Made by a program: the position numbers and the translations under genes. From Anderseniella sp. Alg231-50 (lineage in GTDB: Bacteria; Pseudomonadota; Alphaproteobacteria; Rhizobiales; Aestuariivirgaceae), in the NCBI RefSeq assembly GCF_900149695.1, contig NZ_LT703003.1:2361200-2425199 (forward strand): a DNA stretch of 64,000 nucleotides, given 5' to 3'. Shown here in pieces: positions 1 to 64,000 of the stretch (positions are counted from its first letter, which is position 1; every line of letters starts with the position of its first letter). A model generated the notes under the pieces. It had not been told where the DNA came from. It saw only the letters and a list, made by a program, of their open reading frames with translations, and searched no databases.

Positions 1-336
1 GGCGACCCGGTTGAACTGGATCCGGCCAAACAAAAAAAGGTGCGTCCATGGCCCGCGTTCATGCTCGGTCTTGCCACGCAACTGGCCAATCCCAAGGTCA
101 TTGTGTTTTTTGGCTCAATTTTCGTGGCATTGCTGCCTGCTCATTCACCCTTGTGGGTTTATGTGGTTGCGGTTGTCATCGTGTTCGGCAACGAGATCGG
201 CTGGTACGCCGTCGTCGCCATGCTGTTTTCCGTGCGCAAATCCCGCAATGCCTACATCGCCGCCAAGACCTGGATCGACCGGGCTATGGGAGGTTTCCTT
301 GGATTGATCGGCGCCCGGTTGATTGCTGACGCCTAG
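1..336 (+). CDS. LysE/RhtB-family exporter, C-terminal part
   Basis: The reading frame is open from the first base, so the gene starts outside the window. The visible 111 residues contain an ANPK motif (ATQLANPKV) in a hydrophobic helix, as in LysE/RhtB amino-acid exporters. Two further membrane segments follow (around VVAVVIVFGNEIGWYAVVA and the final FLGLIGARLI). The role would be export of amino acids or similar small metabolites across the inner membrane; the substrate cannot be read from this fragment. The GTG at 40 is inside the domain and is not the real start. The TAG stop lies within the left terminal repeat of the neighbouring repeat element, so that element may have set the C-terminus. 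Confidence 0.8.
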   Translation, partial: GDPVELDPAKQKKVRPWPAFMLGLATQLANPKVIVFFGSIFVALLPAHSPLWVYVVAVVIVFGNEIGWYAVVAMLFSVRKSRNAYIAAKTWIDRAMGGFLGLIGARLIADA

Positions 337-599
337 AGCATGATCCACCTGAATTGGAGCGTTTGACCGGTTTTTCCCGTTTGCTGGTAAGGCACGGTTC
401 CCGCCGTGGTCTGTTGACCACAAGGGAGCCGTAACGCCATCCAGCGGACGTGAAAAACCGGCCTATGGTGGGCCAAGTCAACCCATCGGCGTTGTTGCAA
501 AGTTTGCCCGATGCCCCGCATCGCGCTGCACTTTGCGCCTAACCGAGTGAGCTGATTTGGCTCCATCAAATGCTCCAATTCAGGTGGATCATGCTCTAG
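333..599. repeat. MITE-like element with 28-bp perfect terminal inverted repeats
   Basis: Bases 333-360 (starting CTAGAGCATGATCC) are the exact reverse complement of 572-599. The match continues imperfectly inward for about six more bases. The whole unit is 267 bp and begins and ends with CTAG. It fills the space between two convergent genes and supplies the TAG stop of both. An 81-codon frame on the minus strand crosses it but resembles no transposase I know. The size, the inverted ends and the intergenic position resemble non-autonomous repeats such as the RIME-type elements of rhizobia. Whether CTAG is a target duplication or part of the repeat cannot be decided from one copy. Confidence 0.75.
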
Positions 600-1489
600 C
601 TCTCGAGGCTTTTGACATAATTTGCGCTGAAGCGTGCATAGCCATCCTCGGTTACCTGAAGGTGCTCACGCGTCCTGGCATGAAATGCCGGAAGCTTGTG
701 ATACGGCACGGCAGGATAAGCATGATGTTCGGCATGATACGGCATGTTCCAGGCCAGCCAGCGCACCAGGCGGTTGGTGAATGTGGTGCGGGTGTTTTCA
801 AACATGTTGGCCACGAACGCACAACGTCCATGTTCAGCCAGCAGGTAAAGCCGCAAAAACGGCTGCCCAACAAGCAGCGGCAAAATCCATGTCCAGAACG
901 CCATGGTCGATCCGGTCCAAAGTGAACCGGCAAGCAGGATGGCATACAGAACCACCATGGCTTGAGCTTCGCGCATGACTTTGGCCTTGCCGCGCGCCGG
1001 CACAAAGCTGTCCCGGTTCGCCTGCACTGCATTGCGAAACAATGTCGTTAAATGGCCCCGCCAAACGGCAAGCCCGGAGATATGCACAATATACTGCCGG
1101 ACCGTTTCAGGCTTTGGTTCGGCCAGTTCCGGATCCTTGCCGGGCTCCTGGGTAAACCGGTGATGCGCCAGGTGGAAATACCGGAACCAGTCAGCCGGCA
1201 GGATGAGAACAACGCTGCAAATGCGCCCGGCCAGCCTGTTGAGCCAGACATTGCGAAACGGCGTGCGATGCACGGTTTCGTGCAGGAGCGTGAACAGGAA
1301 CACATATTGAATGCCGAGTGGCAACATCAACACCGGCCACCCCGGCACTCCGGCCAAGATCGCCCACACCAGCACTGCCATGAAAACAACATGCTGGACC
1401 AGCTTGAACAGGCCCGGCCAGTCGGACAATACAGTCAGGCTGTTGCGCTCTTCACCGCTCAGAGATGCCAGGAGACTTTTGTGGTCCAT
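596..1489 (-). CDS. Fatty acid desaturase family protein
   Basis: This 297-aa membrane protein carries three histidine clusters of the di-iron membrane desaturase/hydroxylase superfamily: HETVH, HLAHH and HAEHH. Hydrophobic segments lie between them (for example VVFMAVLVWAILAG and AILLAGSLWTGSTMAFWTW). These clusters bind two irons for oxygen-dependent desaturation or hydroxylation of a lipid or similar substrate. The length is slightly short for acyl-lipid desaturases but complete, with a clear start. It sits 25 nt downstream of the hydantoinase-type gene on the same strand and may be co-transcribed. Its TAG stop lies in the right terminal repeat of the adjacent element. The substrate (acyl chain, carotenoid or other) is not determined. 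Confidence 0.8.
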   Translation of the reverse strand: MDHKSLLASLSGEERNSLTVLSDWPGLFKLVQHVVFMAVLVWAILAGVPGWPVLMLPLGIQYVFLFTLLHETVHRTPFRNVWLNRLAGRICSVVLILPADWFRYFHLAHHRFTQEPGKDPELAEPKPETVRQYIVHISGLAVWRGHLTTLFRNAVQANRDSFVPARGKAKVMREAQAMVVLYAILLAGSLWTGSTMAFWTWILPLLVGQPFLRLYLLAEHGRCAFVANMFENTRTTFTNRLVRWLAWNMPYHAEHHAYPAVPYHKLPAFHARTREHLQVTEDGYARFSANYVKSLES

Positions 1490-1514
1490 ATGATCAGTTC
1501 TACAGCCGAACCGG

Positions 1515-3536
1515 TCACAGAGAAAGTGCGGGACGTGCAGTTGCCTCTATCTTCACCGTGGCGCGCAAGAGTCCATTGTCGTCGACCGCATCCGGCAGCA
1601 GGAACTTTTCGATATCCTCGGCAAAGCTGACCTGTCCGCCACCCATGGCATTGACCTCGGCAGCTGCGGTTTCACGCGCCAGCCGGTTGGCTTCGTCAAT
1701 TGCCTCGTTTGCACTTGCAAACTGCGACACGTTCTGCGGGCCATGCACCCTGAACACCCCGGCCCCGTTGCCATTGACCTCGATAGTCACAGTGCGTGCA
1801 ATCATGCCGGTCGCCGCGCCAACCGCATTGGCCACCTCGCAGGATTGCGGAAACACCATTTCGCACCCGAGCCGCTTGCCGACCTCCGGGTAGTAGATTT
1901 TCACCGGCCCGCCGACGGCGACTACCGGAACCTGCGGTGAAATCGACACTCGTGCCAGGGATCGCTTGCCCTCACCGCGGCATACAACATCGATCAGACC
2001 ACCGGCGCCGCCGGGTTCAATAGCGTGGTGACCCAGTGCCGTTTCCAGAACAGCCCGCCCGGCCAGTCGAACGGTTTCCTCCCACACCCCCTGCGAAAGC
2101 AGTGTAACGAGTTCGTCAGACGGCGCTTTCTGCAAGACATTGCGCACCAGCAGCCGTGCCGCCAGCACAGCCGCATCGCGCGACCAGTTGTCCTGTAGCC
2201 CCAGCACATGGGCCGCATCGGACGGCGTGAAGCCGGCAAGCTGCACATGGCCTTTGCGCGACAGGGTCTCCAGAGTGCGATGTGCACCTGATCCCGCTGC
2301 CAGCTTGCGCAGCGGCAGCGGTTCCGTCGTGATGCTCGCAAGCAGCTCCTGCTCACGTCTCGACAATCCGGCGTGATTTGCATCACTTTCCACCCGCCCG
2401 AGTGGCAGCATGACAAACTGCCCCGCCGTGGAACCTGACTCGGCATCCGAGATATCTTCTTGGAGCTGCTGGATGACGTGTGGAAACTTGCTGGCGACAA
2501 GGGACACCGGCACTGAACGGCGCGCGCCTACACTGGCTATGCCCTTCATGTCAAAACCAACTTCACTGTCGCCGCCAAGCCCGAGCGTGCGTACATCGAT
2601 GGCCTGCACCATGGTGCGCCATCCGCCGACATCCGCGCCTTGCTCGTTGACCTGCGGGCGGCCGTTTTCCAGTACTCCCAGATCGGTGGTGGTGCCTCCC
2701 ATGTCAGACAGGATGAAATCACTCAGGCCCGACAAGGTGGCCGCACCAACCAGGCTGGCGGCAGGTCCGGACAATACGGTTTCGATGGGGCGCAACGCGA
2801 CCGTTTCAGCACGCGCCAGGGAGCCATCGCCCTTCGTCATCATCAGCGGCGCATCAATGCCGAACCGTTCCATGGCTTGTTGTACCGCCTTGATCAAAAG
2901 CGAGATCCGCGAGATCAACCGCGCATTCAATGCAGCCGTCAACGCCCGTCTGGGCGCATCCAGGGCGGACGCCAGTTCGGTTGAAACCGTCACTGGCAAC
3001 AACGTCTTTCCGGTAATGAAGTCACGTGCAGCCAGTTCATGGGCCGGATTGCGAACCGCAAACTGCGAGGCCACCGCAAAGGCCTCGACGGCGTGGCCGT
3101 GTTTTTCGACAACCCCGGCAAGCGCGTCCATGTCCAGCCTGGTAACTTCTCCGCCATTGTGGTCATGGCCACCTGCAATGCACTCAACCACCAGGCCCGG
3201 AAACGCTGAACTCAATCCCGACCGCTGCACCATGGTTTCATCGAACCCGACGAGCACGACACAGACCGGGGACCCATGGCCTTCAACAACCGCATTGGTG
3301 GCAAGCGTGGTGGAAACCGACACCAGTTTGACCCCGGATGCCGCGCCCGCGTCGCCTCCCAGTGCTGACAAGGCACGCTCTATCGCTTCGCAGACCCCGA
3401 CAGCCAGATCACCCCGTGTGGTCAGCGCCTTGGCGCTGGCCAGCACCTCGCTGGTTGCAGCGTCCACAACGGCTGCGTCCGTATAGGTGCCACCGGTGTC
3501 AACACCGATGAGATAGGATTTTGTCGAACCGGTCAT
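1515..3536 (-). CDS. Hydantoinase/oxoprolinase family protein (HyuA-like)
   Basis: A 673-aa protein with the ASKHA-type N-terminus of hydantoinase A/5-oxoprolinase proteins: IGVDTGGTYTDAAVV near residue 10 and a second phosphate motif in ILSDMGGTTTDLGVL. Family members hydrolyse hydantoins or 5-oxoproline with ATP, or form the large subunit of acetone-type carboxylases. No HyuB partner is adjacent, so the reaction is uncertain. The open frame extends 101 codons further upstream, but ATG 3536 is chosen because GAGGAA precedes it at good spacing and the GVDTGGT motif then lies close to the N-terminus. The upstream neighbour, an enolase-superfamily gene, is divergent across a 166-bp gap. Confidence 0.8.
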   Translation of the reverse strand: MTGSTKSYLIGVDTGGTYTDAAVVDAATSEVLASAKALTTRGDLAVGVCEAIERALSALGGDAGAASGVKLVSVSTTLATNAVVEGHGSPVCVVLVGFDETMVQRSGLSSAFPGLVVECIAGGHDHNGGEVTRLDMDALAGVVEKHGHAVEAFAVASQFAVRNPAHELAARDFITGKTLLPVTVSTELASALDAPRRALTAALNARLISRISLLIKAVQQAMERFGIDAPLMMTKGDGSLARAETVALRPIETVLSGPAASLVGAATLSGLSDFILSDMGGTTTDLGVLENGRPQVNEQGADVGGWRTMVQAIDVRTLGLGGDSEVGFDMKGIASVGARRSVPVSLVASKFPHVIQQLQEDISDAESGSTAGQFVMLPLGRVESDANHAGLSRREQELLASITTEPLPLRKLAAGSGAHRTLETLSRKGHVQLAGFTPSDAAHVLGLQDNWSRDAAVLAARLLVRNVLQKAPSDELVTLLSQGVWEETVRLAGRAVLETALGHHAIEPGGAGGLIDVVCRGEGKRSLARVSISPQVPVVAVGGPVKIYYPEVGKRLGCEMVFPQSCEVANAVGAATGMIARTVTIEVNGNGAGVFRVHGPQNVSQFASANEAIDEANRLARETAAAEVNAMGGGQVSFAEDIEKFLLPDAVDDNGLLRATVKIEATARPALSL

Positions 3537-3702
3537 GTTTCCTCTGCCATACATTGTCTTGGCGGCATGCAAGAGCAATGCTTGATGTTGCGGCAAAGGT
3601 AAAGTGCGGGCGCGACCGGACTGCGGAAAACAACGACATGTGCTGGTTACACGACAGCCGCAGTGCGCCATGGTGACGGCAACCATCCCGGAGCCGACAA
3701 CA

Positions 3703-4779
3703 ATGAAGATCAGATCATTCAACATCACCTGCGTGCAGCCGCCACTCGCTATCCCGCACAAGACGGCTTCCGGCACGATTGCCGCTGCACCACTGGTCCT
3801 GCTCGACATCGAAACCGATACCGGCATCACCGGCAGCACCTATATATTCGTGTACACACCGATGGCACTGAAACCGGTTGCCGGCCTGTTGGCTGACCTG
3901 GGAGACATGTTGAGCGGGCACGCAGTGGCGCCGCGAGACGTCGCTGCGCTGGTTCAGGCCAAGTTCCGCCTGGCCGGCAATCAGGGATTTGCCGGCATGG
4001 CCGCAGCGGCTATCGACATGGCGCTGTGGGATTGCCTTGCCCGTGCCGCCGATCTGCCGCTGTGCAGCTTGCTGGGCGCATCGCCGTCAGCCACTCGTGC
4101 TTATGACAGCATGGGGCAGATGCCGCCTGATGAAACTGCCCGCCAGGTCGAAACATCCATGAAGGCCGGATACCGCGCGTTCAAGGTCAAGGCCGGTCAT
4201 CCCGATCCGTTGCAGGATGAACGCGTGCTTGAGGCAATGCTCAGTGCAGCAGCCGGTGAGGAAATCTGGATGGCCGTGGATTTCAACCAGGCTTTCAGCC
4301 CTGTTATCTCAATCGAACGCGCCAGGAGGCTTGAACGTTTCGAGCTGGCCTGGCTGGAGGAACCTGCGCGTGCAGAAGACAATGCCGGCCATGCCCAGGT
4401 CAGGGCCGGCACCAGCATTCCCATCCAGACCGGTGAAAACTGGTGGGGCATTGCCGACATGCAGCGCAGCCTGGATGCAGGCGCCAGCGATCACGCCATG
4501 CCGGACGTCATGAAAATCGGCGGCGTTACCGGCTGGCAGGATGCCGCCGCTCTCGCCCATGGCCAGGCAATACCGGTTTCAAATCATGTGTTTACCGAAA
4601 TAACGGCACACCTGATGCCGGCCACCCCGACCGCTCACATGCTTGAGGTTCTGGATCTTGCAGGTGCGCTTTTGACAGATCCGGTAACCGTTTCGGCCGA
4701 TGGCACCATCTCACCGACAGGCCGGCCCGGCAGCGGCATCGAGTGGAACAAGGCAGCCGTCGAGAAATACCTGGTGTGA
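3703..4779 (+). CDS. Enolase-superfamily enzyme (mandelate racemase/muconate lactonizing type)
   Basis: A 358-aa protein with the ordered active-site residues of the superfamily. It has a KxK pair at 161/163 (FKVKAG), metal ligands D193 (AVDFNQ), E219 (LEEP) and E245 (TGENW), and an H-x3-E at 295/299 (SNHVFTE). The histidine suggests the mandelate-racemase subgroup, which includes sugar-acid dehydratases and racemases. These enzymes abstract a proton alpha to a carboxylate using Mg2+. ATG 3703 is preferred because GGAG lies about 10 nt upstream; the frame is open further upstream to 3604. Its stop directly abuts the convergent uup stop. The substrate is unknown. Confidence 0.82.
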   Translation: MKIRSFNITCVQPPLAIPHKTASGTIAAAPLVLLDIETDTGITGSTYIFVYTPMALKPVAGLLADLGDMLSGHAVAPRDVAALVQAKFRLAGNQGFAGMAAAAIDMALWDCLARAADLPLCSLLGASPSATRAYDSMGQMPPDETARQVETSMKAGYRAFKVKAGHPDPLQDERVLEAMLSAAAGEEIWMAVDFNQAFSPVISIERARRLERFELAWLEEPARAEDNAGHAQVRAGTSIPIQTGENWWGIADMQRSLDAGASDHAMPDVMKIGGVTGWQDAAALAHGQAIPVSNHVFTEITAHLMPATPTAHMLEVLDLAGALLTDPVTVSADGTISPTGRPGSGIEWNKAAVEKYLV

Positions 4780-6603
4780 TCAGCTCTCGAATTCTTCCCG
4801 CAGCATCTCCAGTTCAAGCCAGCGTTCTTCCGCCTCTGCCTGCCTGGTTTGCGCGGCCTTGAGATCGGCCGCGGCTTTCTCGAACCCTTCAGGGTCAGTC
4901 GAGTAGAAATCCGGCGCCGCCATTTTCTCCTGCAGCGCGGCAATACTGTCGCCCAGCGTCTCGATCTCCTTCGGCAGGGTTTCCAGGGCATGCTTGTCCT
5001 TGAAAGACATTTTCCGCTTCTGCGATGCAGGCGCGCTCGCCTTTCCGGCAGACGCACGGGTTGTCTTGTGCACCGGCTTCACGTCTGAGGCCTGTTTGAC
5101 CTCCGCCCTCGCCTCACCGGCCTGACGCATCATGTCGGTGTATCCGCCGGGATACTCACGCCACACGCCATTGCCTTCGAAGGCAAGCGTCGATGTTGCC
5201 ACCTTGTCTATGAAATCGCGGTCATGACTGACCAGCAGCACCGTGCCCGCATAGGACGAGAGCAGTTCCTGCAGCAAATCCAGTGTTTCCAGGTCAAGGT
5301 CATTGGTCGGCTCGTCCAGCACCATGAAATTCGATGGCTTCGACAGGGCACGCGCCAGCATGATGCGGCCGCGTTCTCCGCCAGAAAGAACATCGACCGG
5401 GGTTCGCGCCTGTTCAGGGCGAAACAGGAAATCCTGCATCCACGACATGACGTGGCGCGCCTCGCCGTTGACGATCACCTGGTCGGACCCGCCACCGGTG
5501 AGCGCGTCACGCAGGGTCGTTCCCGGTGTCAGCGACGTGCGGTCCTGCTCCAGTGACACGATCTCGAGATTGGTGCCGAGCCGCACCGTGCCTGCGTCCG
5601 GCGCAAGCTGTCCGGTAATCAGGCGTATCAGGGTTGTCTTGCCGGCCCCGTTCGGCCCGGTGATCGCGATGCGGTCACCGCGCAGCACCCGCAGGTTCAG
5701 GTCCCGCACTATGGCGCGCTCACCGAACGACTTGCTTAGGTTCTTGGCTTCGATCACCAGTTTGCCGGACGCATCGGCATCCCCGGAAGACAGGTTGACA
5801 TTGCCTTGTGCCCGCAACGTGGTACGCCGCTTTTCCCGCAATGCTTCCAGGTCACCCAACCGGCGCACATTGCGCTTGCGCCGTGCGGTGACGCCATAGC
5901 GCAGCCAGTGTTCCTCGCGCACGATCTTGCGGTCGAGCTTGTGCTGCTCGCGTTGTTCTTCCTCAAGCACTTCGTCGCGCCAGGTTTCAAAGTGGGCAAA
6001 GCCGCGGTTCATGCGCCGCGCCGTTCCCCGGTCCAGCCACACGGTCGCCTGCGACAGGTTCTCCAGGAAACGGCGGTCGTGGCTGATCAGCACCAGCGCC
6101 GAACGCAGTGATTTCAACTCCGCTTCAAGCCATTCGATGGCCGGCAGGTCAAGATGGTTGGTTGGTTCGTCCAGCAGCAGGATATCCGGCTCCGGCGCCA
6201 GCACCCTGGCCAGTGCTGCACGGCGTGCCTCGCCCCCCGAAAGCTGCGTGGTATCCTCGTCACCGCTCAGCGACAACTGCTCCATCAGGTAATTGGCGCG
6301 ATATTCGTCATCGCCCGGCGTCAAACCTGATTCAACATATGAACGAACGGTCGAAAACCCCGCAAAATCAGGTTCTTGAAGAAGATATCTGACGGTGGTA
6401 CCGGGCTGCAGAAATCGCGTGCCGCTGTCTGCCTCAACATCGCCGGCAGCGATCTTGAGCAATGTCGATTTGCCTGACCCGTTGCGCCCGACCAGGCAGA
6501 TGCGCTCGCCTGCATTGGCGCTCAGGTCGGCACCGGCCAGCAACGGCCTGCCGCCAAAGGTCAGCGTGATGTCCTGCAATGTCAGAAGCGGCGGTTGAGC
6601 CAT
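4780..6603 (-). CDS. uup: ABC-F family ATPase, Uup-like
   Basis: A soluble 607-aa protein with two ABC ATPase domains and no membrane segments. The first has Walker A GRNGSGKS (39-46), signature LSGGE and Walker B LLLDEP. The second has GPNGAGKT, LSGGERG and VLDEP. Both H-loops read SHDR. A charged linker between the domains and a C-terminal coiled-coil-like region rich in E, K and A match the Uup branch of ABC-F proteins. These act on ribosomes or nucleic acids rather than in transport. It is the last gene of a minus-strand run, 24 nt after the DUF3726 gene. Distinction from other ABC-F paralogues rests on the C-terminal extension. Confidence 0.85.
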   Translation of the reverse strand: MAQPPLLTLQDITLTFGGRPLLAGADLSANAGERICLVGRNGSGKSTLLKIAAGDVEADSGTRFLQPGTTVRYLLQEPDFAGFSTVRSYVESGLTPGDDEYRANYLMEQLSLSGDEDTTQLSGGEARRAALARVLAPEPDILLLDEPTNHLDLPAIEWLEAELKSLRSALVLISHDRRFLENLSQATVWLDRGTARRMNRGFAHFETWRDEVLEEEQREQHKLDRKIVREEHWLRYGVTARRKRNVRRLGDLEALREKRRTTLRAQGNVNLSSGDADASGKLVIEAKNLSKSFGERAIVRDLNLRVLRGDRIAITGPNGAGKTTLIRLITGQLAPDAGTVRLGTNLEIVSLEQDRTSLTPGTTLRDALTGGGSDQVIVNGEARHVMSWMQDFLFRPEQARTPVDVLSGGERGRIMLARALSKPSNFMVLDEPTNDLDLETLDLLQELLSSYAGTVLLVSHDRDFIDKVATSTLAFEGNGVWREYPGGYTDMMRQAGEARAEVKQASDVKPVHKTTRASAGKASAPASQKRKMSFKDKHALETLPKEIETLGDSIAALQEKMAAPDFYSTDPEGFEKAAADLKAAQTRQAEAEERWLELEMLREEFES

Positions 6604-6627
6604 GATGATGGATGCCGGAAAAAGAGA

Positions 6628-7251
6628 TTAATCGTTGTCGGTCAGGCCGGCACCTGCACCCTTGAGCCGCGAAGCCTCGGTGGCGGGTACATAGGTGCGA
6701 TGCGCAAAGGCCGACAGGGCTTCCCATATTTCGTCGGCAATGTCCACGGCTCCCGGGTGCCAATGGTGAGTAGTGTCTCCCGCAGGTTCGCAGCGCGCGA
6801 TCAATACCCGGTCGGCAATCGGTGCATTCATTACACCTCGCACACTCACCCCGTCATCCGAAGTGTGAATGCTGCAGTCGTCCCAGCTGACAACAGCCTT
6901 GTCAGATGACGTCTGGCAAAACGACACCAACAATAGCGGCGCATGAACCCTGCGCAGATTCACCTCTTCTGATTGCATGCCCATGTCTGCAATGAATGCG
7001 CCGACCAAAACCGGACACATCGGATGGCCTGCCTGCCAGCATTCGGAGTGCACCGAAGCGGGCCTCATTTTTTCACAAGGCACACGATCAGTGGCAACCA
7101 GAAGATCAAGCAACGACCTGGCACCTGGAAGCCGCAGGGATTCAAGTGCCGACACGGCCCGGCCTGCTTCCTGAGCCAAACCCCAGGGGCGTCCGGCGCC
7201 CCATGCAGCTTTCGTCGCCATGACCTCTGCTTCATTGAGGGAAACGATCAT
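6628..7251 (-). CDS. DUF3726 family protein
   Basis: A 207-aa soluble protein whose N-terminus contains KAAWGAG, matching the KAARGAG motif that marks the DUF3726 family as I remember it. No catalytic motif or function is known to me. The start ATG overlaps the stop of the upstream 573-aa gene as ATGA, so the two are probably translationally coupled. The C-terminal half has THHWHPG and a DIADEIW segment but no recognisable fold. Context places it with a deacetylase-like amidohydrolase and an unrecognised protein, suggesting a shared pathway. Confidence 0.65.
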   Translation of the reverse strand: MIVSLNEAEVMATKAAWGAGRPWGLAQEAGRAVSALESLRLPGARSLLDLLVATDRVPCEKMRPASVHSECWQAGHPMCPVLVGAFIADMGMQSEEVNLRRVHAPLLLVSFCQTSSDKAVVSWDDCSIHTSDDGVSVRGVMNAPIADRVLIARCEPAGDTTHHWHPGAVDIADEIWEALSAFAHRTYVPATEASRLKGAGAGLTDND

Positions 7252-8969
7252 GCAGGTCGGGTCTCGTCAAACAGTGGCCAGGCCCAGTCATCGGCATCCA
7301 TGCCTTCGATCTCATCCGGAAACGGCGCATCCGCATACATGGTTATCCGCACCCAGCGGTCGGATTTCGGATCGAAGCGCGACGCGCCGAAGAAGGCCAG
7401 CTTACAACGCAGCATATCAATCGGCATCATGGTCGCCGACAGAACATTGTCGTGTATCTCGGCATAGGGCAATTGGGCTGCAAGCTGCACCCGGCGCGCC
7501 GCATGGCGATGTTCAGGTTTACGCAGCAGGAATTCAGCCAGCAACGTGTTTCCCGGCTCGTTCTCAAGCGCGGTCATCATCGTCGCAACCTCACGGCCTA
7601 TTCCGAGGCGTTGTTCAAGCTCGACCCCGTCTTCCTCATGCCGCTCGCCCAGCCGTGGTTCCAGTTTTTCTTCCGACACATACCAGAACCGTGCGGTTTG
7701 ATCTGCGGCGTCAAAATCAGTCGCAAGTGCCCAGTCGAAATGCCTGGCAGCCAGGCCGGCAAGCGCATCGACCCGCATTGTCCCGTCTATGGCAAACGCC
7801 CGCCTTTCATCCGCTGCCATTGCACCGGCCAGATCATCGACCAGATCGCCATGGGGCTCGATCACCAATGAGCACACCGCTTCCTGCCCTTCCAGCGTCA
7901 GATTGGCCGCCGCCCACAGGTATAGTTCGTTCCACGGCTCCGACATAGTGAGCGCGCCAGTCGCGAGATGTTGTTTCAGCTTGCCAAAATCTCCGGCCAG
8001 TTCACACACCCGCATGGACTGGCGCTCATCAGGCGTGTGCCAGCGCTCGAGCCCGGCATGCGCGCGGTCCAGTTGCTCCAGGAAATGTCCGATCGTACCA
8101 GCGTTGGCGCTCGGCAAAGCCCGCACCCGCGCCAGCGCGGTTTCGCGAGCCGTGATCCAGGCGTTCAGCAGGGCTGGGTGGGTGACAAGGAACGGCGCCA
8201 TGCCCAGCCCGGTTGAATTGCCAACTCCCAGCCGCCGGCGGATATCGTGATCCAGCAGAACAGCCTTCGCACCACCCTTGATGCGCGCCATGTGCTCGAC
8301 AATGTCTACCGTGAACACACGGATCAGCCATACTGCCAGCAGCTCAACCCGGAACGGCCCGCCGGCCTCTTCACGCCTTGCATACAGGTCCCGGTCAGCC
8401 AGACCAAACTTGCCGTTGCCATAAACCGCCGTGGTGCGCATCAGGTAGCCGACCTTGTCTATTTCCGCGACATCCGGCTGCCGGCCCTGTGCCAGGCAGT
8501 CAGCGACATGGTCGAACAGGCGCACGGACCTGTTTGCTCGCGACAGGACCAGTTCGGTTGCTGCGCAACGACCTGCTTCCTGTTTCGGGACATTGTCGCG
8601 CAACCGGTCAATGTCGGCTCCCGTCGGAACCCCGTCGAACAGGGCAAACGTCGCATCCCATTCTGTCGCGATAACCCGGTCGGAGCGCTTTTCCGGCGGC
8701 AGGTCATTGGCATAGGCTATCAGCGAATAAGTGTGCTCAGGCCCGCGTGCTTCATAAACGCCGACCCCGACGCCGTTTTCATCCACATCCCATGTGGTGC
8801 GTTCCACTTGCCAGCCTTCACGCTTTACCCGGCGCAGGATGGCGCGCATGAACGACAGGCGGGTCTGGTGCGACGCCCCCATGCGGGCAAGCCGCATCAC
8901 TTCTTGCGGTGTCCGCATCAGTTCGGCAACACGGGCATCATCTGGCAAGCAGGTCTTCAGGTCAGCCAT
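7248..8969 (-). CDS. Unrecognised 573-aa protein
   Basis: I do not recognise this family. The protein is 573 aa, soluble, without signal peptide or membrane segment, and rich in Arg, Glu and Ala. It has an N-terminal helical part followed by a segment around SLIAYANDLPPEKRSDRV. ATG 8969 is chosen because GGAAGGG lies just upstream and the start overlaps the stop of the deacetylase-like gene by 8 nt. It overlaps the DUF3726 gene downstream by 4 nt. The tight three-gene arrangement suggests a conserved functional unit. No nucleotide-binding or metal-binding motif stood out. Confidence 0.7.
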   Translation of the reverse strand: MADLKTCLPDDARVAELMRTPQEVMRLARMGASHQTRLSFMRAILRRVKREGWQVERTTWDVDENGVGVGVYEARGPEHTYSLIAYANDLPPEKRSDRVIATEWDATFALFDGVPTGADIDRLRDNVPKQEAGRCAATELVLSRANRSVRLFDHVADCLAQGRQPDVAEIDKVGYLMRTTAVYGNGKFGLADRDLYARREEAGGPFRVELLAVWLIRVFTVDIVEHMARIKGGAKAVLLDHDIRRRLGVGNSTGLGMAPFLVTHPALLNAWITARETALARVRALPSANAGTIGHFLEQLDRAHAGLERWHTPDERQSMRVCELAGDFGKLKQHLATGALTMSEPWNELYLWAAANLTLEGQEAVCSLVIEPHGDLVDDLAGAMAADERRAFAIDGTMRVDALAGLAARHFDWALATDFDAADQTARFWYVSEEKLEPRLGERHEEDGVELEQRLGIGREVATMMTALENEPGNTLLAEFLLRKPEHRHAARRVQLAAQLPYAEIHDNVLSATMMPIDMLRCKLAFFGASRFDPKSDRWVRITMYADAPFPDEIEGMDADDWAWPLFDETRPA

Positions 8970-9990
8970 TTTCAAACCCTTCCAGCACATTCACCGTGTT
9001 GATGCCGATTTCCTCCACCGCATAACCGCCTTCCATGCAAAACAGCGTTGGCAGCTTGAGTTTTGCGATGCGCCCGCCATAGTCGGTGAAATCATCGGAC
9101 TTGAGCTTGAAGAAGCTGATCGGATCGCGCTCGAATGTGTCCACCCCGAGAGAGATCACAAGCGCATCCGGCGAGTAGGCCTCTATCCGCTTGATGGCAT
9201 CATCCATTGCACTGCCCCACTCATCATAACCGGTATTTGGCGGCATGGCGTAGTTGGCCGTGAACCCTTCACCCCTGCCGGCACCTTTTTCGTCTTCATA
9301 TCCGAGAAAATGCGGAAACGCATGCTCCGGTGCGCCATGCAGCGACAGGAACAGGACATCGTCGCGGTCATAGAAGATATCCTGGGTCCCGTTGCCGTGG
9401 TGGAAGTCGGGATCAAGGATCGCAACCCGCTTTGCCCCGTCGTTCAGGAACATCTGGGCGGCAATGGCTGCATTGTTCAGGAAACAGTACCCGCCATACA
9501 TATCCCTGGCGGCGTGATGGCCGGGCGGGCGGCACAATGCAAATGCCGACCGTGCGCCGCCTGCAACGACACGTTGCGCTGTTTGCGCTATAGCCGCACT
9601 GGCTTGTGCCGCTTCCCAGGTGCCGGACGTGATCGCGGTTTCGACGGCCAGGGTGTAGTAGCCGACAAGCCCGTCAATGTGCTCCGGTTTGCGAACCTGC
9701 ATACGGCGTGCCGGAAAACAGGTCGCCAGGACTTCACCTTCATAGCCTTCGGCAACCCACCGGTCCCACGCGGTCTCCAGGAATTCGAGGAACCCTTCAT
9801 CATGAATCTGGCGCACCGGTCCCATGTCCAGCGCCGCCGGTTCGGCAAAGTCTTCAAAGCCGCGCACACCCAGCCGGTCCATAATGTGCTGCCAGCGTTC
9901 CGGGCATTCAAACGGCCGGACAAACAGGCCGCCGGACAATTCACCCTTCGGGAAGTGCTTTAAATGGTCATCACTGCGAACAACTTGCAT
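8962..9990 (-). CDS. Histone deacetylase family amidohydrolase (acetylpolyamine amidohydrolase-like)
   Basis: A 342-aa zinc deacetylase of the arginase/HDAC fold. CRPPGHHA carries the catalytic His pair (158/159). DPDFHHGNG supplies zinc ligands D195 and H197, and LGVDTFERDP the distal Asp. YGGYCFLNNAA is also typical. Bacterial relatives deacetylate acetylpolyamines, acetoin-linked targets or other N-acetylated amines; which applies here is not visible. It is the first gene of a minus-strand run with the unrecognised 573-aa protein, the DUF3726 protein and uup. It is divergent from chaN, with 128 bp between. Confidence 0.85.
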   Translation of the reverse strand: MQVVRSDDHLKHFPKGELSGGLFVRPFECPERWQHIMDRLGVRGFEDFAEPAALDMGPVRQIHDEGFLEFLETAWDRWVAEGYEGEVLATCFPARRMQVRKPEHIDGLVGYYTLAVETAITSGTWEAAQASAAIAQTAQRVVAGGARSAFALCRPPGHHAARDMYGGYCFLNNAAIAAQMFLNDGAKRVAILDPDFHHGNGTQDIFYDRDDVLFLSLHGAPEHAFPHFLGYEDEKGAGRGEGFTANYAMPPNTGYDEWGSAMDDAIKRIEAYSPDALVISLGVDTFERDPISFFKLKSDDFTDYGGRIAKLKLPTLFCMEGGYAVEEIGINTVNVLEGFENG

Positions 9991-10118
9991 AGGATATCAC
10001 TCTTCGACAATCCAGGGTGGTTTCCCCAACGTTCAGAATTCCGGGGCAAGCCTGTCATCTGTTGCCCATCTTTTCAATCTAGTTAGGAGGTGGCAGGCAA
10101 TTTTTCTGGAGATGTAAA

Positions 10119-11066
10119 ATGCATATCAAACGGGTTTGTATGACAGCGCTTCTAGGCGTGCTGATATCAACATCCGGTGCACTGGCCGACACAGTCTGGC
10201 AATCGCCGCACTTTCGTGACCACCAGCTTGTCGGAAAAATTTATGCAAGCCCGACCAGGCAACAACTCACGCTGAACGATGTCAAACAGCGTGCCGCCAG
10301 GGCGCGGTTTGTATTGCTGGGTGAAATCCACACAAACCCGGATCATCACCGGCTACAGGCGGAAATCCTGCAGCACATGGTCGATCAGGACCGCCGCCCG
10401 GCCGTCGTAATTGAAATGATTTCCCGCGCGCAGCAACCGGTACTGGATTTCTTCGCCGCCAATCCGACCGACAATGCAGATGACATCGCGGCCCGGCTCG
10501 AGTGGAGCAAGTCCGGATGGCCTGATTTTGCCATGTACAAGCCCATATTCGAGATTGCGCTGAAAAACCGGCTGACCCTTCGCGCCGGCAATCTTGAAAA
10601 AAGCACCATCCGCCGCCTGGGCGGCCGGGTAGGTTCGAAACTGACCGGTGAGGAACGGGCTCAGCTCGGATTGAACAGAGCTCTTGACGAAGAAACAGGC
10701 AAATCACTGCTCAAGGAGATCGCTCGGAGCCATTGCAACATGATGCCGGAGACCGTTCTACCGCTGATGGTGGACATTCAGCGCGCCCGCGATCATGTCA
10801 TGGCCAGCGCCCTGATGGATGCGACCAACAAGGACGGTGCCGTGCTGATCGCCGGCGCCGGACACACCCGGCTGGACTGGGGTGTCGGTTCCCTTCTCGA
10901 GGCTGATGAGCCGGGCAGCTTACTGAGCCTGGCTTTCAGGGAAGTCTTCGAAGGCGCCACTGAAGCCGACTTTGGCAAGCCCGCCCACCATGTCGCTGTT
11001 GTGACCCCCCGCTCCGAGATCAAGGACCATTGTGCCGTGTTCAGGAAAAACAAGAAGAAGACTTAG
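10119..11066 (+). CDS. ChaN family protein (haem-uptake/Tiki-like superfamily)
   Basis: A 315-aa exported protein. The N-terminus (MHIKRVCMTALLGVLISTSG then ALA) is a signal peptide. The mature part has LLGEIHTNPDHH, the hallmark of the ChaN/DUF399 fold, and a C-terminal LIAGAGHTR motif. Relatives bind haem or act as metal-dependent peptidase-like domains, and some are iron-regulated lipoproteins. A typical lipobox cysteine is not evident here. GGAG precedes the ATG. It is convergent with the PQQ-type dehydrogenase gene, which ends 6 bp away. The ligand is unknown. Confidence 0.75.
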   Translation: MHIKRVCMTALLGVLISTSGALADTVWQSPHFRDHQLVGKIYASPTRQQLTLNDVKQRAARARFVLLGEIHTNPDHHRLQAEILQHMVDQDRRPAVVIEMISRAQQPVLDFFAANPTDNADDIAARLEWSKSGWPDFAMYKPIFEIALKNRLTLRAGNLEKSTIRRLGGRVGSKLTGEERAQLGLNRALDEETGKSLLKEIARSHCNMMPETVLPLMVDIQRARDHVMASALMDATNKDGAVLIAGAGHTRLDWGVGSLLEADEPGSLLSLAFREVFEGATEADFGKPAHHVAVVTPRSEIKDHCAVFRKNKKKT

Positions 11067-11072
11067 AACCGT

Positions 11073-12188
11073 TCACTCCGACATCTTCAATCTCAGCACC
11101 TTGCCGTTTCCGCTGTCCGTCAACAGGTAGATCAACCCGTCCGGGCCCTGGACCACATCCCGGATGCGTTCTCCCAGGTCCTGCAGGATTCGCTCTTCTG
11201 AAACCGGCTTGCCGTCAGCGAACACCAGCCGTGACACCGCGCCTCCAGCCAGGGCGCCGACGAAGTAATTGCCCTTCCACTTGGGAAACGCCTCGCCTGA
11301 GTAGATCATTAGGCCCGATGGTGCGATGGACGGATCCCAGTAATGCACGGGCTGTTCCATGCCGTCCTTGTGGGTCCCCTCGCCGATCTTGGCACCCGAA
11401 TAGTCAATCCCGTAGGTGATAACCGGCCAGCCATAATTCTTGCCGGCTTGCGGATTGTTCACCTCGTCCCCGCCACGCGCACCATGCTCAGCCGTCCACA
11501 ATTCGCCTGTTGCCGGGTGCAGGGCTGCACCTTGAATATTGCGGTGGCCGATTGACCATATCCGTTTGTCCCAGCCTTCTGGCTGCGGATTGCCGGGAGC
11601 CGGCTTGCCGTCAGTGTCGATCCGGACAACCTTGCCAATACCGGTCGAGGGATCCTGGGCCGAGTCGGATGCATTACCGCGATCACCGGTGGTCACGAAC
11701 AACATGCCATCCCGGTCAAACACCAGGCGGCAGCCGAAATGCCGGCCGGTCGAGCCCGCCGGGCTCTGTTGGAAAATCCGCGTGACGTTGTCCAGCTGGT
11801 TGGCCGTCAGGTCGAGCTGTGCCCTGGAAACCACCGTCCCCCTGCCCCCGTCATAAGAGGCGGCATGGCAATAAAAAAGCGTGCCGGAGCTTGCAAAATC
11901 AGGCGCCAGCGCAATCCCGTGCAGTCCACCTTGGCCACCGGCCGAGACGCCTTCCAGACCATTCACCACCGTCGGTTTGCCGCCACCGGCAGGAACTATA
12001 CTGAGACGCCCGGGGCGTTCCCCGATCAGCATTCGCCCGTCCGGAAGGAACGCCAGCGACCAGGGCGCATCCAGCCCGTCGGCCAGTGTCTCCACTTGCA
12101 GTTTGTAGTCCTGCACCTGGTGCACTTCGGCATAGGCGGGAAGCGCGCATGCCCCCAGCAGGCTCAAGGCAATCGCAAAGCTCTTCAT
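11073..12188 (-). CDS. PQQ-dependent sugar dehydrogenase (aldose dehydrogenase family)
   Basis: A 371-aa periplasmic protein with a signal peptide (MKSFAIALSLLGACALPAYA). It is a six-bladed propeller of the soluble glucose/aldose dehydrogenase family: LDAPWSLAFLPDGRMLIGER, TGDRGN, GHRNIQGAALHP, ELWTAEHGARGGDEVN and KNYGWPVITYG are all characteristic PQQ- and calcium-site segments. It would oxidise aldoses in the periplasm. The frame opens with a TTG at 12194, but ATG 12188 has AAGGAG at 7 nt and is chosen. The upstream di-haem gene ends 2 bp away, so a haem protein may accept the electrons. Confidence 0.87.
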   Translation of the reverse strand: MKSFAIALSLLGACALPAYAEVHQVQDYKLQVETLADGLDAPWSLAFLPDGRMLIGERPGRLSIVPAGGGKPTVVNGLEGVSAGGQGGLHGIALAPDFASSGTLFYCHAASYDGGRGTVVSRAQLDLTANQLDNVTRIFQQSPAGSTGRHFGCRLVFDRDGMLFVTTGDRGNASDSAQDPSTGIGKVVRIDTDGKPAPGNPQPEGWDKRIWSIGHRNIQGAALHPATGELWTAEHGARGGDEVNNPQAGKNYGWPVITYGIDYSGAKIGEGTHKDGMEQPVHYWDPSIAPSGLMIYSGEAFPKWKGNYFVGALAGGAVSRLVFADGKPVSEERILQDLGERIRDVVQGPDGLIYLLTDSGNGKVLRLKMSE

Positions 12189-12190
12189 AG

Positions 12191-13408
12191 TCAATCTCCT
12201 TGGGGCGGTACCGGCATGGATGACATCAGTGTCAGAACAAAAGATGTCAGTTTCAGTTTTTCCGACGCAGACAGGGCAATATATGCATCGCGGGACGTCT
12301 TCGCCTCTCCACCATGCCAGCGGATGGCTTCATCAATATTTGCGGCGCGGCCGTCGTGCAGATAGCGATGATCCGGCAACTTCCCCCTGAACCCGACCAG
12401 CGGTGTCGTGCGCCATTCTGTCGGCGAGGCCGATCCCTCACCGCCATAGGACGTCAGCCCTTCACCCATATTGTGCAGCAGCAGGTTCGAATACAGCGCA
12501 ACCGAGCCGCCATCTTCCGTCTTCATGTAAGGAGTATGGCAGGCACTGCATTTCGCATCCGCAAAGCTTTGCGGCGGCTCCGGCACTTTCGGCGGCACTG
12601 CCAGCGAACGGACATGATCGGCCAGCCCCGCTATCTTGTTGCCGTCAAAGTCGACAGCCAGGTCCGGCGACTGGCTGCCGGAGGCCTCCAGGCAGTCGTG
12701 CTGGCGCGTTGTGCACTCGCCTTGCGGCGCCGGATGAGCCGGTGATGTGAGCCCCATGTCGAACCAGAGTGCGTTGGCAACCTGATCCTCGACCCTGGCG
12801 GCTGTCGCCTTCCAGTTGAAACGGCCGATCTTCGGCTTTTTGCCGGGCACCTGCAGCAGGTGTATCCGGCCGGAAATGCCATCCTTGTTCTTGTCCTGCG
12901 AGTCTGCTCCGGCAACGATGGCAGCCGCGGACACCTGTGCGACCAGTGCGGTTGAATCAAGTGCGGGTGCCGCGCGCAGTGACATGGTGATGCCCGCGGT
13001 GCGCCCCGGCCCGCTGGTAAAGCGAACCGACGCCAGGAACCTGGTCAACCCGTCGGCCACCCGCAAGGCGCTCATGTCCGCGACACCTTCCGGCTCCACG
13101 CCATCGACCGCCTTGTTCTGCAGCTGGACGCCGTAGTGCGGGTCACCCTTGCCGTCGACGAAAGTGTGACGCAGTAAAACGCCTGCGCCGGCAACTTCGC
13201 CGTCTCGTCTGACACGGATACGTGCCCCTCCACCGAACCAGTGGCAGGCATGGCATGAGGCCTCATTGAAGATCGGGCCCAAACCATCGGACGCGGTTTC
13301 AGCACTGGTCCAGTTTTGCCGGAACATCTGTGCACCGGTCAAATCCTGCGCCTCGGCAGCAGACCCGAAGCCCACCGCCGCGAATATGGCAACAACAATT
13401 ATTTTCAT
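12191..13408 (-). CDS. Di-haem oxidoreductase family protein (DUF1111)
   Basis: A 405-aa exported protein with a signal peptide ending at SAAEAQ. It has two haem-c motifs, CHACH in the N-terminal third and CSACH in the C-terminal third, with WRTTPLVGFRG and YLHDGRA typical of the DUF1111 thiol-oxidoreductase/di-haem family. The motif LLQVPGKKPKIGRFNWKA is also family-typical. ATG 13408 is preferred over the frame opening 31 codons upstream because the signal peptide begins there. It lies between uxaA (17 bp upstream) and the PQQ-type dehydrogenase (2 bp downstream). A periplasmic redox partnership with the dehydrogenase is likely but inferred. Confidence 0.83.
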   Translation of the reverse strand: MKIIVVAIFAAVGFGSAAEAQDLTGAQMFRQNWTSAETASDGLGPIFNEASCHACHWFGGGARIRVRRDGEVAGAGVLLRHTFVDGKGDPHYGVQLQNKAVDGVEPEGVADMSALRVADGLTRFLASVRFTSGPGRTAGITMSLRAAPALDSTALVAQVSAAAIVAGADSQDKNKDGISGRIHLLQVPGKKPKIGRFNWKATAARVEDQVANALWFDMGLTSPAHPAPQGECTTRQHDCLEASGSQSPDLAVDFDGNKIAGLADHVRSLAVPPKVPEPPQSFADAKCSACHTPYMKTEDGGSVALYSNLLLHNMGEGLTSYGGEGSASPTEWRTTPLVGFRGKLPDHRYLHDGRAANIDEAIRWHGGEAKTSRDAYIALSASEKLKLTSFVLTLMSSMPVPPQGD

Positions 13409-13424
13409 GCGGACTATATACGCT

Positions 13425-14942
13425 TCACATTGTGGCGCCGATTTGCCAGGGCACGAACTCGTGATCACCGAGGCCCTGATTTTCCGACAATGACCCCTCA
13501 CCCGACGCGATACGCAGCCACGCCTGGAAAATCTCCTCGCCCACCTGTTCTACGCTTGCCTCGCCCGACAGAATACGGCCGGCATTGATATCCATGTCTT
13601 CAGGCATGCGCGCGGCAAGCTCGGAATTGGTGGCAATCTTGAGCGTTGGCGCCGGTTTCGACCCGAACGCCGAACCACGCCCGGTGGTAAAGGTAACCAG
13701 GTTGCAGCCCGACGCAATTTGTCCGGTCACGGACACCGGATCATAGCCGGGACTGTCCATGAAGGTGAAACCGCGCGCCGTGACCGGTTCGGCATATTTG
13801 AAGACACCGTTGAGAGGTGATGTGCCGCCCTTGGCCGCGGCGCCCAGCGATTTCTCAAGAATCGTGGTGAGCCCGCCTTTCTTGTTGCCCGGTGACGGAT
13901 TGTTGTCGAGCGAGCCGTTATTGCGGTCCACATAGTCCTGCCACCAGCTGATCCGTTCAAGCAGTTTGCGGCCGATCTCCGGCGTGGCCGCCCTGCGGGT
14001 AAGCAGGTGTTCCGCGCCGTAAATCTCCGGTGTCTCGGCCAACACGCCCGTGCCACCCTGCGCAACGAGCAAGTCGCATGCATGTCCAAGGGCAGGATTG
14101 GCCGTGATACCGGACCATGCGTCCGATCCGCCACATTGAAGCGCCACCATCAGTTCCGACGCCGGGCACGTCTCGCGAACCGATTTGTCAGCCGCCGGCA
14201 GCATGTCCCTGACCTTGGATATACCGGTTTCGACAGTGCGGCGCAGGCCGGCAACATCCTGGATGTTCATGGTCTGGAAACGCGGGCCGCGTTCAAGGCC
14301 ATAGGCTTCCAGCAACCAGTCGATCTGGTTCATTTCACAGCCCAGTCCGACCATCAGCACACCGGCATGGTTGGGGTGGCGCGCATAGCCCCACATGACC
14401 CGTTGCAGGGCGTCGAAGCCATCTCCGGAGTCAGCCATGCCGCACCCTGTACCGTGTACAAATGCGACTACCCCGTCCACGTTCGGGTAATCGGCAAGTT
14501 CGGCGGGCGTAAAATGGTCGGCAATCAGGCGCGCCGCCGTAGCCGAACAGTTCACCGAGGTGATGATGGCAATATAGTTGCGTGTCCCGGTTTTCCCGCT
14601 CTCGCGGCGAAACCCTTCAAATGTCGCACGCCTTGCATCGTCTACCTTTGAAACCGGCCGGACCGCCGTCGAAAACTCATAAGCGTGCGATGTGCTTTCA
14701 AAGTTCACATTATGCGTGTGCACATGCGCACCTGCAGCAATGTCTGTTGAAGCAGTTCCGATGAACTGGCCGTACTTGGTTACAGGCTCACCGGCCGCGA
14801 TGGCGCAAAGAGCCATCTTGTGGCCGCGCCCGACGCGCTCTGAAGCGGTTGCGCCAAGAAAATATTCGCCAGTCTCGAGCGCCCTGACGGCTGTTGCCAC
14901 ATTGTCCATTTCATCAAGCCGTATTGCGGCAGGTGCCGTCAT
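13425..14942 (-). CDS. UxaA family hydrolase (altronate dehydratase-type)
   Basis: A 505-aa protein with an N-terminal SAF-like domain (GEYFLGATASERVGRGHKMALCAIAAGEPVTKYG) followed by the D-galactarate/altronate dehydratase domain (NYIAIITSVNCSATAAR, GTGCGM, QCGGSDAWSGITANPALG). Family enzymes dehydrate sugar acids such as altronate to 2-keto-3-deoxy acids using Fe2+ or Mn2+. GGAG precedes the ATG. The window also holds KdgK- and Eda-type genes at 55-60 kb that would process such a product, but they are 40 kb away. Several UxaA-family members act on other hydroxy acids, so altronate is a family-level guess. Confidence 0.82.
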   Translation of the reverse strand: MTAPAAIRLDEMDNVATAVRALETGEYFLGATASERVGRGHKMALCAIAAGEPVTKYGQFIGTASTDIAAGAHVHTHNVNFESTSHAYEFSTAVRPVSKVDDARRATFEGFRRESGKTGTRNYIAIITSVNCSATAARLIADHFTPAELADYPNVDGVVAFVHGTGCGMADSGDGFDALQRVMWGYARHPNHAGVLMVGLGCEMNQIDWLLEAYGLERGPRFQTMNIQDVAGLRRTVETGISKVRDMLPAADKSVRETCPASELMVALQCGGSDAWSGITANPALGHACDLLVAQGGTGVLAETPEIYGAEHLLTRRAATPEIGRKLLERISWWQDYVDRNNGSLDNNPSPGNKKGGLTTILEKSLGAAAKGGTSPLNGVFKYAEPVTARGFTFMDSPGYDPVSVTGQIASGCNLVTFTTGRGSAFGSKPAPTLKIATNSELAARMPEDMDINAGRILSGEASVEQVGEEIFQAWLRIASGEGSLSENQGLGDHEFVPWQIGATM

Positions 14943-15022
14943 GTCATTCGCTCCGGAATATGGGATTGCCTTGCCGGCAGATGATCAGCCAACACCGGCG
15001 ACATTACAAGGGAGAGCCAGAT

Positions 15023-15871
15023 CTAACCGGCAAGAATTTGCTGGCGAACCATCGAGACCAGGCTGTCGTGTGTCACGTCGGGTGCAAGGCCGGACGTATT
15101 CAGGCTGTAGTGGGAGCGCGCATAATCTGCATTACGCTCGTCGAGCAGTTTGCGCAGTTGCTGCATCGCTGCCGGATTGCCTTCCATGGGACGCAGGTCG
15201 CCCTGCGCCCGGACCCGGTTCATGTGCTCTTCGGCGCTGGCCTTGAGCCAGACCGTGTGGAAATCACGCAGCAGGCAGTTGTACGCATCGCCGTCACCGA
15301 CAATGCCGCCGGCAACCGCCAACACCACGCTGTTGTGACGCGCCGCAATGGTTTCAAGTGCATCGGCCTCCAGCCTGCGATAGCCGTTCTGCCCGTACAG
15401 ATTGAAGATTTCGGGCACCGGCAGGCCGCTCTGGCGTTCGATTTCATCGTTCAGTTCCACAAACGGCATATCCAGCGCACGTGCCAGGCTGAACCCGAGC
15501 GTGGACTTGCCGGCACCGCGCAAGCCTACCAGCGCGATGCGCTGCCGACGTCCCGAATGGCCTTCCGGCAGCGAGCGGGTTTCGGATACAAGCTCTTCCA
15601 GGGACACACCAAGCGACATCGCGATGTCACGCAGCAGGATGATGGAGATATTGCCTGAGCCCGTTTCAAGCTGGGCAAGGTAGCGTTCTGACACTCCTGA
15701 TATGCCCGACAAGACCCGCCGCGACAGGCCGCGCGCCTTGCGTTCTGCACGCACCCGGTCTCCGAGCCCGATCAGGAAGGCTTCGGAATCGCGCCTGCCC
15801 TCCGGTTGCGTACGCGGCGTATGATTGCACTGCGCCAGTGTGGCCGGGTCAAATCCTTCAGTAGGTTTCAA
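15023..15871 (-). CDS. boxR: BoxR/BzdR-type regulator: HTH domain fused to shikimate kinase-like domain
   Basis: A 282-aa two-domain regulator. Residues about 34-95 form a Cro/C1-type helix-turn-helix (LSRRVLSGISGVSERYLAQLE). Residues 110-282 form a shikimate kinase-like domain with Walker A GLRGAGKS at 116-123. This fusion is the signature of BzdR/BoxR repressors, which sense benzoyl-CoA and control benzoate genes. The start is a TTG, supported by GGGAGG six nt upstream and by a 14-nt overlap with boxA. As last gene of the box operon it probably autoregulates through TGCA-containing sites upstream of boxC. Confidence 0.9.
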   Translation of the reverse strand: MKPTEGFDPATLAQCNHTPRTQPEGRRDSEAFLIGLGDRVRAERKARGLSRRVLSGISGVSERYLAQLETGSGNISIILLRDIAMSLGVSLEELVSETRSLPEGHSGRRQRIALVGLRGAGKSTLGFSLARALDMPFVELNDEIERQSGLPVPEIFNLYGQNGYRRLEADALETIAARHNSVVLAVAGGIVGDGDAYNCLLRDFHTVWLKASAEEHMNRVRAQGDLRPMEGNPAAMQQLRKLLDERNADYARSHYSLNTSGLAPDVTHDSLVSMVRQQILAG

Positions 15872-17054
15872 CGTGATACCTCCCGCTGGTCCTCATGTCC
15901 GGTTTGAGGGACGCCCAGTCCAGCCCGCCATTGCGGCAGATATCGGCCAGGGCTTCGTCGACACCGGTTTCCATGCCCTTCAACCCGCAAATGTAGATAT
16001 GGGTTTCATCGCTCTGCAGCAGGTCCAGCAATTCGTTTGCCCGCACCCGCATCCGGTCCTGTACATACTCCTTGGTTTCACCTTCCACCCGCGAATAACA
16101 GAACTCCGTGTGCAACAGGCTTTTCGGCACCTTTTTCAAAGGTCCGAAATAGGGAAGTTCCTCCGGCCGGCGTGCCCCGAAATACAATTGCAGCTTGTTC
16201 TGCAACTCCGGCATTGTCCGGCGGCGGCGTTCGGTAAACCCCCGGAACGGGGCCGAGCCGGTGCCGGTGCAAATCATGATCAGATTGGCCTGCGGATCAT
16301 TGGGCAGCAGGAAGGTCGCGCCAAACGGTCCGGTAATATCGATCTCGGCGCCCTTTTCCAGATCGCACAGATAGTTGGAGGCGACACCCCTGTCCTCACG
16401 CTTGACGGTCAGCGCAATATTGTTGGTGTTGGGCTTTTCACCGTCACGCGCGCTGGCAACGGAATACAGGCGCGGCTCGTGCGGACGGCCATCTGCATCT
16501 TCGCCCGGCACGACCACCCCTATGCTTTGGCCTTCGAGAACCGGAAACACCTGTTCGCCCAGGTTCAGGATGATGTGGCGCACATCGTTTTCGGCATCTG
16601 CGTCGGTCAGCCTGAAATTGCCCTGCACCACCGCTTTGGCAGGCTTGGCCCGGTTGAACAGGTTGATCGAGGGCTTTGAAGCCGACGCAGGTGCCACCGG
16701 CTTGCCGCCGGTGCCTTCGTGAGCCTTTGCCAGCAGCGCCTCGATTTCATCTTCAAGCGCTTCAAGCGAACCGCCGCCGTCGCTGGGCTCTTCCAGCCCT
16801 TCTTCCTGTTCCGGCAGCTCCAGCATCTCAAACTGCTGTTCCAGGGTGTATGGCTCCGCCACCACCCGCCAGTTGTCGATCGATCCCGTCGGGCACGGGC
16901 TGATGCAGTCCATGCAGAAATTGCACTTGCTCACATCCACCACGACATTGTTGTCGTCATGGGTGATGGCATCGATCGGGCAATGCTCTTCACATGTGTA
17001 GCACCGGATACAGATTTCCGGATCGATCAGGTGTTGTTTGACAAGCGCGGTCAT
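15858..17054 (-). CDS. boxA: Benzoyl-CoA 2,3-epoxidase reductase subunit BoxA
   Basis: A 398-aa reductase with two N-terminal 4Fe-4S clusters (C15, C18, C21, C25 and C44, C47, C50, C54). A charged linker of about 90 residues follows, then a ferredoxin-NADP reductase module (RLYSVASAR for FAD, CTGTGSAPFRG for NADPH). It passes electrons from NADPH to BoxB. ATG 17054 is chosen because it overlaps the boxB stop as ATGA and starts just before the ferredoxin domain; the open frame extends 36 codons further upstream inside boxB. The order boxC-boxB-boxA-boxR is consistent with one operon. Confidence 0.93.
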   Translation of the reverse strand: MTALVKQHLIDPEICIRCYTCEEHCPIDAITHDDNNVVVDVSKCNFCMDCISPCPTGSIDNWRVVAEPYTLEQQFEMLELPEQEEGLEEPSDGGGSLEALEDEIEALLAKAHEGTGGKPVAPASASKPSINLFNRAKPAKAVVQGNFRLTDADAENDVRHIILNLGEQVFPVLEGQSIGVVVPGEDADGRPHEPRLYSVASARDGEKPNTNNIALTVKREDRGVASNYLCDLEKGAEIDITGPFGATFLLPNDPQANLIMICTGTGSAPFRGFTERRRRTMPELQNKLQLYFGARRPEELPYFGPLKKVPKSLLHTEFCYSRVEGETKEYVQDRMRVRANELLDLLQSDETHIYICGLKGMETGVDEALADICRNGGLDWASLKPDMRTSGRYHVETY

Positions 17055-18514
17055 GCGTTGGCCGCAACTCCAGAAACCTTTACATACTCGAAGTCGCCGG
17101 GCTTGTTGTCGATGCCGACCCGCGGCGGCGAGATCCAGCCGGCATACTTGCCGGGTTCCCACTGCGGCTTCATCAGGCTGTCGATGAAATCACCGTCGGC
17201 CTTTGACGGAACCCAGTCATCCTTGCGCTTCTCCCATTCTTCTGCCGACAGCAGGTTGCCTTCCGGGTCTGCCTGGATTGCAGAGAACTCGCCCTGGTGG
17301 CGATGGAATGCCACGTGCGGCAGAGTGATCTGGAACTCGACCCCCTCTTTCTTGAGGATATTGTTCCAGCGGTTGACGCCGCCGGTGGCGTCTTTCACAT
17401 AGTCGTCACGCAGGCGCATATTGATGGCCGACAGCGCCGGTTCGTCCGAAATGACCACCTTGCCGTCGATCAGCCTGAGAACCGGATAGGTGTCACGCTC
17501 AAGCTTGTGATCGTCCTCGATCTTGGCTTCGCGGTAGCGCCCCTTGATGCCCGAGTTGAAGGCGTTGGCGGCATTGGTGGAAATTTCCGAGCCGAACAGG
17601 TCCAGCGACAGCGAATAATGCATGTTGGCCTTCTTCTGGATGGTCGGCAGGTCAATGACACCCAGTGCGCGCACGGCGTCGATGTCATAAGGGTCAGTGA
17701 TGCCGGCTTCCTTCATCGCCTCGCAGGTGCGCTGGATGGTGCGGCCCACGCCGGTCTCGCCGACGAACATATGATGGGCTTCCTCGGTCAGCATGAACCG
17801 GCAGGTTCGCGACAGCGGGTCAAAGCCGGACTGCGCGAGCGCCTCAAGCTGCATCTTGCCGTCACGGTCTGTGAAGTAGGTAAACATGAAGAACGACAGC
17901 CAGTCCGGCGTCGCTTCGTTGAAGGCGCCGAGCATGCGCGGATGGTCTTCCGATCCCGATTGGCGCTCGAGCAGCATGTCTGCTTCCTCGCGGCCATCAG
18001 CACCGAAATACTTCTGCAGGAGATACACCATCGCCCACAGATGGCGGCCTTCTTCCACGTTCACCTGGAACAGGTTGCGCATGTCGTACAGCGACGGTGC
18101 GGTCTGGCCGAGATGCCGCTGCTGCTCGACCGAGGCCGGTTCGGTATCACCCTGGATCACGATCAGGCGGCGCAGCATGGAGCGGTATTCGCCAGGCACT
18201 TCCTGCCACGCAGGCTTGCCGGCATGTTCTCCGCACGGGATGGTGCGGCCTTCTTCTTCCGGTGCCAGCAGGATGCCCCAGCGGTATTCCGGCATCTTCA
18301 CATAGCCGAACTTGGCCCAGCCTTTCGGGTCAACCGATACGGCTGTGCGCAGATAGACCAGCGATTCCTGAAACCCTTCCGGCCCCATATTGTTCCACCA
18401 GTTCAGGTAGCCCGGGTGCCACTTTTCCAGGGCCTTCAACACGCGCCTGTCGTCCGACAGGTTCACATTGTTGGGGATTGAAGTATTGTAATCGACGTTC
18501 ACGAGATCAGCCAT
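17051..18514 (-). CDS. boxB: Benzoyl-CoA 2,3-epoxidase oxygenase subunit BoxB
   Basis: A 487-aa soluble protein, matching the usual BoxB length. BoxB is a class I di-iron epoxidase that converts benzoyl-CoA to its 2,3-epoxide with O2 and electrons from BoxA. Iron-ligand motifs are visible in the helical core: VEEGRHLWAM (EExxH type) and LTEEAHHMFVG (EExxH). The N-terminal half carries RYYGxxLAPEE-like sequence (YRWGILLAPEEEGRTIPCGEH). It lies 30 nt after boxC and overlaps boxA by 4 nt. Confidence 0.93.
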   Translation of the reverse strand: MADLVNVDYNTSIPNNVNLSDDRRVLKALEKWHPGYLNWWNNMGPEGFQESLVYLRTAVSVDPKGWAKFGYVKMPEYRWGILLAPEEEGRTIPCGEHAGKPAWQEVPGEYRSMLRRLIVIQGDTEPASVEQQRHLGQTAPSLYDMRNLFQVNVEEGRHLWAMVYLLQKYFGADGREEADMLLERQSGSEDHPRMLGAFNEATPDWLSFFMFTYFTDRDGKMQLEALAQSGFDPLSRTCRFMLTEEAHHMFVGETGVGRTIQRTCEAMKEAGITDPYDIDAVRALGVIDLPTIQKKANMHYSLSLDLFGSEISTNAANAFNSGIKGRYREAKIEDDHKLERDTYPVLRLIDGKVVISDEPALSAINMRLRDDYVKDATGGVNRWNNILKKEGVEFQITLPHVAFHRHQGEFSAIQADPEGNLLSAEEWEKRKDDWVPSKADGDFIDSLMKPQWEPGKYAGWISPPRVGIDNKPGDFEYVKVSGVAANA

Positions 18515-18544
18515 GCTGCTTGGTCCTCATACCAAAGGAATTTC

Positions 18545-20200
18545 CTACACACGTTCCATATTGAAGTCAGCGCGCTTGCCCGATCCGTATCGTTGCAAGG
18601 CACCATCAGCGCCCACCGCATTGGGGCGCTGGAAAATCCAGTTCTGCCAGGCCGTCAGCCTGCCGAATATACGCGTTTCCATGGTTTCCGGTCCTGCAAA
18701 CCGCAGGTTCGCCTCCATGCCGGTCAGCGCGTCGGGAGAGAAGCTGGCACGTTCCTCCAGGAAAATCCGCACCTCGTCTTCCCAGTCGATATCGTCAAAG
18801 GCAAACGTGACCAGGCCAAGCTCGTTGGCTTCAGATGCATCCAGCACCTCGCCCTGCCTCGCTTTGGCGGCATCAACGGCTTCCGGCTCGCCGAGAAACC
18901 GTGTCTCGAGCCGGGTGATGCCGTTGCTCATGGGGTAAGCGCCAAAATTCAGTGGCCCCAAAGCAATGGTCGCCTCGGCGCGGTTGTCGCCTTCAAACTG
19001 GCCGTCTGCCATGTAGGACCGGTCTGCCGCAAACAATAGCTCCGCCAGTGTACCGGCAAAACAAGAGCCCGGTTCCGCCATGACGGCAAGCGTCCGTGAT
19101 GTGAGGTCAACGCGTTTCAGCACGCGACGCCAGTACAGCAGCAGTTCGCGCATCAGCCAGTGCTTGGCATTGCTGTCCATGAACCCGTCATAGGCCAGCA
19201 CCACAGAAGGATCACCGGCGGACTTGAACTGAACCACGGCCATTTCCAGCTCATTGAACCGGATTTCCAGCAGTGCATCATCCAGTTCGCGTGCCAGGCG
19301 CAACGGCCAGAACTGGTCACCTTGGCCTTCGGCTGCGGCGACGTCGGCAGGCGGGCCAGTGTCCGGGCCGGTAATGTTGATCGTTGCCACACGGGCAGCA
19401 CGGTCAAATTCCGCCGATACGGTTGAATAGGCGATGGCGTTGTCGGTGATGGTCTTGTTCAGCGCGGTGAGCTTGACACCAGCGCCGTCGGACGGACGGT
19501 CGGATTTGGCTGCCAGCTCAAGTGCGCGTTCACTAACGGCATCGGCGAACTTGGATGCCGGTGCGACTTCGTCTACCAGCCGCCAGTCGACCGCTTTCCT
19601 GCCGCGAATACCTTCTTCGAGAGAGCAGAACACATCAGCGCGATCCCGCCTCACCTTGCGCTTGTCCGTCACCCGCGTCAGGCCGCCCGTGCCGGGCAAC
19701 ACGGCCAGCAGCGGCACCTCCGGCAGCGCCACCGTGGATGATCCGTCATCGGTCAGCATGATGTGGTCGCAGGCAAGCGCCAGTTCATACCCGCCGCCGG
19801 CACACGCACCGGAAACAGCACACAAGTAGGTCTGGCCGCTTTCGGCAGACGCCTCTTCCATTGAGTTGCGCGTCTCATTGGTGAACTTGCAGAAATTCAC
19901 CTTGTGGGAATGTGCTGATCCACCGAGCATGCGGATGTTGGCGCCGGCACAAAACACCTTGTCCTTGCCTGATGCCAGGACAACCGTCTTGACCTGCGGG
20001 TATTCGAACCGCAGCCGCTGAATTGCGTCTGCCAGTTCAATGTCCACCCCCAGGTCATAGGAATTGAGCTTCAGTTCATAACCGTCAAACAGGCCCGCGG
20101 TTTCATCCACATCCATCACCAGGCGGGCCACTTCACCATCGGGTTCAATGCGCCAGTGTCGGTAGGTTTCCGGTGAAGTCTGAAAGTCGATACGGCTCAT
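18545..20200 (-). CDS. boxC: 2,3-epoxybenzoyl-CoA dihydrolase BoxC
   Basis: A 551-aa crotonase-superfamily enzyme, much longer than ordinary enoyl-CoA hydratases because it carries two crotonase-like regions; this is typical of BoxC. FCAGANIRMLGGSAH is the oxyanion-hole segment and CAGGGYELALACDHIML the second. It hydrolyses the epoxide of benzoyl-CoA and opens the ring to 3,4-dehydroadipyl-CoA semialdehyde plus formate. It is the first gene of the box operon. The aldehyde dehydrogenase (BoxD) and benzoate-CoA ligase that complete the pathway are not in this window. Confidence 0.93.
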   Translation of the reverse strand: MSRIDFQTSPETYRHWRIEPDGEVARLVMDVDETAGLFDGYELKLNSYDLGVDIELADAIQRLRFEYPQVKTVVLASGKDKVFCAGANIRMLGGSAHSHKVNFCKFTNETRNSMEEASAESGQTYLCAVSGACAGGGYELALACDHIMLTDDGSSTVALPEVPLLAVLPGTGGLTRVTDKRKVRRDRADVFCSLEEGIRGRKAVDWRLVDEVAPASKFADAVSERALELAAKSDRPSDGAGVKLTALNKTITDNAIAYSTVSAEFDRAARVATINITGPDTGPPADVAAAEGQGDQFWPLRLARELDDALLEIRFNELEMAVVQFKSAGDPSVVLAYDGFMDSNAKHWLMRELLLYWRRVLKRVDLTSRTLAVMAEPGSCFAGTLAELLFAADRSYMADGQFEGDNRAEATIALGPLNFGAYPMSNGITRLETRFLGEPEAVDAAKARQGEVLDASEANELGLVTFAFDDIDWEDEVRIFLEERASFSPDALTGMEANLRFAGPETMETRIFGRLTAWQNWIFQRPNAVGADGALQRYGSGKRADFNMERV

Positions 20201-20231
20201 GTCAGGTTAATCCAGCGTTTTGAATCCAGAT

Positions 20232-20317
20232 TGCACCCTCATATGCATGGTTAGCAGCGGTCAAGAGTTTTCGCACATAAAGTGCATAAATAGAAATTGA
20301 TTACGCAATATAATGCA
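20232..20317 (-). promoter_or_regulatory. Putative box promoter/operator with four TGCA elements
   Basis: The 100-bp gap upstream of boxC, plus the end of the next gene, holds TGCA at 20232, 20244, 20283 and 20314. Two of these are embedded in ATGCAT and one in a GCACATAAA-GTGCATAAA tandem (20273-20290). A possible minus-strand -35 box TTGACC lies at 20259-20264 with a weak -10 at 20238-20243 (15-nt spacing), so one TGCA falls in the spacer. BzdR/BoxR regulators are known to bind TGCA-containing repeats, which fits the boxR gene in this operon. The exact operator boundaries are inference. Confidence 0.55.
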
Positions 20318-20738
20318 TATTACTGTTTCCTATGTCGACACCCATGTATGTTTCAATCCGCCCGCCAAGCCTGGCAATCAGCTCAAGTCGCAACTCTTCC
20401 ACCTGGCCCTGCAACCTTGCTGCGGCATTGTCACGCTGCATTCCTGTCTTCAATTGCGCATTGGCAGTCTGGATCAACGCCTGCAGCAACAGCCGTTCCG
20501 GACTGTTGGACGGCGTCGCCAGCCAAACTGCCTCCCATACCTCGTGGGCTTCCCAGTAATACCCGGCCCGCATCAGGTCATGGCCATAAAGATAGGGAAC
20601 ATTGTCTTGCCAGTCATATGCCCCGGTAACCGCGGGCGCGAGTTCCTTCGCATGGTCAAGCGGTACCTGATCAGGCTTGCTGCCGGTTCCCGGCACATGG
20701 GTCTGCGACGGCAAGCTGATATCCGGCACAAGTCTCAC
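20301..20738 (-). CDS. DUF309 family protein
   Basis: A 145-aa protein with the DUF309 signature: YLYGHDLMRAGYYWEAHEVWEAVW, followed by LLLQALIQTANAQLK. The conserved HEVWE motif in a helical bundle is typical; the family function is unknown. The start is GTG, overlapping the stop of the MttB-family gene as GTGA, so translation is probably coupled. No signal peptide. DUF309 genes occur as accessories beside varied metabolic genes, so its neighbour gives only weak functional information. Confidence 0.82.
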   Translation of the reverse strand: MRLVPDISLPSQTHVPGTGSKPDQVPLDHAKELAPAVTGAYDWQDNVPYLYGHDLMRAGYYWEAHEVWEAVWLATPSNSPERLLLQALIQTANAQLKTGMQRDNAAARLQGQVEELRLELIARLGGRIETYMGVDIGNSNMHYIA

Positions 20739-22270
20739 GATTCCGGCAAGGCACCGCCTTCAGCAATGCGGCGTTCAATGTAATCGTCGAGTTCGTCACG
20801 AATTCCGGCATCCAGTGCCGGCGGTTCAAAGTCGGCGACCAGCTTTTTCCAGATGGTATTGGCCCGCTGCGTCGCGGTCAGGGAACCGTTTTCTGTCCAT
20901 TGGCCAAAATTGCTCCAGTCGGACACCAGGGGTTTGTAGAACGCCGTTGAATACCGCTCCATGGTGTGTTCGCATCCGAAGTAATGGCCGCCCGGCCCCA
21001 CCTCGCGAATGGCATCAAGCGCCAGCTCATCCTCATCGAACTTTGCCGGCTGGCAAAGTTCGGCAACCATCTGCAGGACCTCAATATCGAGAATGAATTT
21101 CTCGAAAGACGCGGTAAGCCCGCCTTCCAGCCAGCCTGCGGTATGCGCGATGAAGTTGGACCCGCCCTGAATGGCGCCCCACAGGGAAAGCTGTGTCTCG
21201 TAGGCACCCTGTGCATCCGGTGCATTCGATGCGGTCGGTGCCGAAGAGCGCCACGGCAAGCCGAGCTTGCGCGCCAGCTGGCCCGAGCCCCAGGCAGCCT
21301 TGACGTATTCAGGCGTACCAAACGCCGGCGAACCCGACTTCATGTCCACGTTGGAGGTGAACGCCCCGTACACCACCGGCGCACCCGGACGCACAAGCTG
21401 GTTGATGACCAGCGCGGCCAGAAACTCCGCATGCTGCTGCACCAGCGCCCCGGAAATGGTCACCGGTGCCATGGCGCCGGACAGCGTGAACGGCGTGATG
21501 ACGACTATCTGGTTGTGCTCGGCAAAATCCATCAACCCGTTGAGCATCGGAATATCAAGCTGTAGCGGAGAATTGGTATTGATCACTGTGTAGGTATGGT
21601 GTGCGGACCTGAACTCCTCAGTGGACAGCCCGCGCGCGATGCGGATCATTTCAAACCCGTCCATCGATTGGGGTGTGCCCCGCGCCCAGGTAAACACGGC
21701 CTTGCTGGTCAGAGTGAGATGATCCAGCTTGATCCAAAGATGGCGCTCGTTCAAAGCCAGGTCCTGCGCTTCAACACACGGGCCTGCCACATGCATGACA
21801 TCAAAGTGCTGGCACAGCTTCATGAAATTGCGCGCCGCTGCACGCGTTCCGGTTTGCTTGCCTCCTTCAAGATCGGAAAAGCCCGGCGGACCGCCCACCG
21901 GCATGAAGTTCAGCGACGTGCCGCCCAGCGGGATATTGTTTTCCGGATCACTGGCCTGCAAAACGAAAGTGCCCGGCGCTGATGCGATCGCCGCCTCGAT
22001 GATCTCGTCACCGATCCGCACCATCATGGTGTCGTCATCCACAATACATCCCGCGGCGCGATAGGTATCACGCGCCCGCGGCAGCAAGGCACGGATACCG
22101 ATTTCAGCAAGCACCTGCTTGGCGAGTTCGTGGATGCGGTCAATCTGGTCGTCGGAGTAAAGCGGCTGTGGTGCAAACGGATTGACCAGGTTGCGGTAGT
22201 TCACATCCCTGACTGGAGTTTCCGTTCCGGCCTGCCGTCTACCGCCGCGTCTTCCTCGCTGTACATTCAT
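20735..22270 (-). CDS. MttB-family trimethylamine/betaine methyltransferase-like protein (no pyrrolysine)
   Basis: A 511-aa protein of the MttB superfamily (NPFAPQPLYSDDQIDRIHELAKQVLAEIGIRAL at the start, PVGGPPGFSDLE, GGSNFIAHTAGWLEGG and LVSDWSNFGQW later). True trimethylamine methyltransferases read an in-frame amber codon as pyrrolysine. This gene has no internal stop, so it belongs to the non-pyrrolysine branch, some members of which demethylate glycine betaine or related quaternary amines with a corrinoid protein. No corrinoid protein gene is adjacent. ATG 22270 is chosen because GGAGGTG lies 6 nt upstream. It is followed by a DUF309 gene with 4-nt overlap. Confidence 0.83.
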   Translation of the reverse strand: MNVQRGRRGGRRQAGTETPVRDVNYRNLVNPFAPQPLYSDDQIDRIHELAKQVLAEIGIRALLPRARDTYRAAGCIVDDDTMMVRIGDEIIEAAIASAPGTFVLQASDPENNIPLGGTSLNFMPVGGPPGFSDLEGGKQTGTRAAARNFMKLCQHFDVMHVAGPCVEAQDLALNERHLWIKLDHLTLTSKAVFTWARGTPQSMDGFEMIRIARGLSTEEFRSAHHTYTVINTNSPLQLDIPMLNGLMDFAEHNQIVVITPFTLSGAMAPVTISGALVQQHAEFLAALVINQLVRPGAPVVYGAFTSNVDMKSGSPAFGTPEYVKAAWGSGQLARKLGLPWRSSAPTASNAPDAQGAYETQLSLWGAIQGGSNFIAHTAGWLEGGLTASFEKFILDIEVLQMVAELCQPAKFDEDELALDAIREVGPGGHYFGCEHTMERYSTAFYKPLVSDWSNFGQWTENGSLTATQRANTIWKKLVADFEPPALDAGIRDELDDYIERRIAEGGALPES

Positions 22271-22348
22271 CGCCGGCACCTCCAGAAGCGATCAGCTTTG
22301 TTCCTTTTGGTTGAAGCAACCAGAAAGCATTCTGATCTGGAGCCGACG

Positions 22349-24337
22349 CTATTCCTTTTCCGGCACGAGCGAAACCAGTAAATCACCGTTACTTACCTGG
22401 TCGCCATCCGCCACATATGTTTCGGCAACGATACCGTCTCGCGCTGCCGTCAGCGTGTGTTCCATCTTCATGGCTTCCAGCACCGCAAGGGCGTCGCCCT
22501 TTGTAACCTGTTCACCAGCTTTCACCCTGATCTGCTTTACCAGGCCCGGCATCGGTGCGCGCACATCATCACCGGACCCGGCATCGCCTGCATCGGTAAC
22601 ACCGTCCGGGACATCAAACACAAACGTATCGCCGTTCAGGAAAACGGTGACCTGCGCGACACGGCCGGAAACTTCAGATACGGCAAAGCGCAGTGGCTGG
22701 GTGTGACCGTCAACAATCATCCTGTCGGGTGCGCGCTCGACCAGCGACACATTAACCGCTTCGGTTTGCGATGAAACCTTGAAGTCGCGGGAATTGCGCA
22801 ACGACACGCGCAAATCAAATATCGCGGCGCCCTGCACAAGCTTCACAAAATGCTGTGCTGCCCCCCACAGCCGCCACCCGGACAGCGAACTCCACGGATC
22901 ATCTTGGTCCGTGTCGCCCGCCAGGCCCAAAACGGCAATTGCCGCCACTGCCTGCGCAAGCACGGGAGTTTCGCCTTCCTGCACGAGTTGCGCCAGATCC
23001 CTCTCGATCAGGCCAGTGTCCACTGCCCCCCGGGAAAACCCGTCATGCCTGCACAATGCAGACAGGAACGCCTTGTTGGTGACAGTGCCGGCGATCTGCG
23101 TGTCGGCCAGTGCCGCGCGCATTTTCGCCAGCGCCTCGTCCCGGGACCGCCCGTGCACGATGACCTTGGCAATCATTGGATCGTAATGCGGCGTGATTTC
23201 ATCGCCCTCGCGGACGCCGGTATCGTTGCGCGCTGCAGACGAAAACCTCAAGTGATCCAGCGTCCCGATGGCCGGCAGGAAGCCCCTGGGAACATCTTCT
23301 GCATAAAGCCTTGCCTCAAAGGCATGGCCGTCAATGGCCAGATCAGCCTGTACAAACGGCAACGGCTCTCCTGCCGCGACACGCAATTGCAACTCGACGA
23401 GATCGAGCCCGGTAATAGCTTCGGTGACCGGGTGTTCAACCTGCAGGCGGGTGTTCATTTCCATGAACCAGAACCGATCCGGCAGCAGTCCGTCTGACCC
23501 GTCAACGATGAACTCAACGGTACCGGCTCCTGAATAACCGATGGCCCTGGCCGCCTTGACCGCCGCATCGCCCATGGCGGTGCGCATCTCGTCGGTCATA
23601 CCGGGAGCCGGTGCTTCCTCAATCACTTTCTGATGACGGCGCTGCAGCGAACAGTCGCGTTCAAACAGATGCACGGCATCACCGTGCCGGTCGCCGAACA
23701 CCTGGATTTCGATATGGCGTGGCGAGGTAACGTATTTCTCGATCAGCACCCGGTCATCCGCAAAGCTTGCCTTGCCTTCGCGCTGTGCGCCTGCCAGTGC
23801 GTCGGCAAACTGGTCAGCCGCATCAACCTTGCGCATCCCCTTGCCGCCACCCCCGGCGCGCGCCTTGATAAGCACAGGATAGCCAATTTCTTCAGCCTGC
23901 TGCTTCAGAAATTCCGGCTCCTGACGCTCGCCATGATATCCGGGAACGACCGGCACGTTTGCCGTTTCCATCAGGGCCTTGGCGGCATCCTTGAGCCCCA
24001 TGGCACGGATGGCCTCGGCAGACGGACCGATGAACACAAGGCCCGCAGTTTCGACCTTTTCGACAAAATCCGGATTTTCGGACAGAAAACCGTAGCCGGG
24101 ATGAATGGCTTCAGCACCTGTTGCCTTCGCCGCCGCAATGATGGTGTCTGCCTGAAGATAACTGTCGGCCACCGGTGGCGGACCGACGCGCACGGCTTCG
24201 TCTGCTTCAGCCACATGCATGGCACCTGCATCCGCATCCGAATAAACAGCGACGGTGGCAACGCCAAGCCGCTTTGCCGTACGCATGATGCGCACTGCAA
24301 TCTCGCCCCGATTGGCTATGAGAATTTTGCTGAACAA
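22349..24337 (-). CDS. mccA: Methylcrotonyl-CoA carboxylase biotin-carrying subunit
   Basis: A 662-aa protein with biotin carboxylase at residues 1-450 (ILIANRGEIAVR, ARAGGGGKGMR, EMNTRLQVEHPVTE), a middle BT-like region, and a C-terminal biotinyl domain with the attachment lysine in EAMKMEH. It carboxylates biotin with ATP and bicarbonate for the leucine degradation step from 3-methylcrotonyl-CoA to 3-methylglutaconyl-CoA. The start is a TTG ten nt after mccB; GAGGGCGGG lies upstream. The operon partners ivd and mccB make the methylcrotonyl assignment much more likely than propionyl-CoA or geranyl-CoA carboxylase. Confidence 0.9.
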   Translation of the reverse strand: MFSKILIANRGEIAVRIMRTAKRLGVATVAVYSDADAGAMHVAEADEAVRVGPPPVADSYLQADTIIAAAKATGAEAIHPGYGFLSENPDFVEKVETAGLVFIGPSAEAIRAMGLKDAAKALMETANVPVVPGYHGERQEPEFLKQQAEEIGYPVLIKARAGGGGKGMRKVDAADQFADALAGAQREGKASFADDRVLIEKYVTSPRHIEIQVFGDRHGDAVHLFERDCSLQRRHQKVIEEAPAPGMTDEMRTAMGDAAVKAARAIGYSGAGTVEFIVDGSDGLLPDRFWFMEMNTRLQVEHPVTEAITGLDLVELQLRVAAGEPLPFVQADLAIDGHAFEARLYAEDVPRGFLPAIGTLDHLRFSSAARNDTGVREGDEITPHYDPMIAKVIVHGRSRDEALAKMRAALADTQIAGTVTNKAFLSALCRHDGFSRGAVDTGLIERDLAQLVQEGETPVLAQAVAAIAVLGLAGDTDQDDPWSSLSGWRLWGAAQHFVKLVQGAAIFDLRVSLRNSRDFKVSSQTEAVNVSLVERAPDRMIVDGHTQPLRFAVSEVSGRVAQVTVFLNGDTFVFDVPDGVTDAGDAGSGDDVRAPMPGLVKQIRVKAGEQVTKGDALAVLEAMKMEHTLTAARDGIVAETYVADGDQVSNGDLLVSLVPEKE

Positions 24338-24347
24338 AGACCCGCCC

Positions 24348-25955
24348 TCACATCCTGAACACGCCGAAACGTGTTTCCGCTATCGGTGCGTTGAGTGCGG
24401 CAGACAGCGACAATCCCAGCACATCACGGGTCCGGCGCGGATCGATCACACCATCGTCCCAAAGCCGGGCCGAGGCGTAAAGCGGATGCCCCTGATGTTC
24501 GAACTGATCCGCAATGGGCTTGCGGAACGCAGCCTCTTCATCCCCGGACCACTCGCCGCCCTTGCGCTCGATCCCGTCACGCCTGACCGTTGCAAGCACG
24601 CCTGCGGCCTGCTCGCCACCCATCACCGAAATCCGGCTGTTGGGCCACGACCACACGAACCGCGGGTCGAATGCCCGCCCCGACATGCCGTAATTGCCGG
24701 CCCCGAAAGACCCGCCGACCATCATCGTCACTTTCGGCACCGATGTTGTCGAAACGGCCGTCACCAGCTTGGCGCCGTCCTTGGCGATGCCCCCGGCCTC
24801 ATATGACTTGCCGACCATGAAGCCGGTTATGTTTTGCAGGAAGACCAGCGGAATGCGGCGCTGCGAACACAGTTCCACAAAGTGGGCACCCTTGGTCGCA
24901 CTTTCCGAAAACAGTACGCCGTTGTTGGCGATGATGCCGCACGGAATGCCATGAATATGCGCAAAGCCTGTAACCAGCGTCGGACCATAGCGCGCCTTGA
25001 ACTCATCGAAACGTGACCCGTCCACGACGCGGGCCAGCACTTCGCGAACGTCGTAGGGTGTTTTCAGGTCACCCGGCACAACGCCCATCAGTTCGTCCGG
25101 ATCATAAAGCGGGGCTTCCGGCGTTTGCAGCGTGACAGACATCTGTTTCTGCGAATTGAGATTGGCGATGGCCCGGCGCGCAAGCTCAAGTGCATGGGCA
25201 TCGTCCATCGCCATGTGGTCGGCCACCCCGGACAAACGCGTGTGCACATCCGCCCCGCCGAGTTCTTCCGCCGTTACGACTTCGCCGGTGGCAGCCTTCA
25301 CCAGGGGCGGGCCTGCCAGAAAGATGGTGCCCTGCTCCTTGACGATGATCGACTCGTCCGACATGGCCGGCACATAGGCACCGCCTGCCGTGCACGATCC
25401 CATCACCACCGCGATCTGGGCAATGCCGCGGGACGACATATTGGCCTGGTTGAAAAAGATGCGCCCGAAATGGTCACGGTCCGGGAACACTTCGTCCTGG
25501 TTGGGAAGATTGGCTCCGCCGGAATCCACCAGGTAGATGCACGGCAGGTTGCTCACCTGGGCTATTTCCTGCGCACGCAAATGCTTTTTCACGGTGAGCG
25601 GATAATAGGTGCCGCCCTTAACCGTCGCATCATTTGCGATGATCATCACTTCGCGGTTTTCGACCCGGCCAACGCCGGCAATCATGCCGGCGCATGGCGC
25701 TGCCCCGTCATACATTGCGTGTGCCGCAGTTGCGCCGATCTCAAGAAACGGCGAACCGGGATCAAGCAGTCTCGCCACCCGCTCGCGCGGCAAGATCTTG
25801 CCACGCGACAAGTGTCTTTCACGCGCGGCATCACCGCCGCCATCCAGCGCCGCTTTGACAGCATCCTCGACCGTGGACAATGCGCTGAGCATCGCCTTTC
25901 GATTGGCATCAAAGGTCTCGCCACGCGTCGGTGCGGTCGGCTTCAAGATGGCCAT
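24348..25955 (-). CDS. mccB: Methylcrotonyl-CoA carboxylase carboxyltransferase subunit
   Basis: A 535-aa carboxyltransferase of the acyl-CoA carboxylase beta family. [41 protein letters not shown] and [20 protein letters not shown] are typical of MccB. It moves CO2 from biotin on MccA to methylcrotonyl-CoA. The 535-aa length matches MccB and exceeds the roughly 510 aa of propionyl-CoA carboxylase beta. Its ATG overlaps the ivd stop by one base (TAATG), so translation is coupled. Confidence 0.92.
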
Positions 25956-27118
25956 TATGCGGATTCCACAAACATTTCGCGCCCGATCAGCATGCGCCTG
26001 ATTTCCGATGTGCCGGCGCCGATCTCATACAGCTTGGCGTCGCGCAGCAAACGGCCGGCGGGATACTCATTGATGTAGCCATTGCCGCCGAGCGCCTGGA
26101 TGGCTTCCAGCGCACACCAGGTCGCTTTCTCGGCAGCGTAGAGAATGCATCCTGCTGCATCCTTGCGGGTGGTTTCACCGCGATCACACGCTGCCGCCAC
26201 CGAGTACACATAGGCGCGGCAGGCATTCATGGTGGTGTACATGTCGGCCAGCTTGCCCTGCATCAGCTGAAACTCGCCGATGGACTTGCCGAATTGCTTG
26301 CGCTCGTGGCTGTACGGCACAACCACGTCCATGCAGGCGGCCATGATGCCCAACGGCCCGCCGGCGAGTACAACGCGCTCATAGTCCAGGCCCGACATGA
26401 GTATTTTCGAACCCTGTCCCTCTTCACCAAGCACGTTCTCATAAGGAACTTCGCAATCCTCGAATACCAGTTCGCATGTATTGGAACCGCGCATGCCGAG
26501 TTTGTCGAGTTTTTGCGCGGTAGAAAACCCGGTCATGGATTTCTCAATCAGGAAAGCGGTAATCCCGCGCGACCCGGCCTCCGGATCGGTCTTGGCATAG
26601 ACCACCAGTGTTTCGGCATCGGGCCCGTTGGTGATCCACATCTTGTTGCCGTTCAGGATGAAGCGGTCATTGCGCTTTTCAGCCCGCAGCTTCATGGACA
26701 CCACATCAGATCCTGATCCGGGTTCTGACATGGCCAGCGCGCCGAAATGCTCTCCGGAACACAGTTTTGGCAGATACCTGGTTTTCTGCTCGGTTGTGCC
26801 CCACCGGTTGATCTGGTTCACACACAAATTCGAGTGCGCGCCGTAGCTCAGGCCCACAGATGCTGATGCACGGCTGAGCTCTTCCATCGCCACCACATGC
26901 GCCAGATATCCCAAGCCGGTTCCGCCGAAATCAGGATCGGCGGTGATGCCCAACAGGCCCAGCTCGCCCATCTGTGGCCACAGGTCTTTGGGCGCTTCAT
27001 TGGTTTCGTCAATCTGTGCGGCACGGGGTGCAAGGTTATCCCCTGCCCAGCGCTGCACCATGTCGCGCAACGCGTCGACGTCCTCTCCAAGACCAAAATT
27101 CATTCCGCTGCCAAACAT
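25955..27118 (-). CDS. ivd: Isovaleryl-CoA dehydrogenase
   Basis: A 387-aa acyl-CoA dehydrogenase. Conserved elements include [44 protein letters not shown] (catalytic glutamate region of the isovaleryl branch) and [18 protein letters not shown]. It oxidises isovaleryl-CoA to 3-methylcrotonyl-CoA using FAD and passes electrons to ETF. The start is supported by AGGAGAGG upstream. It overlaps the 3' end of the tetR gene by 19 nt and mccB by 1 nt. The order tetR-ivd-mccB-mccA is a leucine degradation operon. Confidence 0.92.
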
Positions 27119-27723
27119 GATGCCTCTCCTGGTTGCGCACCGGCGCTGCGCAACACCATTTTTGTATAAATGTCTTCAATTTCAGACAGGGATAACCGTC
27201 CGCGCGACCTGTACCAGGTGTTGACGCCGGTCAGCATGGCAATGATGGCCATGGCGCTGATCCGCGTATCAGTCAGGTCAAATTCACCGCTGGCACGTCC
27301 GTCATCGAGAATGCCGACAACAAACGCCTCGTAAGTTTTTCTCAGGTTTTCAACCCGCCGGAAATTGTCCGGCTCGAGATTGCGAAGTTCCATATAGGAG
27401 ATGAACACGGCATCCGAGCGGTCGATGTGATAGCGAATGTGAAACCGCGCAAACCGCTCCAGCGCCCTGTCCGCAGCCTCGTCCGCATCAGCCTCTTCCT
27501 TCCACGCCGCAATCAGGCTTTCCATGTGGGAAACCAGAAGATCCTCCAGCAGGGCCTGTTTGTTGGAAAAATGATTGTAGAGCGCGGCGGCCTGCACCCC
27601 GACTGCCCCGGCAATTTCGCGCATGGATACAGCTGCAAAGCCGCGCGCTGCAAACAGCTGCTCAGCGGCCGAGCGAATGCGCTCTGCCGTTTCAATGCCA
27701 ATACTGCCTGTGGTTCGGGCCAA
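27100..27723 (-). CDS. TetR family regulator of the leucine degradation operon
   Basis: A 207-aa regulator. The N-terminal helix-turn-helix ([50 protein letters not shown]) is a standard TetR domain, followed by a helical ligand-binding domain. The frame extends to 27810, but the extra residues would run across a near-perfect palindrome at 27738-27761. The TTG at 27723 is therefore preferred, although its ribosome site is weak (GCGAG). It probably represses itself and ivd-mccB-mccA and senses an acyl-CoA; that is inferred from the operon, not from its sequence. Confidence 0.82.
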
Positions 27724-27737
27724 AACAGACTCGCTAA

Positions 27738-27761
27738 TTAAATGAACGTACGTTAAATTAA
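27738..27761. promoter_or_regulatory. 24-bp imperfect palindrome, probable TetR operator
   Basis: The core AACGTACGTT (27745-27754) is a perfect 10-bp palindrome. Extending to 12 bp per arm gives 10 of 12 matching pairs. It lies 15 bp upstream of the preferred start of the TetR gene, in an AT-rich stretch unlike the surrounding coding DNA. Position, symmetry and composition suit an autoregulatory site for the leucine operon. Confidence 0.65.
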
Positions 27762-27849
27762 AGCTCAAACACAACCTGGAGTCAAGTGCGTAGCCGCCGC
27801 CTCTCAGCACATCTGGAAACTGGCTGTGGCAGAAATCGGGATGGGATGG

Positions 27850-28191
27850 CTACGCAGTATCCAGGGGATCAGGCCCGTACTCATTGTCCCCGATGGTCCC
27901 GGGCAGAATACCGAGATCGATGAGCGCCCATATAAAACCCACAAACGGGATAAGCAGCAGCAGGCACCACCAGCCGGATTTACCCCGGTCATGGCAGCGC
28001 TTTATGTGCAGCATGATGCCCCCGAGCCAGATGAGTATGCCGACAATGAAGGGTATCAGGCCATCCCGGCCAAGCAGAACCGCGCTTAACACCCATATAA
28101 CGACCAGGATTCCAATTCCTATCCACCATTGCTGCCTGCTGATACGCCCCTCGACCGATGTGAAAAGATAGGTCATATCGACATTGCCCAT
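27850..28191 (-). CDS. DUF805 family membrane protein
   Basis: A 113-aa inner membrane protein. LFTSVEGRISRQQWWIGI is the DUF805 N-terminal signature, followed by about four hydrophobic segments and the conserved RCHDRGKSGWW motif between them. The function of the family is unknown. ATG 28191 is chosen because GGGAG lies 8 nt upstream; the frame opens 12 codons earlier. It precedes nothing obvious on its strand, since the tetR operon starts beyond a short gap. It is divergent from argE. Confidence 0.8.
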   Translation of the reverse strand: MGNVDMTYLFTSVEGRISRQQWWIGIGILVVIWVLSAVLLGRDGLIPFIVGILIWLGGIMLHIKRCHDRGKSGWWCLLLLIPFVGFIWALIDLGILPGTIGDNEYGPDPLDTA

Positions 28192-28282
28192 GGCAGATCT
28201 CCCGAAATTCACAGTTTGACAATTCAAGGTCCCATGCTGTCATGATCGGTTGAGGCACACAACACGGACCTGATCACTGACC

Positions 28283-29446
28283 ATGGCGCACGACCAGCTT
28301 GAAAACACCGCCGACCTGTTGGGAAAGCTCATTGCCTTCCCTACAATCTCATCAGACAGCAATCTCCCACTGATCGCTTTTGCCGCCGAAAAACTGGAAA
28401 GGTTGGGCGCCAGCGTCCGGGTCTCGCCGGATGAATCCGGCACCAAGGCCAATCTGTTTGCGACGCTCGGGCCTGAGGCGGATGGCGGCATCGTTCTGTC
28501 GGGCCACTCCGACGTGGTGCCTGTGACGGGCCAGGACTGGACATCGGACCCGTTCTTGATGCGCGAGGAAGACGGCAGACTGTTTGGCCGCGGCGCCTGC
28601 GATATGAAAGGCTTCATCGCAGCCAGCCTCGCCATGGCGGAACACTACGCCGCCCTCCCCCTTGCCAGGCCCGTGCATTTTGCTTTCACCCACGACGAGG
28701 AAACCGGCTGCCTGGGTGCTCAGGCCCTCATCCGGGAACTGCGTGACATCGGCATGAAACCGGCTGCCTGCATCATCGGCGAGCCGACCCTGATGCGCAT
28801 CATCGAAGGTCATAAGGGGTGTTATGAATACACCGTGGAGTTTTCGGGCCTGGCGGGCCACGGCTCGGTACCGGAAGCCGGTGTAAGCGCCGTTGAGTAT
28901 GCGGTTCGGTATGTCAGCCATTTAATGTCATTGCGGCCGGAACTTGAGGCACGTTGCCCGGCAGCGTCACCATTCGATCCACCTCACACAACCTTGCAGG
29001 TCGGTCGTGTCGCCGGCGGCATCGCCCACAATGTCATTGCCGACAAGTGCACCGTCGACTGGGAAATGCGCCCCGTCCAGAACAGCGACGCCGATTTCGT
29101 CAAGGCCCGAATACGTGAGCATGTCGAGCATGATCTGCTGCCCGCCATGCGCGCCGTACACCCGGCCGCAGACATCGTGACCCATACGATGGGTGAAATT
29201 GCCGGGCTGGAAGCGATGCCGGACAGCGAAGCCGTTAAGCTGGTATATCAACTCACCGGCGCCAACACCTCGGACTTCGTATGCTTCGGCACCGAGGCCG
29301 GCCTGTTCCAGCAGATCGGTATTCCGGCGGTCGTGTGCGGGCCCGGTTCGATAGAACAGGCCCACAAACCCGATGAGTATGTCGAACTCGATCAACTGGA
29401 CCAGTGTCTTGGAATGCTGGACCGGCTCGGCGGCAAACTGGTCTAG
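28283..29446 (+). CDS. argE: Acetylornithine deacetylase-type M20 metallopeptidase
   Basis: A 387-aa M20-family hydrolase. SGHSDVVPVTGQDW holds the first metal His and catalytic Asp, GRGACDMKGF the bridging Asp, and THDEETGCLGAQ the general-base Glu. AGHGSVPEAGVSAVEYA belongs to the dimerisation domain and GPGSIEQAHKPDEYVELDQ is the C-terminal metal His. These fit the ArgE branch, which releases acetate from N-acetylornithine. Related M20 enzymes act on other N-acyl amino acids, so the substrate is probable rather than proved. It is convergent with the DapA-family gene. Confidence 0.83.
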   Translation: MAHDQLENTADLLGKLIAFPTISSDSNLPLIAFAAEKLERLGASVRVSPDESGTKANLFATLGPEADGGIVLSGHSDVVPVTGQDWTSDPFLMREEDGRLFGRGACDMKGFIAASLAMAEHYAALPLARPVHFAFTHDEETGCLGAQALIRELRDIGMKPAACIIGEPTLMRIIEGHKGCYEYTVEFSGLAGHGSVPEAGVSAVEYAVRYVSHLMSLRPELEARCPAASPFDPPHTTLQVGRVAGGIAHNVIADKCTVDWEMRPVQNSDADFVKARIREHVEHDLLPAMRAVHPAADIVTHTMGEIAGLEAMPDSEAVKLVYQLTGANTSDFVCFGTEAGLFQQIGIPAVVCGPGSIEQAHKPDEYVELDQLDQCLGMLDRLGGKLV

Positions 29447-29458
29447 AGCTGTTCCGGC

Positions 29459-30370
29459 TCAAATTCGCCAATCAGTCCCACCCTGCAGATTTACGGCTGC
29501 ATCGATCTTCCCTGCCAGGCTGTCACCGATCGGAAGCATGGGCAGTCGCACTTCCGGGCTGTCTATCAGTCCCTGGCGCCACAGCCAGTGCTTTACGGGT
29601 GCCGGACTAGGTTCTACAAACAGCAGCCGCGGGATATGAACGACCCTGTTCCACTTTTCCAGCGCAAGCTTTTGATGCCCGTTGTGCAGATCCTCGCAGA
29701 TTTCCAGATGCACGTGCGCCAGCACATGTGCACCAGTCAGAATCGCTCCTTTCGCTCCATGAACCATTGCGTTGTAGAAAAACGGATCCTCGCCGGTAAG
29801 AACCGAAAAGTCCTTCGGCGCGCACCTCAGCAGGTCATAGGACTGTTCCGGACTGCCGCAGCAATCCTTCAAGCCCACAATGTTTGGCAAGGCCGCCAGT
29901 TCCAGCATGGTTTCGTTCAGCACATTCACGCCCGTGCGATACGGGATATTGTAGATCATTATCGGACGCTCGGTACTACCGGCCAGGAACTCGTAATGCC
30001 GCTTCACCCCATCCTGCGACGGTCGCAAGTAATTGGGCCCGCTGATCAGATAGCCATCAATTGGCCAGTGTTTTGTTTGTTGAAATCGCTTTTCGACTTT
30101 TCGCGGATCGCTTCCCGACACACCCAGGTATATTGGCATCTCGCAACTGCAATGGCTGGTCTCGTCGGCGCAAACGGATGCCAGTCGCTCAAGCTCCGCA
30201 TCATCTAACGTTTGCCCTTCACCGGTGGTGGCGGCAAGCACGAAGCCTCGCAACCCGATGCTGGAGTAGTGCTTCACCAGTCTCCTGAGGGAACTCTCAT
30301 CCAGTTCACCAGCCTTGAAGGGCGTTATCAGCGGAATCCATATGCCGCTTGTCGTCGATTGAAAGGTCAT
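29459..30370 (-). CDS. DapA-family aldolase (4-hydroxy-tetrahydrodipicolinate synthase-like)
   Basis: A 303-aa TIM-barrel class I aldolase. ATTGEGQTL matches the DapA TTGE substrate loop, YNIPYRTGVN carries the catalytic Tyr, and IVGLKDCCG the Schiff-base Lys. It would condense or cleave pyruvate adducts; canonical DapA uses aspartate semialdehyde. Family members also include N-acetylneuraminate lyase and sugar-acid aldolases, and this may be a second DapA paralogue. GGAGATC precedes the ATG. An intrinsic terminator sits about 30 nt upstream of the start, with a possible promoter further upstream. Confidence 0.78.
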   Translation of the reverse strand: MTFQSTTSGIWIPLITPFKAGELDESSLRRLVKHYSSIGLRGFVLAATTGEGQTLDDAELERLASVCADETSHCSCEMPIYLGVSGSDPRKVEKRFQQTKHWPIDGYLISGPNYLRPSQDGVKRHYEFLAGSTERPIMIYNIPYRTGVNVLNETMLELAALPNIVGLKDCCGSPEQSYDLLRCAPKDFSVLTGEDPFFYNAMVHGAKGAILTGAHVLAHVHLEICEDLHNGHQKLALEKWNRVVHIPRLLFVEPSPAPVKHWLWRQGLIDSPEVRLPMLPIGDSLAGKIDAAVNLQGGTDWRI

Positions 30371-30400
30371 TTTGATCTCCTGTCGTGACCGGTGACAGGC

Positions 30401-30432
30401 AATAAAAAACCCCGTCCAAACCGGCGGGGTTT
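30401..30432 (-). terminator. Intrinsic terminator or attenuator upstream of the dapA-like gene
   Basis: On the minus strand AAACCCCG (30425-30432) pairs with CGGGGTTT (30407-30414) around a 10-nt loop and is followed by a run of six T (30404-30409). It lies 30 nt before the dapA-like start codon and 164 nt after the gentisate dioxygenase gene. It could end the upstream transcript or act as an attenuator in the dapA-like leader. Confidence 0.7.
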
Positions 30433-30537
30433 ACTTCGATCGTTACATTGATTTCGACATCACATAATGAACACAGTCCCCGAATTGAGGACCCGTTTCG
30501 AAATGCTTGATTTGAAGGTCATTGAAACCATGCCGGT

Positions 30538-30565
30538 ATATTACAGCTTGCCCGCAGTCGGTCAA
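30538..30565 (-). promoter_or_regulatory. Possible promoter for the dapA-like leader
   Basis: On the minus strand TTGACC (30560-30565) is followed after 16 nt by TAATAT (30538-30543). A transcript from here would carry about 160 nt of leader including the terminator hairpin. The match is moderate and there is no other support. Confidence 0.4.
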
Positions 30566-30595
30566 ACGGGAAACACGGAAATTTCGCCATCGATC

Positions 30596-31642
30596 CTAAT
30601 TGTTGCCGCGCCGTTCGCGCCACAAGCCGCATTTTTCCTGTACCGGCCGGTCGGAATAGCTGAATAGCACGGCATCTTCCGATGCCTCGTGCACAACCTC
30701 GCGCCAGGACGGTACGACGACAACGTCACGCGGCGACCAGTTGAAAATCTCGCCGTCCACAATGATGCGGCCCTTGCCCTCAACGCCGACGAACACCGTC
30801 GCGTCGGTAGACCGATAGGCTTGCGAAGTGAAGCTTTTCGGCAGCAATTGCAGGCAGGTGCCGATTGTCGGCATGGCCCAGCCGCCGTCGACCGGGTTGA
30901 CATACCGCATTTTAAGTCCGTGGCAGGGATCCCATTCTTCCTGCCGCTTCATCTGCTCGAGCGCCTCGCGCGATCGGTCATATGGGTAATTGAAGATCGG
31001 CGATGTCGGCGTCGCTTTCTCGTAGCCCAGCGGCAACATGTTCGCGCCATAACGCGCATTGGAGTCACCCTGCTGCTTGCTGATCGGCTGCTGGTCCTCG
31101 CCGAACCCTTCTGCGAATGAAGCATCGAGAAACTGCACCAGGGGAATGTCCAGGCCATCCAGCCAGAACACCGGTTCGTCACTGTCATTGCCGTGGTCAT
31201 GCCATTCCCAGTTGGGCGTAATGACAAAATCGCCATAGTGCATCTCGGTCTTTTCACCGCCGACTGCCGTATGCCCGCCGGATGCCTCCAGCACAAACCG
31301 CAATGCAGACTGGGTATGCCTGTGCGCAGGCGCGACCTCGCCGGGCATCACAAGCTGCACGCCGCAATACAGCGAGGTGGTGCATTTTGACGTCCCCTTC
31401 AAGCCGGGGTTTTCAAGGATCAGCACCCGGCGTTCGGCCTCCTTTGCGGTGATCAGGTCACCGGCCTCCAGCAACCTTGAGCGAACCCTGTCGTACTGCC
31501 ACATGAACGGTACACATTCGCTTTTCGGCTCCGGGGTGATGATAGCCCCCATGACAGACCAAAGCGCTGTCATGCTCTCAGGTTCGATTGCCTTGTAGAA
31601 CGCTTCACGCTGAGCTGTGTTTGAAACTGATGCCTGTGCCAT
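30596..31642 (-). CDS. Gentisate 1,2-dioxygenase
   Basis: A 348-aa two-cupin protein. The first cupin has PAHRHTQSALRFVLEASGGHTAVGGEKTEMHYGDFVITPNWEWHDHGN, with the iron-binding histidines of gentisate dioxygenases. The second, degenerate cupin follows near GRIIVDGEIFNWSPRDVVVVPSW. It cleaves gentisate to maleylpyruvate with Fe2+ and O2. ATG 31642 is supported by AGGTGAGA upstream; the frame opens 37 codons earlier inside the spacer and the neighbouring gene. It follows a flavin hydroxylase gene by 34 nt, and the two form a hydroxylation and ring-cleavage pair. Maleylpyruvate isomerase and hydrolase are not seen nearby. Confidence 0.85.
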   Translation of the reverse strand: MAQASVSNTAQREAFYKAIEPESMTALWSVMGAIITPEPKSECVPFMWQYDRVRSRLLEAGDLITAKEAERRVLILENPGLKGTSKCTTSLYCGVQLVMPGEVAPAHRHTQSALRFVLEASGGHTAVGGEKTEMHYGDFVITPNWEWHDHGNDSDEPVFWLDGLDIPLVQFLDASFAEGFGEDQQPISKQQGDSNARYGANMLPLGYEKATPTSPIFNYPYDRSREALEQMKRQEEWDPCHGLKMRYVNPVDGGWAMPTIGTCLQLLPKSFTSQAYRSTDATVFVGVEGKGRIIVDGEIFNWSPRDVVVVPSWREVVHEASEDAVLFSYSDRPVQEKCGLWRERRGNN

Positions 31643-31676
31643 TATCAATCTCACCTCGATGAATTCAGTCAATCTT

Positions 31677-32816
31677 TCAAATAGACAGCGAAACGCCGTG
31701 CGCTTCAAGTTGTGCCGTGAAACCCGGCGCAAAGCGGTGCAGCTTGTCAGCATCGAGCCTACCGGCGCGCCGAATGTAACTCAGTGCAAAAGGCCACGGC
31801 TCGAGTGTCATGTGCTGGTCAAATGCTTCATACCAGGCAGCAGATCTTGTCGCCGCACCGACGATCTTTTGCAGGGCCGGATGGCGGGCATCCTGAAAAT
31901 CCGCCAGTGCGTCGGGTATGTTCCAGTCGCTTGACTTGAGAGCATCGACCAGCGCGACCACATCTTCCAGGGCCAACCTCGTGCCTGATCCGATTGAGAA
32001 ATGCGCAGTGTGCAGGGCATCTCCGACCAGAACCTTGTTGCCCGAATAATACCGCTCGCATGTCAGGTTGGGAAACTGCCGCCAGGTTGAATTGTTATCC
32101 ACCAGCCGTGCACCATCAAGAACATCAGCGAACAGCTCTTCGCAAACGGCTCGCGTAGCATCAGCATCCAGCTCCGCAAACCCCGCCTCATGCCAGGTGG
32201 CATCGGTGGTTTCGATGATGAATGTGCTGCGGCCTGCCTGGTAGCGGTAGTGATGGGCATTGAACTTGCCCAGCCGGGTTTCAACGAAGCTCTGGGTGAG
32301 AGCATCAAACTCGCAATCCGCCCCGTACCAGATGAAGCGGTTGGACAGTGTTTCCATGCGCTCGCCGAACTCTTGCCTTCCAGATGCCCTGACGACCGAA
32401 TTGAGACCGTCTGCCCCGATGATCAGGTCTGCCGGTCCGAGATCTTCGGCGGTTTCGATGCGGGTTTCATAAACCGGTTCTATGCCGAGTTGCACGGCGC
32501 GCTGCTGCAGCAGCTTGAGCAGGTCAAGCCTCCCAATGGCCGAAAACCCGACACCGTCAATTGCAATGCGCTCACTCCTGTGCACCACCGCAATGTCGGA
32601 CCAGCGCTGCATGTGCGGTTCGATCAGGGCAGCAGTCTCTGCATCATCCTCGCGCAGGAAGCCCAGGGCCTGGTCGGAAAACACCACGCCAAACCCGAAT
32701 GTCGCATCACTTGAGTTCTGCTCGAATATGGAGATATCGATGTCCGGCCGCGCGCGCCGGATCAGGATGGCGGCATACAGGCCAGCGGGCCCCGCACCTG
32801 CGATGGACACACGCAT
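31677..32816 (-). CDS. FAD-dependent aromatic hydroxylase (salicylyl-CoA/aminobenzoyl-CoA hydroxylase-like)
   Basis: A 379-aa group A flavin monooxygenase. GAGPAGLYAAI is the FAD-binding motif, IIGADGLNSVVR the DG motif, and KVLVGDALHTAHFSIGSG the second FAD motif. The segment FGFGVVFSD resembles the N-terminal hydroxylase domain of salicylyl-CoA 5-hydroxylase and 2-aminobenzoyl-CoA monooxygenase. With gentisate dioxygenase next to it, 5-hydroxylation of salicylate, salicylyl-CoA or a 3-hydroxybenzoate-type substrate to gentisate is the best guess. No CoA ligase is adjacent. It lies only 10 nt downstream of the cyclic-nucleotide-binding gene. Confidence 0.75.
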   Translation of the reverse strand: MRVSIAGAGPAGLYAAILIRRARPDIDISIFEQNSSDATFGFGVVFSDQALGFLREDDAETAALIEPHMQRWSDIAVVHRSERIAIDGVGFSAIGRLDLLKLLQQRAVQLGIEPVYETRIETAEDLGPADLIIGADGLNSVVRASGRQEFGERMETLSNRFIWYGADCEFDALTQSFVETRLGKFNAHHYRYQAGRSTFIIETTDATWHEAGFAELDADATRAVCEELFADVLDGARLVDNNSTWRQFPNLTCERYYSGNKVLVGDALHTAHFSIGSGTRLALEDVVALVDALKSSDWNIPDALADFQDARHPALQKIVGAATRSAAWYEAFDQHMTLEPWPFALSYIRRAGRLDADKLHRFAPGFTAQLEAHGVSLSI

Positions 32817-32826
32817 TTAACGCCGG

Positions 32827-33294
32827 CTACCCCTTCGACAGCTTGTTCAGTTCGGCCCGTGCCGCAGACAAATCCGCCGTCGTTGCGGCCAACCGCTCTG
32901 CCAGCACCTTCATGAGGTCGATCGCCATTGCAGGAAATTCCTTCAGCAGCTTGAGCAATTGCTCCTTCTCGATACACAGTGTTTCCAGCTTGGTGGCGGC
33001 ACGCACGCTTGCGGTTCGCGGTACATCACACAAAATGGCGATTTCACCGATAACGTCATTCTCGCCAAGCGTCGCCACGACCACGTCACTGCCATTGATT
33101 TTGACAATGACCTCCGCCTTTCCGCACAGCACAACATAGGCTGCATCACCGGAATCGTTCTGGTTGAACAGCATATCGCCTTCGGTAAAAGTCAGGCGTT
33201 GCGACGTAAAGGCCAGCAGTTTCAGCTGGCTCGGTTGCAGCCCGGCAAACAGTGATACATTGCCAAGCATCTCGACTTCATCATTAAGCGCCAT
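32827..33294 (-). CDS. Stand-alone cyclic nucleotide-binding domain protein
   Basis: A 155-aa protein consisting almost entirely of one cNMP-binding beta-roll. GDMLFNQNDSGDAAYVVLCGKAEVIV forms the strands, and the phosphate-binding cassette reads GENDVIGEIAILCDVPRTASV, with the G-E and R-T residues expected for cAMP or cGMP binding. There is no helix-turn-helix, so it is not a Crp-type regulator. GGGAG precedes the ATG. It lies 32 nt after the large ABC gene, suggesting it senses a cyclic nucleotide and acts on that exporter-like protein. A class III cyclase is encoded 14 kb away. Confidence 0.85.
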   Translation of the reverse strand: MALNDEVEMLGNVSLFAGLQPSQLKLLAFTSQRLTFTEGDMLFNQNDSGDAAYVVLCGKAEVIVKINGSDVVVATLGENDVIGEIAILCDVPRTASVRAATKLETLCIEKEQLLKLLKEFPAMAIDLMKVLAERLAATTADLSAARAELNKLSKG

Positions 33295-33326
33295 AATTTT
33301 CTCCCTGTCGGCGCAGATCGCTGCTG

Positions 33327-36050
33327 CTACTCTGCCAGCACTTTCGAATAGGCACCGCCACTTTTCAACAGTGTTTCTCGCTTGCCGGTTTCAAGTATTT
33401 TACCACCTGCCATTACACATATCTCATCAAAATCCGACGCCAGCGCAGCATCCGAAACCACCCACACAATGGCAGGCTTGTTCGGCTGTTGCGCTACATA
33501 GTTCATTACGTCGCTCAAGATTGCGGCCTGCTGACGACCATCAAGCGCGCTGAGCGGGCGGTTCAGCACCAGAAGGTCCGGCTGCTTGATCAGCGCCCGC
33601 GCCAGGCCCAGCTTCTGCCGCTGTACGGAACTCAACCGCTTGCCTGCCGAACCAATGTCAAATTCCAGGCCGAGATCGAGTATCTCGTCACGCAACTGCA
33701 TCTCCTTGAGGGTCGCCGACATCACCTCAAACACCCGCTGCGGTCCCCGCGCCATACCATGTGCGACACGTCCCATCAGCAGATTATCCTGAACCGATGC
33801 TGCCGCATTATAGGTTTCAGGATCGTAGAAGCTGATGGTGCCGGCAAGGTTTTCCGGCAAACCGCTCTTGAACCGGTTTCGGCCATCAAGAACCCGGTCC
33901 TGCAGATCGTCATCAACCAGTCCCATACGATGCTGCGGCTCCACATAGGAGAAGGTGAGTTCAATCAGCGTGTAGCGCTCGTCAACCGTCAGGGCGGTTT
34001 CGCCGGTCTGCTTGGCGCGTTTCAGGAGTGCCGCGTATTCAGGCAGACGTTCTGCATCCATAAAGGTTATCTGGTTGAAGAACTCATGATCCGGCGGCAG
34101 GTCCTGAAACAGGCCAATGGTCGTTTCCGCAAGTTCTATACCCTTGGCAAGCAACGCATCCTCGAGACCGGCGTCACGCAACACAGACCGAAGGTATTCG
34201 TTTTTCGCCAGGTTCTGAGGTGCAAACTCATCGCCAACCGGCGTACCGAACAACAGGTTTTCCCCGATTGTCGCCTGTACCGCATACTGTTGCGGATCAA
34301 ACAGCTCAACCAGTTCAGACAAATGCATTTCGTCGATATGTGAGCGCAGCGCCTTTCGGGCCGCGAGAATATTGTCGGCAAACTGCGGATTGCTGTGCGG
34401 ATCAACTTCACCCCGCAATCCGAGATTGAACACGTCGTCTTCCAGTCCTGCCGCACACAGCACGTTCACAAGGCGTTGGTGAATGACCATGCCTTCGCCG
34501 CTGGCAGCTACGTCATTATCGATGCTCAGCCAGTCCGCATCGATATCCAGATGGGTGTTGGCTGTAATTTCGGCCTCGTTGATAAACCGCTGACGGGTCA
34601 TGGCATCTGGACCTTCATAGGTCCGCTCTGCCACCGGTTGGTGTTTCAGGGCATAGAGCAGACCGTCACGAAGGCTGCCCTGCGGCAGGAATATATCGCT
34701 GGCTGCATAGCCTACGCGCCGCCCGATAACGCTCTCACCGATATCGAACAGGTCGGTGCCACCGTAACTGACCGAACCGTTGTCTGGGACATAAAGCCTG
34801 ACAATCGAGTCCGCCAGCACATCAGCGCCGGAATTTGACGGTCCGACCACGGCAAGGCTGGTGCCAGCCGCAATCTTCAGCCGGGCCCGGTTCAACAAGG
34901 TCGTGCCGGTATCGTCGGTCACCGTCAGGTTGTTGATTTCTATCGGGAACGCCAGAGGAGGCACCGCTTCGTCCGGCAGAGCCTGCAGGTTTTCGTCAAG
35001 CATGTCCTCGATATCAAACTGCTCCACCACCTGGGTGAACTTGACTTCCACATCAAGCCGCTGCTGGTCCCAGTCGATCAGTTCCTTGATCGGTGACGGC
35101 AGATCCTTGTAGGCGGCAATCACGGCAACCAGCTGGCCGACATCGATCTTGCCCTGCAGGGCGAAGTACCCGCCGACGACGTAAAACAGGAAAGGCGTAA
35201 TCTGGGCCAGCAGGTTATTGAGGAACTTGGTGAAAAACTTGCGCTGGAAAAGTTCGTAGCGAATGTAGAAAATCTTGGCCAGCCGGCTGGATATGTCTGC
35301 ACGCTCATAATGCGAGGTGTCATTGACGTGCACGTGCGTAATGCCGTCGACAATCTCGCCGACCCGCCCGGCCAGCTTGCGGGCCGTGATCTGGCGTTCC
35401 TTGCCCAGGCGGATCAGGTGGCGGCGCATTCTGGGAATGATGATGAACTGGATGCCGATCATGAAGATGGCGATCAGGCCCAGATAGACATTCTGGACCA
35501 TGATGAACGCCATGGCAGTGATGGCCTGCCCCCCCAGTAACAGGGGTTGTACGAAGGCATCGCCCATGAAGCCGCCAATGGGTTCGACTTCATCCTTCAC
35601 CATGCTGGCCATTTCGGAAGATTTTATGCGCCGGAATGCCCGCACCGGGAACCGCAACAGGCGGTCCACCAGCGAATAGCGAATGCGCCGCAACATGCGC
35701 TCGCCAAGCCTGCCCTTGTAGGTATTGATATAGAATTTGAACAAGCCATTGACGATGATCAATGTGAGGAATGCGCCGGACAGGGCAAACAGCATTTTTA
35801 CCCGCTCAAGCTGAAAGCCTTCAAACAGCACCCATTCCTCGCCGGAGAAAGTCCAGCTGAGTTTCATGAAAGTCTGTTCTGCGCCCGCCGTCTCAAAACC
35901 CTGCCCCAGTATCGGGCCATTGACGATCTGCTTGGGCAGGTCCAGCGACATGAAATAGGTCGGCATCGACAGCAGTACGATGAACAGAATGAATATCTGG
36001 GCCGATCGCGAATAGGTCCAGGTAAATCTCAGGATGTTCCGGTCAAGCAT
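33327..36050 (-). CDS. ABC exporter-like protein with degenerate ATPase domain and inserted repeats
   Basis: A 907-aa inner-membrane protein. Residues 1-340 form a six-helix type 1 exporter domain. The nucleotide-binding domain from about 368 to 907 is roughly twice normal size. Walker A is GPSNSGAD (403-410, lacking the Lys), the signature is LSSVQRQ (806-812), Walker B reads LLVLNRP (no D-E), and the H-loop His is replaced (VVSDAA). Between Walker A and the signature lie three segments of similar layout (SLRDGLLYA near 459, TIGENLLFG near 594, SVQDNLLMG near 752), each like the start of an ABC helical subdomain. Catalysis by this chain alone seems unlikely. It overlaps the upstream methyltransferase-like gene by 8 nt. 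Confidence 0.8.
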   Translation of the reverse strand: MLDRNILRFTWTYSRSAQIFILFIVLLSMPTYFMSLDLPKQIVNGPILGQGFETAGAEQTFMKLSWTFSGEEWVLFEGFQLERVKMLFALSGAFLTLIIVNGLFKFYINTYKGRLGERMLRRIRYSLVDRLLRFPVRAFRRIKSSEMASMVKDEVEPIGGFMGDAFVQPLLLGGQAITAMAFIMVQNVYLGLIAIFMIGIQFIIIPRMRRHLIRLGKERQITARKLAGRVGEIVDGITHVHVNDTSHYERADISSRLAKIFYIRYELFQRKFFTKFLNNLLAQITPFLFYVVGGYFALQGKIDVGQLVAVIAAYKDLPSPIKELIDWDQQRLDVEVKFTQVVEQFDIEDMLDENLQALPDEAVPPLAFPIEINNLTVTDDTGTTLLNRARLKIAAGTSLAVVGPSNSGADVLADSIVRLYVPDNGSVSYGGTDLFDIGESVIGRRVGYAASDIFLPQGSLRDGLLYALKHQPVAERTYEGPDAMTRQRFINEAEITANTHLDIDADWLSIDNDVAASGEGMVIHQRLVNVLCAAGLEDDVFNLGLRGEVDPHSNPQFADNILAARKALRSHIDEMHLSELVELFDPQQYAVQATIGENLLFGTPVGDEFAPQNLAKNEYLRSVLRDAGLEDALLAKGIELAETTIGLFQDLPPDHEFFNQITFMDAERLPEYAALLKRAKQTGETALTVDERYTLIELTFSYVEPQHRMGLVDDDLQDRVLDGRNRFKSGLPENLAGTISFYDPETYNAAASVQDNLLMGRVAHGMARGPQRVFEVMSATLKEMQLRDEILDLGLEFDIGSAGKRLSSVQRQKLGLARALIKQPDLLVLNRPLSALDGRQQAAILSDVMNYVAQQPNKPAIVWVVSDAALASDFDEICVMAGGKILETGKRETLLKSGGAYSKVLAE

Positions 36051-36663
36051 GGGTAACCATATTCTGTAGGTCGGAACTGCCGCTTCGAGGACGCAGCACA
36101 ACAAGACGGCGCGTGCCGTACTCAGTCGTTTCGAAAGCACCGTCCTCTATCGAAAAATCCAATGAGCAAACAGTCTCCGTTTCAGGGCGCTTCAGCAAAG
36201 ACTGCATCTGATCGCTGGCTCGCTGAAGGTTGGGCGAAAACTCAAGAACCGTAATGGCCGAATTGTCGATCAGCGAGAACAGTTTTTGCCCGACCGCGTC
36301 CTGACTTCCGAAAGCCTTTAACGAGTAACCCACGAACACCAGACCGTAGCTGCCGGGCTGCAGTTCAAGATCAACATCCTGAAACTTTCGCGCGATATGG
36401 CGCACCCGGCACGGTTCCCCGTCCAGTTTATCTGATTCGAAGGGTTCGGATTTGGGATCAATACAGACGAATTCTTCAGGCACGTGACGCAGGAAACCGG
36501 ACACGGGCTGGAGGTGTCCGCCAATCTCGACAATGGTAGCGCATCCGTCGACGAAGTACGCCGCCATGGCTTGCCGCAAACCGGCTGCCGGACCAGCCAG
36601 ATGCGGCATTCCGACCGGACCGGCAGGCAGATCACCTGGGAATTTAGCGGCTGGTCGCTGCAT
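36043..36663 (-). CDS. SAM-dependent methyltransferase-like protein
   Basis: A 206-aa soluble protein with a motif-I-like segment VEIGGHLQPVSGFLRHVPEEFVCIDP, in which the acidic end of the second strand (CIDP) and the glycine loop resemble Rossmann methyltransferases. GSYGLVFVGYSLKAFG may be motif IV/post-IV. No family was recognised with confidence. ATG 36663 is preferred to the TTG one codon upstream. It overlaps the ABC gene by 8 nt and is divergent from another methyltransferase-like gene, with about 105 bp between them. Confidence 0.55.
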   Translation of the reverse strand: MQRPAAKFPGDLPAGPVGMPHLAGPAAGLRQAMAAYFVDGCATIVEIGGHLQPVSGFLRHVPEEFVCIDPKSEPFESDKLDGEPCRVRHIARKFQDVDLELQPGSYGLVFVGYSLKAFGSQDAVGQKLFSLIDNSAITVLEFSPNLQRASDQMQSLLKRPETETVCSLDFSIEDGAFETTEYGTRRLVVLRPRSGSSDLQNMVTHA

Positions 36664-36768
36664 CAAATCTTCGTATGAATTTTGTTACCGTCATGTTTTT
36701 ACTAGCATAGCTGCGGTTGATTGCTCATACCACTGGAAATCACACTCGGTACCGCAAAGGTGAATACA

Positions 36769-37431
36769 GTGACCGAACGCAGTTTCAACAAAGATTACGT
36801 CTTCGACCTGTTGCGCGGAGCCGCCAAGTTTACCGGATCGGACCTGTTGTCGGCGCTTGCGGAAACCGTCGCTGAATTTCCCGACACGCCCGTTGACAAC
36901 GCATTCAACCACAAGCAGGTCGCCTCCAAGCAATGGGCCCGCGACATGCTGGCCACCCACACGCGCGGCGCATTCGACCATGTCTGGGTTATGGGCGGCT
37001 GGATCGGCATCCTGCCGGCCATGCTGTTTGATGATGCCAGGTTCAAGATCAAGGCAATCAGTAGTTTTGATATCGATCCCGCCGTTGCCCCGATTGCCGA
37101 AAAGCTGAACAGAAAACTGGCAGGTGAAGCGACCTTCAGCGCCCACACCGCGGACATGTATGCGCTCGACTACACCGGCATCGACGCCCCTGACCTGGTG
37201 ATCAATACAAGCTGCGAGCACATCGCGGACCTGCCGAAATGGCTCTCGCTGCTGCCAAGAGGTTGCCGGGTCATGCTGCAATCGAACAACTACACGTCCG
37301 AACCAACCCACGTAAATTGCGTTGAGAGCGTCGACGAACTGGCCCAGCAGGCGGCGTTGAGCGAGTTGAAATACGCCGGTGCACTGCGCCTGCCGAAATA
37401 CACACGTTTCATGCTGATTGGTCGCGTTTGA
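36769..37431 (+). CDS. SAM-dependent methyltransferase-like protein
   Basis: A 220-aa protein. HVWVMGGWIGILPAMLFDDARFKIKAISSFDIDPAVAPIAEKLN looks like motif I with its acidic residue (FDIDP), and DLVINTSCEHIADLPKWLSLLPRGCRVMLQSNNY like motifs IV to VI of a Rossmann methyltransferase. GTG 36769 is chosen because AGGTGA lies 6 nt upstream; in-frame GTG 36760 and TTG 36721 are alternatives. It is divergent from the methyltransferase-like/ABC genes and overlaps the convergent glycosyltransferase gene by 23 nt. A role in modifying a glycan or lipid is only inferred from neighbours. Confidence 0.6.
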   Translation: MTERSFNKDYVFDLLRGAAKFTGSDLLSALAETVAEFPDTPVDNAFNHKQVASKQWARDMLATHTRGAFDHVWVMGGWIGILPAMLFDDARFKIKAISSFDIDPAVAPIAEKLNRKLAGEATFSAHTADMYALDYTGIDAPDLVINTSCEHIADLPKWLSLLPRGCRVMLQSNNYTSEPTHVNCVESVDELAQQAALSELKYAGALRLPKYTRFMLIGRV

Positions 37432-38566
37432 ACTCCTCGTGGCGCTCCCTCAAAACACCTGCGGTGGCGACAGCGCCATCCAGCAGCATGCCGTCCGCGT
37501 AGTCACGATCCTGCTTGCAGGCGGCATCAATGGCGCGCGCCAGGTCTGCAGGAGACAGGTCGCCAGGCTGCATGCAGACCGCCAGACCGGCGGCTTGCAG
37601 ACGGCTTGCCCGGATCGTCTGTTCCTGCTCGCCGTGAGCCGCAAACGGCACCAGGACGCTTGCACATTTCGCCCGCAACACATCCGCAACGGTATTGTAG
37701 CCTGCCTGCGAGACGGAAACCCTGGCCTGCCTCAACAGGTGTGCAAGATCGGGCCGGAAGCGAACAATCTCGACATCGTCTGATGCATCGCCCTGCAGGC
37801 GCGCGACCGCCGCATCAGGCAGGTTTGGCCCGGTCACGATCAGCCAGTGTGCCGAATTGAGCGAGGTCAGTTCACGCGCTGCAAGACTGGCGCGCAGCAG
37901 GTCTTCACCCACTGCCCCACCACCTGCAGAAACAATCACATCATACCTGTCGGCAACTGGAGGCACCGTCTCATCCGGCGCAATCATGCCGGTATATGCG
38001 ATTTTGTCCGCAATTGAGCCCGCAGCTGAAAACGTCTCGTCGAGCGTTGCAAAACGCTCATCGCCGTGCACCAGAACCAGGTCAAAATAGCCGTCTACCA
38101 AACCTGCGGTGGCCTCGTCACGTTTTGCCGACTTGGGCTGCAGAATATCGCGAATGGAACTCACCACCATTGGCCGGCGGCCAGGCGGCAAGGATTTCAC
38201 GTGATCCAGCAGGGGCAGCAGCTCAAATCGCATCTGCCGGCGCGCAAATGGGTATGCCTCGATAACCAGGCAATCGGGTTCAATCTCGTCAAAGGCCTTG
38301 ATCAGCGCTTGTTTCCTGCGCGCCAGGTATACATCGCCGGCCTCGCGGCCATGTTCGTCGGCAAGGCCGGAAAAACTGTCGTCGGCGCTGCGCAACGGCG
38401 GCAACTGGACGTTGGCAACCTGCGCAGCCGGAAACCCGTCCACCGCCATACCACCGGTCACCATGGTGACATCCTGTCCATCGGACACCAGCGCGGACGC
38501 GATACGGCTGGCGCGTACCAGATGGCCTATGCCGAGCAGATGCTGCACATAGAACATGATTTTCAT
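37409..38566 (-). CDS. Glycosyltransferase, MurG-like (GT-B)
   Basis: A 385-aa GT-B protein. The N-terminus MKIMFYVQHLLGIGHLVRASRIASAL has the glycine-rich GxGHL motif of MurG-like transferases. The C-terminal domain has VSVSQAGYNTVADVLRAKCASVLVPFAAHGEQEQTIRA, the nucleotide-sugar binding region. It would transfer a sugar from a nucleotide donor to an unknown acceptor at the cytoplasmic face. Its ATG overlaps the upstream GT4 gene as ATGA. It is last in a run of three glycosyltransferase genes. Confidence 0.82.
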   Translation of the reverse strand: MKIMFYVQHLLGIGHLVRASRIASALVSDGQDVTMVTGGMAVDGFPAAQVANVQLPPLRSADDSFSGLADEHGREAGDVYLARRKQALIKAFDEIEPDCLVIEAYPFARRQMRFELLPLLDHVKSLPPGRRPMVVSSIRDILQPKSAKRDEATAGLVDGYFDLVLVHGDERFATLDETFSAAGSIADKIAYTGMIAPDETVPPVADRYDVIVSAGGGAVGEDLLRASLAARELTSLNSAHWLIVTGPNLPDAAVARLQGDASDDVEIVRFRPDLAHLLRQARVSVSQAGYNTVADVLRAKCASVLVPFAAHGEQEQTIRASRLQAAGLAVCMQPGDLSPADLARAIDAACKQDRDYADGMLLDGAVATAGVLRERHEEFKRDQSA

Positions 38567-39807
38567 CGGCGCGGTCCTGTGTCGCGTTGCGAAAACAGGT
38601 CCATCAATTGCCGCACCGATGCCTGGTGATCAAATTGTCCACGCACCTTACCCTCTGCCGCAGCTCCCAACCGGGCGCGCAAGGCAGGCTCGCGGGTGGC
38701 CTTTGTCAATGCGGAGGCCAGCGCCATCGGATCATCGGCTCTGACCAGCAGCCCGTGGGTACCATCGTCGATCAGTTCAGGCACGCCGGATACATCGGTC
38801 GAAACACAGGCAAGCCCCTGGGATGCCGCCTCGACCAGAACGTTGGGCAGCCCGTCGCGGTCGCCATCCGGCGCAATCCGGCAGGGCAGAACAAAAACAT
38901 CGCAGTCACGATAAAGCTTCAGCACATCTTCCTGGGCCATCGCACCATGCCAGGTGATACGGTCGGCGACACCAAGCCTGCCCGCCTGTTGCCTGAGGTC
39001 GTCCAGCAAATCACCGCCGCCGGCGTGATCAAATCGCCAGTGGATGTCTTGCGGCAGCTTCGCCAGCGCATCCAGCAAGGTATCGTATCCCTTCTTCGTC
39101 ACGGCACGCCCGACACTCACAAACCGGACCGGTGAAGCTTCATCACGGCCGTCCCGGACGTGTACCCGTTTGTCGAAAACCGAAAACCGGGACAGGTCAA
39201 GCCCGTGATATGACAGGTGCACCCGGGAGGGGTCGGCTGCCAATGACCGAAGTGTCGTGCAGCCGTTGCGGGTGCAGGTCACCGCCCAGTCCGCTTCAGC
39301 AAGCTTGTCGGCAAGGTCCCAGTCATCGCTGGTCCAGATGTCCTTTGCGTGTGCAGAGCATGTCCAGCCGAGTTGCAATATCATAGACGCATACCGCACC
39401 ACGGACGCCGGTGTGTGGATGAAGTGGGCATGCAGTGACGAGACCGCATCCTGCCGCTCTGCAGCCAGTACCATTGCCTGCACAAACCGGCGCGCCCGGT
39501 TGCTTGTCCTGTCGCGTGCCCAGTCGCGCCGGAAGGCCTTGAACGCCGCCCGATAGCCGGCCAGCCTGCGGACTTTCAGCCACGCCCTGAAACAGCGCAA
39601 TGGCTCATCCTTGACATATTCCGGCAGGTACATGACCGGCGCCTTGATTTCACCGTGCACCGGATGGCGCTTGCCGTCGGTTGGCCGGCGCAGCGAAATG
39701 ATCTCAAGCGGCAATCCGGCACGTTCCAGCCCCAGTATCTCCTGGGCGATGAATGTTTCCGACAGGCGCGGATAGCCTTTCAGGACGAATGCAACTGGCT
39801 GGGTCAT
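38563..39807 (-). CDS. Glycosyltransferase family 4
   Basis: A 414-aa GT-B enzyme. The donor-binding part has VSVGRAVTKKGYDTLLDALAKL, the middle SDCDVFVLPCRI-like segment YRDCDVFVLPCRIAPDGDRDGLPNVLVEAASQGLACVSTDVSGVPELI, and the EX7E-type acidic pair around PNVLVEAASQG. GT4 enzymes are retaining transferases common in exopolysaccharide and lipopolysaccharide loci. It lies 18 nt after the upstream GT gene and overlaps the downstream one by 4 nt. Donor and acceptor unknown. Confidence 0.88.
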   Translation of the reverse strand: MTQPVAFVLKGYPRLSETFIAQEILGLERAGLPLEIISLRRPTDGKRHPVHGEIKAPVMYLPEYVKDEPLRCFRAWLKVRRLAGYRAAFKAFRRDWARDRTSNRARRFVQAMVLAAERQDAVSSLHAHFIHTPASVVRYASMILQLGWTCSAHAKDIWTSDDWDLADKLAEADWAVTCTRNGCTTLRSLAADPSRVHLSYHGLDLSRFSVFDKRVHVRDGRDEASPVRFVSVGRAVTKKGYDTLLDALAKLPQDIHWRFDHAGGGDLLDDLRQQAGRLGVADRITWHGAMAQEDVLKLYRDCDVFVLPCRIAPDGDRDGLPNVLVEAASQGLACVSTDVSGVPELIDDGTHGLLVRADDPMALASALTKATREPALRARLGAAAEGKVRGQFDHQASVRQLMDLFSQRDTGPRR

Positions 39808-39825
39808 GGTGCTTTCCGAAAGCGG

Positions 39826-41037
39826 TCAGCCGGCATCCGCAACGGCATAGAGGTCCGCAGCCGGCCTGCTGGCGGCCCATTTGCTCACAAAAGCATTTAT
39901 GGTTTCCAGTCCGTTCAGCATTTCAGCACCTCCGGCACTGTCAGGCAGGGCACGGTCAGGCAGGCCGGCCAACGCCGCAGACAGTGAAACAGCGTCATCT
40001 GCATCACTGGGCAGCATCATCTGAACAAGGTTCAGTTGTTCGGCCCGGCGCGCCCGGATGAACTGCTCTTCACGCGGGTTTGTGCGCGGCACGATCAGGG
40101 CCGGCTTGTTGAACGACAACACTTCGCAGAACGTATTGTAGCCACACATGCCGACAATGGCTGATGCACTCTCGACCAGGTCTTCCATGCTGTTGTCAAA
40201 CTCGATCACGTCCACATTGTCCATCAACTCACCCTGGCGGAATATCTCGGTACGCTCGCCGGTCGGCATCAGGGGTCCCAGCACCAGCAGCGCTCGCGGC
40301 AGGTCGTGCGCCTTGGCGGCATAAGCGCCAAGCACTTGCGTCATGAGACGCGCGCCGTCGCCGCCACCGCCGCCCGTCACCAGCAGATAGGGCTCACTGG
40401 GCAGGTTCATTGTAACCGGAGAGGACGGTCGCGACCTGCGCAAAAAACCAAGATACAGGGTTTTTTCTCGCACCTGATCACTGACATCAAGCCCGGTCAG
40501 CGGATCCCAGAAGTCCTCGGTCCCATAGACCCAGATATCATCATAGAGATTTTCAACATGCGCGAGCGCGTCGGTCTTTTCCCATTCCCGTTCAAGCTTT
40601 TCGGCTGAGTCCATCACATCACGCAGGCCCAGAACCAGCCGGCATCCCTGCTCGCGCAGATACTTCAATGTGGGCAGCATTTCGCCCCGCAGGCCCAGAG
40701 GCTCCTTGTCCACGATCATTATGTCGGGCTGAAACGACTCCGCCGTGTGCTGGATTATCGACTGGCGCATCTGCAACGTGTCGGTCAGATCGATATGCTT
40801 GTCGATCGAGGTATACTCGCCATTGTACAGCTTGATGACCGAGGGAATTTTCACGAAGTCGACGCGAGCCGAAAAGTTGAACGCACCGGCAATCTGCGAC
40901 CCCGTTATGATCAGGATGCTGACACCCTTGAAGTTTTCAACCAGAGAATGAGCGATGGCGCGACAGCGGCGAAGGTGCCCCAGCCCGAAAGTATCGTGGC
41001 TGTACATCAGAATGTGAACATTGCCGAGACGTTTCAT
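39826..41037 (-). CDS. Glycosyltransferase, MurG-like (GT-B)
   Basis: A 403-aa GT-B protein resembling the gene at 37.4-38.6 kb: MYSHDTFGLGHLRRCRAIAHSL at the N-terminus and IVGMCGYNTFCEVLSFNKPALIVPRTNPREEQFIRARR in the C-terminal donor site. The similar layout suggests both arose by duplication. It is the first gene of the three-gene glycosyltransferase run, with about 130 bp upstream before the peptide-transporter permease gene on the same strand. Substrates are not visible. Confidence 0.82.
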   Translation of the reverse strand: MKRLGNVHILMYSHDTFGLGHLRRCRAIAHSLVENFKGVSILIITGSQIAGAFNFSARVDFVKIPSVIKLYNGEYTSIDKHIDLTDTLQMRQSIIQHTAESFQPDIMIVDKEPLGLRGEMLPTLKYLREQGCRLVLGLRDVMDSAEKLEREWEKTDALAHVENLYDDIWVYGTEDFWDPLTGLDVSDQVREKTLYLGFLRRSRPSSPVTMNLPSEPYLLVTGGGGGDGARLMTQVLGAYAAKAHDLPRALLVLGPLMPTGERTEIFRQGELMDNVDVIEFDNSMEDLVESASAIVGMCGYNTFCEVLSFNKPALIVPRTNPREEQFIRARRAEQLNLVQMMLPSDADDAVSLSAALAGLPDRALPDSAGGAEMLNGLETINAFVSKWAASRPAADLYAVADAG

Positions 41038-41169
41038 GAACCCTCACTCAGAACTCAAGCGCAATCAAAGTGCCCCAATGCACTACCATCATGACCGATC
41101 CATATCACACCACAACCTCTCACATGCCGGTGTGCTGGACGTGATCTGATGCCAGCGGCGCAAGCAGCG

Positions 41170-42351
41170 TTACTTGTATGGGTCGGCAGCATCACGAAGT
41201 CCATCCCCAAGGAAGTTGAACGCCAGGATGACCAGCACCACCGGGACAACCGGCAGCATCAACCATGGATAAAGCGCGACCACATTGATGTTCTGAGCTT
41301 CGATCAGCAGGACACCCCATGAGGTTATCGGCGGACGCAGTCCCAGGCCCAGGAAACTGAGCGCTGTTTCGCCCAGGATCATGGTCGGAATGGCAATCGT
41401 CGCAGTGGCGATCAGGTGAGACATGAAGCCCGGCACGAGATGCAGCGATATTATGCGCCTCGGTTTCGCGCCCATCAGCTGGGCCGCCATCACATAGTCT
41501 TCTTCCCGCAATGAGAACAGCTTCGAGCGCACCGCCCTGGCCAGCCCGGTCCAGTCCAGCAGGCCGAGGATGACTGTGATCCCGAAATACACCACCAGCG
41601 GACTCCAGGTCACCGGCATGATGGCGGCCAGCGCCAGCCACAACGGTATGGAGGGAAGTGATTGCAGAACCTCGATGATGCGCTGGACAACCATATCGAC
41701 CCAGCCGCCATAGTATCCGGCCATACCGCCTATGACGATGCCCAGCACAAAACTGACCATGACACCAAGCAGGCCGATGGTCAGCGATATCCGGGCGCCG
41801 CCCATGATACGCGAAAACATGTCCCGGCCCAGCCGGTCGGTGCCCAGCAGGAACAATTCGCCGCCATTGGCAGGGCAGAACAGATGGGTTTCCATCTCCA
41901 CCAGCCCCCACCAGTAGTACTTGTCGCCGCTGCAGAAGAAGCGGATTTTGTCCAGCGTGCTGGTATCCTTGGTATATTCGCGTTTCAGCGTTTCCATGTT
42001 GAGCGTGTATTTCTGGCGATACACAAACGGCCCGACAAACTCGCCTTCATGGATGAGATGCACACGCTGTGGCGGAGAATAGATGTGGTCCACATGACGA
42101 CTCTGGATGTTGTACGGTGCCAGAAACTCGCTGATAAAAATGGTGGCATATAAAATCGCCAGAAACACCCCGCACCACACTGCGATACGGTGCTGTCTGA
42201 ATTTCCACCACATCAGCTTCCACTGCGGCGCGAGATAGACTTTTTCCTGCTCGGGAGAAATCTTCTCGATCGACATGACATCGAACGGCGCGTCGGACAC
42301 GTAGTGCCCCATCTCTTTGCCGGGTGGCGGCAATGGCGATGTCATCTTCAT
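41170..42351 (-). CDS. Opp/Dpp-type ABC transporter permease (OppC-like) with periplasmic insertion
   Basis: A 393-aa inner-membrane permease. After one N-terminal membrane helix (about residues 58-75) comes a hydrophilic segment of roughly 110 residues, much longer than in OppC. It is followed by the core BPD domain with LGTDRLGRDMFSRIMGGARISL and the EAA loop AARLMGAKPRR-like sequence (AAQLMGAKPRRIISLHLVPG). Similar insertions occur in YejE-type permeases. It overlaps the OppB-like gene by 4 nt. With the other three subunits it would import peptides or oligosaccharides. Confidence 0.85.
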   Translation of the reverse strand: MKMTSPLPPPGKEMGHYVSDAPFDVMSIEKISPEQEKVYLAPQWKLMWWKFRQHRIAVWCGVFLAILYATIFISEFLAPYNIQSRHVDHIYSPPQRVHLIHEGEFVGPFVYRQKYTLNMETLKREYTKDTSTLDKIRFFCSGDKYYWWGLVEMETHLFCPANGGELFLLGTDRLGRDMFSRIMGGARISLTIGLLGVMVSFVLGIVIGGMAGYYGGWVDMVVQRIIEVLQSLPSIPLWLALAAIMPVTWSPLVVYFGITVILGLLDWTGLARAVRSKLFSLREEDYVMAAQLMGAKPRRIISLHLVPGFMSHLIATATIAIPTMILGETALSFLGLGLRPPITSWGVLLIEAQNINVVALYPWLMLPVVPVVLVILAFNFLGDGLRDAADPYK

Positions 42352-43346
42352 TTGGTTTGCGCCCCCTGCAGCCGGATACGCGGGTCAAGCAAAGCCAGCG
42401 CAAAATCTGAAATCAACACCCCGATAACCGACAGGAACGCCAGGAACATCAGGAACGACCCGGCCAGGTACATGTCCTGCGCCTGCAGGGCCCGGATCAG
42501 CAGCGGACCGGTGGTTTCCAGTGACAACACAATCGCGGTTATTTCCGCGCCTGAGATAATGGCCGGCAGGATCGAGCCGATGTCCGAAATGAAGAAATTC
42601 ATCGACATGCGCAGCGGATACTTCATCAGCGCCTTGAACGGATGCAGTCCCTTGGCCCTGGCCGTAATCACATACTGCTTCTGCAACTCATCCAGCAGGT
42701 TGGCACGAATGCGCCGGATCATGCCGGCGGTGCCGGCCGTGCCGATAATGATCACCGGAATGATCAGGTGCTCCAGGATGGATTGTGCCTTGGCCCAGCT
42801 CATCGGCTGATTGAAATACTGCGCATCCATCAGGTGACCGATGGAGGTGCCGAACCACAGATTGGCCAGGTACAGGAACACCAGGGCCAGCAGGAAGTTC
42901 GGGGTGGCAAGACCGAGCAGGCCAACGAAGGTCAAGCCGTAGTCACCCCATGAATACTGATGGGTTGCCGAATAGATGCCGATTGGAAAGGCAATGACCC
43001 AGGTGAAGATGATGGTGACGAAGGACACCAGCATGGTGAGCCAGAGCCGGTCGCCGACCACATCGGTTACCGGCAACTCATACTCGAACGAATAGCCGAA
43101 ATCACCTTGCAGCATGCCCCACACCCAGTGGAAGTACCGCTCCACGGGAGGTTTGTCGAAGCCATACTGAACCTTCAGTGCCTCGATCGCCTTCAGGTCC
43201 ACACTCTCGCCCTGTGCCTGCAGTTCGGCCACATAGCTTTCGAAATAATCGCCCGGCGGCAATTCGATGATGGCGAACACCAGGGCGGAGATCATGAACA
43301 GTGTGGGAATCATGACGACAATGCGCCATGCGATATATCTCAACAT
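42348..43346 (-). CDS. Opp/Dpp-type ABC transporter permease (OppB-like)
   Basis: A 332-aa permease with the OppB layout: a first membrane helix (ARWIVVMIPTLFMISALVFAI-like), a periplasmic segment, then five membrane helices with the EAA-type loop TARAKGLHPFKALMKYPLRMS. It pairs with the OppC-like protein to form the membrane channel. Three bases separate it from the binding-protein gene upstream, and it overlaps the OppC-like gene as ATGA, so the transporter genes form one operon. Confidence 0.88.
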   Translation of the reverse strand: MLRYIAWRIVVMIPTLFMISALVFAIIELPPGDYFESYVAELQAQGESVDLKAIEALKVQYGFDKPPVERYFHWVWGMLQGDFGYSFEYELPVTDVVGDRLWLTMLVSFVTIIFTWVIAFPIGIYSATHQYSWGDYGLTFVGLLGLATPNFLLALVFLYLANLWFGTSIGHLMDAQYFNQPMSWAKAQSILEHLIIPVIIIGTAGTAGMIRRIRANLLDELQKQYVITARAKGLHPFKALMKYPLRMSMNFFISDIGSILPAIISGAEITAIVLSLETTGPLLIRALQAQDMYLAGSFLMFLAFLSVIGVLISDFALALLDPRIRLQGAQTK

Positions 43347-43349
43347 GAC

Positions 43350-45266
43350 CTAATTGCCCCCGGTGCCGTCTTTGAACCAGAATGTGTCGACCATGAACAC
43401 ACCGAAATAACTGCCCGGCTGGAAGCTGTAGACTTCCTCCTCCGGCACATTGCGCAGCTTCTTGCTGACCACAATCGGTTGTAATGTCGAATTGACCGTA
43501 CCGATGGAAAACACCTCGTTGGTATAAAGCTTCAGCATGTCGTTCCAGATACGCTTGCGGGTCTCGTCATCGCGCGATTGCTGCCACTCCTGCCACAGGG
43601 ACAACAACCGCTTGGCCGATGGCAAGTCCGGTTCGGTTCCCGATTTGCCGCCGGTCATGCCGTACAGGCCCCACTGCGGCCATTGCGTCTGGGAATCGTT
43701 GCTCGGTGCAAGTTCTTCCGGCGACATGGATGCCTGGGGGATCGCATTGTCCAGTCCCGACCACACACTCATCATCGTGTTGCCGGCCTTCAGGCGCGAC
43801 CGGAATATGTCGCGCTGGGTGGCCCGGGTGAAAACCTTCAGGCCCAGTTCCTGCCAATGATCGGTAATGAGCTGCAGCACGTCCGTTTCGACAGTGCTTT
43901 CACCGGCTGATTCAATGATCAGTTCCGCCCGCTGGCCGTCCGGCAACAGGCGCACGCCGTCCTCGTCGCGTTTGTCCAGACCGGCCTGGTCAAGCAGGCG
44001 ATTGGCCAGTACCGGATCGTGGGCGGCCCACGCGCTTGCATAGTCCGCACTGAACAGCGGGCTTTGCTTGAGCGGTGAATCAGCAACTTCCTTGCCCAGG
44101 CCGAAGAACGTCACCATGTTTATTTCATGCCGGTTTATCCCGAGCGACAGGGCTTGCCGGAACCGGACATCCTGCATCACCGCACGCCAGGCATCATCCT
44201 TGAAGTTCAAATTGGGCCTGATGGCGACCTTGGAGCCAACCGCCGATTTCCACAGCAATACTTTGTAGCCCTGGCGTTTTTCACTCTGCTTCAGAAAGGT
44301 ATAATCTTCAAAACTGACATACCGGCCCTGCAGGTCGCTCTCACCCGCCCCGGTCTTGGCGGGTATCAGATTGGTGGATGAGATGTTCATTTCCACAGTA
44401 TCGATGTAGGGCAACTGGCGGCCTTGCGCATCGACCCGATGGAAGTAGGGATTGCGCTTGAATACAAACTGCTCCGATGGCGGCGCAATGGTATTGTACC
44501 AGGGCTCCAGTGTCGGCAGGTCGGGGTTTTCAGGCCTGTTTTGCCGACCCAGGCGAATGAACATGGCCCGCCAGTGCTTGTACTTGCGCTTCTTGGCCAG
44601 CGCATCGGCCTCATCCTTGCCGATATAGGAAGCATGAAACTGCTTCATGTAGGTCGATGGATAGGTCAGGTACAACGGTAGCGGCGCAGCCAGTGCTGGC
44701 AGGAACTTCGGATTTGGCGCGTCCCATTCGTAGCGCACCGTCACCTCGTCAATGACGGTGAACTTGGGTCCCTTGCCGTCGACCAGCATGGCATTCGGCA
44801 GGCCGCCGCGCCGCAGTTTCTTGTTCAGCATCACGTCTTCATAGGTGAAGCGGAAATCTTCGGTTGTGAGCGGCGCTCCGTCGGACCAGCGATGCCCGGG
44901 CCTGAGATGCAGTGTGAAGATGCGGCCGTCCTCGACCTCGTAGCTTGCCAGGATATCCGGCTGAAGCGTGTAAGTCAGATCATAGCCGACAAGACGCGAA
45001 TAGCCGTAATAGACCATCATCCGCACGTCTTTCTTGCGTCCCATCAGCATGCGCAGCTTGCCGCCGTGGCGACCCGGCTCGCGCCCGAGTTTTTCCAGGT
45101 CGATTATCCGCGGTTGTGCCGGCACCCGTTTGGCAACCGGATCGATTTTCCCGGCTTTCACCAGGTCTTCGAGGTACGGCGTTTCCTGAAACGTCATTGC
45201 GACGGCGCTTGCCTGCATTCCGGCAAGCAGAAGCAACCCCAGTACTGCAAAGCGTAGATAGGTCAT
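43350..45266 (-). CDS. ABC transporter substrate-binding protein, family 5
   Basis: A 638-aa periplasmic protein with a signal peptide (LRFAVLGLLLLAGMQASAVA). GRHGGKLRMLMGRKKD and LHLRPGHRWSDGAPLTTEDFRFTYEDV are family 5 signatures. The length exceeds that of usual peptide-binding proteins (about 520-560) and resembles long members such as AgpA-type oligosaccharide binders, so the ligand could be a peptide or an oligosaccharide. Start is uncertain between GTG 45269 and ATG 45266; the ATG overlaps the ATPase stop as TGATG, with AAGGAG slightly upstream. Confidence 0.85.
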   Translation of the reverse strand: MTYLRFAVLGLLLLAGMQASAVAMTFQETPYLEDLVKAGKIDPVAKRVPAQPRIIDLEKLGREPGRHGGKLRMLMGRKKDVRMMVYYGYSRLVGYDLTYTLQPDILASYEVEDGRIFTLHLRPGHRWSDGAPLTTEDFRFTYEDVMLNKKLRRGGLPNAMLVDGKGPKFTVIDEVTVRYEWDAPNPKFLPALAAPLPLYLTYPSTYMKQFHASYIGKDEADALAKKRKYKHWRAMFIRLGRQNRPENPDLPTLEPWYNTIAPPSEQFVFKRNPYFHRVDAQGRQLPYIDTVEMNISSTNLIPAKTGAGESDLQGRYVSFEDYTFLKQSEKRQGYKVLLWKSAVGSKVAIRPNLNFKDDAWRAVMQDVRFRQALSLGINRHEINMVTFFGLGKEVADSPLKQSPLFSADYASAWAAHDPVLANRLLDQAGLDKRDEDGVRLLPDGQRAELIIESAGESTVETDVLQLITDHWQELGLKVFTRATQRDIFRSRLKAGNTMMSVWSGLDNAIPQASMSPEELAPSNDSQTQWPQWGLYGMTGGKSGTEPDLPSAKRLLSLWQEWQQSRDDETRKRIWNDMLKLYTNEVFSIGTVNSTLQPIVVSKKLRNVPEEEVYSFQPGSYFGVFMVDTFWFKDGTGGN

Positions 45267-47194
45267 CACGCACGCAGCTCCTTCATGCTGGCATTTGCAT
45301 TGGCAAGCACCATGTGCCCGTCGCCAACATCAATTGAGGCCATGCCCCCGTTGCCGGTCTCGCGCTTGAAGGCCTGCGGCCACAAGGTATCATCGGATGC
45401 GCCGGACAATGACAGGGTATCGTAATCCAGCGGCCGATCCAGATCCGGAAACGGCACCGCCGCCAGTAGCGACCGCGTATACGGATGCAGCGGACTGCGG
45501 AAAATCTTTTCCCGGCTTGCCATCTCGACGATCCGACCCTGGCACATGACGGCTATACGGTCGGCCATGTAATCGATAACCGCCAGGTTGTGAGACACAA
45601 ACAGATAGGTGAGATCGAGCTGGCTTTGCAGGTCCTTGAGCAGGTTGAGGACCTGCGCCTGCACTGACACATCCAGCGCCGATACCGGCTCATCGCAGAT
45701 CAGGAGGCCCGGATTGAGAGCAAGCGCACGGGCAATGCCGATGCGTTGCCGCTGGCCGCCGGAAAAGCTGTGCGGATACCGGTTGAGGAAACGGGGATCA
45801 AGGCCAACCGCCTGCATCAGACCGGCAGCGTGCTGCCGCCGGCTTTCCGACGTGCCAACCTTATGGATCTCCATCGGTTCGGTCAGGATGTTGGACACCG
45901 TCATGCGCGGATTGAGCGAGGAGAACGGGTCTTGGAACACCATCTGGATTCGGGTGCGCAGCGTGTTAAGTTCCGCCGCGTTTGCCTGGGCCATGTCGAT
46001 CGGTGCATGCCCGCGATCGGAATAAATGATCTCGCCGGCATCAGGAGTTACAGCACGCATGATTAATTTGGAAACGGTGGTCTTGCCGCAGCCGCTCTCA
46101 CCCACGAGGCCGAGGCACTCGCCACGCCTGATGTCGAGACTGACGCCGTCAACCGCCTTGATGACACTTTCTTCCTTGCTGGCGAGCCAGCCGGATTTCT
46201 TGGTGAAAAAATGCTTCTGCAGATTGCGCACCGATAACAACGGCGGCTCTTCCTCACCCTCACCCGCTGGATCCGCCTTCAACTCAACCTTTTCTGCCAC
46301 AGGACCTTTCAACAGCGTCGCTGCATCGACCTTGACGTCGCGCAGTGACACCAGGCGTTCACCCCGCTTCATGTCGAAATGCGGAACCGCATTCAGCAGA
46401 GCCTTCAGGTACGGATGCTGCGGCGACCGGAATATATGCGACACCTGGCCTGCTTCGACGATCTGGCCGTGATAGATGACCACCACATCATCGGCCATGT
46501 TGGCGACCACGCCGAGATCGTGGGTGATCAGCAGGATCGCCATGTTGAAGCGTTCCTGCAAGTCTTTCAGCAGTTGCAGGATTTGCGCCTGTATCGTGAC
46601 ATCGAGGGCCGTTGTCGGCTCATCGGCAATCAGCAATGCCGGCCGGCAGATGAGCGCCATGGCAATCATCGCGCGCTGGCGCAGACCACCGGACAACTCG
46701 AACGAATACATGTCATAGGCCTTTGCCGGATTGGGGAATCCGACCAGCCCCAGCATTTCCTCGGTCTTTGCCCGGGCCGCATTGCGGTCCACCGGCTGAT
46801 GAAGCTGAAGCGCCTCTTCTATCTGGTTGCCGACGGTGTGCAGCGGCGACAGCGACGTCATGGGCTCCTGAAAAATCATGGCGATGCGCCCGCCGCGCAG
46901 ATCCCGCATTTCAGGTCCACTGGGTAACAGTTCTTCAATCTGAACCGGTCCTGATTTGGAATTCGGGTCATTGAAGGTTATCGACCCGCCGGCGATGGAT
47001 CCCACTGTCGGCAGGATGCCCATGATCGATTGACCAATAACCGACTTGCCGGAACCGGATTCGCCAACCAGTGCCGTCACCTTGCCAGGACGAATGCGGA
47101 AGCTTGCTCCCTTCACCGCCTCGATGGTCGATGAATGAACGCGAAAGCTGATCCGCAGGTCTTCGATTCGTAGAAGATCTTCAGAGGAACTCAT
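45266..47194 (-). CDS. Fused double ATP-binding subunit of Opp/Dpp-type ABC transporter
   Basis: A 642-aa protein with two complete ABC domains in one chain, corresponding to DppD plus DppF (as in YejF or GsiA). The first has Walker A GESGSGKS, signature LSGGLRQR and Walker B LLIADEP. The second has [16 protein letters not shown] and [12 protein letters not shown]. Each is followed by the oligopeptide-transporter C-terminal segment ([26 protein letters not shown]). It is first in the transporter operon (ATPase-binding protein-permease-permease) and divergent from the cyclase gene across 268 bp. Confidence 0.9.
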
Positions 47195-47462
47195 GACACC
47201 CGATTACGCCAAACGCCGTTAATTGGGTTACGATAGCCGACATATCGTTGTCAGGATACAGGTTTTTATCAAACGCGAATTCATGTGGAAAACCCTGTGC
47301 TTATCAATCCGTTCACGGCCAATTGTCATGCAGGCGCGCAACCGTGAGCGGTCGTGAACCGGATTGACTGCATCAGCCCTGTTGATGGACCACGCAAACG
47401 TGTAAATCATACCCTACCAAACGTCATGCCAATCGGGCAGAACCCCTGTCTGGAGGACATTT

Positions 47463-48842
47463 ATGTCATCCCTGCAACAAGTTACCGAAACCGCGAACTC
47501 GGGCACGCCCTCGACGTGGCGCAGAATCAGGAGCCTCGTGCCCGGCACAACTCCGGCACGCGCGCTGTCACCCAGGGTGCTGGCTTCGATAGATCGTCAC
47601 GACCAGTCCAGTGAAGTTCTGATCAAGGTTATCCAGCTGGTCATCGTATCAACATGGGCGATTTTGTACGCGATTGCGCCGAAGACCGATTTCGGCACCG
47701 CGTTTTCCCCGGTCTCCTGGGCACTGGCTATCTACTTTGGCCTCAATGTCATCGGGTTGATCTGGGCGCACCGGACAGGCCTGCCGAACTGGGCCGTCTA
47801 CATTTCGATCATTTTCGATATTGCGATCCTGATGCTCCTGATCTGGAGCTTTCATATTCAGTACGATCAACCGCCTTCGTTCTATCTCAAGGCACCCACC
47901 CTGCTCTACGTGTTCATCTTCATCGCCCTGCGCGCCCTTCGCTTCCAGGCCCGCTTTGTTGTGTTCTCAGGGCTGGCGGCGGCGGTCGGCTGGCTGACCC
48001 TGGTTGCCTATGCGGTGTATTCCGCACATGGCATGAGCACGACACGCAATTACATCGAATACCTGACCGGCAACGAAATTCTGCTGGGCGCCGAGTTCGA
48101 CAAGACCATCACCATTGTCATGGTCGCCGGCATCATTGCCGTCGCTCTGAGCCGGGCCAATGACCTTCTGGTCAGGGCAACTGCTGATGCCCAGGCGGCT
48201 AACGAACTGTCCCGGTACTTCGACAGCGCGGTGGCATCCGACATTCGCAATGCTGACGAAGCCGCCACGCCCGGCAAGGGCAAGCGTGTTGAAGCGGCGA
48301 TCCTCAATGTCGACCTGCGCGGCTTCACCAAGTACGCCTCAGGCAAGGACGCTGAGAATGTGCTGGGCCTGCTGATCGCCTACCAGAAACGTATTGTGGG
48401 CATTATCCAGGGACATGGCGGTTCCATCGACAAATTCATGGGCGACGGCATCATGGCGACGTTCGGTGCCGTGCGCGCAAGTGAAACCTATGCCGCCGAT
48501 GCGGTGCGCGCGATTGATGCGATCATTGCTGAAACCGACACCTGGGACACGGATGAGACGCTGAAGGTATTTGCCGGCGGCAAAGTCAACGCAGCCGTTG
48601 CTGCCGGTCCCATTGTGTTTGGCACGATAGGCGACGACTCGCGGCTGGAGTTCACGGTGATCGGGTCAGCGGCGAACATGTCGGCCAAGCTGGAAAAACA
48701 CAACAAGACAACCAGGAGCCGCGCCCTGACCGACGGCCACACGTACGATGTTGCCCTTGAACAGGGATACGAACCTGCCAAACCTGCCCGCCGGCGGAAA
48801 TCCACCCTGGCCGGTGCCGATCAGCTGGTGGTTCTGGGATGA
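47463..48842 (+). CDS. Membrane-bound class III adenylate/guanylate cyclase
   Basis: A 459-aa protein with about six membrane helices (residues 52-230) and a C-terminal class III cyclase domain (about 275-445). Metal ligands are D284 (NVDLRGFTK) and D328 (KFMGDGIMATFG), and the purine-specifying Lys is K324. Two canonical positions differ: the usual Asp of the GDxVN motif is Ser402 (GSAAN) and the transition-state Arg is Lys409. It may make cAMP or cGMP, or have altered specificity. GGAGGAC lies before the ATG. Its 3' end overlaps the convergent deacetylase gene by 22 nt. It lies within the glycan locus and may supply the ligand of the cyclic-nucleotide-binding protein. Confidence 0.85.
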   Translation: MSSLQQVTETANSGTPSTWRRIRSLVPGTTPARALSPRVLASIDRHDQSSEVLIKVIQLVIVSTWAILYAIAPKTDFGTAFSPVSWALAIYFGLNVIGLIWAHRTGLPNWAVYISIIFDIAILMLLIWSFHIQYDQPPSFYLKAPTLLYVFIFIALRALRFQARFVVFSGLAAAVGWLTLVAYAVYSAHGMSTTRNYIEYLTGNEILLGAEFDKTITIVMVAGIIAVALSRANDLLVRATADAQAANELSRYFDSAVASDIRNADEAATPGKGKRVEAAILNVDLRGFTKYASGKDAENVLGLLIAYQKRIVGIIQGHGGSIDKFMGDGIMATFGAVRASETYAADAVRAIDAIIAETDTWDTDETLKVFAGGKVNAAVAAGPIVFGTIGDDSRLEFTVIGSAANMSAKLEKHNKTTRSRALTDGHTYDVALEQGYEPAKPARRRKSTLAGADQLVVLG

Positions 48843-49570
48843 TGATCCAGGGTGTCGGCAAACGGCACCCAGTTCAGACCAGGGTGCGCCAGCACGCCGC
48901 CAAGCGCAGACCAGGCCGCATCATCATGAACCAGGTGGTGGGTCAGCAGGCCGACAGGGTAAAATCCGTTCGCGCGCGAAACCCCTAGTGCCGCAGCCAG
49001 TTCGGATAGTATCCGGTCTTGCTCCTTTCCCGCGGCACCGCCCGCTGCTTTCCAGTCCATCACGTCCACATGGGTGTTTGCCTGTATGGCGGGCAATGTG
49101 CGTTTGTGCGCAAAGGTTGAAAACGCATCTATGCCAATTTCGCCGAGGTGCGGGGCAAGATCGCCGCGCATGCGATTCCATGGCGGCACCAGAACCGGCG
49201 CGAGCCTTGAACCGAACAACCGTGCAAGCTGTTGCCGGCCCCGGGATATATCTGACAGTACTGTGTCCAGCGCCCGATGGTCTCCAAGTTCACATTTCTT
49301 CTCGCCCGCAGGGGCATGGTTGGTGTGCGACCAGCCGTGCACGCACGGGGTCAGATTGCCATTTTGTGCGACATGATCCGCCAGCGACTGATCCGCATGT
49401 GCCGGGATCACGGCAAGCAAAACCTCAACGCCGGCTTCGCCAGTGACCTGAGTGAGGCGGTCCAGTCGCGGGGTCGCCGACACCGCATCATCATCGCGCC
49501 ACCAGACTTGCGGCGGCTTGCCGGCACCCCGCCAGTTCTGCAATTCAAACTCAAGCTCGGGATGGCTCAT
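48821..49570 (-). CDS. Polysaccharide deacetylase-like protein (NodB-type fold)
   Basis: A 249-aa protein whose middle matches a carbohydrate esterase 4-like barrel: KPPQVWWRDDDAV near the start gives an Asp-Asp pair, PCVHGWSHTNH supplies metal histidines, and FGSRLAPVLVPPWNRM follows. The usual TFDDG motif is replaced by WRDDDA, as in many divergent deacetylase-like proteins. No signal peptide, so it would act in the cytoplasm on sugars or glycolipids. It overlaps the GT4 gene upstream by 4 nt (ATGA). Confidence 0.75.
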   Translation of the reverse strand: MSHPELEFELQNWRGAGKPPQVWWRDDDAVSATPRLDRLTQVTGEAGVEVLLAVIPAHADQSLADHVAQNGNLTPCVHGWSHTNHAPAGEKKCELGDHRALDTVLSDISRGRQQLARLFGSRLAPVLVPPWNRMRGDLAPHLGEIGIDAFSTFAHKRTLPAIQANTHVDVMDWKAAGGAAGKEQDRILSELAAALGVSRANGFYPVGLLTHHLVHDDAAWSALGGVLAHPGLNWVPFADTLDHHPRTTS

Positions 49571-50652
49571 CCGATATCCACTCTTTTAAGCAATGCATCC
49601 AGTCGTGCAGACGCTATCGCGATCCCGCGCTCCCCGCGAGCAAATGCAAGCGCCTGTTTTCCCATGCTGTTGCGCAAGTCGGCATTCCCAATCAGCTCAT
49701 CGACGGCAATTGCAAACTGCGCCACGTTGCCCTCCTCAACCAGCCGGCCGGTTCTGCCATCATCCACAACGGCCTCGACACCGCCGGACCGCATTGCAAC
49801 CACAGGCAGCCCCGCCCCTTGTGCCTCGAGATAGGCCAGTCCGAACGCCTCACGGTACCCTGGCCACACCAGCACGTCGGAGTTGGCCAGATAGTCAGCC
49901 ACCCCTGCCCGGTCCTTCTGCCCAACGAACCGCACCAGATCGAGACCGTCGAACATTTTCTCGACATCGTCGCGTACTGGTCCGTCGCCAACAACCGTGA
50001 GCTGCCAGTTGCGGGACTTCAATCGCCGAAGCCCCTCGGCAAGCAGGCTGAAACTTTTCAGCTTGTTGCCCTTTAACATCATGGCAATCGCAATCAACTC
50101 GACCGTCTCAGCTTCGTCATTGTGTTGGCGAACTGCAGGCAATCCGGAGAAGTCCGCAAATGGCGGCAGGACAGCCAGCCGCTCAGGTTTCACCAACTTC
50201 GCCACACCCTCTGCATCCCTGTCCGTAAAGCATATGTTCAGGTCAGCCTGCCTGATTGCAGCCGATGAGATCGCCTGTGCGGCAGCCCATTCATCCCGAT
50301 CACGCTTGCCCGCATGAGATGCCTCAACTGTTACAAACGGAATATCAAACCGCCTGGCCAGTTCCGACCCTATGAAGTCCGGTGACTTGTAGTAGACGTG
50401 ATAGGTCATCACCAGGTCAGGGACGCCCTGTGCCCGCCAGCGCGCTGCAACCTGATCAACTTCACGTCCTGCATCCAGCGCGATTTCCTCAAGCATACCG
50501 GGCGTACGCAAGCGGCACTTCAGGCTGGAAACCAGGTCCACCTCGTGCCCGGCAATCTGCAGCGCTTTCACCAGTTGTCGTGCCATCGTCCGGTCACCTG
50601 ACGGCACCGGGTCATCTGGTGACTTCATGGTTGCGTAAAATCCAATTAGCAC
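49567..50652 (-). CDS. Glycosyltransferase family 4
   Basis: A 361-aa GT-B transferase with the GT4 donor site WPGYREAFGLAYLEAQGAGLPVVAMRSGGVEAVVDDGRTGRLV, including the E-x7-E pair. The N-terminus reads MLIGFYATMKSPDDPVPSGDRTMARQLVKALQIAGH. The start codon is GTG, with a weak ribosome site. It forms a coupled pair with the downstream deacetylase-like gene and is divergent from the DUF3095 gene (99 bp). These together with the three GT genes at 37-41 kb suggest synthesis of one glycan. Confidence 0.88.
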   Translation of the reverse strand: MLIGFYATMKSPDDPVPSGDRTMARQLVKALQIAGHEVDLVSSLKCRLRTPGMLEEIALDAGREVDQVAARWRAQGVPDLVMTYHVYYKSPDFIGSELARRFDIPFVTVEASHAGKRDRDEWAAAQAISSAAIRQADLNICFTDRDAEGVAKLVKPERLAVLPPFADFSGLPAVRQHNDEAETVELIAIAMMLKGNKLKSFSLLAEGLRRLKSRNWQLTVVGDGPVRDDVEKMFDGLDLVRFVGQKDRAGVADYLANSDVLVWPGYREAFGLAYLEAQGAGLPVVAMRSGGVEAVVDDGRTGRLVEEGNVAQFAIAVDELIGNADLRNSMGKQALAFARGERGIAIASARLDALLKRVDIG

Positions 50653-50751
50653 GTTGTTACCGTTTCAATCAGCTAGGCCTATGACCCGGCCTGTATAGAG
50701 TGCAAACTGGCATCGCGCCATGACCGGAAATTCCGCAGGAAAGAACACCAC

Positions 50752-51930
50752 GTGTCCGACATCGACAATTTCTATGGCAACCTCAAACCTTCGGAAGACT
50801 TCGACACCATTTCCGACGGGCTCGGCTTCATGCCATTGCCGGACGGCTGGACCGTCCTGATATCAGACGTCGTCAACTCGACCGGTGCGATCGAGCGTGG
50901 CGAGTACAAGTCCGTCAACATGGTCGGCGCCGCCTCGATCGTGGCGGTGCTCAATGGGTGCGACGGCGTCGATGTGCCGTTCATGTTCGGTGGTGACGGT
51001 GGCGTGGTTGCCGTACCGCCTGGCGCGTTGAAAGCGGCGCGCAACAGGCTCGGTTCCCTGCAGGATCAATGTGAACCCCTGTTCGGCCTGACCTTGCGCG
51101 CAGCCGCCATACCGGTTCGCGAATTGCGCCAGGCGGGCACCGACGTTCAGGTCAGGAAATTCCAGCTGGCAGGAAACAATCATCTTGCCATGTTTGCAGG
51201 TGGCGGTCTGGAACTGGCTGACAAATGGCTGAAGGACGAGGCACAGAACAACTGGCACCTGTCGCCGGAAGACGCCGGCAAATCACTTGACCTGGAAGGT
51301 CTGTCATGCCGCTGGCAACCATTGCAGGCCCGCAACGGCGTCATGCTCACCGTCATTCTGCAAACCGCCGGCAACAAGGTCACCACAAGTCAGATCAACA
51401 AAAAACTGACGCGCATCCTCGGCAAGCCGATCAACGATTGTGCTCCGGTGCAAAACAGCAACCTCAAACTGGCTGGTATCAGTTCCCCCAGCCTGGCCAT
51501 GGAGCGTGCCGCACTGCGCGGCAGGTATGGTCGCTACGGTGCATTGGCGTGGACAACACTGACCTACGCGTTTCAAAGCCTGGCCGAGCGTTACAACCGC
51601 AAATATGTTGAGTATGATGCGCCCAGGTATCGTGAAGAACTGAAAGCCAACACTGACTTCCGAAAGTTTGACGGTGCCCTGAGGCTGGTGATCGATGTGA
51701 CCGCAGAGCAGGCAGATGAAATAGAGAGTTTTCTCGAATCCGGCTTTGCCGCAGGTGAGCTGAATTACGGTACATGGCGCTCGGACGCAGCATTGATGAC
51801 CTGCCTGCTGTTCGACCTTGCCCAGTCGCTGCATGTGCACTTCATCGACGGGGCCAATGGTGGATACACCCAGGCCGCGAAAGCCATGAAGGCGCGGGCA
51901 GCTTCACCCGCGCCGGCTTCGGTCAAATAA
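50752..51930 (+). CDS. DUF3095 family protein with nucleotide cyclase-like motifs
   Basis: A 392-aa soluble protein matching DUF3095: FYGNL then FMPLPDGWTVLISDVVNSTGAIERGEYKSVNMVGAASIVAVLNG and VPFMFGGDGGVVAVP. The pair SDVVNST (D39) and GGDGG (D82) resembles the two metal-binding segments of class III nucleotide cyclases (DIxGFT and GDG), so a catalytic nucleotidyl-cyclase-like core is plausible. I know no established function for the family. The start is GTG 50752, with AGGA about 12 nt upstream. Divergent from the GT4 gene, and its 3' end overlaps the DmdA-like gene by 8 nt. Confidence 0.82.
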   Translation: MSDIDNFYGNLKPSEDFDTISDGLGFMPLPDGWTVLISDVVNSTGAIERGEYKSVNMVGAASIVAVLNGCDGVDVPFMFGGDGGVVAVPPGALKAARNRLGSLQDQCEPLFGLTLRAAAIPVRELRQAGTDVQVRKFQLAGNNHLAMFAGGGLELADKWLKDEAQNNWHLSPEDAGKSLDLEGLSCRWQPLQARNGVMLTVILQTAGNKVTTSQINKKLTRILGKPINDCAPVQNSNLKLAGISSPSLAMERAALRGRYGRYGALAWTTLTYAFQSLAERYNRKYVEYDAPRYREELKANTDFRKFDGALRLVIDVTAEQADEIESFLESGFAAGELNYGTWRSDAALMTCLLFDLAQSLHVHFIDGANGGYTQAAKAMKARAASPAPASVK

Positions 51931-53026
51931 ACGGCAGGTCGCACAACTTCGCGGCAACTTCAGCGCCGTTCTTCATCACGGTCACCGCATCACCGGGTTT
52001 CGCATCTACACTTACCAGTGCAAAGCCGATGTTCTTTTTCAACCGGTACGACCAGGCAATATTGGTCATGTCGCCTATCTTTTCGCCACGCGAGTTGATG
52101 TCGAACCAGCTGAATGCCACCTGGTCCGGCTCATCGCCTTCCAGCATGATGCCGAGCTGGTGCCGCTTGGGCCCCTCCGCCTTGATCCTGCGCAGCGCCT
52201 TGATGCCGACAACGTCGTCCGGCACGTCCAGGTCCACATACCGGCCCATGCGGACTTCATATGGATTGGTGTGGTTGTCGGTGTCTCCGCCAAACGACAA
52301 CAGCCCGCTTTCCACCCGCTCGCAATGGTTGGGATTGCCGGGACCGATGTCCCAGGGCTTGCCGGCTTCCTTGACCAGGTTCCAGAGCCGGGTGCCTTTT
52401 GAGCCATCCATCAGGTAGAGCTCAAAGCCTCCCTGCTTTGACCAGCCGGACCGTGCAACCGCGACCGGAATGCCGTCGATCTCGGTTTCCTTGAACCAGA
52501 AGTATTTCAGGTCACGCACCCAGTCGCCGAATATCGACGCTACAACGTCCTCGCCCTTCGGTCCCTGCACTGCCAATGGCGACACGTCCGGTTCGCTCAC
52601 CTCGACATCGAGCCCGCGCTCGGCCGCAATGGCACCCGCCCAGAACCAGATATTGCTGTCGGCGATGGACAGCCAGAAGCGCTGTTCATCCAGTTTCAGA
52701 AGGATCGGGTCATTGATCACCGTGCCGGCATGGTTGCACACAGCTACGTACTTGCCTTGGCCTACAACGCACTTTGTCAGGTCACGAGGGCACAGCATCT
52801 GTGCCAGCTTGCCCGCATCCGGGCCTTGCAGCTGCACCTGGCGTTCGACCGACACATCCCACATGGAAACACCGTTGATGATGCGCCAGTATTCCTCTTC
52901 AGGCTGTCCATAACCCGTCGGCATCAACATGTGATTGTAGGTGGAAAAACTCTTCACTCCGTCCGCCACAGTGGCATCGAAGAACGGTGACGGGCGCAAG
53001 CGTGCAGACGGGAAAATGGAAAACAT
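51923..53026 (-). CDS. DmdA-like, GcvT-family demethylase
   Basis: A 367-aa aminomethyltransferase-fold protein. From memory it follows the DmdA pattern closely: SIFPSARLRPSPFFDATVADGVKSFSTYNHMLMPTGY at the N-terminus, MWDVSVERQVQLQGPDA, SPLAVQGPKGEDVV and ARSGWSKQGGFELYL. DmdA moves a methyl group from dimethylsulfoniopropionate to tetrahydrofolate. Many GcvT paralogues share parts of these motifs, so the substrate needs phylogeny. No other DMSP gene is adjacent. A terminator and a palindrome lie upstream in the 169-bp spacer. Confidence 0.72.
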   Translation of the reverse strand: MFSIFPSARLRPSPFFDATVADGVKSFSTYNHMLMPTGYGQPEEEYWRIINGVSMWDVSVERQVQLQGPDAGKLAQMLCPRDLTKCVVGQGKYVAVCNHAGTVINDPILLKLDEQRFWLSIADSNIWFWAGAIAAERGLDVEVSEPDVSPLAVQGPKGEDVVASIFGDWVRDLKYFWFKETEIDGIPVAVARSGWSKQGGFELYLMDGSKGTRLWNLVKEAGKPWDIGPGNPNHCERVESGLLSFGGDTDNHTNPYEVRMGRYVDLDVPDDVVGIKALRRIKAEGPKRHQLGIMLEGDEPDQVAFSWFDINSRGEKIGDMTNIAWSYRLKKNIGFALVSVDAKPGDAVTVMKNGAEVAAKLCDLPFI

Positions 53027-53085
53027 GATGCGGAACCTCCCTGAACAGGGGTGTTTTAATCCGTCACGCGCGCATCATCCATCGG

Positions 53086-53105
53086 AAAAACCGGCATTTG
53101 CCGGT
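53086..53105 (-). terminator. Intrinsic terminator after the alpha/beta hydrolase gene
   Basis: On the minus strand ACCGGC (53100-53105) and GCCGGT (53090-53095) form a 6-bp stem with loop AAAT, followed by TTTT. It lies 90 nt after the stop of the hydrolase gene and 60 nt before the dmdA-like start, so it would separate the two transcripts. Confidence 0.6.
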
Positions 53106-53142
53106 CTGGAAACGTCACTGGTGACTTTAGCGAGTCCGGTAA

Positions 53143-53158
53143 TTCAACATCTGTTGAA
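53143..53158. promoter_or_regulatory. 16-bp palindrome upstream of the dmdA-like gene
   Basis: TTCAACATCTGTTGAA is a perfect dyad of two 7-bp arms around TC. It lies in the spacer between the hydrolase stop and the dmdA-like start, about 117 bp before the latter. It looks like a dimeric regulator site. No regulator gene is adjacent, and chance occurrence is possible. Confidence 0.4.
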
Positions 53159-53195
53159 AAAATCTGCACCGCAGCCGTTCACGGAACCGCCTAAA

Positions 53196-54104
53196 TCAGC
53201 CCTGCCCGAACAGGTGTTCACTGAACCAGCCGATTGCCGCCCCGCTGGACTCGTAAAACTGTTCGACATAGGGAACAAAATGCCCGCCCTTCAGCACAAC
53301 CAGCTTCTTCGGGTGCAGCGCTCTTTCATACGCTTCAAGCGCCAGATCGGTCGGCGTCACATGATCATGGTCGGCCACGATCATTAAAAGCGGTGTCGGG
53401 CTGATGCGGTGAATGCAATTTCCGGGTTCATATTCTCGGGCCATCTCGGCAGACCGCAGGGTAACTTCGTTGATCCATCCACGCGCGCGAGAGCGGCTGC
53501 CCATAAAAAACTGCCAGCTGTCATCACCGGCCAGCGCACCGGGTCCGCCTTCACCATCGGTAACCACCTTGATCATCTTGGGCGCAGCACCTTCAAACCT
53601 GTCAGCCCGGTCGGCCTGCAGGGCAGCGAGCACACCCGGCATCAGGTCGGCACGTGTCCGGCGCAGCGCAGCTTCAGGACCGCTGACGGTCGGCACCTGG
53701 CTGACAACGCATTTTACCCGTCTGTCATAGGCTGCGACCTCCAGAACATGACCGCCGCTGTAGCTGGTTCCCCACACGCCAATGCGGTCAACGTCGACAT
53801 CGGGCAGCGTGCAGGCATAGCTGATCGCATGCCGATAATCCCGGACTTGCTGAACCGGATCAACTTCCTGGCGAGGCTCACCCTCGCTTGCGCCGAAATT
53901 GCGATTGTCAAACACGATGGAAGCCAGGCCGGCGGCCGCAAACGCCGCGGCATAGTCATCGAGATACTGTTCCTTAACAGCAGAAAATCCATGCGCCATG
54001 ACAATGGTAGGAAAAGATCCCCTGCTGCCATCAGGTACATAGTGCCAGCCGTGCAATATGGCACCTTCGGCATCGAACTCGATTTCATTGCGCCTTGGTT
54101 GCAT
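53196..54104 (-). CDS. Alpha/beta hydrolase (DUF-type dienelactone hydrolase-like)
   Basis: A 302-aa serine hydrolase fold. VMAHGFSAVKEQYLDDYAAAFAAAGLASIVFDNRNFGAS gives the oxyanion region and GVWGTSYSGGHVL the nucleophile elbow (G-T-S-Y-S-G). VADHDHVTP supplies the acid and GGHFVPY the catalytic His. This layout is shared with xylan-esterase-like and dienelactone hydrolase-like enzymes; the substrate is unknown. The small membrane protein gene ends 33 bp upstream. Confidence 0.8.
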   Translation of the reverse strand: MQPRRNEIEFDAEGAILHGWHYVPDGSRGSFPTIVMAHGFSAVKEQYLDDYAAAFAAAGLASIVFDNRNFGASEGEPRQEVDPVQQVRDYRHAISYACTLPDVDVDRIGVWGTSYSGGHVLEVAAYDRRVKCVVSQVPTVSGPEAALRRTRADLMPGVLAALQADRADRFEGAAPKMIKVVTDGEGGPGALAGDDSWQFFMGSRSRARGWINEVTLRSAEMAREYEPGNCIHRISPTPLLMIVADHDHVTPTDLALEAYERALHPKKLVVLKGGHFVPYVEQFYESSGAAIGWFSEHLFGQG

Positions 54105-54137
54105 CTCGCTTCAGTCCCTTTTCGTTCGCGGCAAACA

Positions 54138-54311
54138 TCATTGCTTTTTCGGTTTCAGAAACGGGACCATCCAGATCATGCAAGATATCACCCAGATGAC
54201 ACTGCCGACGATAGTCAGCGTGTCGCCGAAGTTGATCCCGACAGCAATGAAAACCAGGCCGGCGATTATGAATCCCAGCAGTCCGATTATCTGATAGTGT
54301 CTTTCTTCCAT
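54138..54311 (-). CDS. Small membrane protein, unknown
   Basis: A 57-aa protein with two hydrophobic helices (about 8-26 and 31-50) and a basic tail ending KPKKQ. ATG 54311 is chosen because GAGGGG lies 5 nt upstream; the frame opens 22 codons earlier. It is probably co-transcribed with the alpha/beta hydrolase. I recognise no family. Confidence 0.65.
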   Translation of the reverse strand: MEERHYQIIGLLGFIIAGLVFIAVGINFGDTLTIVGSVIWVISCMIWMVPFLKPKKQ

Positions 54312-54435
54312 TGTGCCCCTCATATATGTCCCCATCTCGCCATCACAACCATGACGGGTTGACAAGACCGGCGCCACCCCCAGCGTCAGTTATCTGTAAA
54401 AGTGTGCCGAAAGTCTTTTGAAACCGGCCTTTATC

Positions 54436-54447
54436 CTAGTATGGTAC
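54436..54447 (+). promoter_or_regulatory. Putative GntR operator at the gntR promoter
   Basis: CTAGTATGGTAC lies 24 bp before the gntR start codon and is repeated exactly at 59925-59936. It contains the near-palindrome GTA-TGG-TAC and a -10-like TAGTAT, so binding would block transcription. Autoregulation is the simplest reading. Confidence 0.65.
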
Positions 54448-54471
54448 CTCGCACTTGAATGAGGATTTCTT

Positions 54472-55155
54472 ATGTACGCACTTGGAAATGAATTTGGCCG
54501 CCGGACCACTGTCGACGAGGTCTTCGATCGCCTTCATGCTGACATCGTCACACTGAAGCTCGAACCCGGCACCCGCATGTCCGAGGTTGAAATCGCCGGT
54601 CAGTTCAATGTTTCACGCCAGCCGGTGAGAGAAGCCTTCATCCGGCTGAGCAACATGAAACTGCTGGAAATTCGCCCGCAAAGAGCAACCCTGGTCAGGA
54701 AGATTTCACAAAGCCACATTATGAACTCGAGATTCATTCGCACAGCCGTGGAGATTGAGGTCATTCGTCGTATCTGCGCATCGAAAATGGATATGGACAG
54801 TGTTTCGTTTGATGAGAACCTCAAACGACAGAAGCAGTGTGTTGAAAGCATGAACGTGGATGATTTCCATGACCTTGACTACGAATTTCATCATTTGATC
54901 TGCCGGGCCGGCGATGCCGAGTTTGCCTTTGATACAATCGCCGGCAACAAGGCACACCTCGACCGGTTGTGCATGATCCAGCTTTCATCCCAGCCAGCAC
55001 TGAGTGAAGTCCGCGAAGACCATGCCGAAATTTACGACCTGCTCAAAAAACATGACGAGACCGGCACCATCAAACTGATACGGCATCATTTGGGCAGGCT
55101 TGACCAGACGTTCAATGCCGCCAGAGAATCCCATAGTGACTACTTCGAAGACTGA
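54472..55155 (+). CDS. GntR family regulator, FCD subgroup
   Basis: A 227-aa regulator with an N-terminal winged helix (DEVFDRLHADIVTLKLEPGTRMSEVEIAGQFNVSRQPVREAFIRL) and a C-terminal all-helical FCD ligand domain whose metal-binding histidines are probably in FHHLICRAGD and IRHHLGRLDQ. FCD regulators often control sugar-acid or organic-acid catabolism. GAGGA lies before the ATG. It is followed after 7 nt by the kinase gene and probably controls the kdgK, eda and TRAP genes via the shared 12-bp motif. Confidence 0.87.
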   Translation: MYALGNEFGRRTTVDEVFDRLHADIVTLKLEPGTRMSEVEIAGQFNVSRQPVREAFIRLSNMKLLEIRPQRATLVRKISQSHIMNSRFIRTAVEIEVIRRICASKMDMDSVSFDENLKRQKQCVESMNVDDFHDLDYEFHHLICRAGDAEFAFDTIAGNKAHLDRLCMIQLSSQPALSEVREDHAEIYDLLKKHDETGTIKLIRHHLGRLDQTFNAARESHSDYFED

Positions 55156-55162
55156 TCCTTCG

Positions 55163-56062
55163 ATGCACGCGAACGTGTTTGTCGGCATCGGCGAATGCAT
55201 GGTCGAGCTGGCGCAGACTGAAAACGGACTGCTGCGGAAATCCTTTGCAGGCGATGTATTCAACACGCTGTGGTATGCCCGTGCAGGATTTGATGACAGC
55301 TGGACAACCCGCTTCATGTCGGCGGTCGGAACCGACACCGTTTCGGGTGAGATGCTCAGCTTCTTTGAAGATGCCGGCATTGATTGCAGCGCAATACAGA
55401 GGCTGGAAGACCGGCGGCCCGGCCTGTACATGATCCATCTGGATGAAGGTGAGCGCAGCTTCAGCTACTGGCGTGACGCCTCGGCAGCCCGCCTGCTTGC
55501 AGCAGACCGGGACAAGCTCACCGAAACAGTCGAAGCGGCTGATGCCATCTATTTTTCCGGCATCACACTGGCAATTCTGCCGGAAGAAGATGCACTGTCG
55601 CTGATTGCATGCCTGAAGAACGCGCGATCACGGGGCAAGACAGTAGCCTTTGACTCAAATATCCGTCCTGCACTGTGGCAGGACCCCGGACAGATGAAGC
55701 AGCTGATGCATCTGGCTGCCGGCGCTTCGACCATCTGCCTGCCCAGCTGCGATGATGAACAGCGCAGCTTTGGCGACACCAGCGGGGAAGCGGTTCTTGC
55801 CCGCTATGCCGAGGCCGGCGCTGGCATCATCGTTCTGAAAGACGGCTCCGGCGATGTTTTAGTCAGGTCCGGTGACGGCGTTTGCCGGTACCGGACCGAG
55901 CATGTTGCAAACCCGGTCGACACAACCGGGGCCGGTGATTCCTTCAACGGCGCTTTTCTGGCTGAATTCCTCCAGACCAGCGACATTGCCAGGTCTATTG
56001 CAGCAGGCCAGCAATGTGCTGCACGGGTGATCCAGCACCATGGTGCGCTGGTCACCTTGTAG
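55163..56062 (+). CDS. kdgK: PfkB-family sugar kinase, probably 2-keto-3-deoxygluconate kinase
   Basis: A 299-aa ribokinase-family kinase. VGIGECMVELAQ is the N-terminal substrate strand, and NPVDTTGAGDSFNGAFLAEFL is the PfkB signature with the catalytic Asp. The KDG kinase-like N-terminus (GECMVEL) and the company of a KDPG-type aldolase, a GntR regulator and a TRAP system support phosphorylation of 2-keto-3-deoxygluconate. The frame opens 21 codons earlier inside gntR, but ATG 55163 follows the gntR stop by 7 nt. Other hexulose substrates cannot be excluded. Confidence 0.82.
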   Translation: MHANVFVGIGECMVELAQTENGLLRKSFAGDVFNTLWYARAGFDDSWTTRFMSAVGTDTVSGEMLSFFEDAGIDCSAIQRLEDRRPGLYMIHLDEGERSFSYWRDASAARLLAADRDKLTETVEAADAIYFSGITLAILPEEDALSLIACLKNARSRGKTVAFDSNIRPALWQDPGQMKQLMHLAAGASTICLPSCDDEQRSFGDTSGEAVLARYAEAGAGIIVLKDGSGDVLVRSGDGVCRYRTEHVANPVDTTGAGDSFNGAFLAEFLQTSDIARSIAAGQQCAARVIQHHGALVTL

Positions 56063-56092
56063 TGCACATTGCCTATCTGCCGAAACGCTTGC

Positions 56093-56842
56093 TCAAGAGA
56101 ACAGCACGCCGCCATTGATATCGACGCATGTGCCGGTCATGAAGGATGACTGGTCAGTCATCAGGAACACCGCCAGGTTTGCGGTGTCTTCAGATGTGCC
56201 TTCGCGTTTCATCGGCGTGATATTGGCAACGTGGGCGCGGACTTCCGGCTTGGTGAAAATATTGTGGAAATCCGTGTCGATCATGCCGGGACAGATGGCA
56301 TTCACCCGGATGCGAGGCCCGAATTCCTTGGCAAACCCACGTGTCATGGTCATGGCAGCGCCTTTTGACGCGGCATAGGCGACCGCTCCCGGCCCACCCC
56401 CGTCGCGGCCCGCCTGTGAAGCGAAACCTACAATGGAACTGCCGTCCGACATGTACGGCTCGACAGCCTTGATCATGCGGAAGTAACTGGTGGTGTTCAG
56501 GTCCATCACCCGGTTCCAGTGGGCTTCGTCCATTTCGTCGATTTTCTTGCGTGCAACCAGGCCGCCGGTGACGTGGACCAGCCCGTGGATGTCATCGCCG
56601 AATTCGGCACGGGTCCTGTCAACCAGGCTTGCCACATCCTCGCTCTTCGTCAGGTCTCCTCCCAGCGCAAATGCCTGTCCGCCTGCCGCCTTGATTTCCT
56701 CGACTGCAGATTGCGCGCCGTCGCCGCTTGCATAATAATTGATGGCGACCCTGGCGCCTTCTTCTGCCAGCCGCATGACGCAGGCGCGGCCGATATCACG
56801 GCCACCGCCGGTTACGATCACGGTCTTGTTTTCTAACTGCAT
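56093..56842 (-). CDS. SDR family oxidoreductase
   Basis: A 249-aa classical short-chain dehydrogenase. VIVTGGGRDIGRA is the NAD(P)-binding glycine motif, and GFASQAGRDGGGPGAVAYAASKGA holds the catalytic Ser and YxxxK. ATG 56842 has AGGAG upstream; the frame extends 69 codons further but has no ribosome site. It lies downstream of dctM (44 nt) and probably oxidises a sugar acid entering through the TRAP transporter. The exact substrate is not shown. Confidence 0.85.
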   Translation of the reverse strand: MQLENKTVIVTGGGRDIGRACVMRLAEEGARVAINYYASGDGAQSAVEEIKAAGGQAFALGGDLTKSEDVASLVDRTRAEFGDDIHGLVHVTGGLVARKKIDEMDEAHWNRVMDLNTTSYFRMIKAVEPYMSDGSSIVGFASQAGRDGGGPGAVAYAASKGAAMTMTRGFAKEFGPRIRVNAICPGMIDTDFHNIFTKPEVRAHVANITPMKREGTSEDTANLAVFLMTDQSSFMTGTCVDINGGVLFS

Positions 56843-56886
56843 AGTGTTCTCCTGTTGAAATTCGGGCTTTGGCGCCTGACGGCGAT

Positions 56887-58194
56887 TTACTTGAATCCGG
56901 GCATCAGCGTCCTGGGCAGCCAGAGGACGATCTCCGGAAACAGGATGATGAGCAGTAAAATGACAAGCATCGGCACGAGGATGATGACCACGTCCCGCAA
57001 GACCTTGACCACGTTGAGTTCGGCAATGGACGCCGAGATCAGCAGGCAAAGTCCGTAGGGCGGTGTAACCAGGCCGAAGGCAAGCGAAACGATGCCGATA
57101 ATAGCAAAGACGACGGGGTGAATGTCGGCGGCGGATGCCACCGGGTACAGGACCGTGCCCAGAATGATGATCGCGGGAATGGCGTCGATGAACAAACCGA
57201 ACAGCAAAAAGAAACCGGCAATCACCAGCGCGGTTCCGAACTGGCCGAATTCAAGGCCGGTCATGACGCCGACCATCAGCCGCGGCACATTGTAGAAGGC
57301 CAGCATCCAGCCGAAGACCGAGGCCGTGCCGATCGCAAACAGCGAGATCGATGCAAACCGGCCCGTTTCATACAGGATGCCGACCGTGTCGCGTAAGGTT
57401 ATGGTGCGGTACACGACAAAGCCCAGGAAGAACGAGTAGAAGGCGGCAATAATCGCGCTCTCCGTCGGTGTGACGACACCTCCCACAATGCCGCCAATAA
57501 CGAACACCGGCGTCAGCAAGGCCAGCCCGGCCCCTTTCAGCGCACTCCAGAATTCTGTCAGGGTCGGTGTTCCGGCTGTTGGATAGTCATACACCTTCGC
57601 ATAGCCGTAAACGGTGGCCATCAGGGCGGCCGCAATCATCAGACCCGGTATCGCACCGGCGAGAAACAGCGCGCCCACTGAAATCGACATCACGCCACCC
57701 CACACAATCATCAGGATGCTGGGCGGGATGATCACGCCCATGACCGATGAACAAGCAGTTATGGCGACGGAAAACCGCGGATCGAAACCCTGTCGGGTCA
57801 TGGCCGGAATGAGAATCTTGCCGCATCCCGCGGCATCTGCCGTCGATGATCCGGAAATGCCGGCAAACAGCATCGACACGGCAACGTTCACATGACCAAG
57901 ACCTCCCGGCAGCCAACCTGTCAGGACCCGGGCGAACTCGATCAGCTTGTCGGTTATCTTGCCACCGTTCATCAGGTTCGCCGCCAGGAGGAAGAACGGG
58001 ACGGCCAGCAGGATGAACGAATTATAGGAATTGAACATCCGATCCATGATCAGGAACGGCGTCAGCCGGATGTCGAACACCACCAGCGGGATGGTTGCGA
58101 TTCCGAGTGCAAAGGCGACCGGCACGCGCGCCACGACAAGCGTGACGAAACCTGTCAGCAGAATGAGGCAGGCATAACCGGTGGAAATGATCAT
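56887..58194 (-). CDS. TRAP transporter large permease (DctM)
   Basis: A 435-aa inner-membrane protein with about 12 hydrophobic segments, typical of the TRAP large subunit. GISGSSTADAAGCGKILIPAM and PPYGLCLLISASIAE are DctM signatures. With DctP and DctQ it imports a carboxylated solute using the sodium or proton gradient. It overlaps the small permease gene as ATGA and is followed by the SDR gene. Confidence 0.9.
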   Translation of the reverse strand: MIISTGYACLILLTGFVTLVVARVPVAFALGIATIPLVVFDIRLTPFLIMDRMFNSYNSFILLAVPFFLLAANLMNGGKITDKLIEFARVLTGWLPGGLGHVNVAVSMLFAGISGSSTADAAGCGKILIPAMTRQGFDPRFSVAITACSSVMGVIIPPSILMIVWGGVMSISVGALFLAGAIPGLMIAAALMATVYGYAKVYDYPTAGTPTLTEFWSALKGAGLALLTPVFVIGGIVGGVVTPTESAIIAAFYSFFLGFVVYRTITLRDTVGILYETGRFASISLFAIGTASVFGWMLAFYNVPRLMVGVMTGLEFGQFGTALVIAGFFLLFGLFIDAIPAIIILGTVLYPVASAADIHPVVFAIIGIVSLAFGLVTPPYGLCLLISASIAELNVVKVLRDVVIILVPMLVILLLIILFPEIVLWLPRTLMPGFK

Positions 58195-58688
58195 GCCGCC
58201 GGCCTTCCGGAGCTATACCGGTATTCCTGGATGGCCTGCCACAACCGGAACAGGGCGAATACCGCCCAGCAGACCCCGGCAAACGGCACCGTTATGTAAA
58301 TCACCAGCAGGTTGACCTGCATCATCACCGATGTCTGGATGGACCCGAACTTTGCGTAGCCGATACCGTAATAGGCAAACAGCAGTGCGAACACGCACAT
58401 GACCAGCAGCACAAAGCCTTTCTGCACAAGCTTGCCGAGCGGCGATGTGGCGTCGCGCACGACATGCACATCGAAGTGCGTACCTTCCCAAACCGCGATG
58501 ATGGAGCCCAGCATCACCATCCACACAAACAGGTAGGTCGCCAGTTCCTCGGTCCACAGGTAGACCGGGATGATGCCGGTATAACGGGCCAGCACCTGCA
58601 TCGTGACCGGTACAATGAGCGCTGCGACCAGGACACCCACTGCTATGCGCAGCAGTTGGCAGAAATTTTCCAGAGCTTTCTCGATCAT
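58191..58688 (-). CDS. TRAP transporter small permease (DctQ)
   Basis: A 165-aa protein with four membrane helices. WTEELATYLFVWMVMLGSIIAVWEGTHFDV is the DctQ signature. ATG 58688 follows GGAGGGG; the frame opens 23 codons earlier. It connects DctP and DctM. Between dctP and this gene lies a 12-bp stem hairpin. Confidence 0.88.
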   Translation of the reverse strand: MIEKALENFCQLLRIAVGVLVAALIVPVTMQVLARYTGIIPVYLWTEELATYLFVWMVMLGSIIAVWEGTHFDVHVVRDATSPLGKLVQKGFVLLVMCVFALLFAYYGIGYAKFGSIQTSVMMQVNLLVIYITVPFAGVCWAVFALFRLWQAIQEYRYSSGRPAA

Positions 58689-58759
58689 GATGTCCCCTCC
58701 CCCGTGCGGCGAATTTCCGGCCTTCCAGCGTGAAGACCTGAAATCAAACCCCGGCAAAG

Positions 58760-58794
58760 ATTTCCCCTGTGATCAACATTACCACAGGGGAAAT
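58760..58794 (-). other. Intergenic hairpin between dctP and dctQ
   Basis: ATTTCCCCTGTG (58760-58771) is the reverse complement of 58783-58794, with an 11-nt loop. On the transcript it lies 13 nt after the dctP stop codon. There is no U-run, so it probably stabilises the dctP message or reduces readthrough rather than terminating fully. Such hairpins after binding-protein genes are common. Confidence 0.7.
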
Positions 58795-58806
58795 TCCCGG
58801 CTCCGG

Positions 58807-59808
58807 TTATTTAGAGCGAATGGCCTGCAACAGGCCTTCAGCGTCCAGCTCTTTTGCGTAGGCGTCCTGAACCGGCGTCACCAGGTCAAGCAGCTTTTCA
58901 CGACCGGCAAAGGCGTGAACCTCGATCTGCTTGGCGGTTTTCATCTGGTCCAGCTTCTTGGAGTCTTCAGATGACTCAAGCGCACGGCCAAATTCGCCGG
59001 CTTCCTTGCCAGCCTTGAGAATGGCTTTCTGAAGATCTTCAGGCAGCTTGCGGAACGCCTTGCCGCTGAAGATGATCGGGCGAACCGTAATCGAGTGCTG
59101 GGTCAGTGTGATATGCGGTGCAACCTCAAAGAACTTGTACTGAAGCAGGCTGGCCGACTCGTTTTCAAGCCCGTCCACAACACCGGTCTGGATGGCATTA
59201 TATACCTCGGAATAGGCGATGGCCGATGGGGCCGCCTTGATCGCCTCGAACACCCGTGCCTGAATGGGAGCGCCCATGACGCGCATCTTGTGACCGGTCA
59301 GCTCTTCGATGTTGGAAATCTTCTTGTTGGAGATCAGGTTGCGGGTGCCGCCACCTGCATATCCGATAATCATCAGGTCCGCCTTCTTGAGCAGTTCTTC
59401 TTCCAGCGGTTTCAAAACGTCGCTGGACAGAACCGCGTTCCAGTGATCGAGGTCACGGAACACGAACGGCATGTCCATCAACGGCACAGAAGGTGCAAAA
59501 CGGGCCAGGTTGGATGGCGCGATAATGGCATAATCGATGGCAACACCCTGGGTCAGGAAGTTGACATAGTCAGGCTCGATACCCAGCTCGCTGTTGCCAC
59601 GCAGGTCAAAGGTGACCTTCTTGCCGTATTCCTTGTTGACCAGCTCACCAAGCTTGATGAGGGTCTTGGAATAGGCGTGCTCATTGTCGAACAGGCTGGC
59701 TCCGCGCAGCGTAACATCTTCTGCCTTTGCAGCGGTGGCTGCAAGCAAAGCCGTCGCGGCAATAACGGCGCCGGACGCAAGTTTTTTTATACTGTTAATC
59801 AGGTTCAT
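58807..59808 (-). CDS. TRAP transporter substrate-binding protein (DctP)
   Basis: A 333-aa periplasmic protein with signal peptide (KKLASGAVIAATALLAATAAKAE). YKFFEVAPHITLTQHSI and AYSEVYNAIQTGVVDGLENE are DctP signatures, and RVMGAPIQARVFEAIKAAPSAIAYSEVYNA includes the carboxylate-binding Arg region. GGAGGA lies before ATG 59808. Its ligand is probably a sugar acid or uronate, inferred from the kinase and aldolase in the same regulon. A strong-looking promoter and the GntR motif lie upstream. Confidence 0.9.
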   Translation of the reverse strand: MNLINSIKKLASGAVIAATALLAATAAKAEDVTLRGASLFDNEHAYSKTLIKLGELVNKEYGKKVTFDLRGNSELGIEPDYVNFLTQGVAIDYAIIAPSNLARFAPSVPLMDMPFVFRDLDHWNAVLSSDVLKPLEEELLKKADLMIIGYAGGGTRNLISNKKISNIEELTGHKMRVMGAPIQARVFEAIKAAPSAIAYSEVYNAIQTGVVDGLENESASLLQYKFFEVAPHITLTQHSITVRPIIFSGKAFRKLPEDLQKAILKAGKEAGEFGRALESSEDSKKLDQMKTAKQIEVHAFAGREKLLDLVTPVQDAYAKELDAEGLLQAIRSK

Positions 59809-59882
59809 TTTTTCCTCCACTAGCCCCGAAAAGCCACCAGAACCATTCTGGAACAACCCTTCTGAAATGGGGTTCGATGATG

Positions 59883-59912
59883 AAATTAGTCATGTTGAAT
59901 TTGACGTGTCAA
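59883..59912 (-). promoter_or_regulatory. Probable dctP promoter
   Basis: On the minus strand TTGACA (59907-59912) and TAATTT (59883-59888) are separated by 18 nt, 75 bp upstream of the dctP start codon. The GntR motif begins 12 bp upstream of the -35 box. The 349-bp gap around it holds no gene. Confidence 0.6.
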
Positions 59913-59931
59913 TCATTATGTTTACTAGTAT
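59901..59931 (+). promoter_or_regulatory. Possible eda promoter
   Basis: On the plus strand TTGACG (59901-59906) is followed after 19 nt by TAGTAT (59926-59931), which lies inside the GntR motif. The spacing is long, so this is tentative. It would give a leader of about 220 nt before eda. Confidence 0.4.
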
Positions 59932-59936
59932 GGTAC
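59925..59936 (+). promoter_or_regulatory. Putative GntR operator between dctP and eda
   Basis: CTAGTATGGTAC, identical to 54436-54447 upstream of gntR. It lies in the divergent dctP-eda spacer and covers the possible eda -10 box. One site could regulate both directions. Confidence 0.65.
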
Positions 59937-60157
59937 TTTTTCAAGCACAGGCAAGAGGCCCGTGCGGCCTTGCCGGGAGGTGGAAAATCCTGAATGGAAT
60001 ATTGGCTCCTGGCAGTAAGATATTGATTGCAGATGTTTTAAAATGCCACATGCCATAACAGTCGATGAAGCCCGATCGCTCTTTCTGCGGAAGAGTTTTC
60101 AGCAATCATCGTGATGACCAAGTTCACGCCGATTTTCCAATTGGCACTCGGAGACCC

Positions 60158-60808
60158 ATGAAAATGCTCACCGGCAAAGAAAGTTCAGGCCAGCTCAGGG
60201 CCATGCTTCATGCAGTGCCCATCGTTCCTGTCCTGGTGGTTCACGAGGCAGCACACGCCGTGCCGCTGGCGCAAGCATTGGTGTCGGGCGGTTTGCCGGT
60301 CGTGGAAGTAACACTGCGCACGCCGGCGGCCATTGACGTCATCAAGCAGATGAGCTCGGTGGCTGGTTGTGTGGTCGGTGTGGGTACGTTGGTGTCAGAC
60401 GGCGATGTATCAGCAGCGATAGATGCAGGCGCCAGGTTTGGCGTGTCTCCAGGCACAACGGAAACACTCGTTACGTCCTGCGCGCGCCTTGGTTTGCCGT
60501 TGCTGGGTGGCGTTGCCACAGTCTCTGAAATGATGCGGCTCAACGAACACGGATTTGATGTTGCCAAGTTCTTTCCCGCCGAGGCATCCGGCGGCGCACC
60601 GGCGCTGAAAGCATTTGCCGGCCCCATGCCCGATTTCCACTTCTGTCCGACCGGCGGTTTGAACCCGAAAAATGTCGAAGACTACCTCAAGCTGCCGAAC
60701 GTACTATGTGCGGGCGGATCATGGATCGTGCCGCCTGAGCACCTGAAATCTGAAAACTGGTCGGCAATTGAGAAACTGGCAGCACAAGCCTCGAAACTGT
60801 CCTGCTGA
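60158..60808 (+). CDS. eda: KDPG/KHG-type aldolase
   Basis: A 216-aa class I aldolase. PIVPVLVVHEAAHAVPLAQALVSGGLPVVEVTLRTPAA is the Eda N-terminus with its catalytic Glu. VGVGTLVSDGDVSAAIDAGARFGVSPG is the central segment, and AKFFPAEASGGAPALKAFAGPMPDFHFCPTGG contains the phosphate site. The usual Schiff-base Lys corresponds to the K in the VAKFFPAE strand. It splits KDPG to pyruvate and glyceraldehyde 3-phosphate, the step after KdgK. ATG 60158 has GGAG upstream; the frame opens 31 codons earlier. Confidence 0.88.
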   Translation: MKMLTGKESSGQLRAMLHAVPIVPVLVVHEAAHAVPLAQALVSGGLPVVEVTLRTPAAIDVIKQMSSVAGCVVGVGTLVSDGDVSAAIDAGARFGVSPGTTETLVTSCARLGLPLLGGVATVSEMMRLNEHGFDVAKFFPAEASGGAPALKAFAGPMPDFHFCPTGGLNPKNVEDYLKLPNVLCAGGSWIVPPEHLKSENWSAIEKLAAQASKLSC

Positions 60809-60984
60809 ACGCTGCTCCCCGGCAGTCAATGAATTGCAGGCATAAAACCAAAAACCTCCACATTCGTGTTGTTGTCTGAAGGTCGGCCTGACGCTGTCAT
60901 CTTTCCGGTTTCCGCATAGAACGGCGTCGCGACAAGCCGGCCAACACCCACGCGCGAGCGGGTGAGAGGGCTCGTGCACGCAGT

Positions 60985-61008
60985 CAACAAGCTCAAGTGA
61001 GTTTGTTG
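60985..61008. other. Hairpin upstream of the iorA-like gene
   Basis: CAACAAGCTC (60985-60994) and GAGTTTGTTG (60999-61008) form a 10-bp stem with one G-T pair and loop AAGT, 27 nt before the iorA-like ATG. It is followed by GAG repeats that merge with the ribosome site. It could affect initiation or mark a regulatory site. The rest of the 227-bp gap shows nothing else. Confidence 0.45.
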
Positions 61009-61035
61009 AGTGAGTGAGATGCGAGGAACAGTTTC

Positions 61036-61485
61036 ATGAAGATCACCGTAAATGGCGTTGAACATTCGTTCGACGGGGACCTTTCCATGCCGGCACTTTG
61101 GTATGTACGCGACGAACTGGCGCTGAGCGGCAGCAAGTTCGGCTGCGGCACCGGCCTTTGCGGCGCCTGCACCATACATGTAGACGGAAAAGCGGTTCGC
61201 GGTTGCCTGGTATCAATGCAGGAACTCGACGGCAAGTCCGTCACCACCATCGAAGGGCTGAGTGAGGACGGCAAACACCCTGTCCAGGTAGCATGGCGCG
61301 ACCAGAACGTGCCGCAGTGCGGTTACTGCCAGGCCGGCCAGATCATGCAGGCAGCTTCCCTGCTCAAGTCCAATCCGAAGCCCAGCGACCAGGAAATTCT
61401 CGACTCCATGAGCGGTAACATCTGCAGGTGCGGGTGCTATCAGCGCATCATTTCCGCCGTCCGCCAAGCATCAACGGGAGCGTGA
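61036..61485 (+). CDS. (2Fe-2S) subunit of molybdenum hydroxylase (IorA-like)
   Basis: A 149-aa protein with two 2Fe-2S clusters. The plant-type cluster is in GCGTGLCGACTIHVDGKAVRGC and the second in CGYCQAGQI...CRCGCYQRI. It matches the small subunit of isoquinoline 1-oxidoreductase and related aldehyde or nicotinate dehydrogenases and passes electrons from the molybdenum subunit. GAGGAA lies before the ATG. The large-subunit gene begins 4 nt after its stop. Confidence 0.9.
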   Translation: MKITVNGVEHSFDGDLSMPALWYVRDELALSGSKFGCGTGLCGACTIHVDGKAVRGCLVSMQELDGKSVTTIEGLSEDGKHPVQVAWRDQNVPQCGYCQAGQIMQAASLLKSNPKPSDQEILDSMSGNICRCGCYQRIISAVRQASTGA

Positions 61486-61489
61486 AGCC

Positions 61490-63838
61490 ATGTTACATCA
61501 ACTTCAATCATTCGCGGAAAGCTCCAATTCGACAACCGGCCAGGCACTGCAGGCCGCCTTGCGAAAGGTCGCAACGACAGAAGTCAACCGCCGCGGCATT
61601 CTCAAGGGAGCAGCAGGTTTCGTCCTGGCCGCCCATTTCCTGCCGGGCACAGCTCAGGCTTTTGAGGCCTACCCGACGCAAGGCCTGAACATGCCCAACG
61701 GCGTGCGCAACGATCCGCATATTTTCGTGTCGATCGCGCCTGACGGACAAGTCACGATCATCGCGCACCGCTCTGAGATGGGCACCGGTTCGCGGACCTC
61801 CCTGCCGATGATCATTGCTGACGAGATGGAAGCCGATTGGGACCGTGTCACCATTGTCCAGGCCGAAGGCGATGAACCCAGATACGGCAACCAGGATACC
61901 GACGGGTCGCGCAGCCTGCGCCACCACATTCAGCCATGCCGCGAGATCGGCGCCGCCGTCCGCAAAATGCTGGAACTGGCCGCCGCCAGGAAATGGAGCG
62001 TCAGCGAAGATATGGTCGAGGCATCCGGCCACCAGGTGACGCACAAGACGCTCGGCACCCGCATCGGCTACGGTGACCTGGCAGAACCGGCCATGGCCCT
62101 GGAAACCCCTGCCCGCGACCAGCTCCGGTTCAAGACCGAACAGGAGTTTCGCTATATCGGCAAAGGCCAGGTACCCATTTACGACCTGCACGACATCACC
62201 ACCGGCAAGGCGGTCTACGGCGCAGATGTGAATTTGCCGAACATGAAATTTGCCGTCATTGCCCGGCCTCCTGTCGTCGGCGCAACCATCAAGTCTGTCG
62301 ATGACAGCACCGCGCTGGCAGTACCCGGTGTCGAAAAAATCGTGCAAATTCCGGTGACACCGCTGGGGTCGAAATTCAAACCACTGGGTGGCGTGGCCGT
62401 GATTGCCAAAAACACCTGGGCCGCCCTGCAGGGCCGCGATGCACTGAAAATCGACTGGGACAGGGGCGAGCACGGGTCGTTCAACACTGCGGGCTACGAG
62501 AAGGAACTGCGTGCATCGGTTGCACAACCCGGCGCATCGGTGCGCAATCAGGGCGACACCGAAGCCGCGCTGAAATCAGCTGCCCGTACAATGACCTATG
62601 AATACTACCAGCCCCATCTGGCCCATGCGCCGATGGAGCCGCCCGCAGCAGTTGCCGCCTACAAGGACGGCAAGTGCGAGATCTGGGCGCCAGTCCAGAG
62701 CCCCTACACGGCACGCACCGACACGGCCGAGTATCTCGGTTTGAAACCGGATGCCGTGCGGGTGAACGTCACCCTGCTCGGCGGCGGGTTCGGGCGCAAG
62801 TCAAAGGCTGACTTTGCCACTGAAGCCGCCTTCCTTGCCAGAGAAGTCGGTGGTGCGGTGAAAGTGCAATGGACCCGTGAGGACGATGTCCGCAACGGAT
62901 ACAGCCACACATCTTCGGTCGAGCGCATTGATATCGGCCTGGACGCCGACAACAAGGTAACAGCGTGGCGCCATCGCAGTGCCGCGCCATCGTTCCTGTC
63001 GACATTCGTCAAGGATGAGGGCAACCAGCACGAAATCGAAATCGGCATGGGGCTGGAGAACCTGCCCTACGCGCTGCCCAATGTCAGCGCCGAGCAATGC
63101 AAGGCATATGCACACACGCGCATCGGCTGGTATCGTTCGGTGTCCAACATTCCTCGCGCCTTTGCGGTCCAGTCGGCAACCGCCGAACTGGCGGCGGAAC
63201 TGGGCAAGGACCAGAAAGACTTTCTCATCGAAATGATTGGTCCGGACCGCGTCCTGGAAGCCAAGGCGTCCGGCCTGCCGGGCAAGTTCTGGAACCAGTA
63301 TGAACCGCAAAAGGAATTCCCGTTCGACACTGCGCGCCTGCGTGCGGTTGCGGAACTGGCTGCCGACAAGGCCGGTTGGGGCAGGTCTCTGCCGGACGGT
63401 GAGGGTCTTGGCATCGCGGTTCACCGCAGCTTCGTGTCCTATATCGCCATGGTGGTTCACGCCAGGGTGGAAGGCGGCACCGTCAAAGTGCCGGAGGTGC
63501 ATGTGGCGATCGATTGCGGCTTCGCCGCCAACCCGGAGCGCATCCGTTCGCAGATGCAGGGTGCGTGTGTGTTCGGCATGACCACCGCCCTGCACCTGGG
63601 GCTTACCTTTGAAGACGGTGAAGTGCAGCAGGGCAATTTCAACGACTATGAAATGGTGCGTGCCGACAACTTCCCCGAAGTGGTGCACACCCACATCGTG
63701 CCGCATCCGTTCGCGGTGCATGCAACAGGTGTCGGCGAGCCGGGAGTGCCGCCTTTCATTCCGGCGCTCACCAATGCCATCTTCAACGCCAGCGGCAAGC
63801 GGATTCGCAACCTGCCGATCGGCGATCAGCTGGCTTGA
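61490..63838 (+). CDS. Molybdopterin-binding subunit of xanthine dehydrogenase family (IorB-like)
   Basis: A 782-aa molybdenum hydroxylase large subunit. A twin-arginine-like segment (NRRGILKGAAGFVLA at 33-47, then GTAQA) suggests Tat export of the complex. EMGTGSRTSLPMIIADEM, LLGGGFGRKSKADF, and GVGEPGVPPFIPALTNAIF (with the catalytic Glu) are molybdopterin-site motifs. No FAD subunit is present, as in IorAB-type enzymes, which use cytochromes or other acceptors. The substrate (aldehyde or N-heterocycle) is unknown. A ribosome site GGGAG lies 9 nt upstream. Confidence 0.9.
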   Translation: MLHQLQSFAESSNSTTGQALQAALRKVATTEVNRRGILKGAAGFVLAAHFLPGTAQAFEAYPTQGLNMPNGVRNDPHIFVSIAPDGQVTIIAHRSEMGTGSRTSLPMIIADEMEADWDRVTIVQAEGDEPRYGNQDTDGSRSLRHHIQPCREIGAAVRKMLELAAARKWSVSEDMVEASGHQVTHKTLGTRIGYGDLAEPAMALETPARDQLRFKTEQEFRYIGKGQVPIYDLHDITTGKAVYGADVNLPNMKFAVIARPPVVGATIKSVDDSTALAVPGVEKIVQIPVTPLGSKFKPLGGVAVIAKNTWAALQGRDALKIDWDRGEHGSFNTAGYEKELRASVAQPGASVRNQGDTEAALKSAARTMTYEYYQPHLAHAPMEPPAAVAAYKDGKCEIWAPVQSPYTARTDTAEYLGLKPDAVRVNVTLLGGGFGRKSKADFATEAAFLAREVGGAVKVQWTREDDVRNGYSHTSSVERIDIGLDADNKVTAWRHRSAAPSFLSTFVKDEGNQHEIEIGMGLENLPYALPNVSAEQCKAYAHTRIGWYRSVSNIPRAFAVQSATAELAAELGKDQKDFLIEMIGPDRVLEAKASGLPGKFWNQYEPQKEFPFDTARLRAVAELAADKAGWGRSLPDGEGLGIAVHRSFVSYIAMVVHARVEGGTVKVPEVHVAIDCGFAANPERIRSQMQGACVFGMTTALHLGLTFEDGEVQQGNFNDYEMVRADNFPEVVHTHIVPHPFAVHATGVGEPGVPPFIPALTNAIFNASGKRIRNLPIGDQLA

Positions 63839-63860
63839 GCCGGATCTAATCAACAACATG

Positions 63861-63886
63861 GGGAGGCGGTCACCCGACCGCCTCCC
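63861..63886. terminator. Hairpin between convergent iorB-like and desulfhydrase-like genes
   Basis: GGGAGGCGGTC (63861-63871) and GACCGCCTCCC (63876-63886) form a perfect 11-bp stem with a 4-nt loop. It lies 22 bp after the iorB-like stop and 15 bp before the stop of the minus-strand gene. There is no T-run on either side, but the position and stability suit a bidirectional terminator. Confidence 0.7.
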
Positions 63887-63901
63887 TGCTTGCAAGTCGC
63901 A

Positions 63902-64000
63902 CTAAATTTCAAGCTCGCTCTGGTAGGCAAACAGGGCTGGTTGGCCGCCAGTGTGAATAAACAGAACCCGCGCACCCGCTGCAATCACGCCTTCTTTTAC
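63902..64000 (-). CDS. D-cysteine desulfhydrase/ACC deaminase family, C-terminal end
   Basis: The last 32 codons of a minus-strand gene that continues beyond the window. The peptide ends ARVLFIHTGGQPALFAYQSE, which matches the C-terminal strand of PLP-dependent D-cysteine desulfhydrase/1-aminocyclopropane-1-carboxylate deaminase proteins (VLFLHTGGxPALFAY). The fragment is too short to choose between the two activities. Confidence 0.75.
   Translation of the reverse strand, partial: VKEGVIAAGARVLFIHTGGQPALFAYQSELEI

Follow-up and report, generated by a model that had tools for sequence, protein, structure and literature searches.

An alphaproteobacterial family of ABC-exporter-like proteins with altered nucleotide sites, a repeat-containing insert and a cyclic-nucleotide-binding partner

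The 64,000-nucleotide stretch of DNA analyzed here (the window) encodes an ABC-exporter-like protein that retains no member of the set required for ATP hydrolysis: the Walker A lysine, the Walker B Asp-Glu pair and the H-loop histidine. ATP hydrolysis is the hallmark of ABC transporters; the window protein and the members of its clade very probably do not perform it. Judged by its sequence, the protein descends from an ABC exporter. The reading that we favor, at roughly even odds (about 0.5), is that an exporter has turned into a membrane component, controlled by a cyclic nucleotide, of a pathway for surface glycans or glycolipids; both the glycan role and the signal control are predictions. 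It is the combination of an exporter build, lost ATPase residues, a repeated insert, and neighbors of the cyclic-nucleotide-binding (cNMP) and sugar-transferase types that suggests such a signal-controlled surface-sugar component.

Results

The protein and its nucleotide site

The open reading frame at 33327-36050 of the minus strand encodes 907 amino acids and a stop codon; an in-frame GTG at 36140 is a possible alternative start. The features of the protein, and of the gene downstream of it, are as follows.

33327..36050, minus strand: ABC-exporter-like protein with a pseudo-ATPase domain, 907 aa (translation, Pfam, motif reading)
34971..36050, minus strand: membrane domain, residues 1-360 (Pfam ABC_membrane), the most conserved portion of the protein
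34821..34844, minus strand: Walker A place GPSNSGAD, residues 403-410, with Ala409 for Lys and Asp410 for Ser/Thr
34305..34733, minus strand: repeat unit 1 (U1), residues 440-582, comprising Q-loop entry GSLRDGLLYA, helices and exit helix
33831..34313, minus strand: repeat unit 2 (U2), residues 580-740, comprising ATIGENLLFG, helices and exit helix
33555..33839, minus strand: repeat unit 3 (U3), residues 738-832, comprising ASVQDNLLMG, signature helix and Walker B place
33615..33635, minus strand: signature LSSVQRQ, residues 806-812
33555..33575, minus strand: Walker B place LLVLNRP, residues 826-832, with Asn830 for Asp and Arg831 for Glu
33444..33461, minus strand: H-loop region VVSDAA, residues 864-869, lacking His
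32827..33294, minus strand: cNMP-binding protein, 155 aa, with Glu84 and Arg93 of the binding cassette kept (Pfam)

Both halves of the exporter architecture are recognized by Pfam above the respective cut-offs: ABC_membrane on residues 89-311 (E 7.9e-17, 62.3 bits against a cut-off of 28) and ABC_tran in two stretches (E 6e-11, 43.5 bits against 25). The altered Walker A, Walker B and H-loop positions had been claimed in an earlier sequence-only reading, and our reading of the motifs in the 907-residue translation bears the claim out; the Q-loop glutamine is gone as well, with Ser451 in its place. The gene is present in a single copy in its genome, the next-best match scoring 44 bits against 2020. 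Its top NCBIfam match is MsbA_lipidA (TIGR02203; E 6.7e-49, 166.8 bits). Since the equivalog cut-off of that model is 602, we rejected the identification of the protein as the MsbA lipid A flippase.

Distribution of the family

The sequence-only reading had allowed for a conserved family, and there is one: searching with the insert described below, we obtained matches in 131 of the 385 genomes of the class and in 97 of the 297 genomes of the order. Within a sample of the phylum, 31 of 398 genomes matched, each of them inside the same class. The family is alphaproteobacterial. Among public plasmid records, 260 of 72,556 contain a match (Rhizobium 144, Sinorhizobium 80), and pSymB of Sinorhizobium meliloti 1021 carries a copy of the family. 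We found no description of the family or of its gene cluster in the literature searched, few subscription journals being within reach.

For the comparisons below, 236 matches were reduced to 179 distinct rows, the window included, by dropping frames shorter than 780 aa and duplicates over the last 500 residues. Two groups of members stand apart. Five divergent members (L054, L055, L059, L063 and L066; family code f42) retain the insert, and the remainder of their sequence matches poorly. The f60 genomes (L146-L151) carry one to three copies each, with the cNMP domain fused and the motifs strongly eroded; L148, L149 and L150 are three paralogues of one such genome.

Loss and replacement of catalytic residues

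The Walker A lysine is kept in 48 of the 179 rows, the catalytic glutamate as well in 35 of those, and the histidine too in 18 of the 35. Lys, Glu, His and the Q-loop Gln occur together in six rows, and four rows (L130, L142, L143 and L216) combine GK[S/T] with Asp-Glu. On a FastTree tree of the family, computed without the motif columns, at least 18 changes of the lysine are counted, and the window belongs to a 49-row clade whose support is 100; the tree carries a long-branch warning (L145 with L061) that lies outside this clade.

None of the 49 rows of the window's clade has Lys, catalytic Glu or His, and what replaces these residues is itself conserved. Position 409 is Ala, Gly or Thr in 49/49 rows, 410 is Glu or Asp in 47/49, 830 is Asn in 49/49, and 831 is Arg or Lys in 44/49. 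Among 32 non-redundant rows, these four columns fall in the most conserved fifth of the domain, and the H-loop place varies freely. The clade also retains the Walker A glycines (G408 in 49/49 rows, G403 in 43/49) and the signature Gln810 (48/49). Because the substitutes are conserved, we conclude that the site has not decayed at random, but has been rebuilt.

Homologues that possess both the lysine and the glutamate, which the sequence-only reading had named as counter-evidence, thus occur outside the window's clade, in the 35 rows noted above, and in 0 of the 49 rows inside it. Their existence implies that the dead site is a derived state, in a family of ABC-exporter origin. Catalytic loss is derived, and is not family-wide.

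A further pattern links the two Walker motifs. Of the 144 rows that could be scored (out of 179), 102 combine an acid in the Walker A Ser/Thr position with Asn or Ser in the Walker B Asp position, the full split being 102/28/8/6. When the comparison is confined to independent pairs, the swap is not significant (sign test, median p 0.5 and 0.25). Among the 48 rows with lysine (for example L138-L141 and many of L184-L243), 37 carry Asp or Glu instead of the Walker A Ser/Thr, and in 38 the Walker B Asp is replaced by Asn or Ser. Thus, in lysine-bearing rows, Walker A seems to have gained the acid that Walker B lost, as supported by few independent events.

An insert containing repeated segments

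The span from Walker A to the signature is 403 residues in the window protein and 104 in an exporter of the same genome that we take to be Atm1-like, so that about 300 extra residues precede the signature. The insert suggested by the sequence-only reading is therefore real, although smaller than the roughly 350 residues given there.

That reading had also described three similarly built segments between Walker A and the single signature, and these are related beyond chance. Comparing family profiles with hhalign, we find E 1.3e-7 for U1-U2, 2.8e-14 for U2-U3 and 4.6e-8 for U1-U3, and for each pair of units 0 of 100 column shuffles matched the real score. These profiles exclude the five divergent members; the relation was first seen in an earlier hhalign run with 30 shuffles per pair. 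As a control, four comparisons of units with membrane-domain segments each gave a probability below 1.

The repetition does not extend over the whole of each unit. The Q-loop/X-region entry and the helix sequence following it are repeated in all three. The exit helix is common to units 1 and 2 alone (T1-T2, probability 94.5), and the signature is confined to unit 3. Comparisons of the exit helices with unit 3 were not significant (T1-T3, probability 3.3; T2-T3, 2.0), with 2 of 100 shuffles reaching the real score in each case, and we rejected the notion that units 1 and 2 are complete copies that include the signature helix. Hence the proposed repetition of three whole helical subdomains is supported in part, for the entry segment, present three times, and for the exit helix, present twice. 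Against a profile of ordinary ABC domains, constructed from 8 sequences that were picked by motif and are not all proven exporters, unit 3 scores a probability of 98.8, unit 1 88.4 and unit 2 a weak 20.3. By this profile similarity, unit 3 is the ordinary ABC segment of the three.

Searches for relatives of the insert elsewhere returned little. PHROGs gave no match to the window's insert, no PDB sequence matched it with E below 0.5, and Pfam searches of the inserts of 32 members returned four families, each in 1/32 only, with E up to 0.1. An AlphaFold2 model of the full-length protein, computed from an alignment of 5 sequences (the window and four loci), had a mean pLDDT of 34.8, and a model of the unit 2 region (residues 572-763) one of 56.2; with these models, too poor to serve as evidence, Foldseek found no PDB match with E below 0.001.

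Conservation of the two domains

Over 29 family rows, taken from the window and the genomes of 28 relatives, the membrane domain averages 68% pairwise identity, against 42-44% for the ABC domain and 42% for the insert. In these genomes, the Atm1-like exporter shows 62% in its membrane domain and 74% in its ABC domain; its lysine and serine are invariant in 29/29 rows, and its Walker B Asp and Glu are present in 28, with one gap. The membrane domain of the family is therefore under stronger constraint than its ABC domain, the reverse of the pattern in an ordinary exporter. Among lysine-bearing members, mean entropy is 1.27 in the membrane domain and 1.43-1.95 in sections of the ABC domain, as computed on members only; if this holds, the reversal predates the catalytic loss.

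The cyclic-nucleotide-binding partner

A cNMP-binding reading frame had been noted 32 nt downstream of the ABC gene, and its position is confirmed and general: in 170 of 178 loci, a set that includes some near copies, a cNMP gene lies directly downstream or is fused (18 loci). The residues of the binding cassette are retained by most partners (Glu in 159/171 rows, Arg in 167/171). The eight loci without such a gene are the five divergent members, which lack the tested glycosyltransferases nearby as well, together with L238, L091 and L185, the last two having merely 0.9-1.3 kb of downstream sequence. A sensor conserved beside the ABC gene or fused with it, its ligand residues kept, would fit a system regulated by a cyclic nucleotide.

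The partner of the window matches TIGR03896, the model for bacteriocin-transport-associated cNMP proteins, with E 1.6e-14 and 54 bits (cut-off 161.05), and is outscored there by the acetyltransferase Pat family at 60.9 bits (cut-off 460).

The gene neighborhood

Upstream of the ABC gene, the window contains the following genes.

36043..36666, minus strand: uncharacterized ORF of 207 aa, among the loci examined seen only in close relatives (L009-L012)
36721..37431, plus strand: homologue of a protein annotated as a SAM-dependent methyltransferase in a Mesorhizobium cluster, without Pfam match
37409..38566, minus strand: GT28-type glycosyltransferase (GT28a)
38563..39807, minus strand: GT4-type glycosyltransferase
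39826..41037, minus strand: GT28-type glycosyltransferase (GT28b)
41170..47194, minus strand: oligopeptide-type ABC importer (OppC, OppB, SBP_bac_5, double ATPase)
47463..48842, plus strand: nucleotidyl cyclase (Guanylate_cyc, E 5e-6) with a hydrophobic N-terminal part
48821..49570, minus strand: homologue of a Mesorhizobium-cluster protein whose annotation is polysaccharide deacetylase; no Pfam match for either copy
49567..50652, minus strand: second GT4-type glycosyltransferase (GT4b)
50752..51930, plus strand: DUF3095 protein

Thus a single stretch of the window, at 32.8-51.9 kb, holds two GT28 and two GT4 enzymes, the deacetylase homologue, the cyclase, the DUF3095 protein and the oligopeptide-type importer. 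The annotated cluster of Mesorhizobium sp. WSM1497 contains glycosyltransferase, methyltransferase, ABC, cNMP, deacetylase and DUF3095 genes, and additionally two cyclases and a nucleotide-sugar dehydrogenase.

In the 118 loci whose flanks reach at least 4.9 kb in each direction, a glycosyltransferase of any tested type is found in 90 and absent from 28, a cyclase of the tested types is found in 33 and absent from 85, and a metallohydrolase is found in 32; these are raw counts over family loci only and, like the other neighbor counts, leave out the near copies L103, L104 and L106. Where the upstream flank alone reaches 4.9 kb or more (127 loci), GT28a, GT4 and GT28b are all present in 84. The layout seen most often is head-to-head, with the deacetylase homologue, GT28a, GT4b, GT4 and GT28b upstream on the opposite strand (60/127); the window's own layout, with the three glycosyltransferase types upstream on the same strand, occurs in 10/127. 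Where the encoded protein has Lys, Glu and His (16 loci), a glycosyltransferase gene is present in 14 and a cNMP gene in 15. Members that retain these residues, and so may still be ATPases, therefore share the setting, and the neighbors alone do not imply loss of ATPase activity.

In the window, in its close relatives and in S. meliloti (L107), the cluster includes the oligopeptide-type importer operon; an OppC homologue is present in 15 of 135 loci. DUF3095 stands beside cyclase and glycosyltransferase genes in the window, in the Mesorhizobium cluster (L105) and in L154; the literature searched yielded no mention of it.

The S. meliloti copy of the family is, at a guess, SMb20813. In the accessible portions of the two papers concerned, SMb20813 is named as the S. 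meliloti msbA homologue (PMC10945364), and SMb20804 and SMb20805 are linked to the capsule (PMC5539429).

Discussion

The loss of catalytic residues could be understood in several ways. The best reading of the window's clade is a predicted regulated scaffold, channel or flippase, and not an ATP pump, as the sequence-only reading had suggested. It is strengthened by the pattern of constraint, because the ABC domain is relaxed while the membrane domain is tightly conserved.

The sequence of events that we envisage would begin with an ATP-driven ABC exporter, whose ABC domain grew by repetition of the Q-loop/helical-subdomain segment. The nucleotide site would then have been rebuilt in the clade of the window, Lys becoming Ala or Gly, Ser/Thr becoming Glu or Asp, Asp becoming Asn, and Glu becoming Arg or Lys. 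In the present-day system, a glycan would be made in the cytosol by the GT28 and GT4 enzymes, and a nucleotidyl cyclase would produce a signal to be sensed by the cNMP-binding protein (fused in some relatives). Through the enlarged ABC domain, itself inactive, the sensor may act on the membrane domain of exporter type, and the latter would retain a conserved job in product binding, gating or passage. The glycan substrate, the cNMP control, the role of the ABC domain as receiver and the flow of product are what we infer. A bolder account, which we hold to be improbable, is that an exporter was converted within one class, with its intermediates still alive, to a cNMP-gated glycan conduit or flippase, in which the ATP pocket became a charge-swapped closed site and the enlarged ABC domain receives the signal. 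In such a pocket, a salt bridge would possibly join the acid that stands for the Walker A Ser/Thr to the Arg that stands for the catalytic Glu.

It is important, however, to weigh these ideas against other explanations of the same motifs. The window protein could be the inactive half of a heterodimeric exporter, driven by an ATP-hydrolyzing half encoded elsewhere. Ordinary exporters exist in the window's genome, and degenerate sites on one side are common among type I exporters; in Pdr5, according to the accessible part of one study, a degenerate site with every motif changed persists beside an active one (PMC7756269). Nevertheless, a query for a second exporter half (one query, E 1e-20) returned none in 135 family loci. 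Such halves are usually encoded together, and the family members with Lys and Glu suggest that the ancestors worked as homodimers, so that we regard an active partner encoded elsewhere as unlikely.

Alternatively, ATP or another nucleotide might be bound without being hydrolyzed, its binding closing the ABC dimer and switching the membrane domain. The glycines and the signature glutamine retained by the clade would agree with this possibility, as would the paired acid and Asn/Ser change; yet that change stems from few independent events, with the non-significant sign tests given above, and loss of the Walker A lysine usually cripples nucleotide binding, which leaves binding without hydrolysis doubtful. 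Finally, the gene might be decaying toward loss, given that an ordinary exporter conserves its ABC domain better and that the lysine was altered so many times on the tree. This we consider very improbable: no internal stop occurs among the family matches listed, the membrane domain shows strong conservation, and both the substitutes and the neighbors are conserved too.

The window protein can be compared with several known systems. It resembles exporters of the MsbA type (type IV fold, PF00664 and PF00005) in its membrane domain and in the backbone of its ABC domain. It differs from them in its roughly 300 extra residues, in lacking Lys, Asp, Glu, His and Gln, in having a cNMP partner, and in a membrane domain conserved above the ABC domain. 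Like Pdr5, TAP and CFTR, as far as the accessible sources describe them, it has lost several catalytic motifs, and the loss is conserved. Those systems, however, contain a second, active site in the complex. For the window family, the one query returned no partner half nearby in 135 loci, and a homodimer of the window protein would hold no active site at all.

A coupling of a cNMP-type sensor with an ABC exporter, as in the window family, has a precedent in HetC of Nostoc. In the accessible part of its description, HetC is a peptidase-type exporter whose N-terminal cNMP-type domain is essential for function and bound ppGpp, cAMP giving no significant protection, and an ATPase residue is essential as well (PMC10986499). 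Unlike HetC, so described, with its peptidase domain and essential ATPase residue, the window family has a sensor that is separate or fused at the C terminus, and the window's clade has lost the ATPase residues. The name of TIGR03896 likewise ties a cNMP-domain protein to ABC export, but the window's partner scores below the cut-off of that model, and its setting is one of glycosyltransferases.

Taken together, the family is widespread and ranges from near-canonical to motif-free members, with the membrane domain and the sensor conserved, and it thereby offers a test of how an ATP machine may be converted to signal control. A second implication is an alphaproteobacterial system for surface glycans, in which a component of the inner membrane would be under cyclic-nucleotide control and of which pSymB of S. 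meliloti carries a copy.
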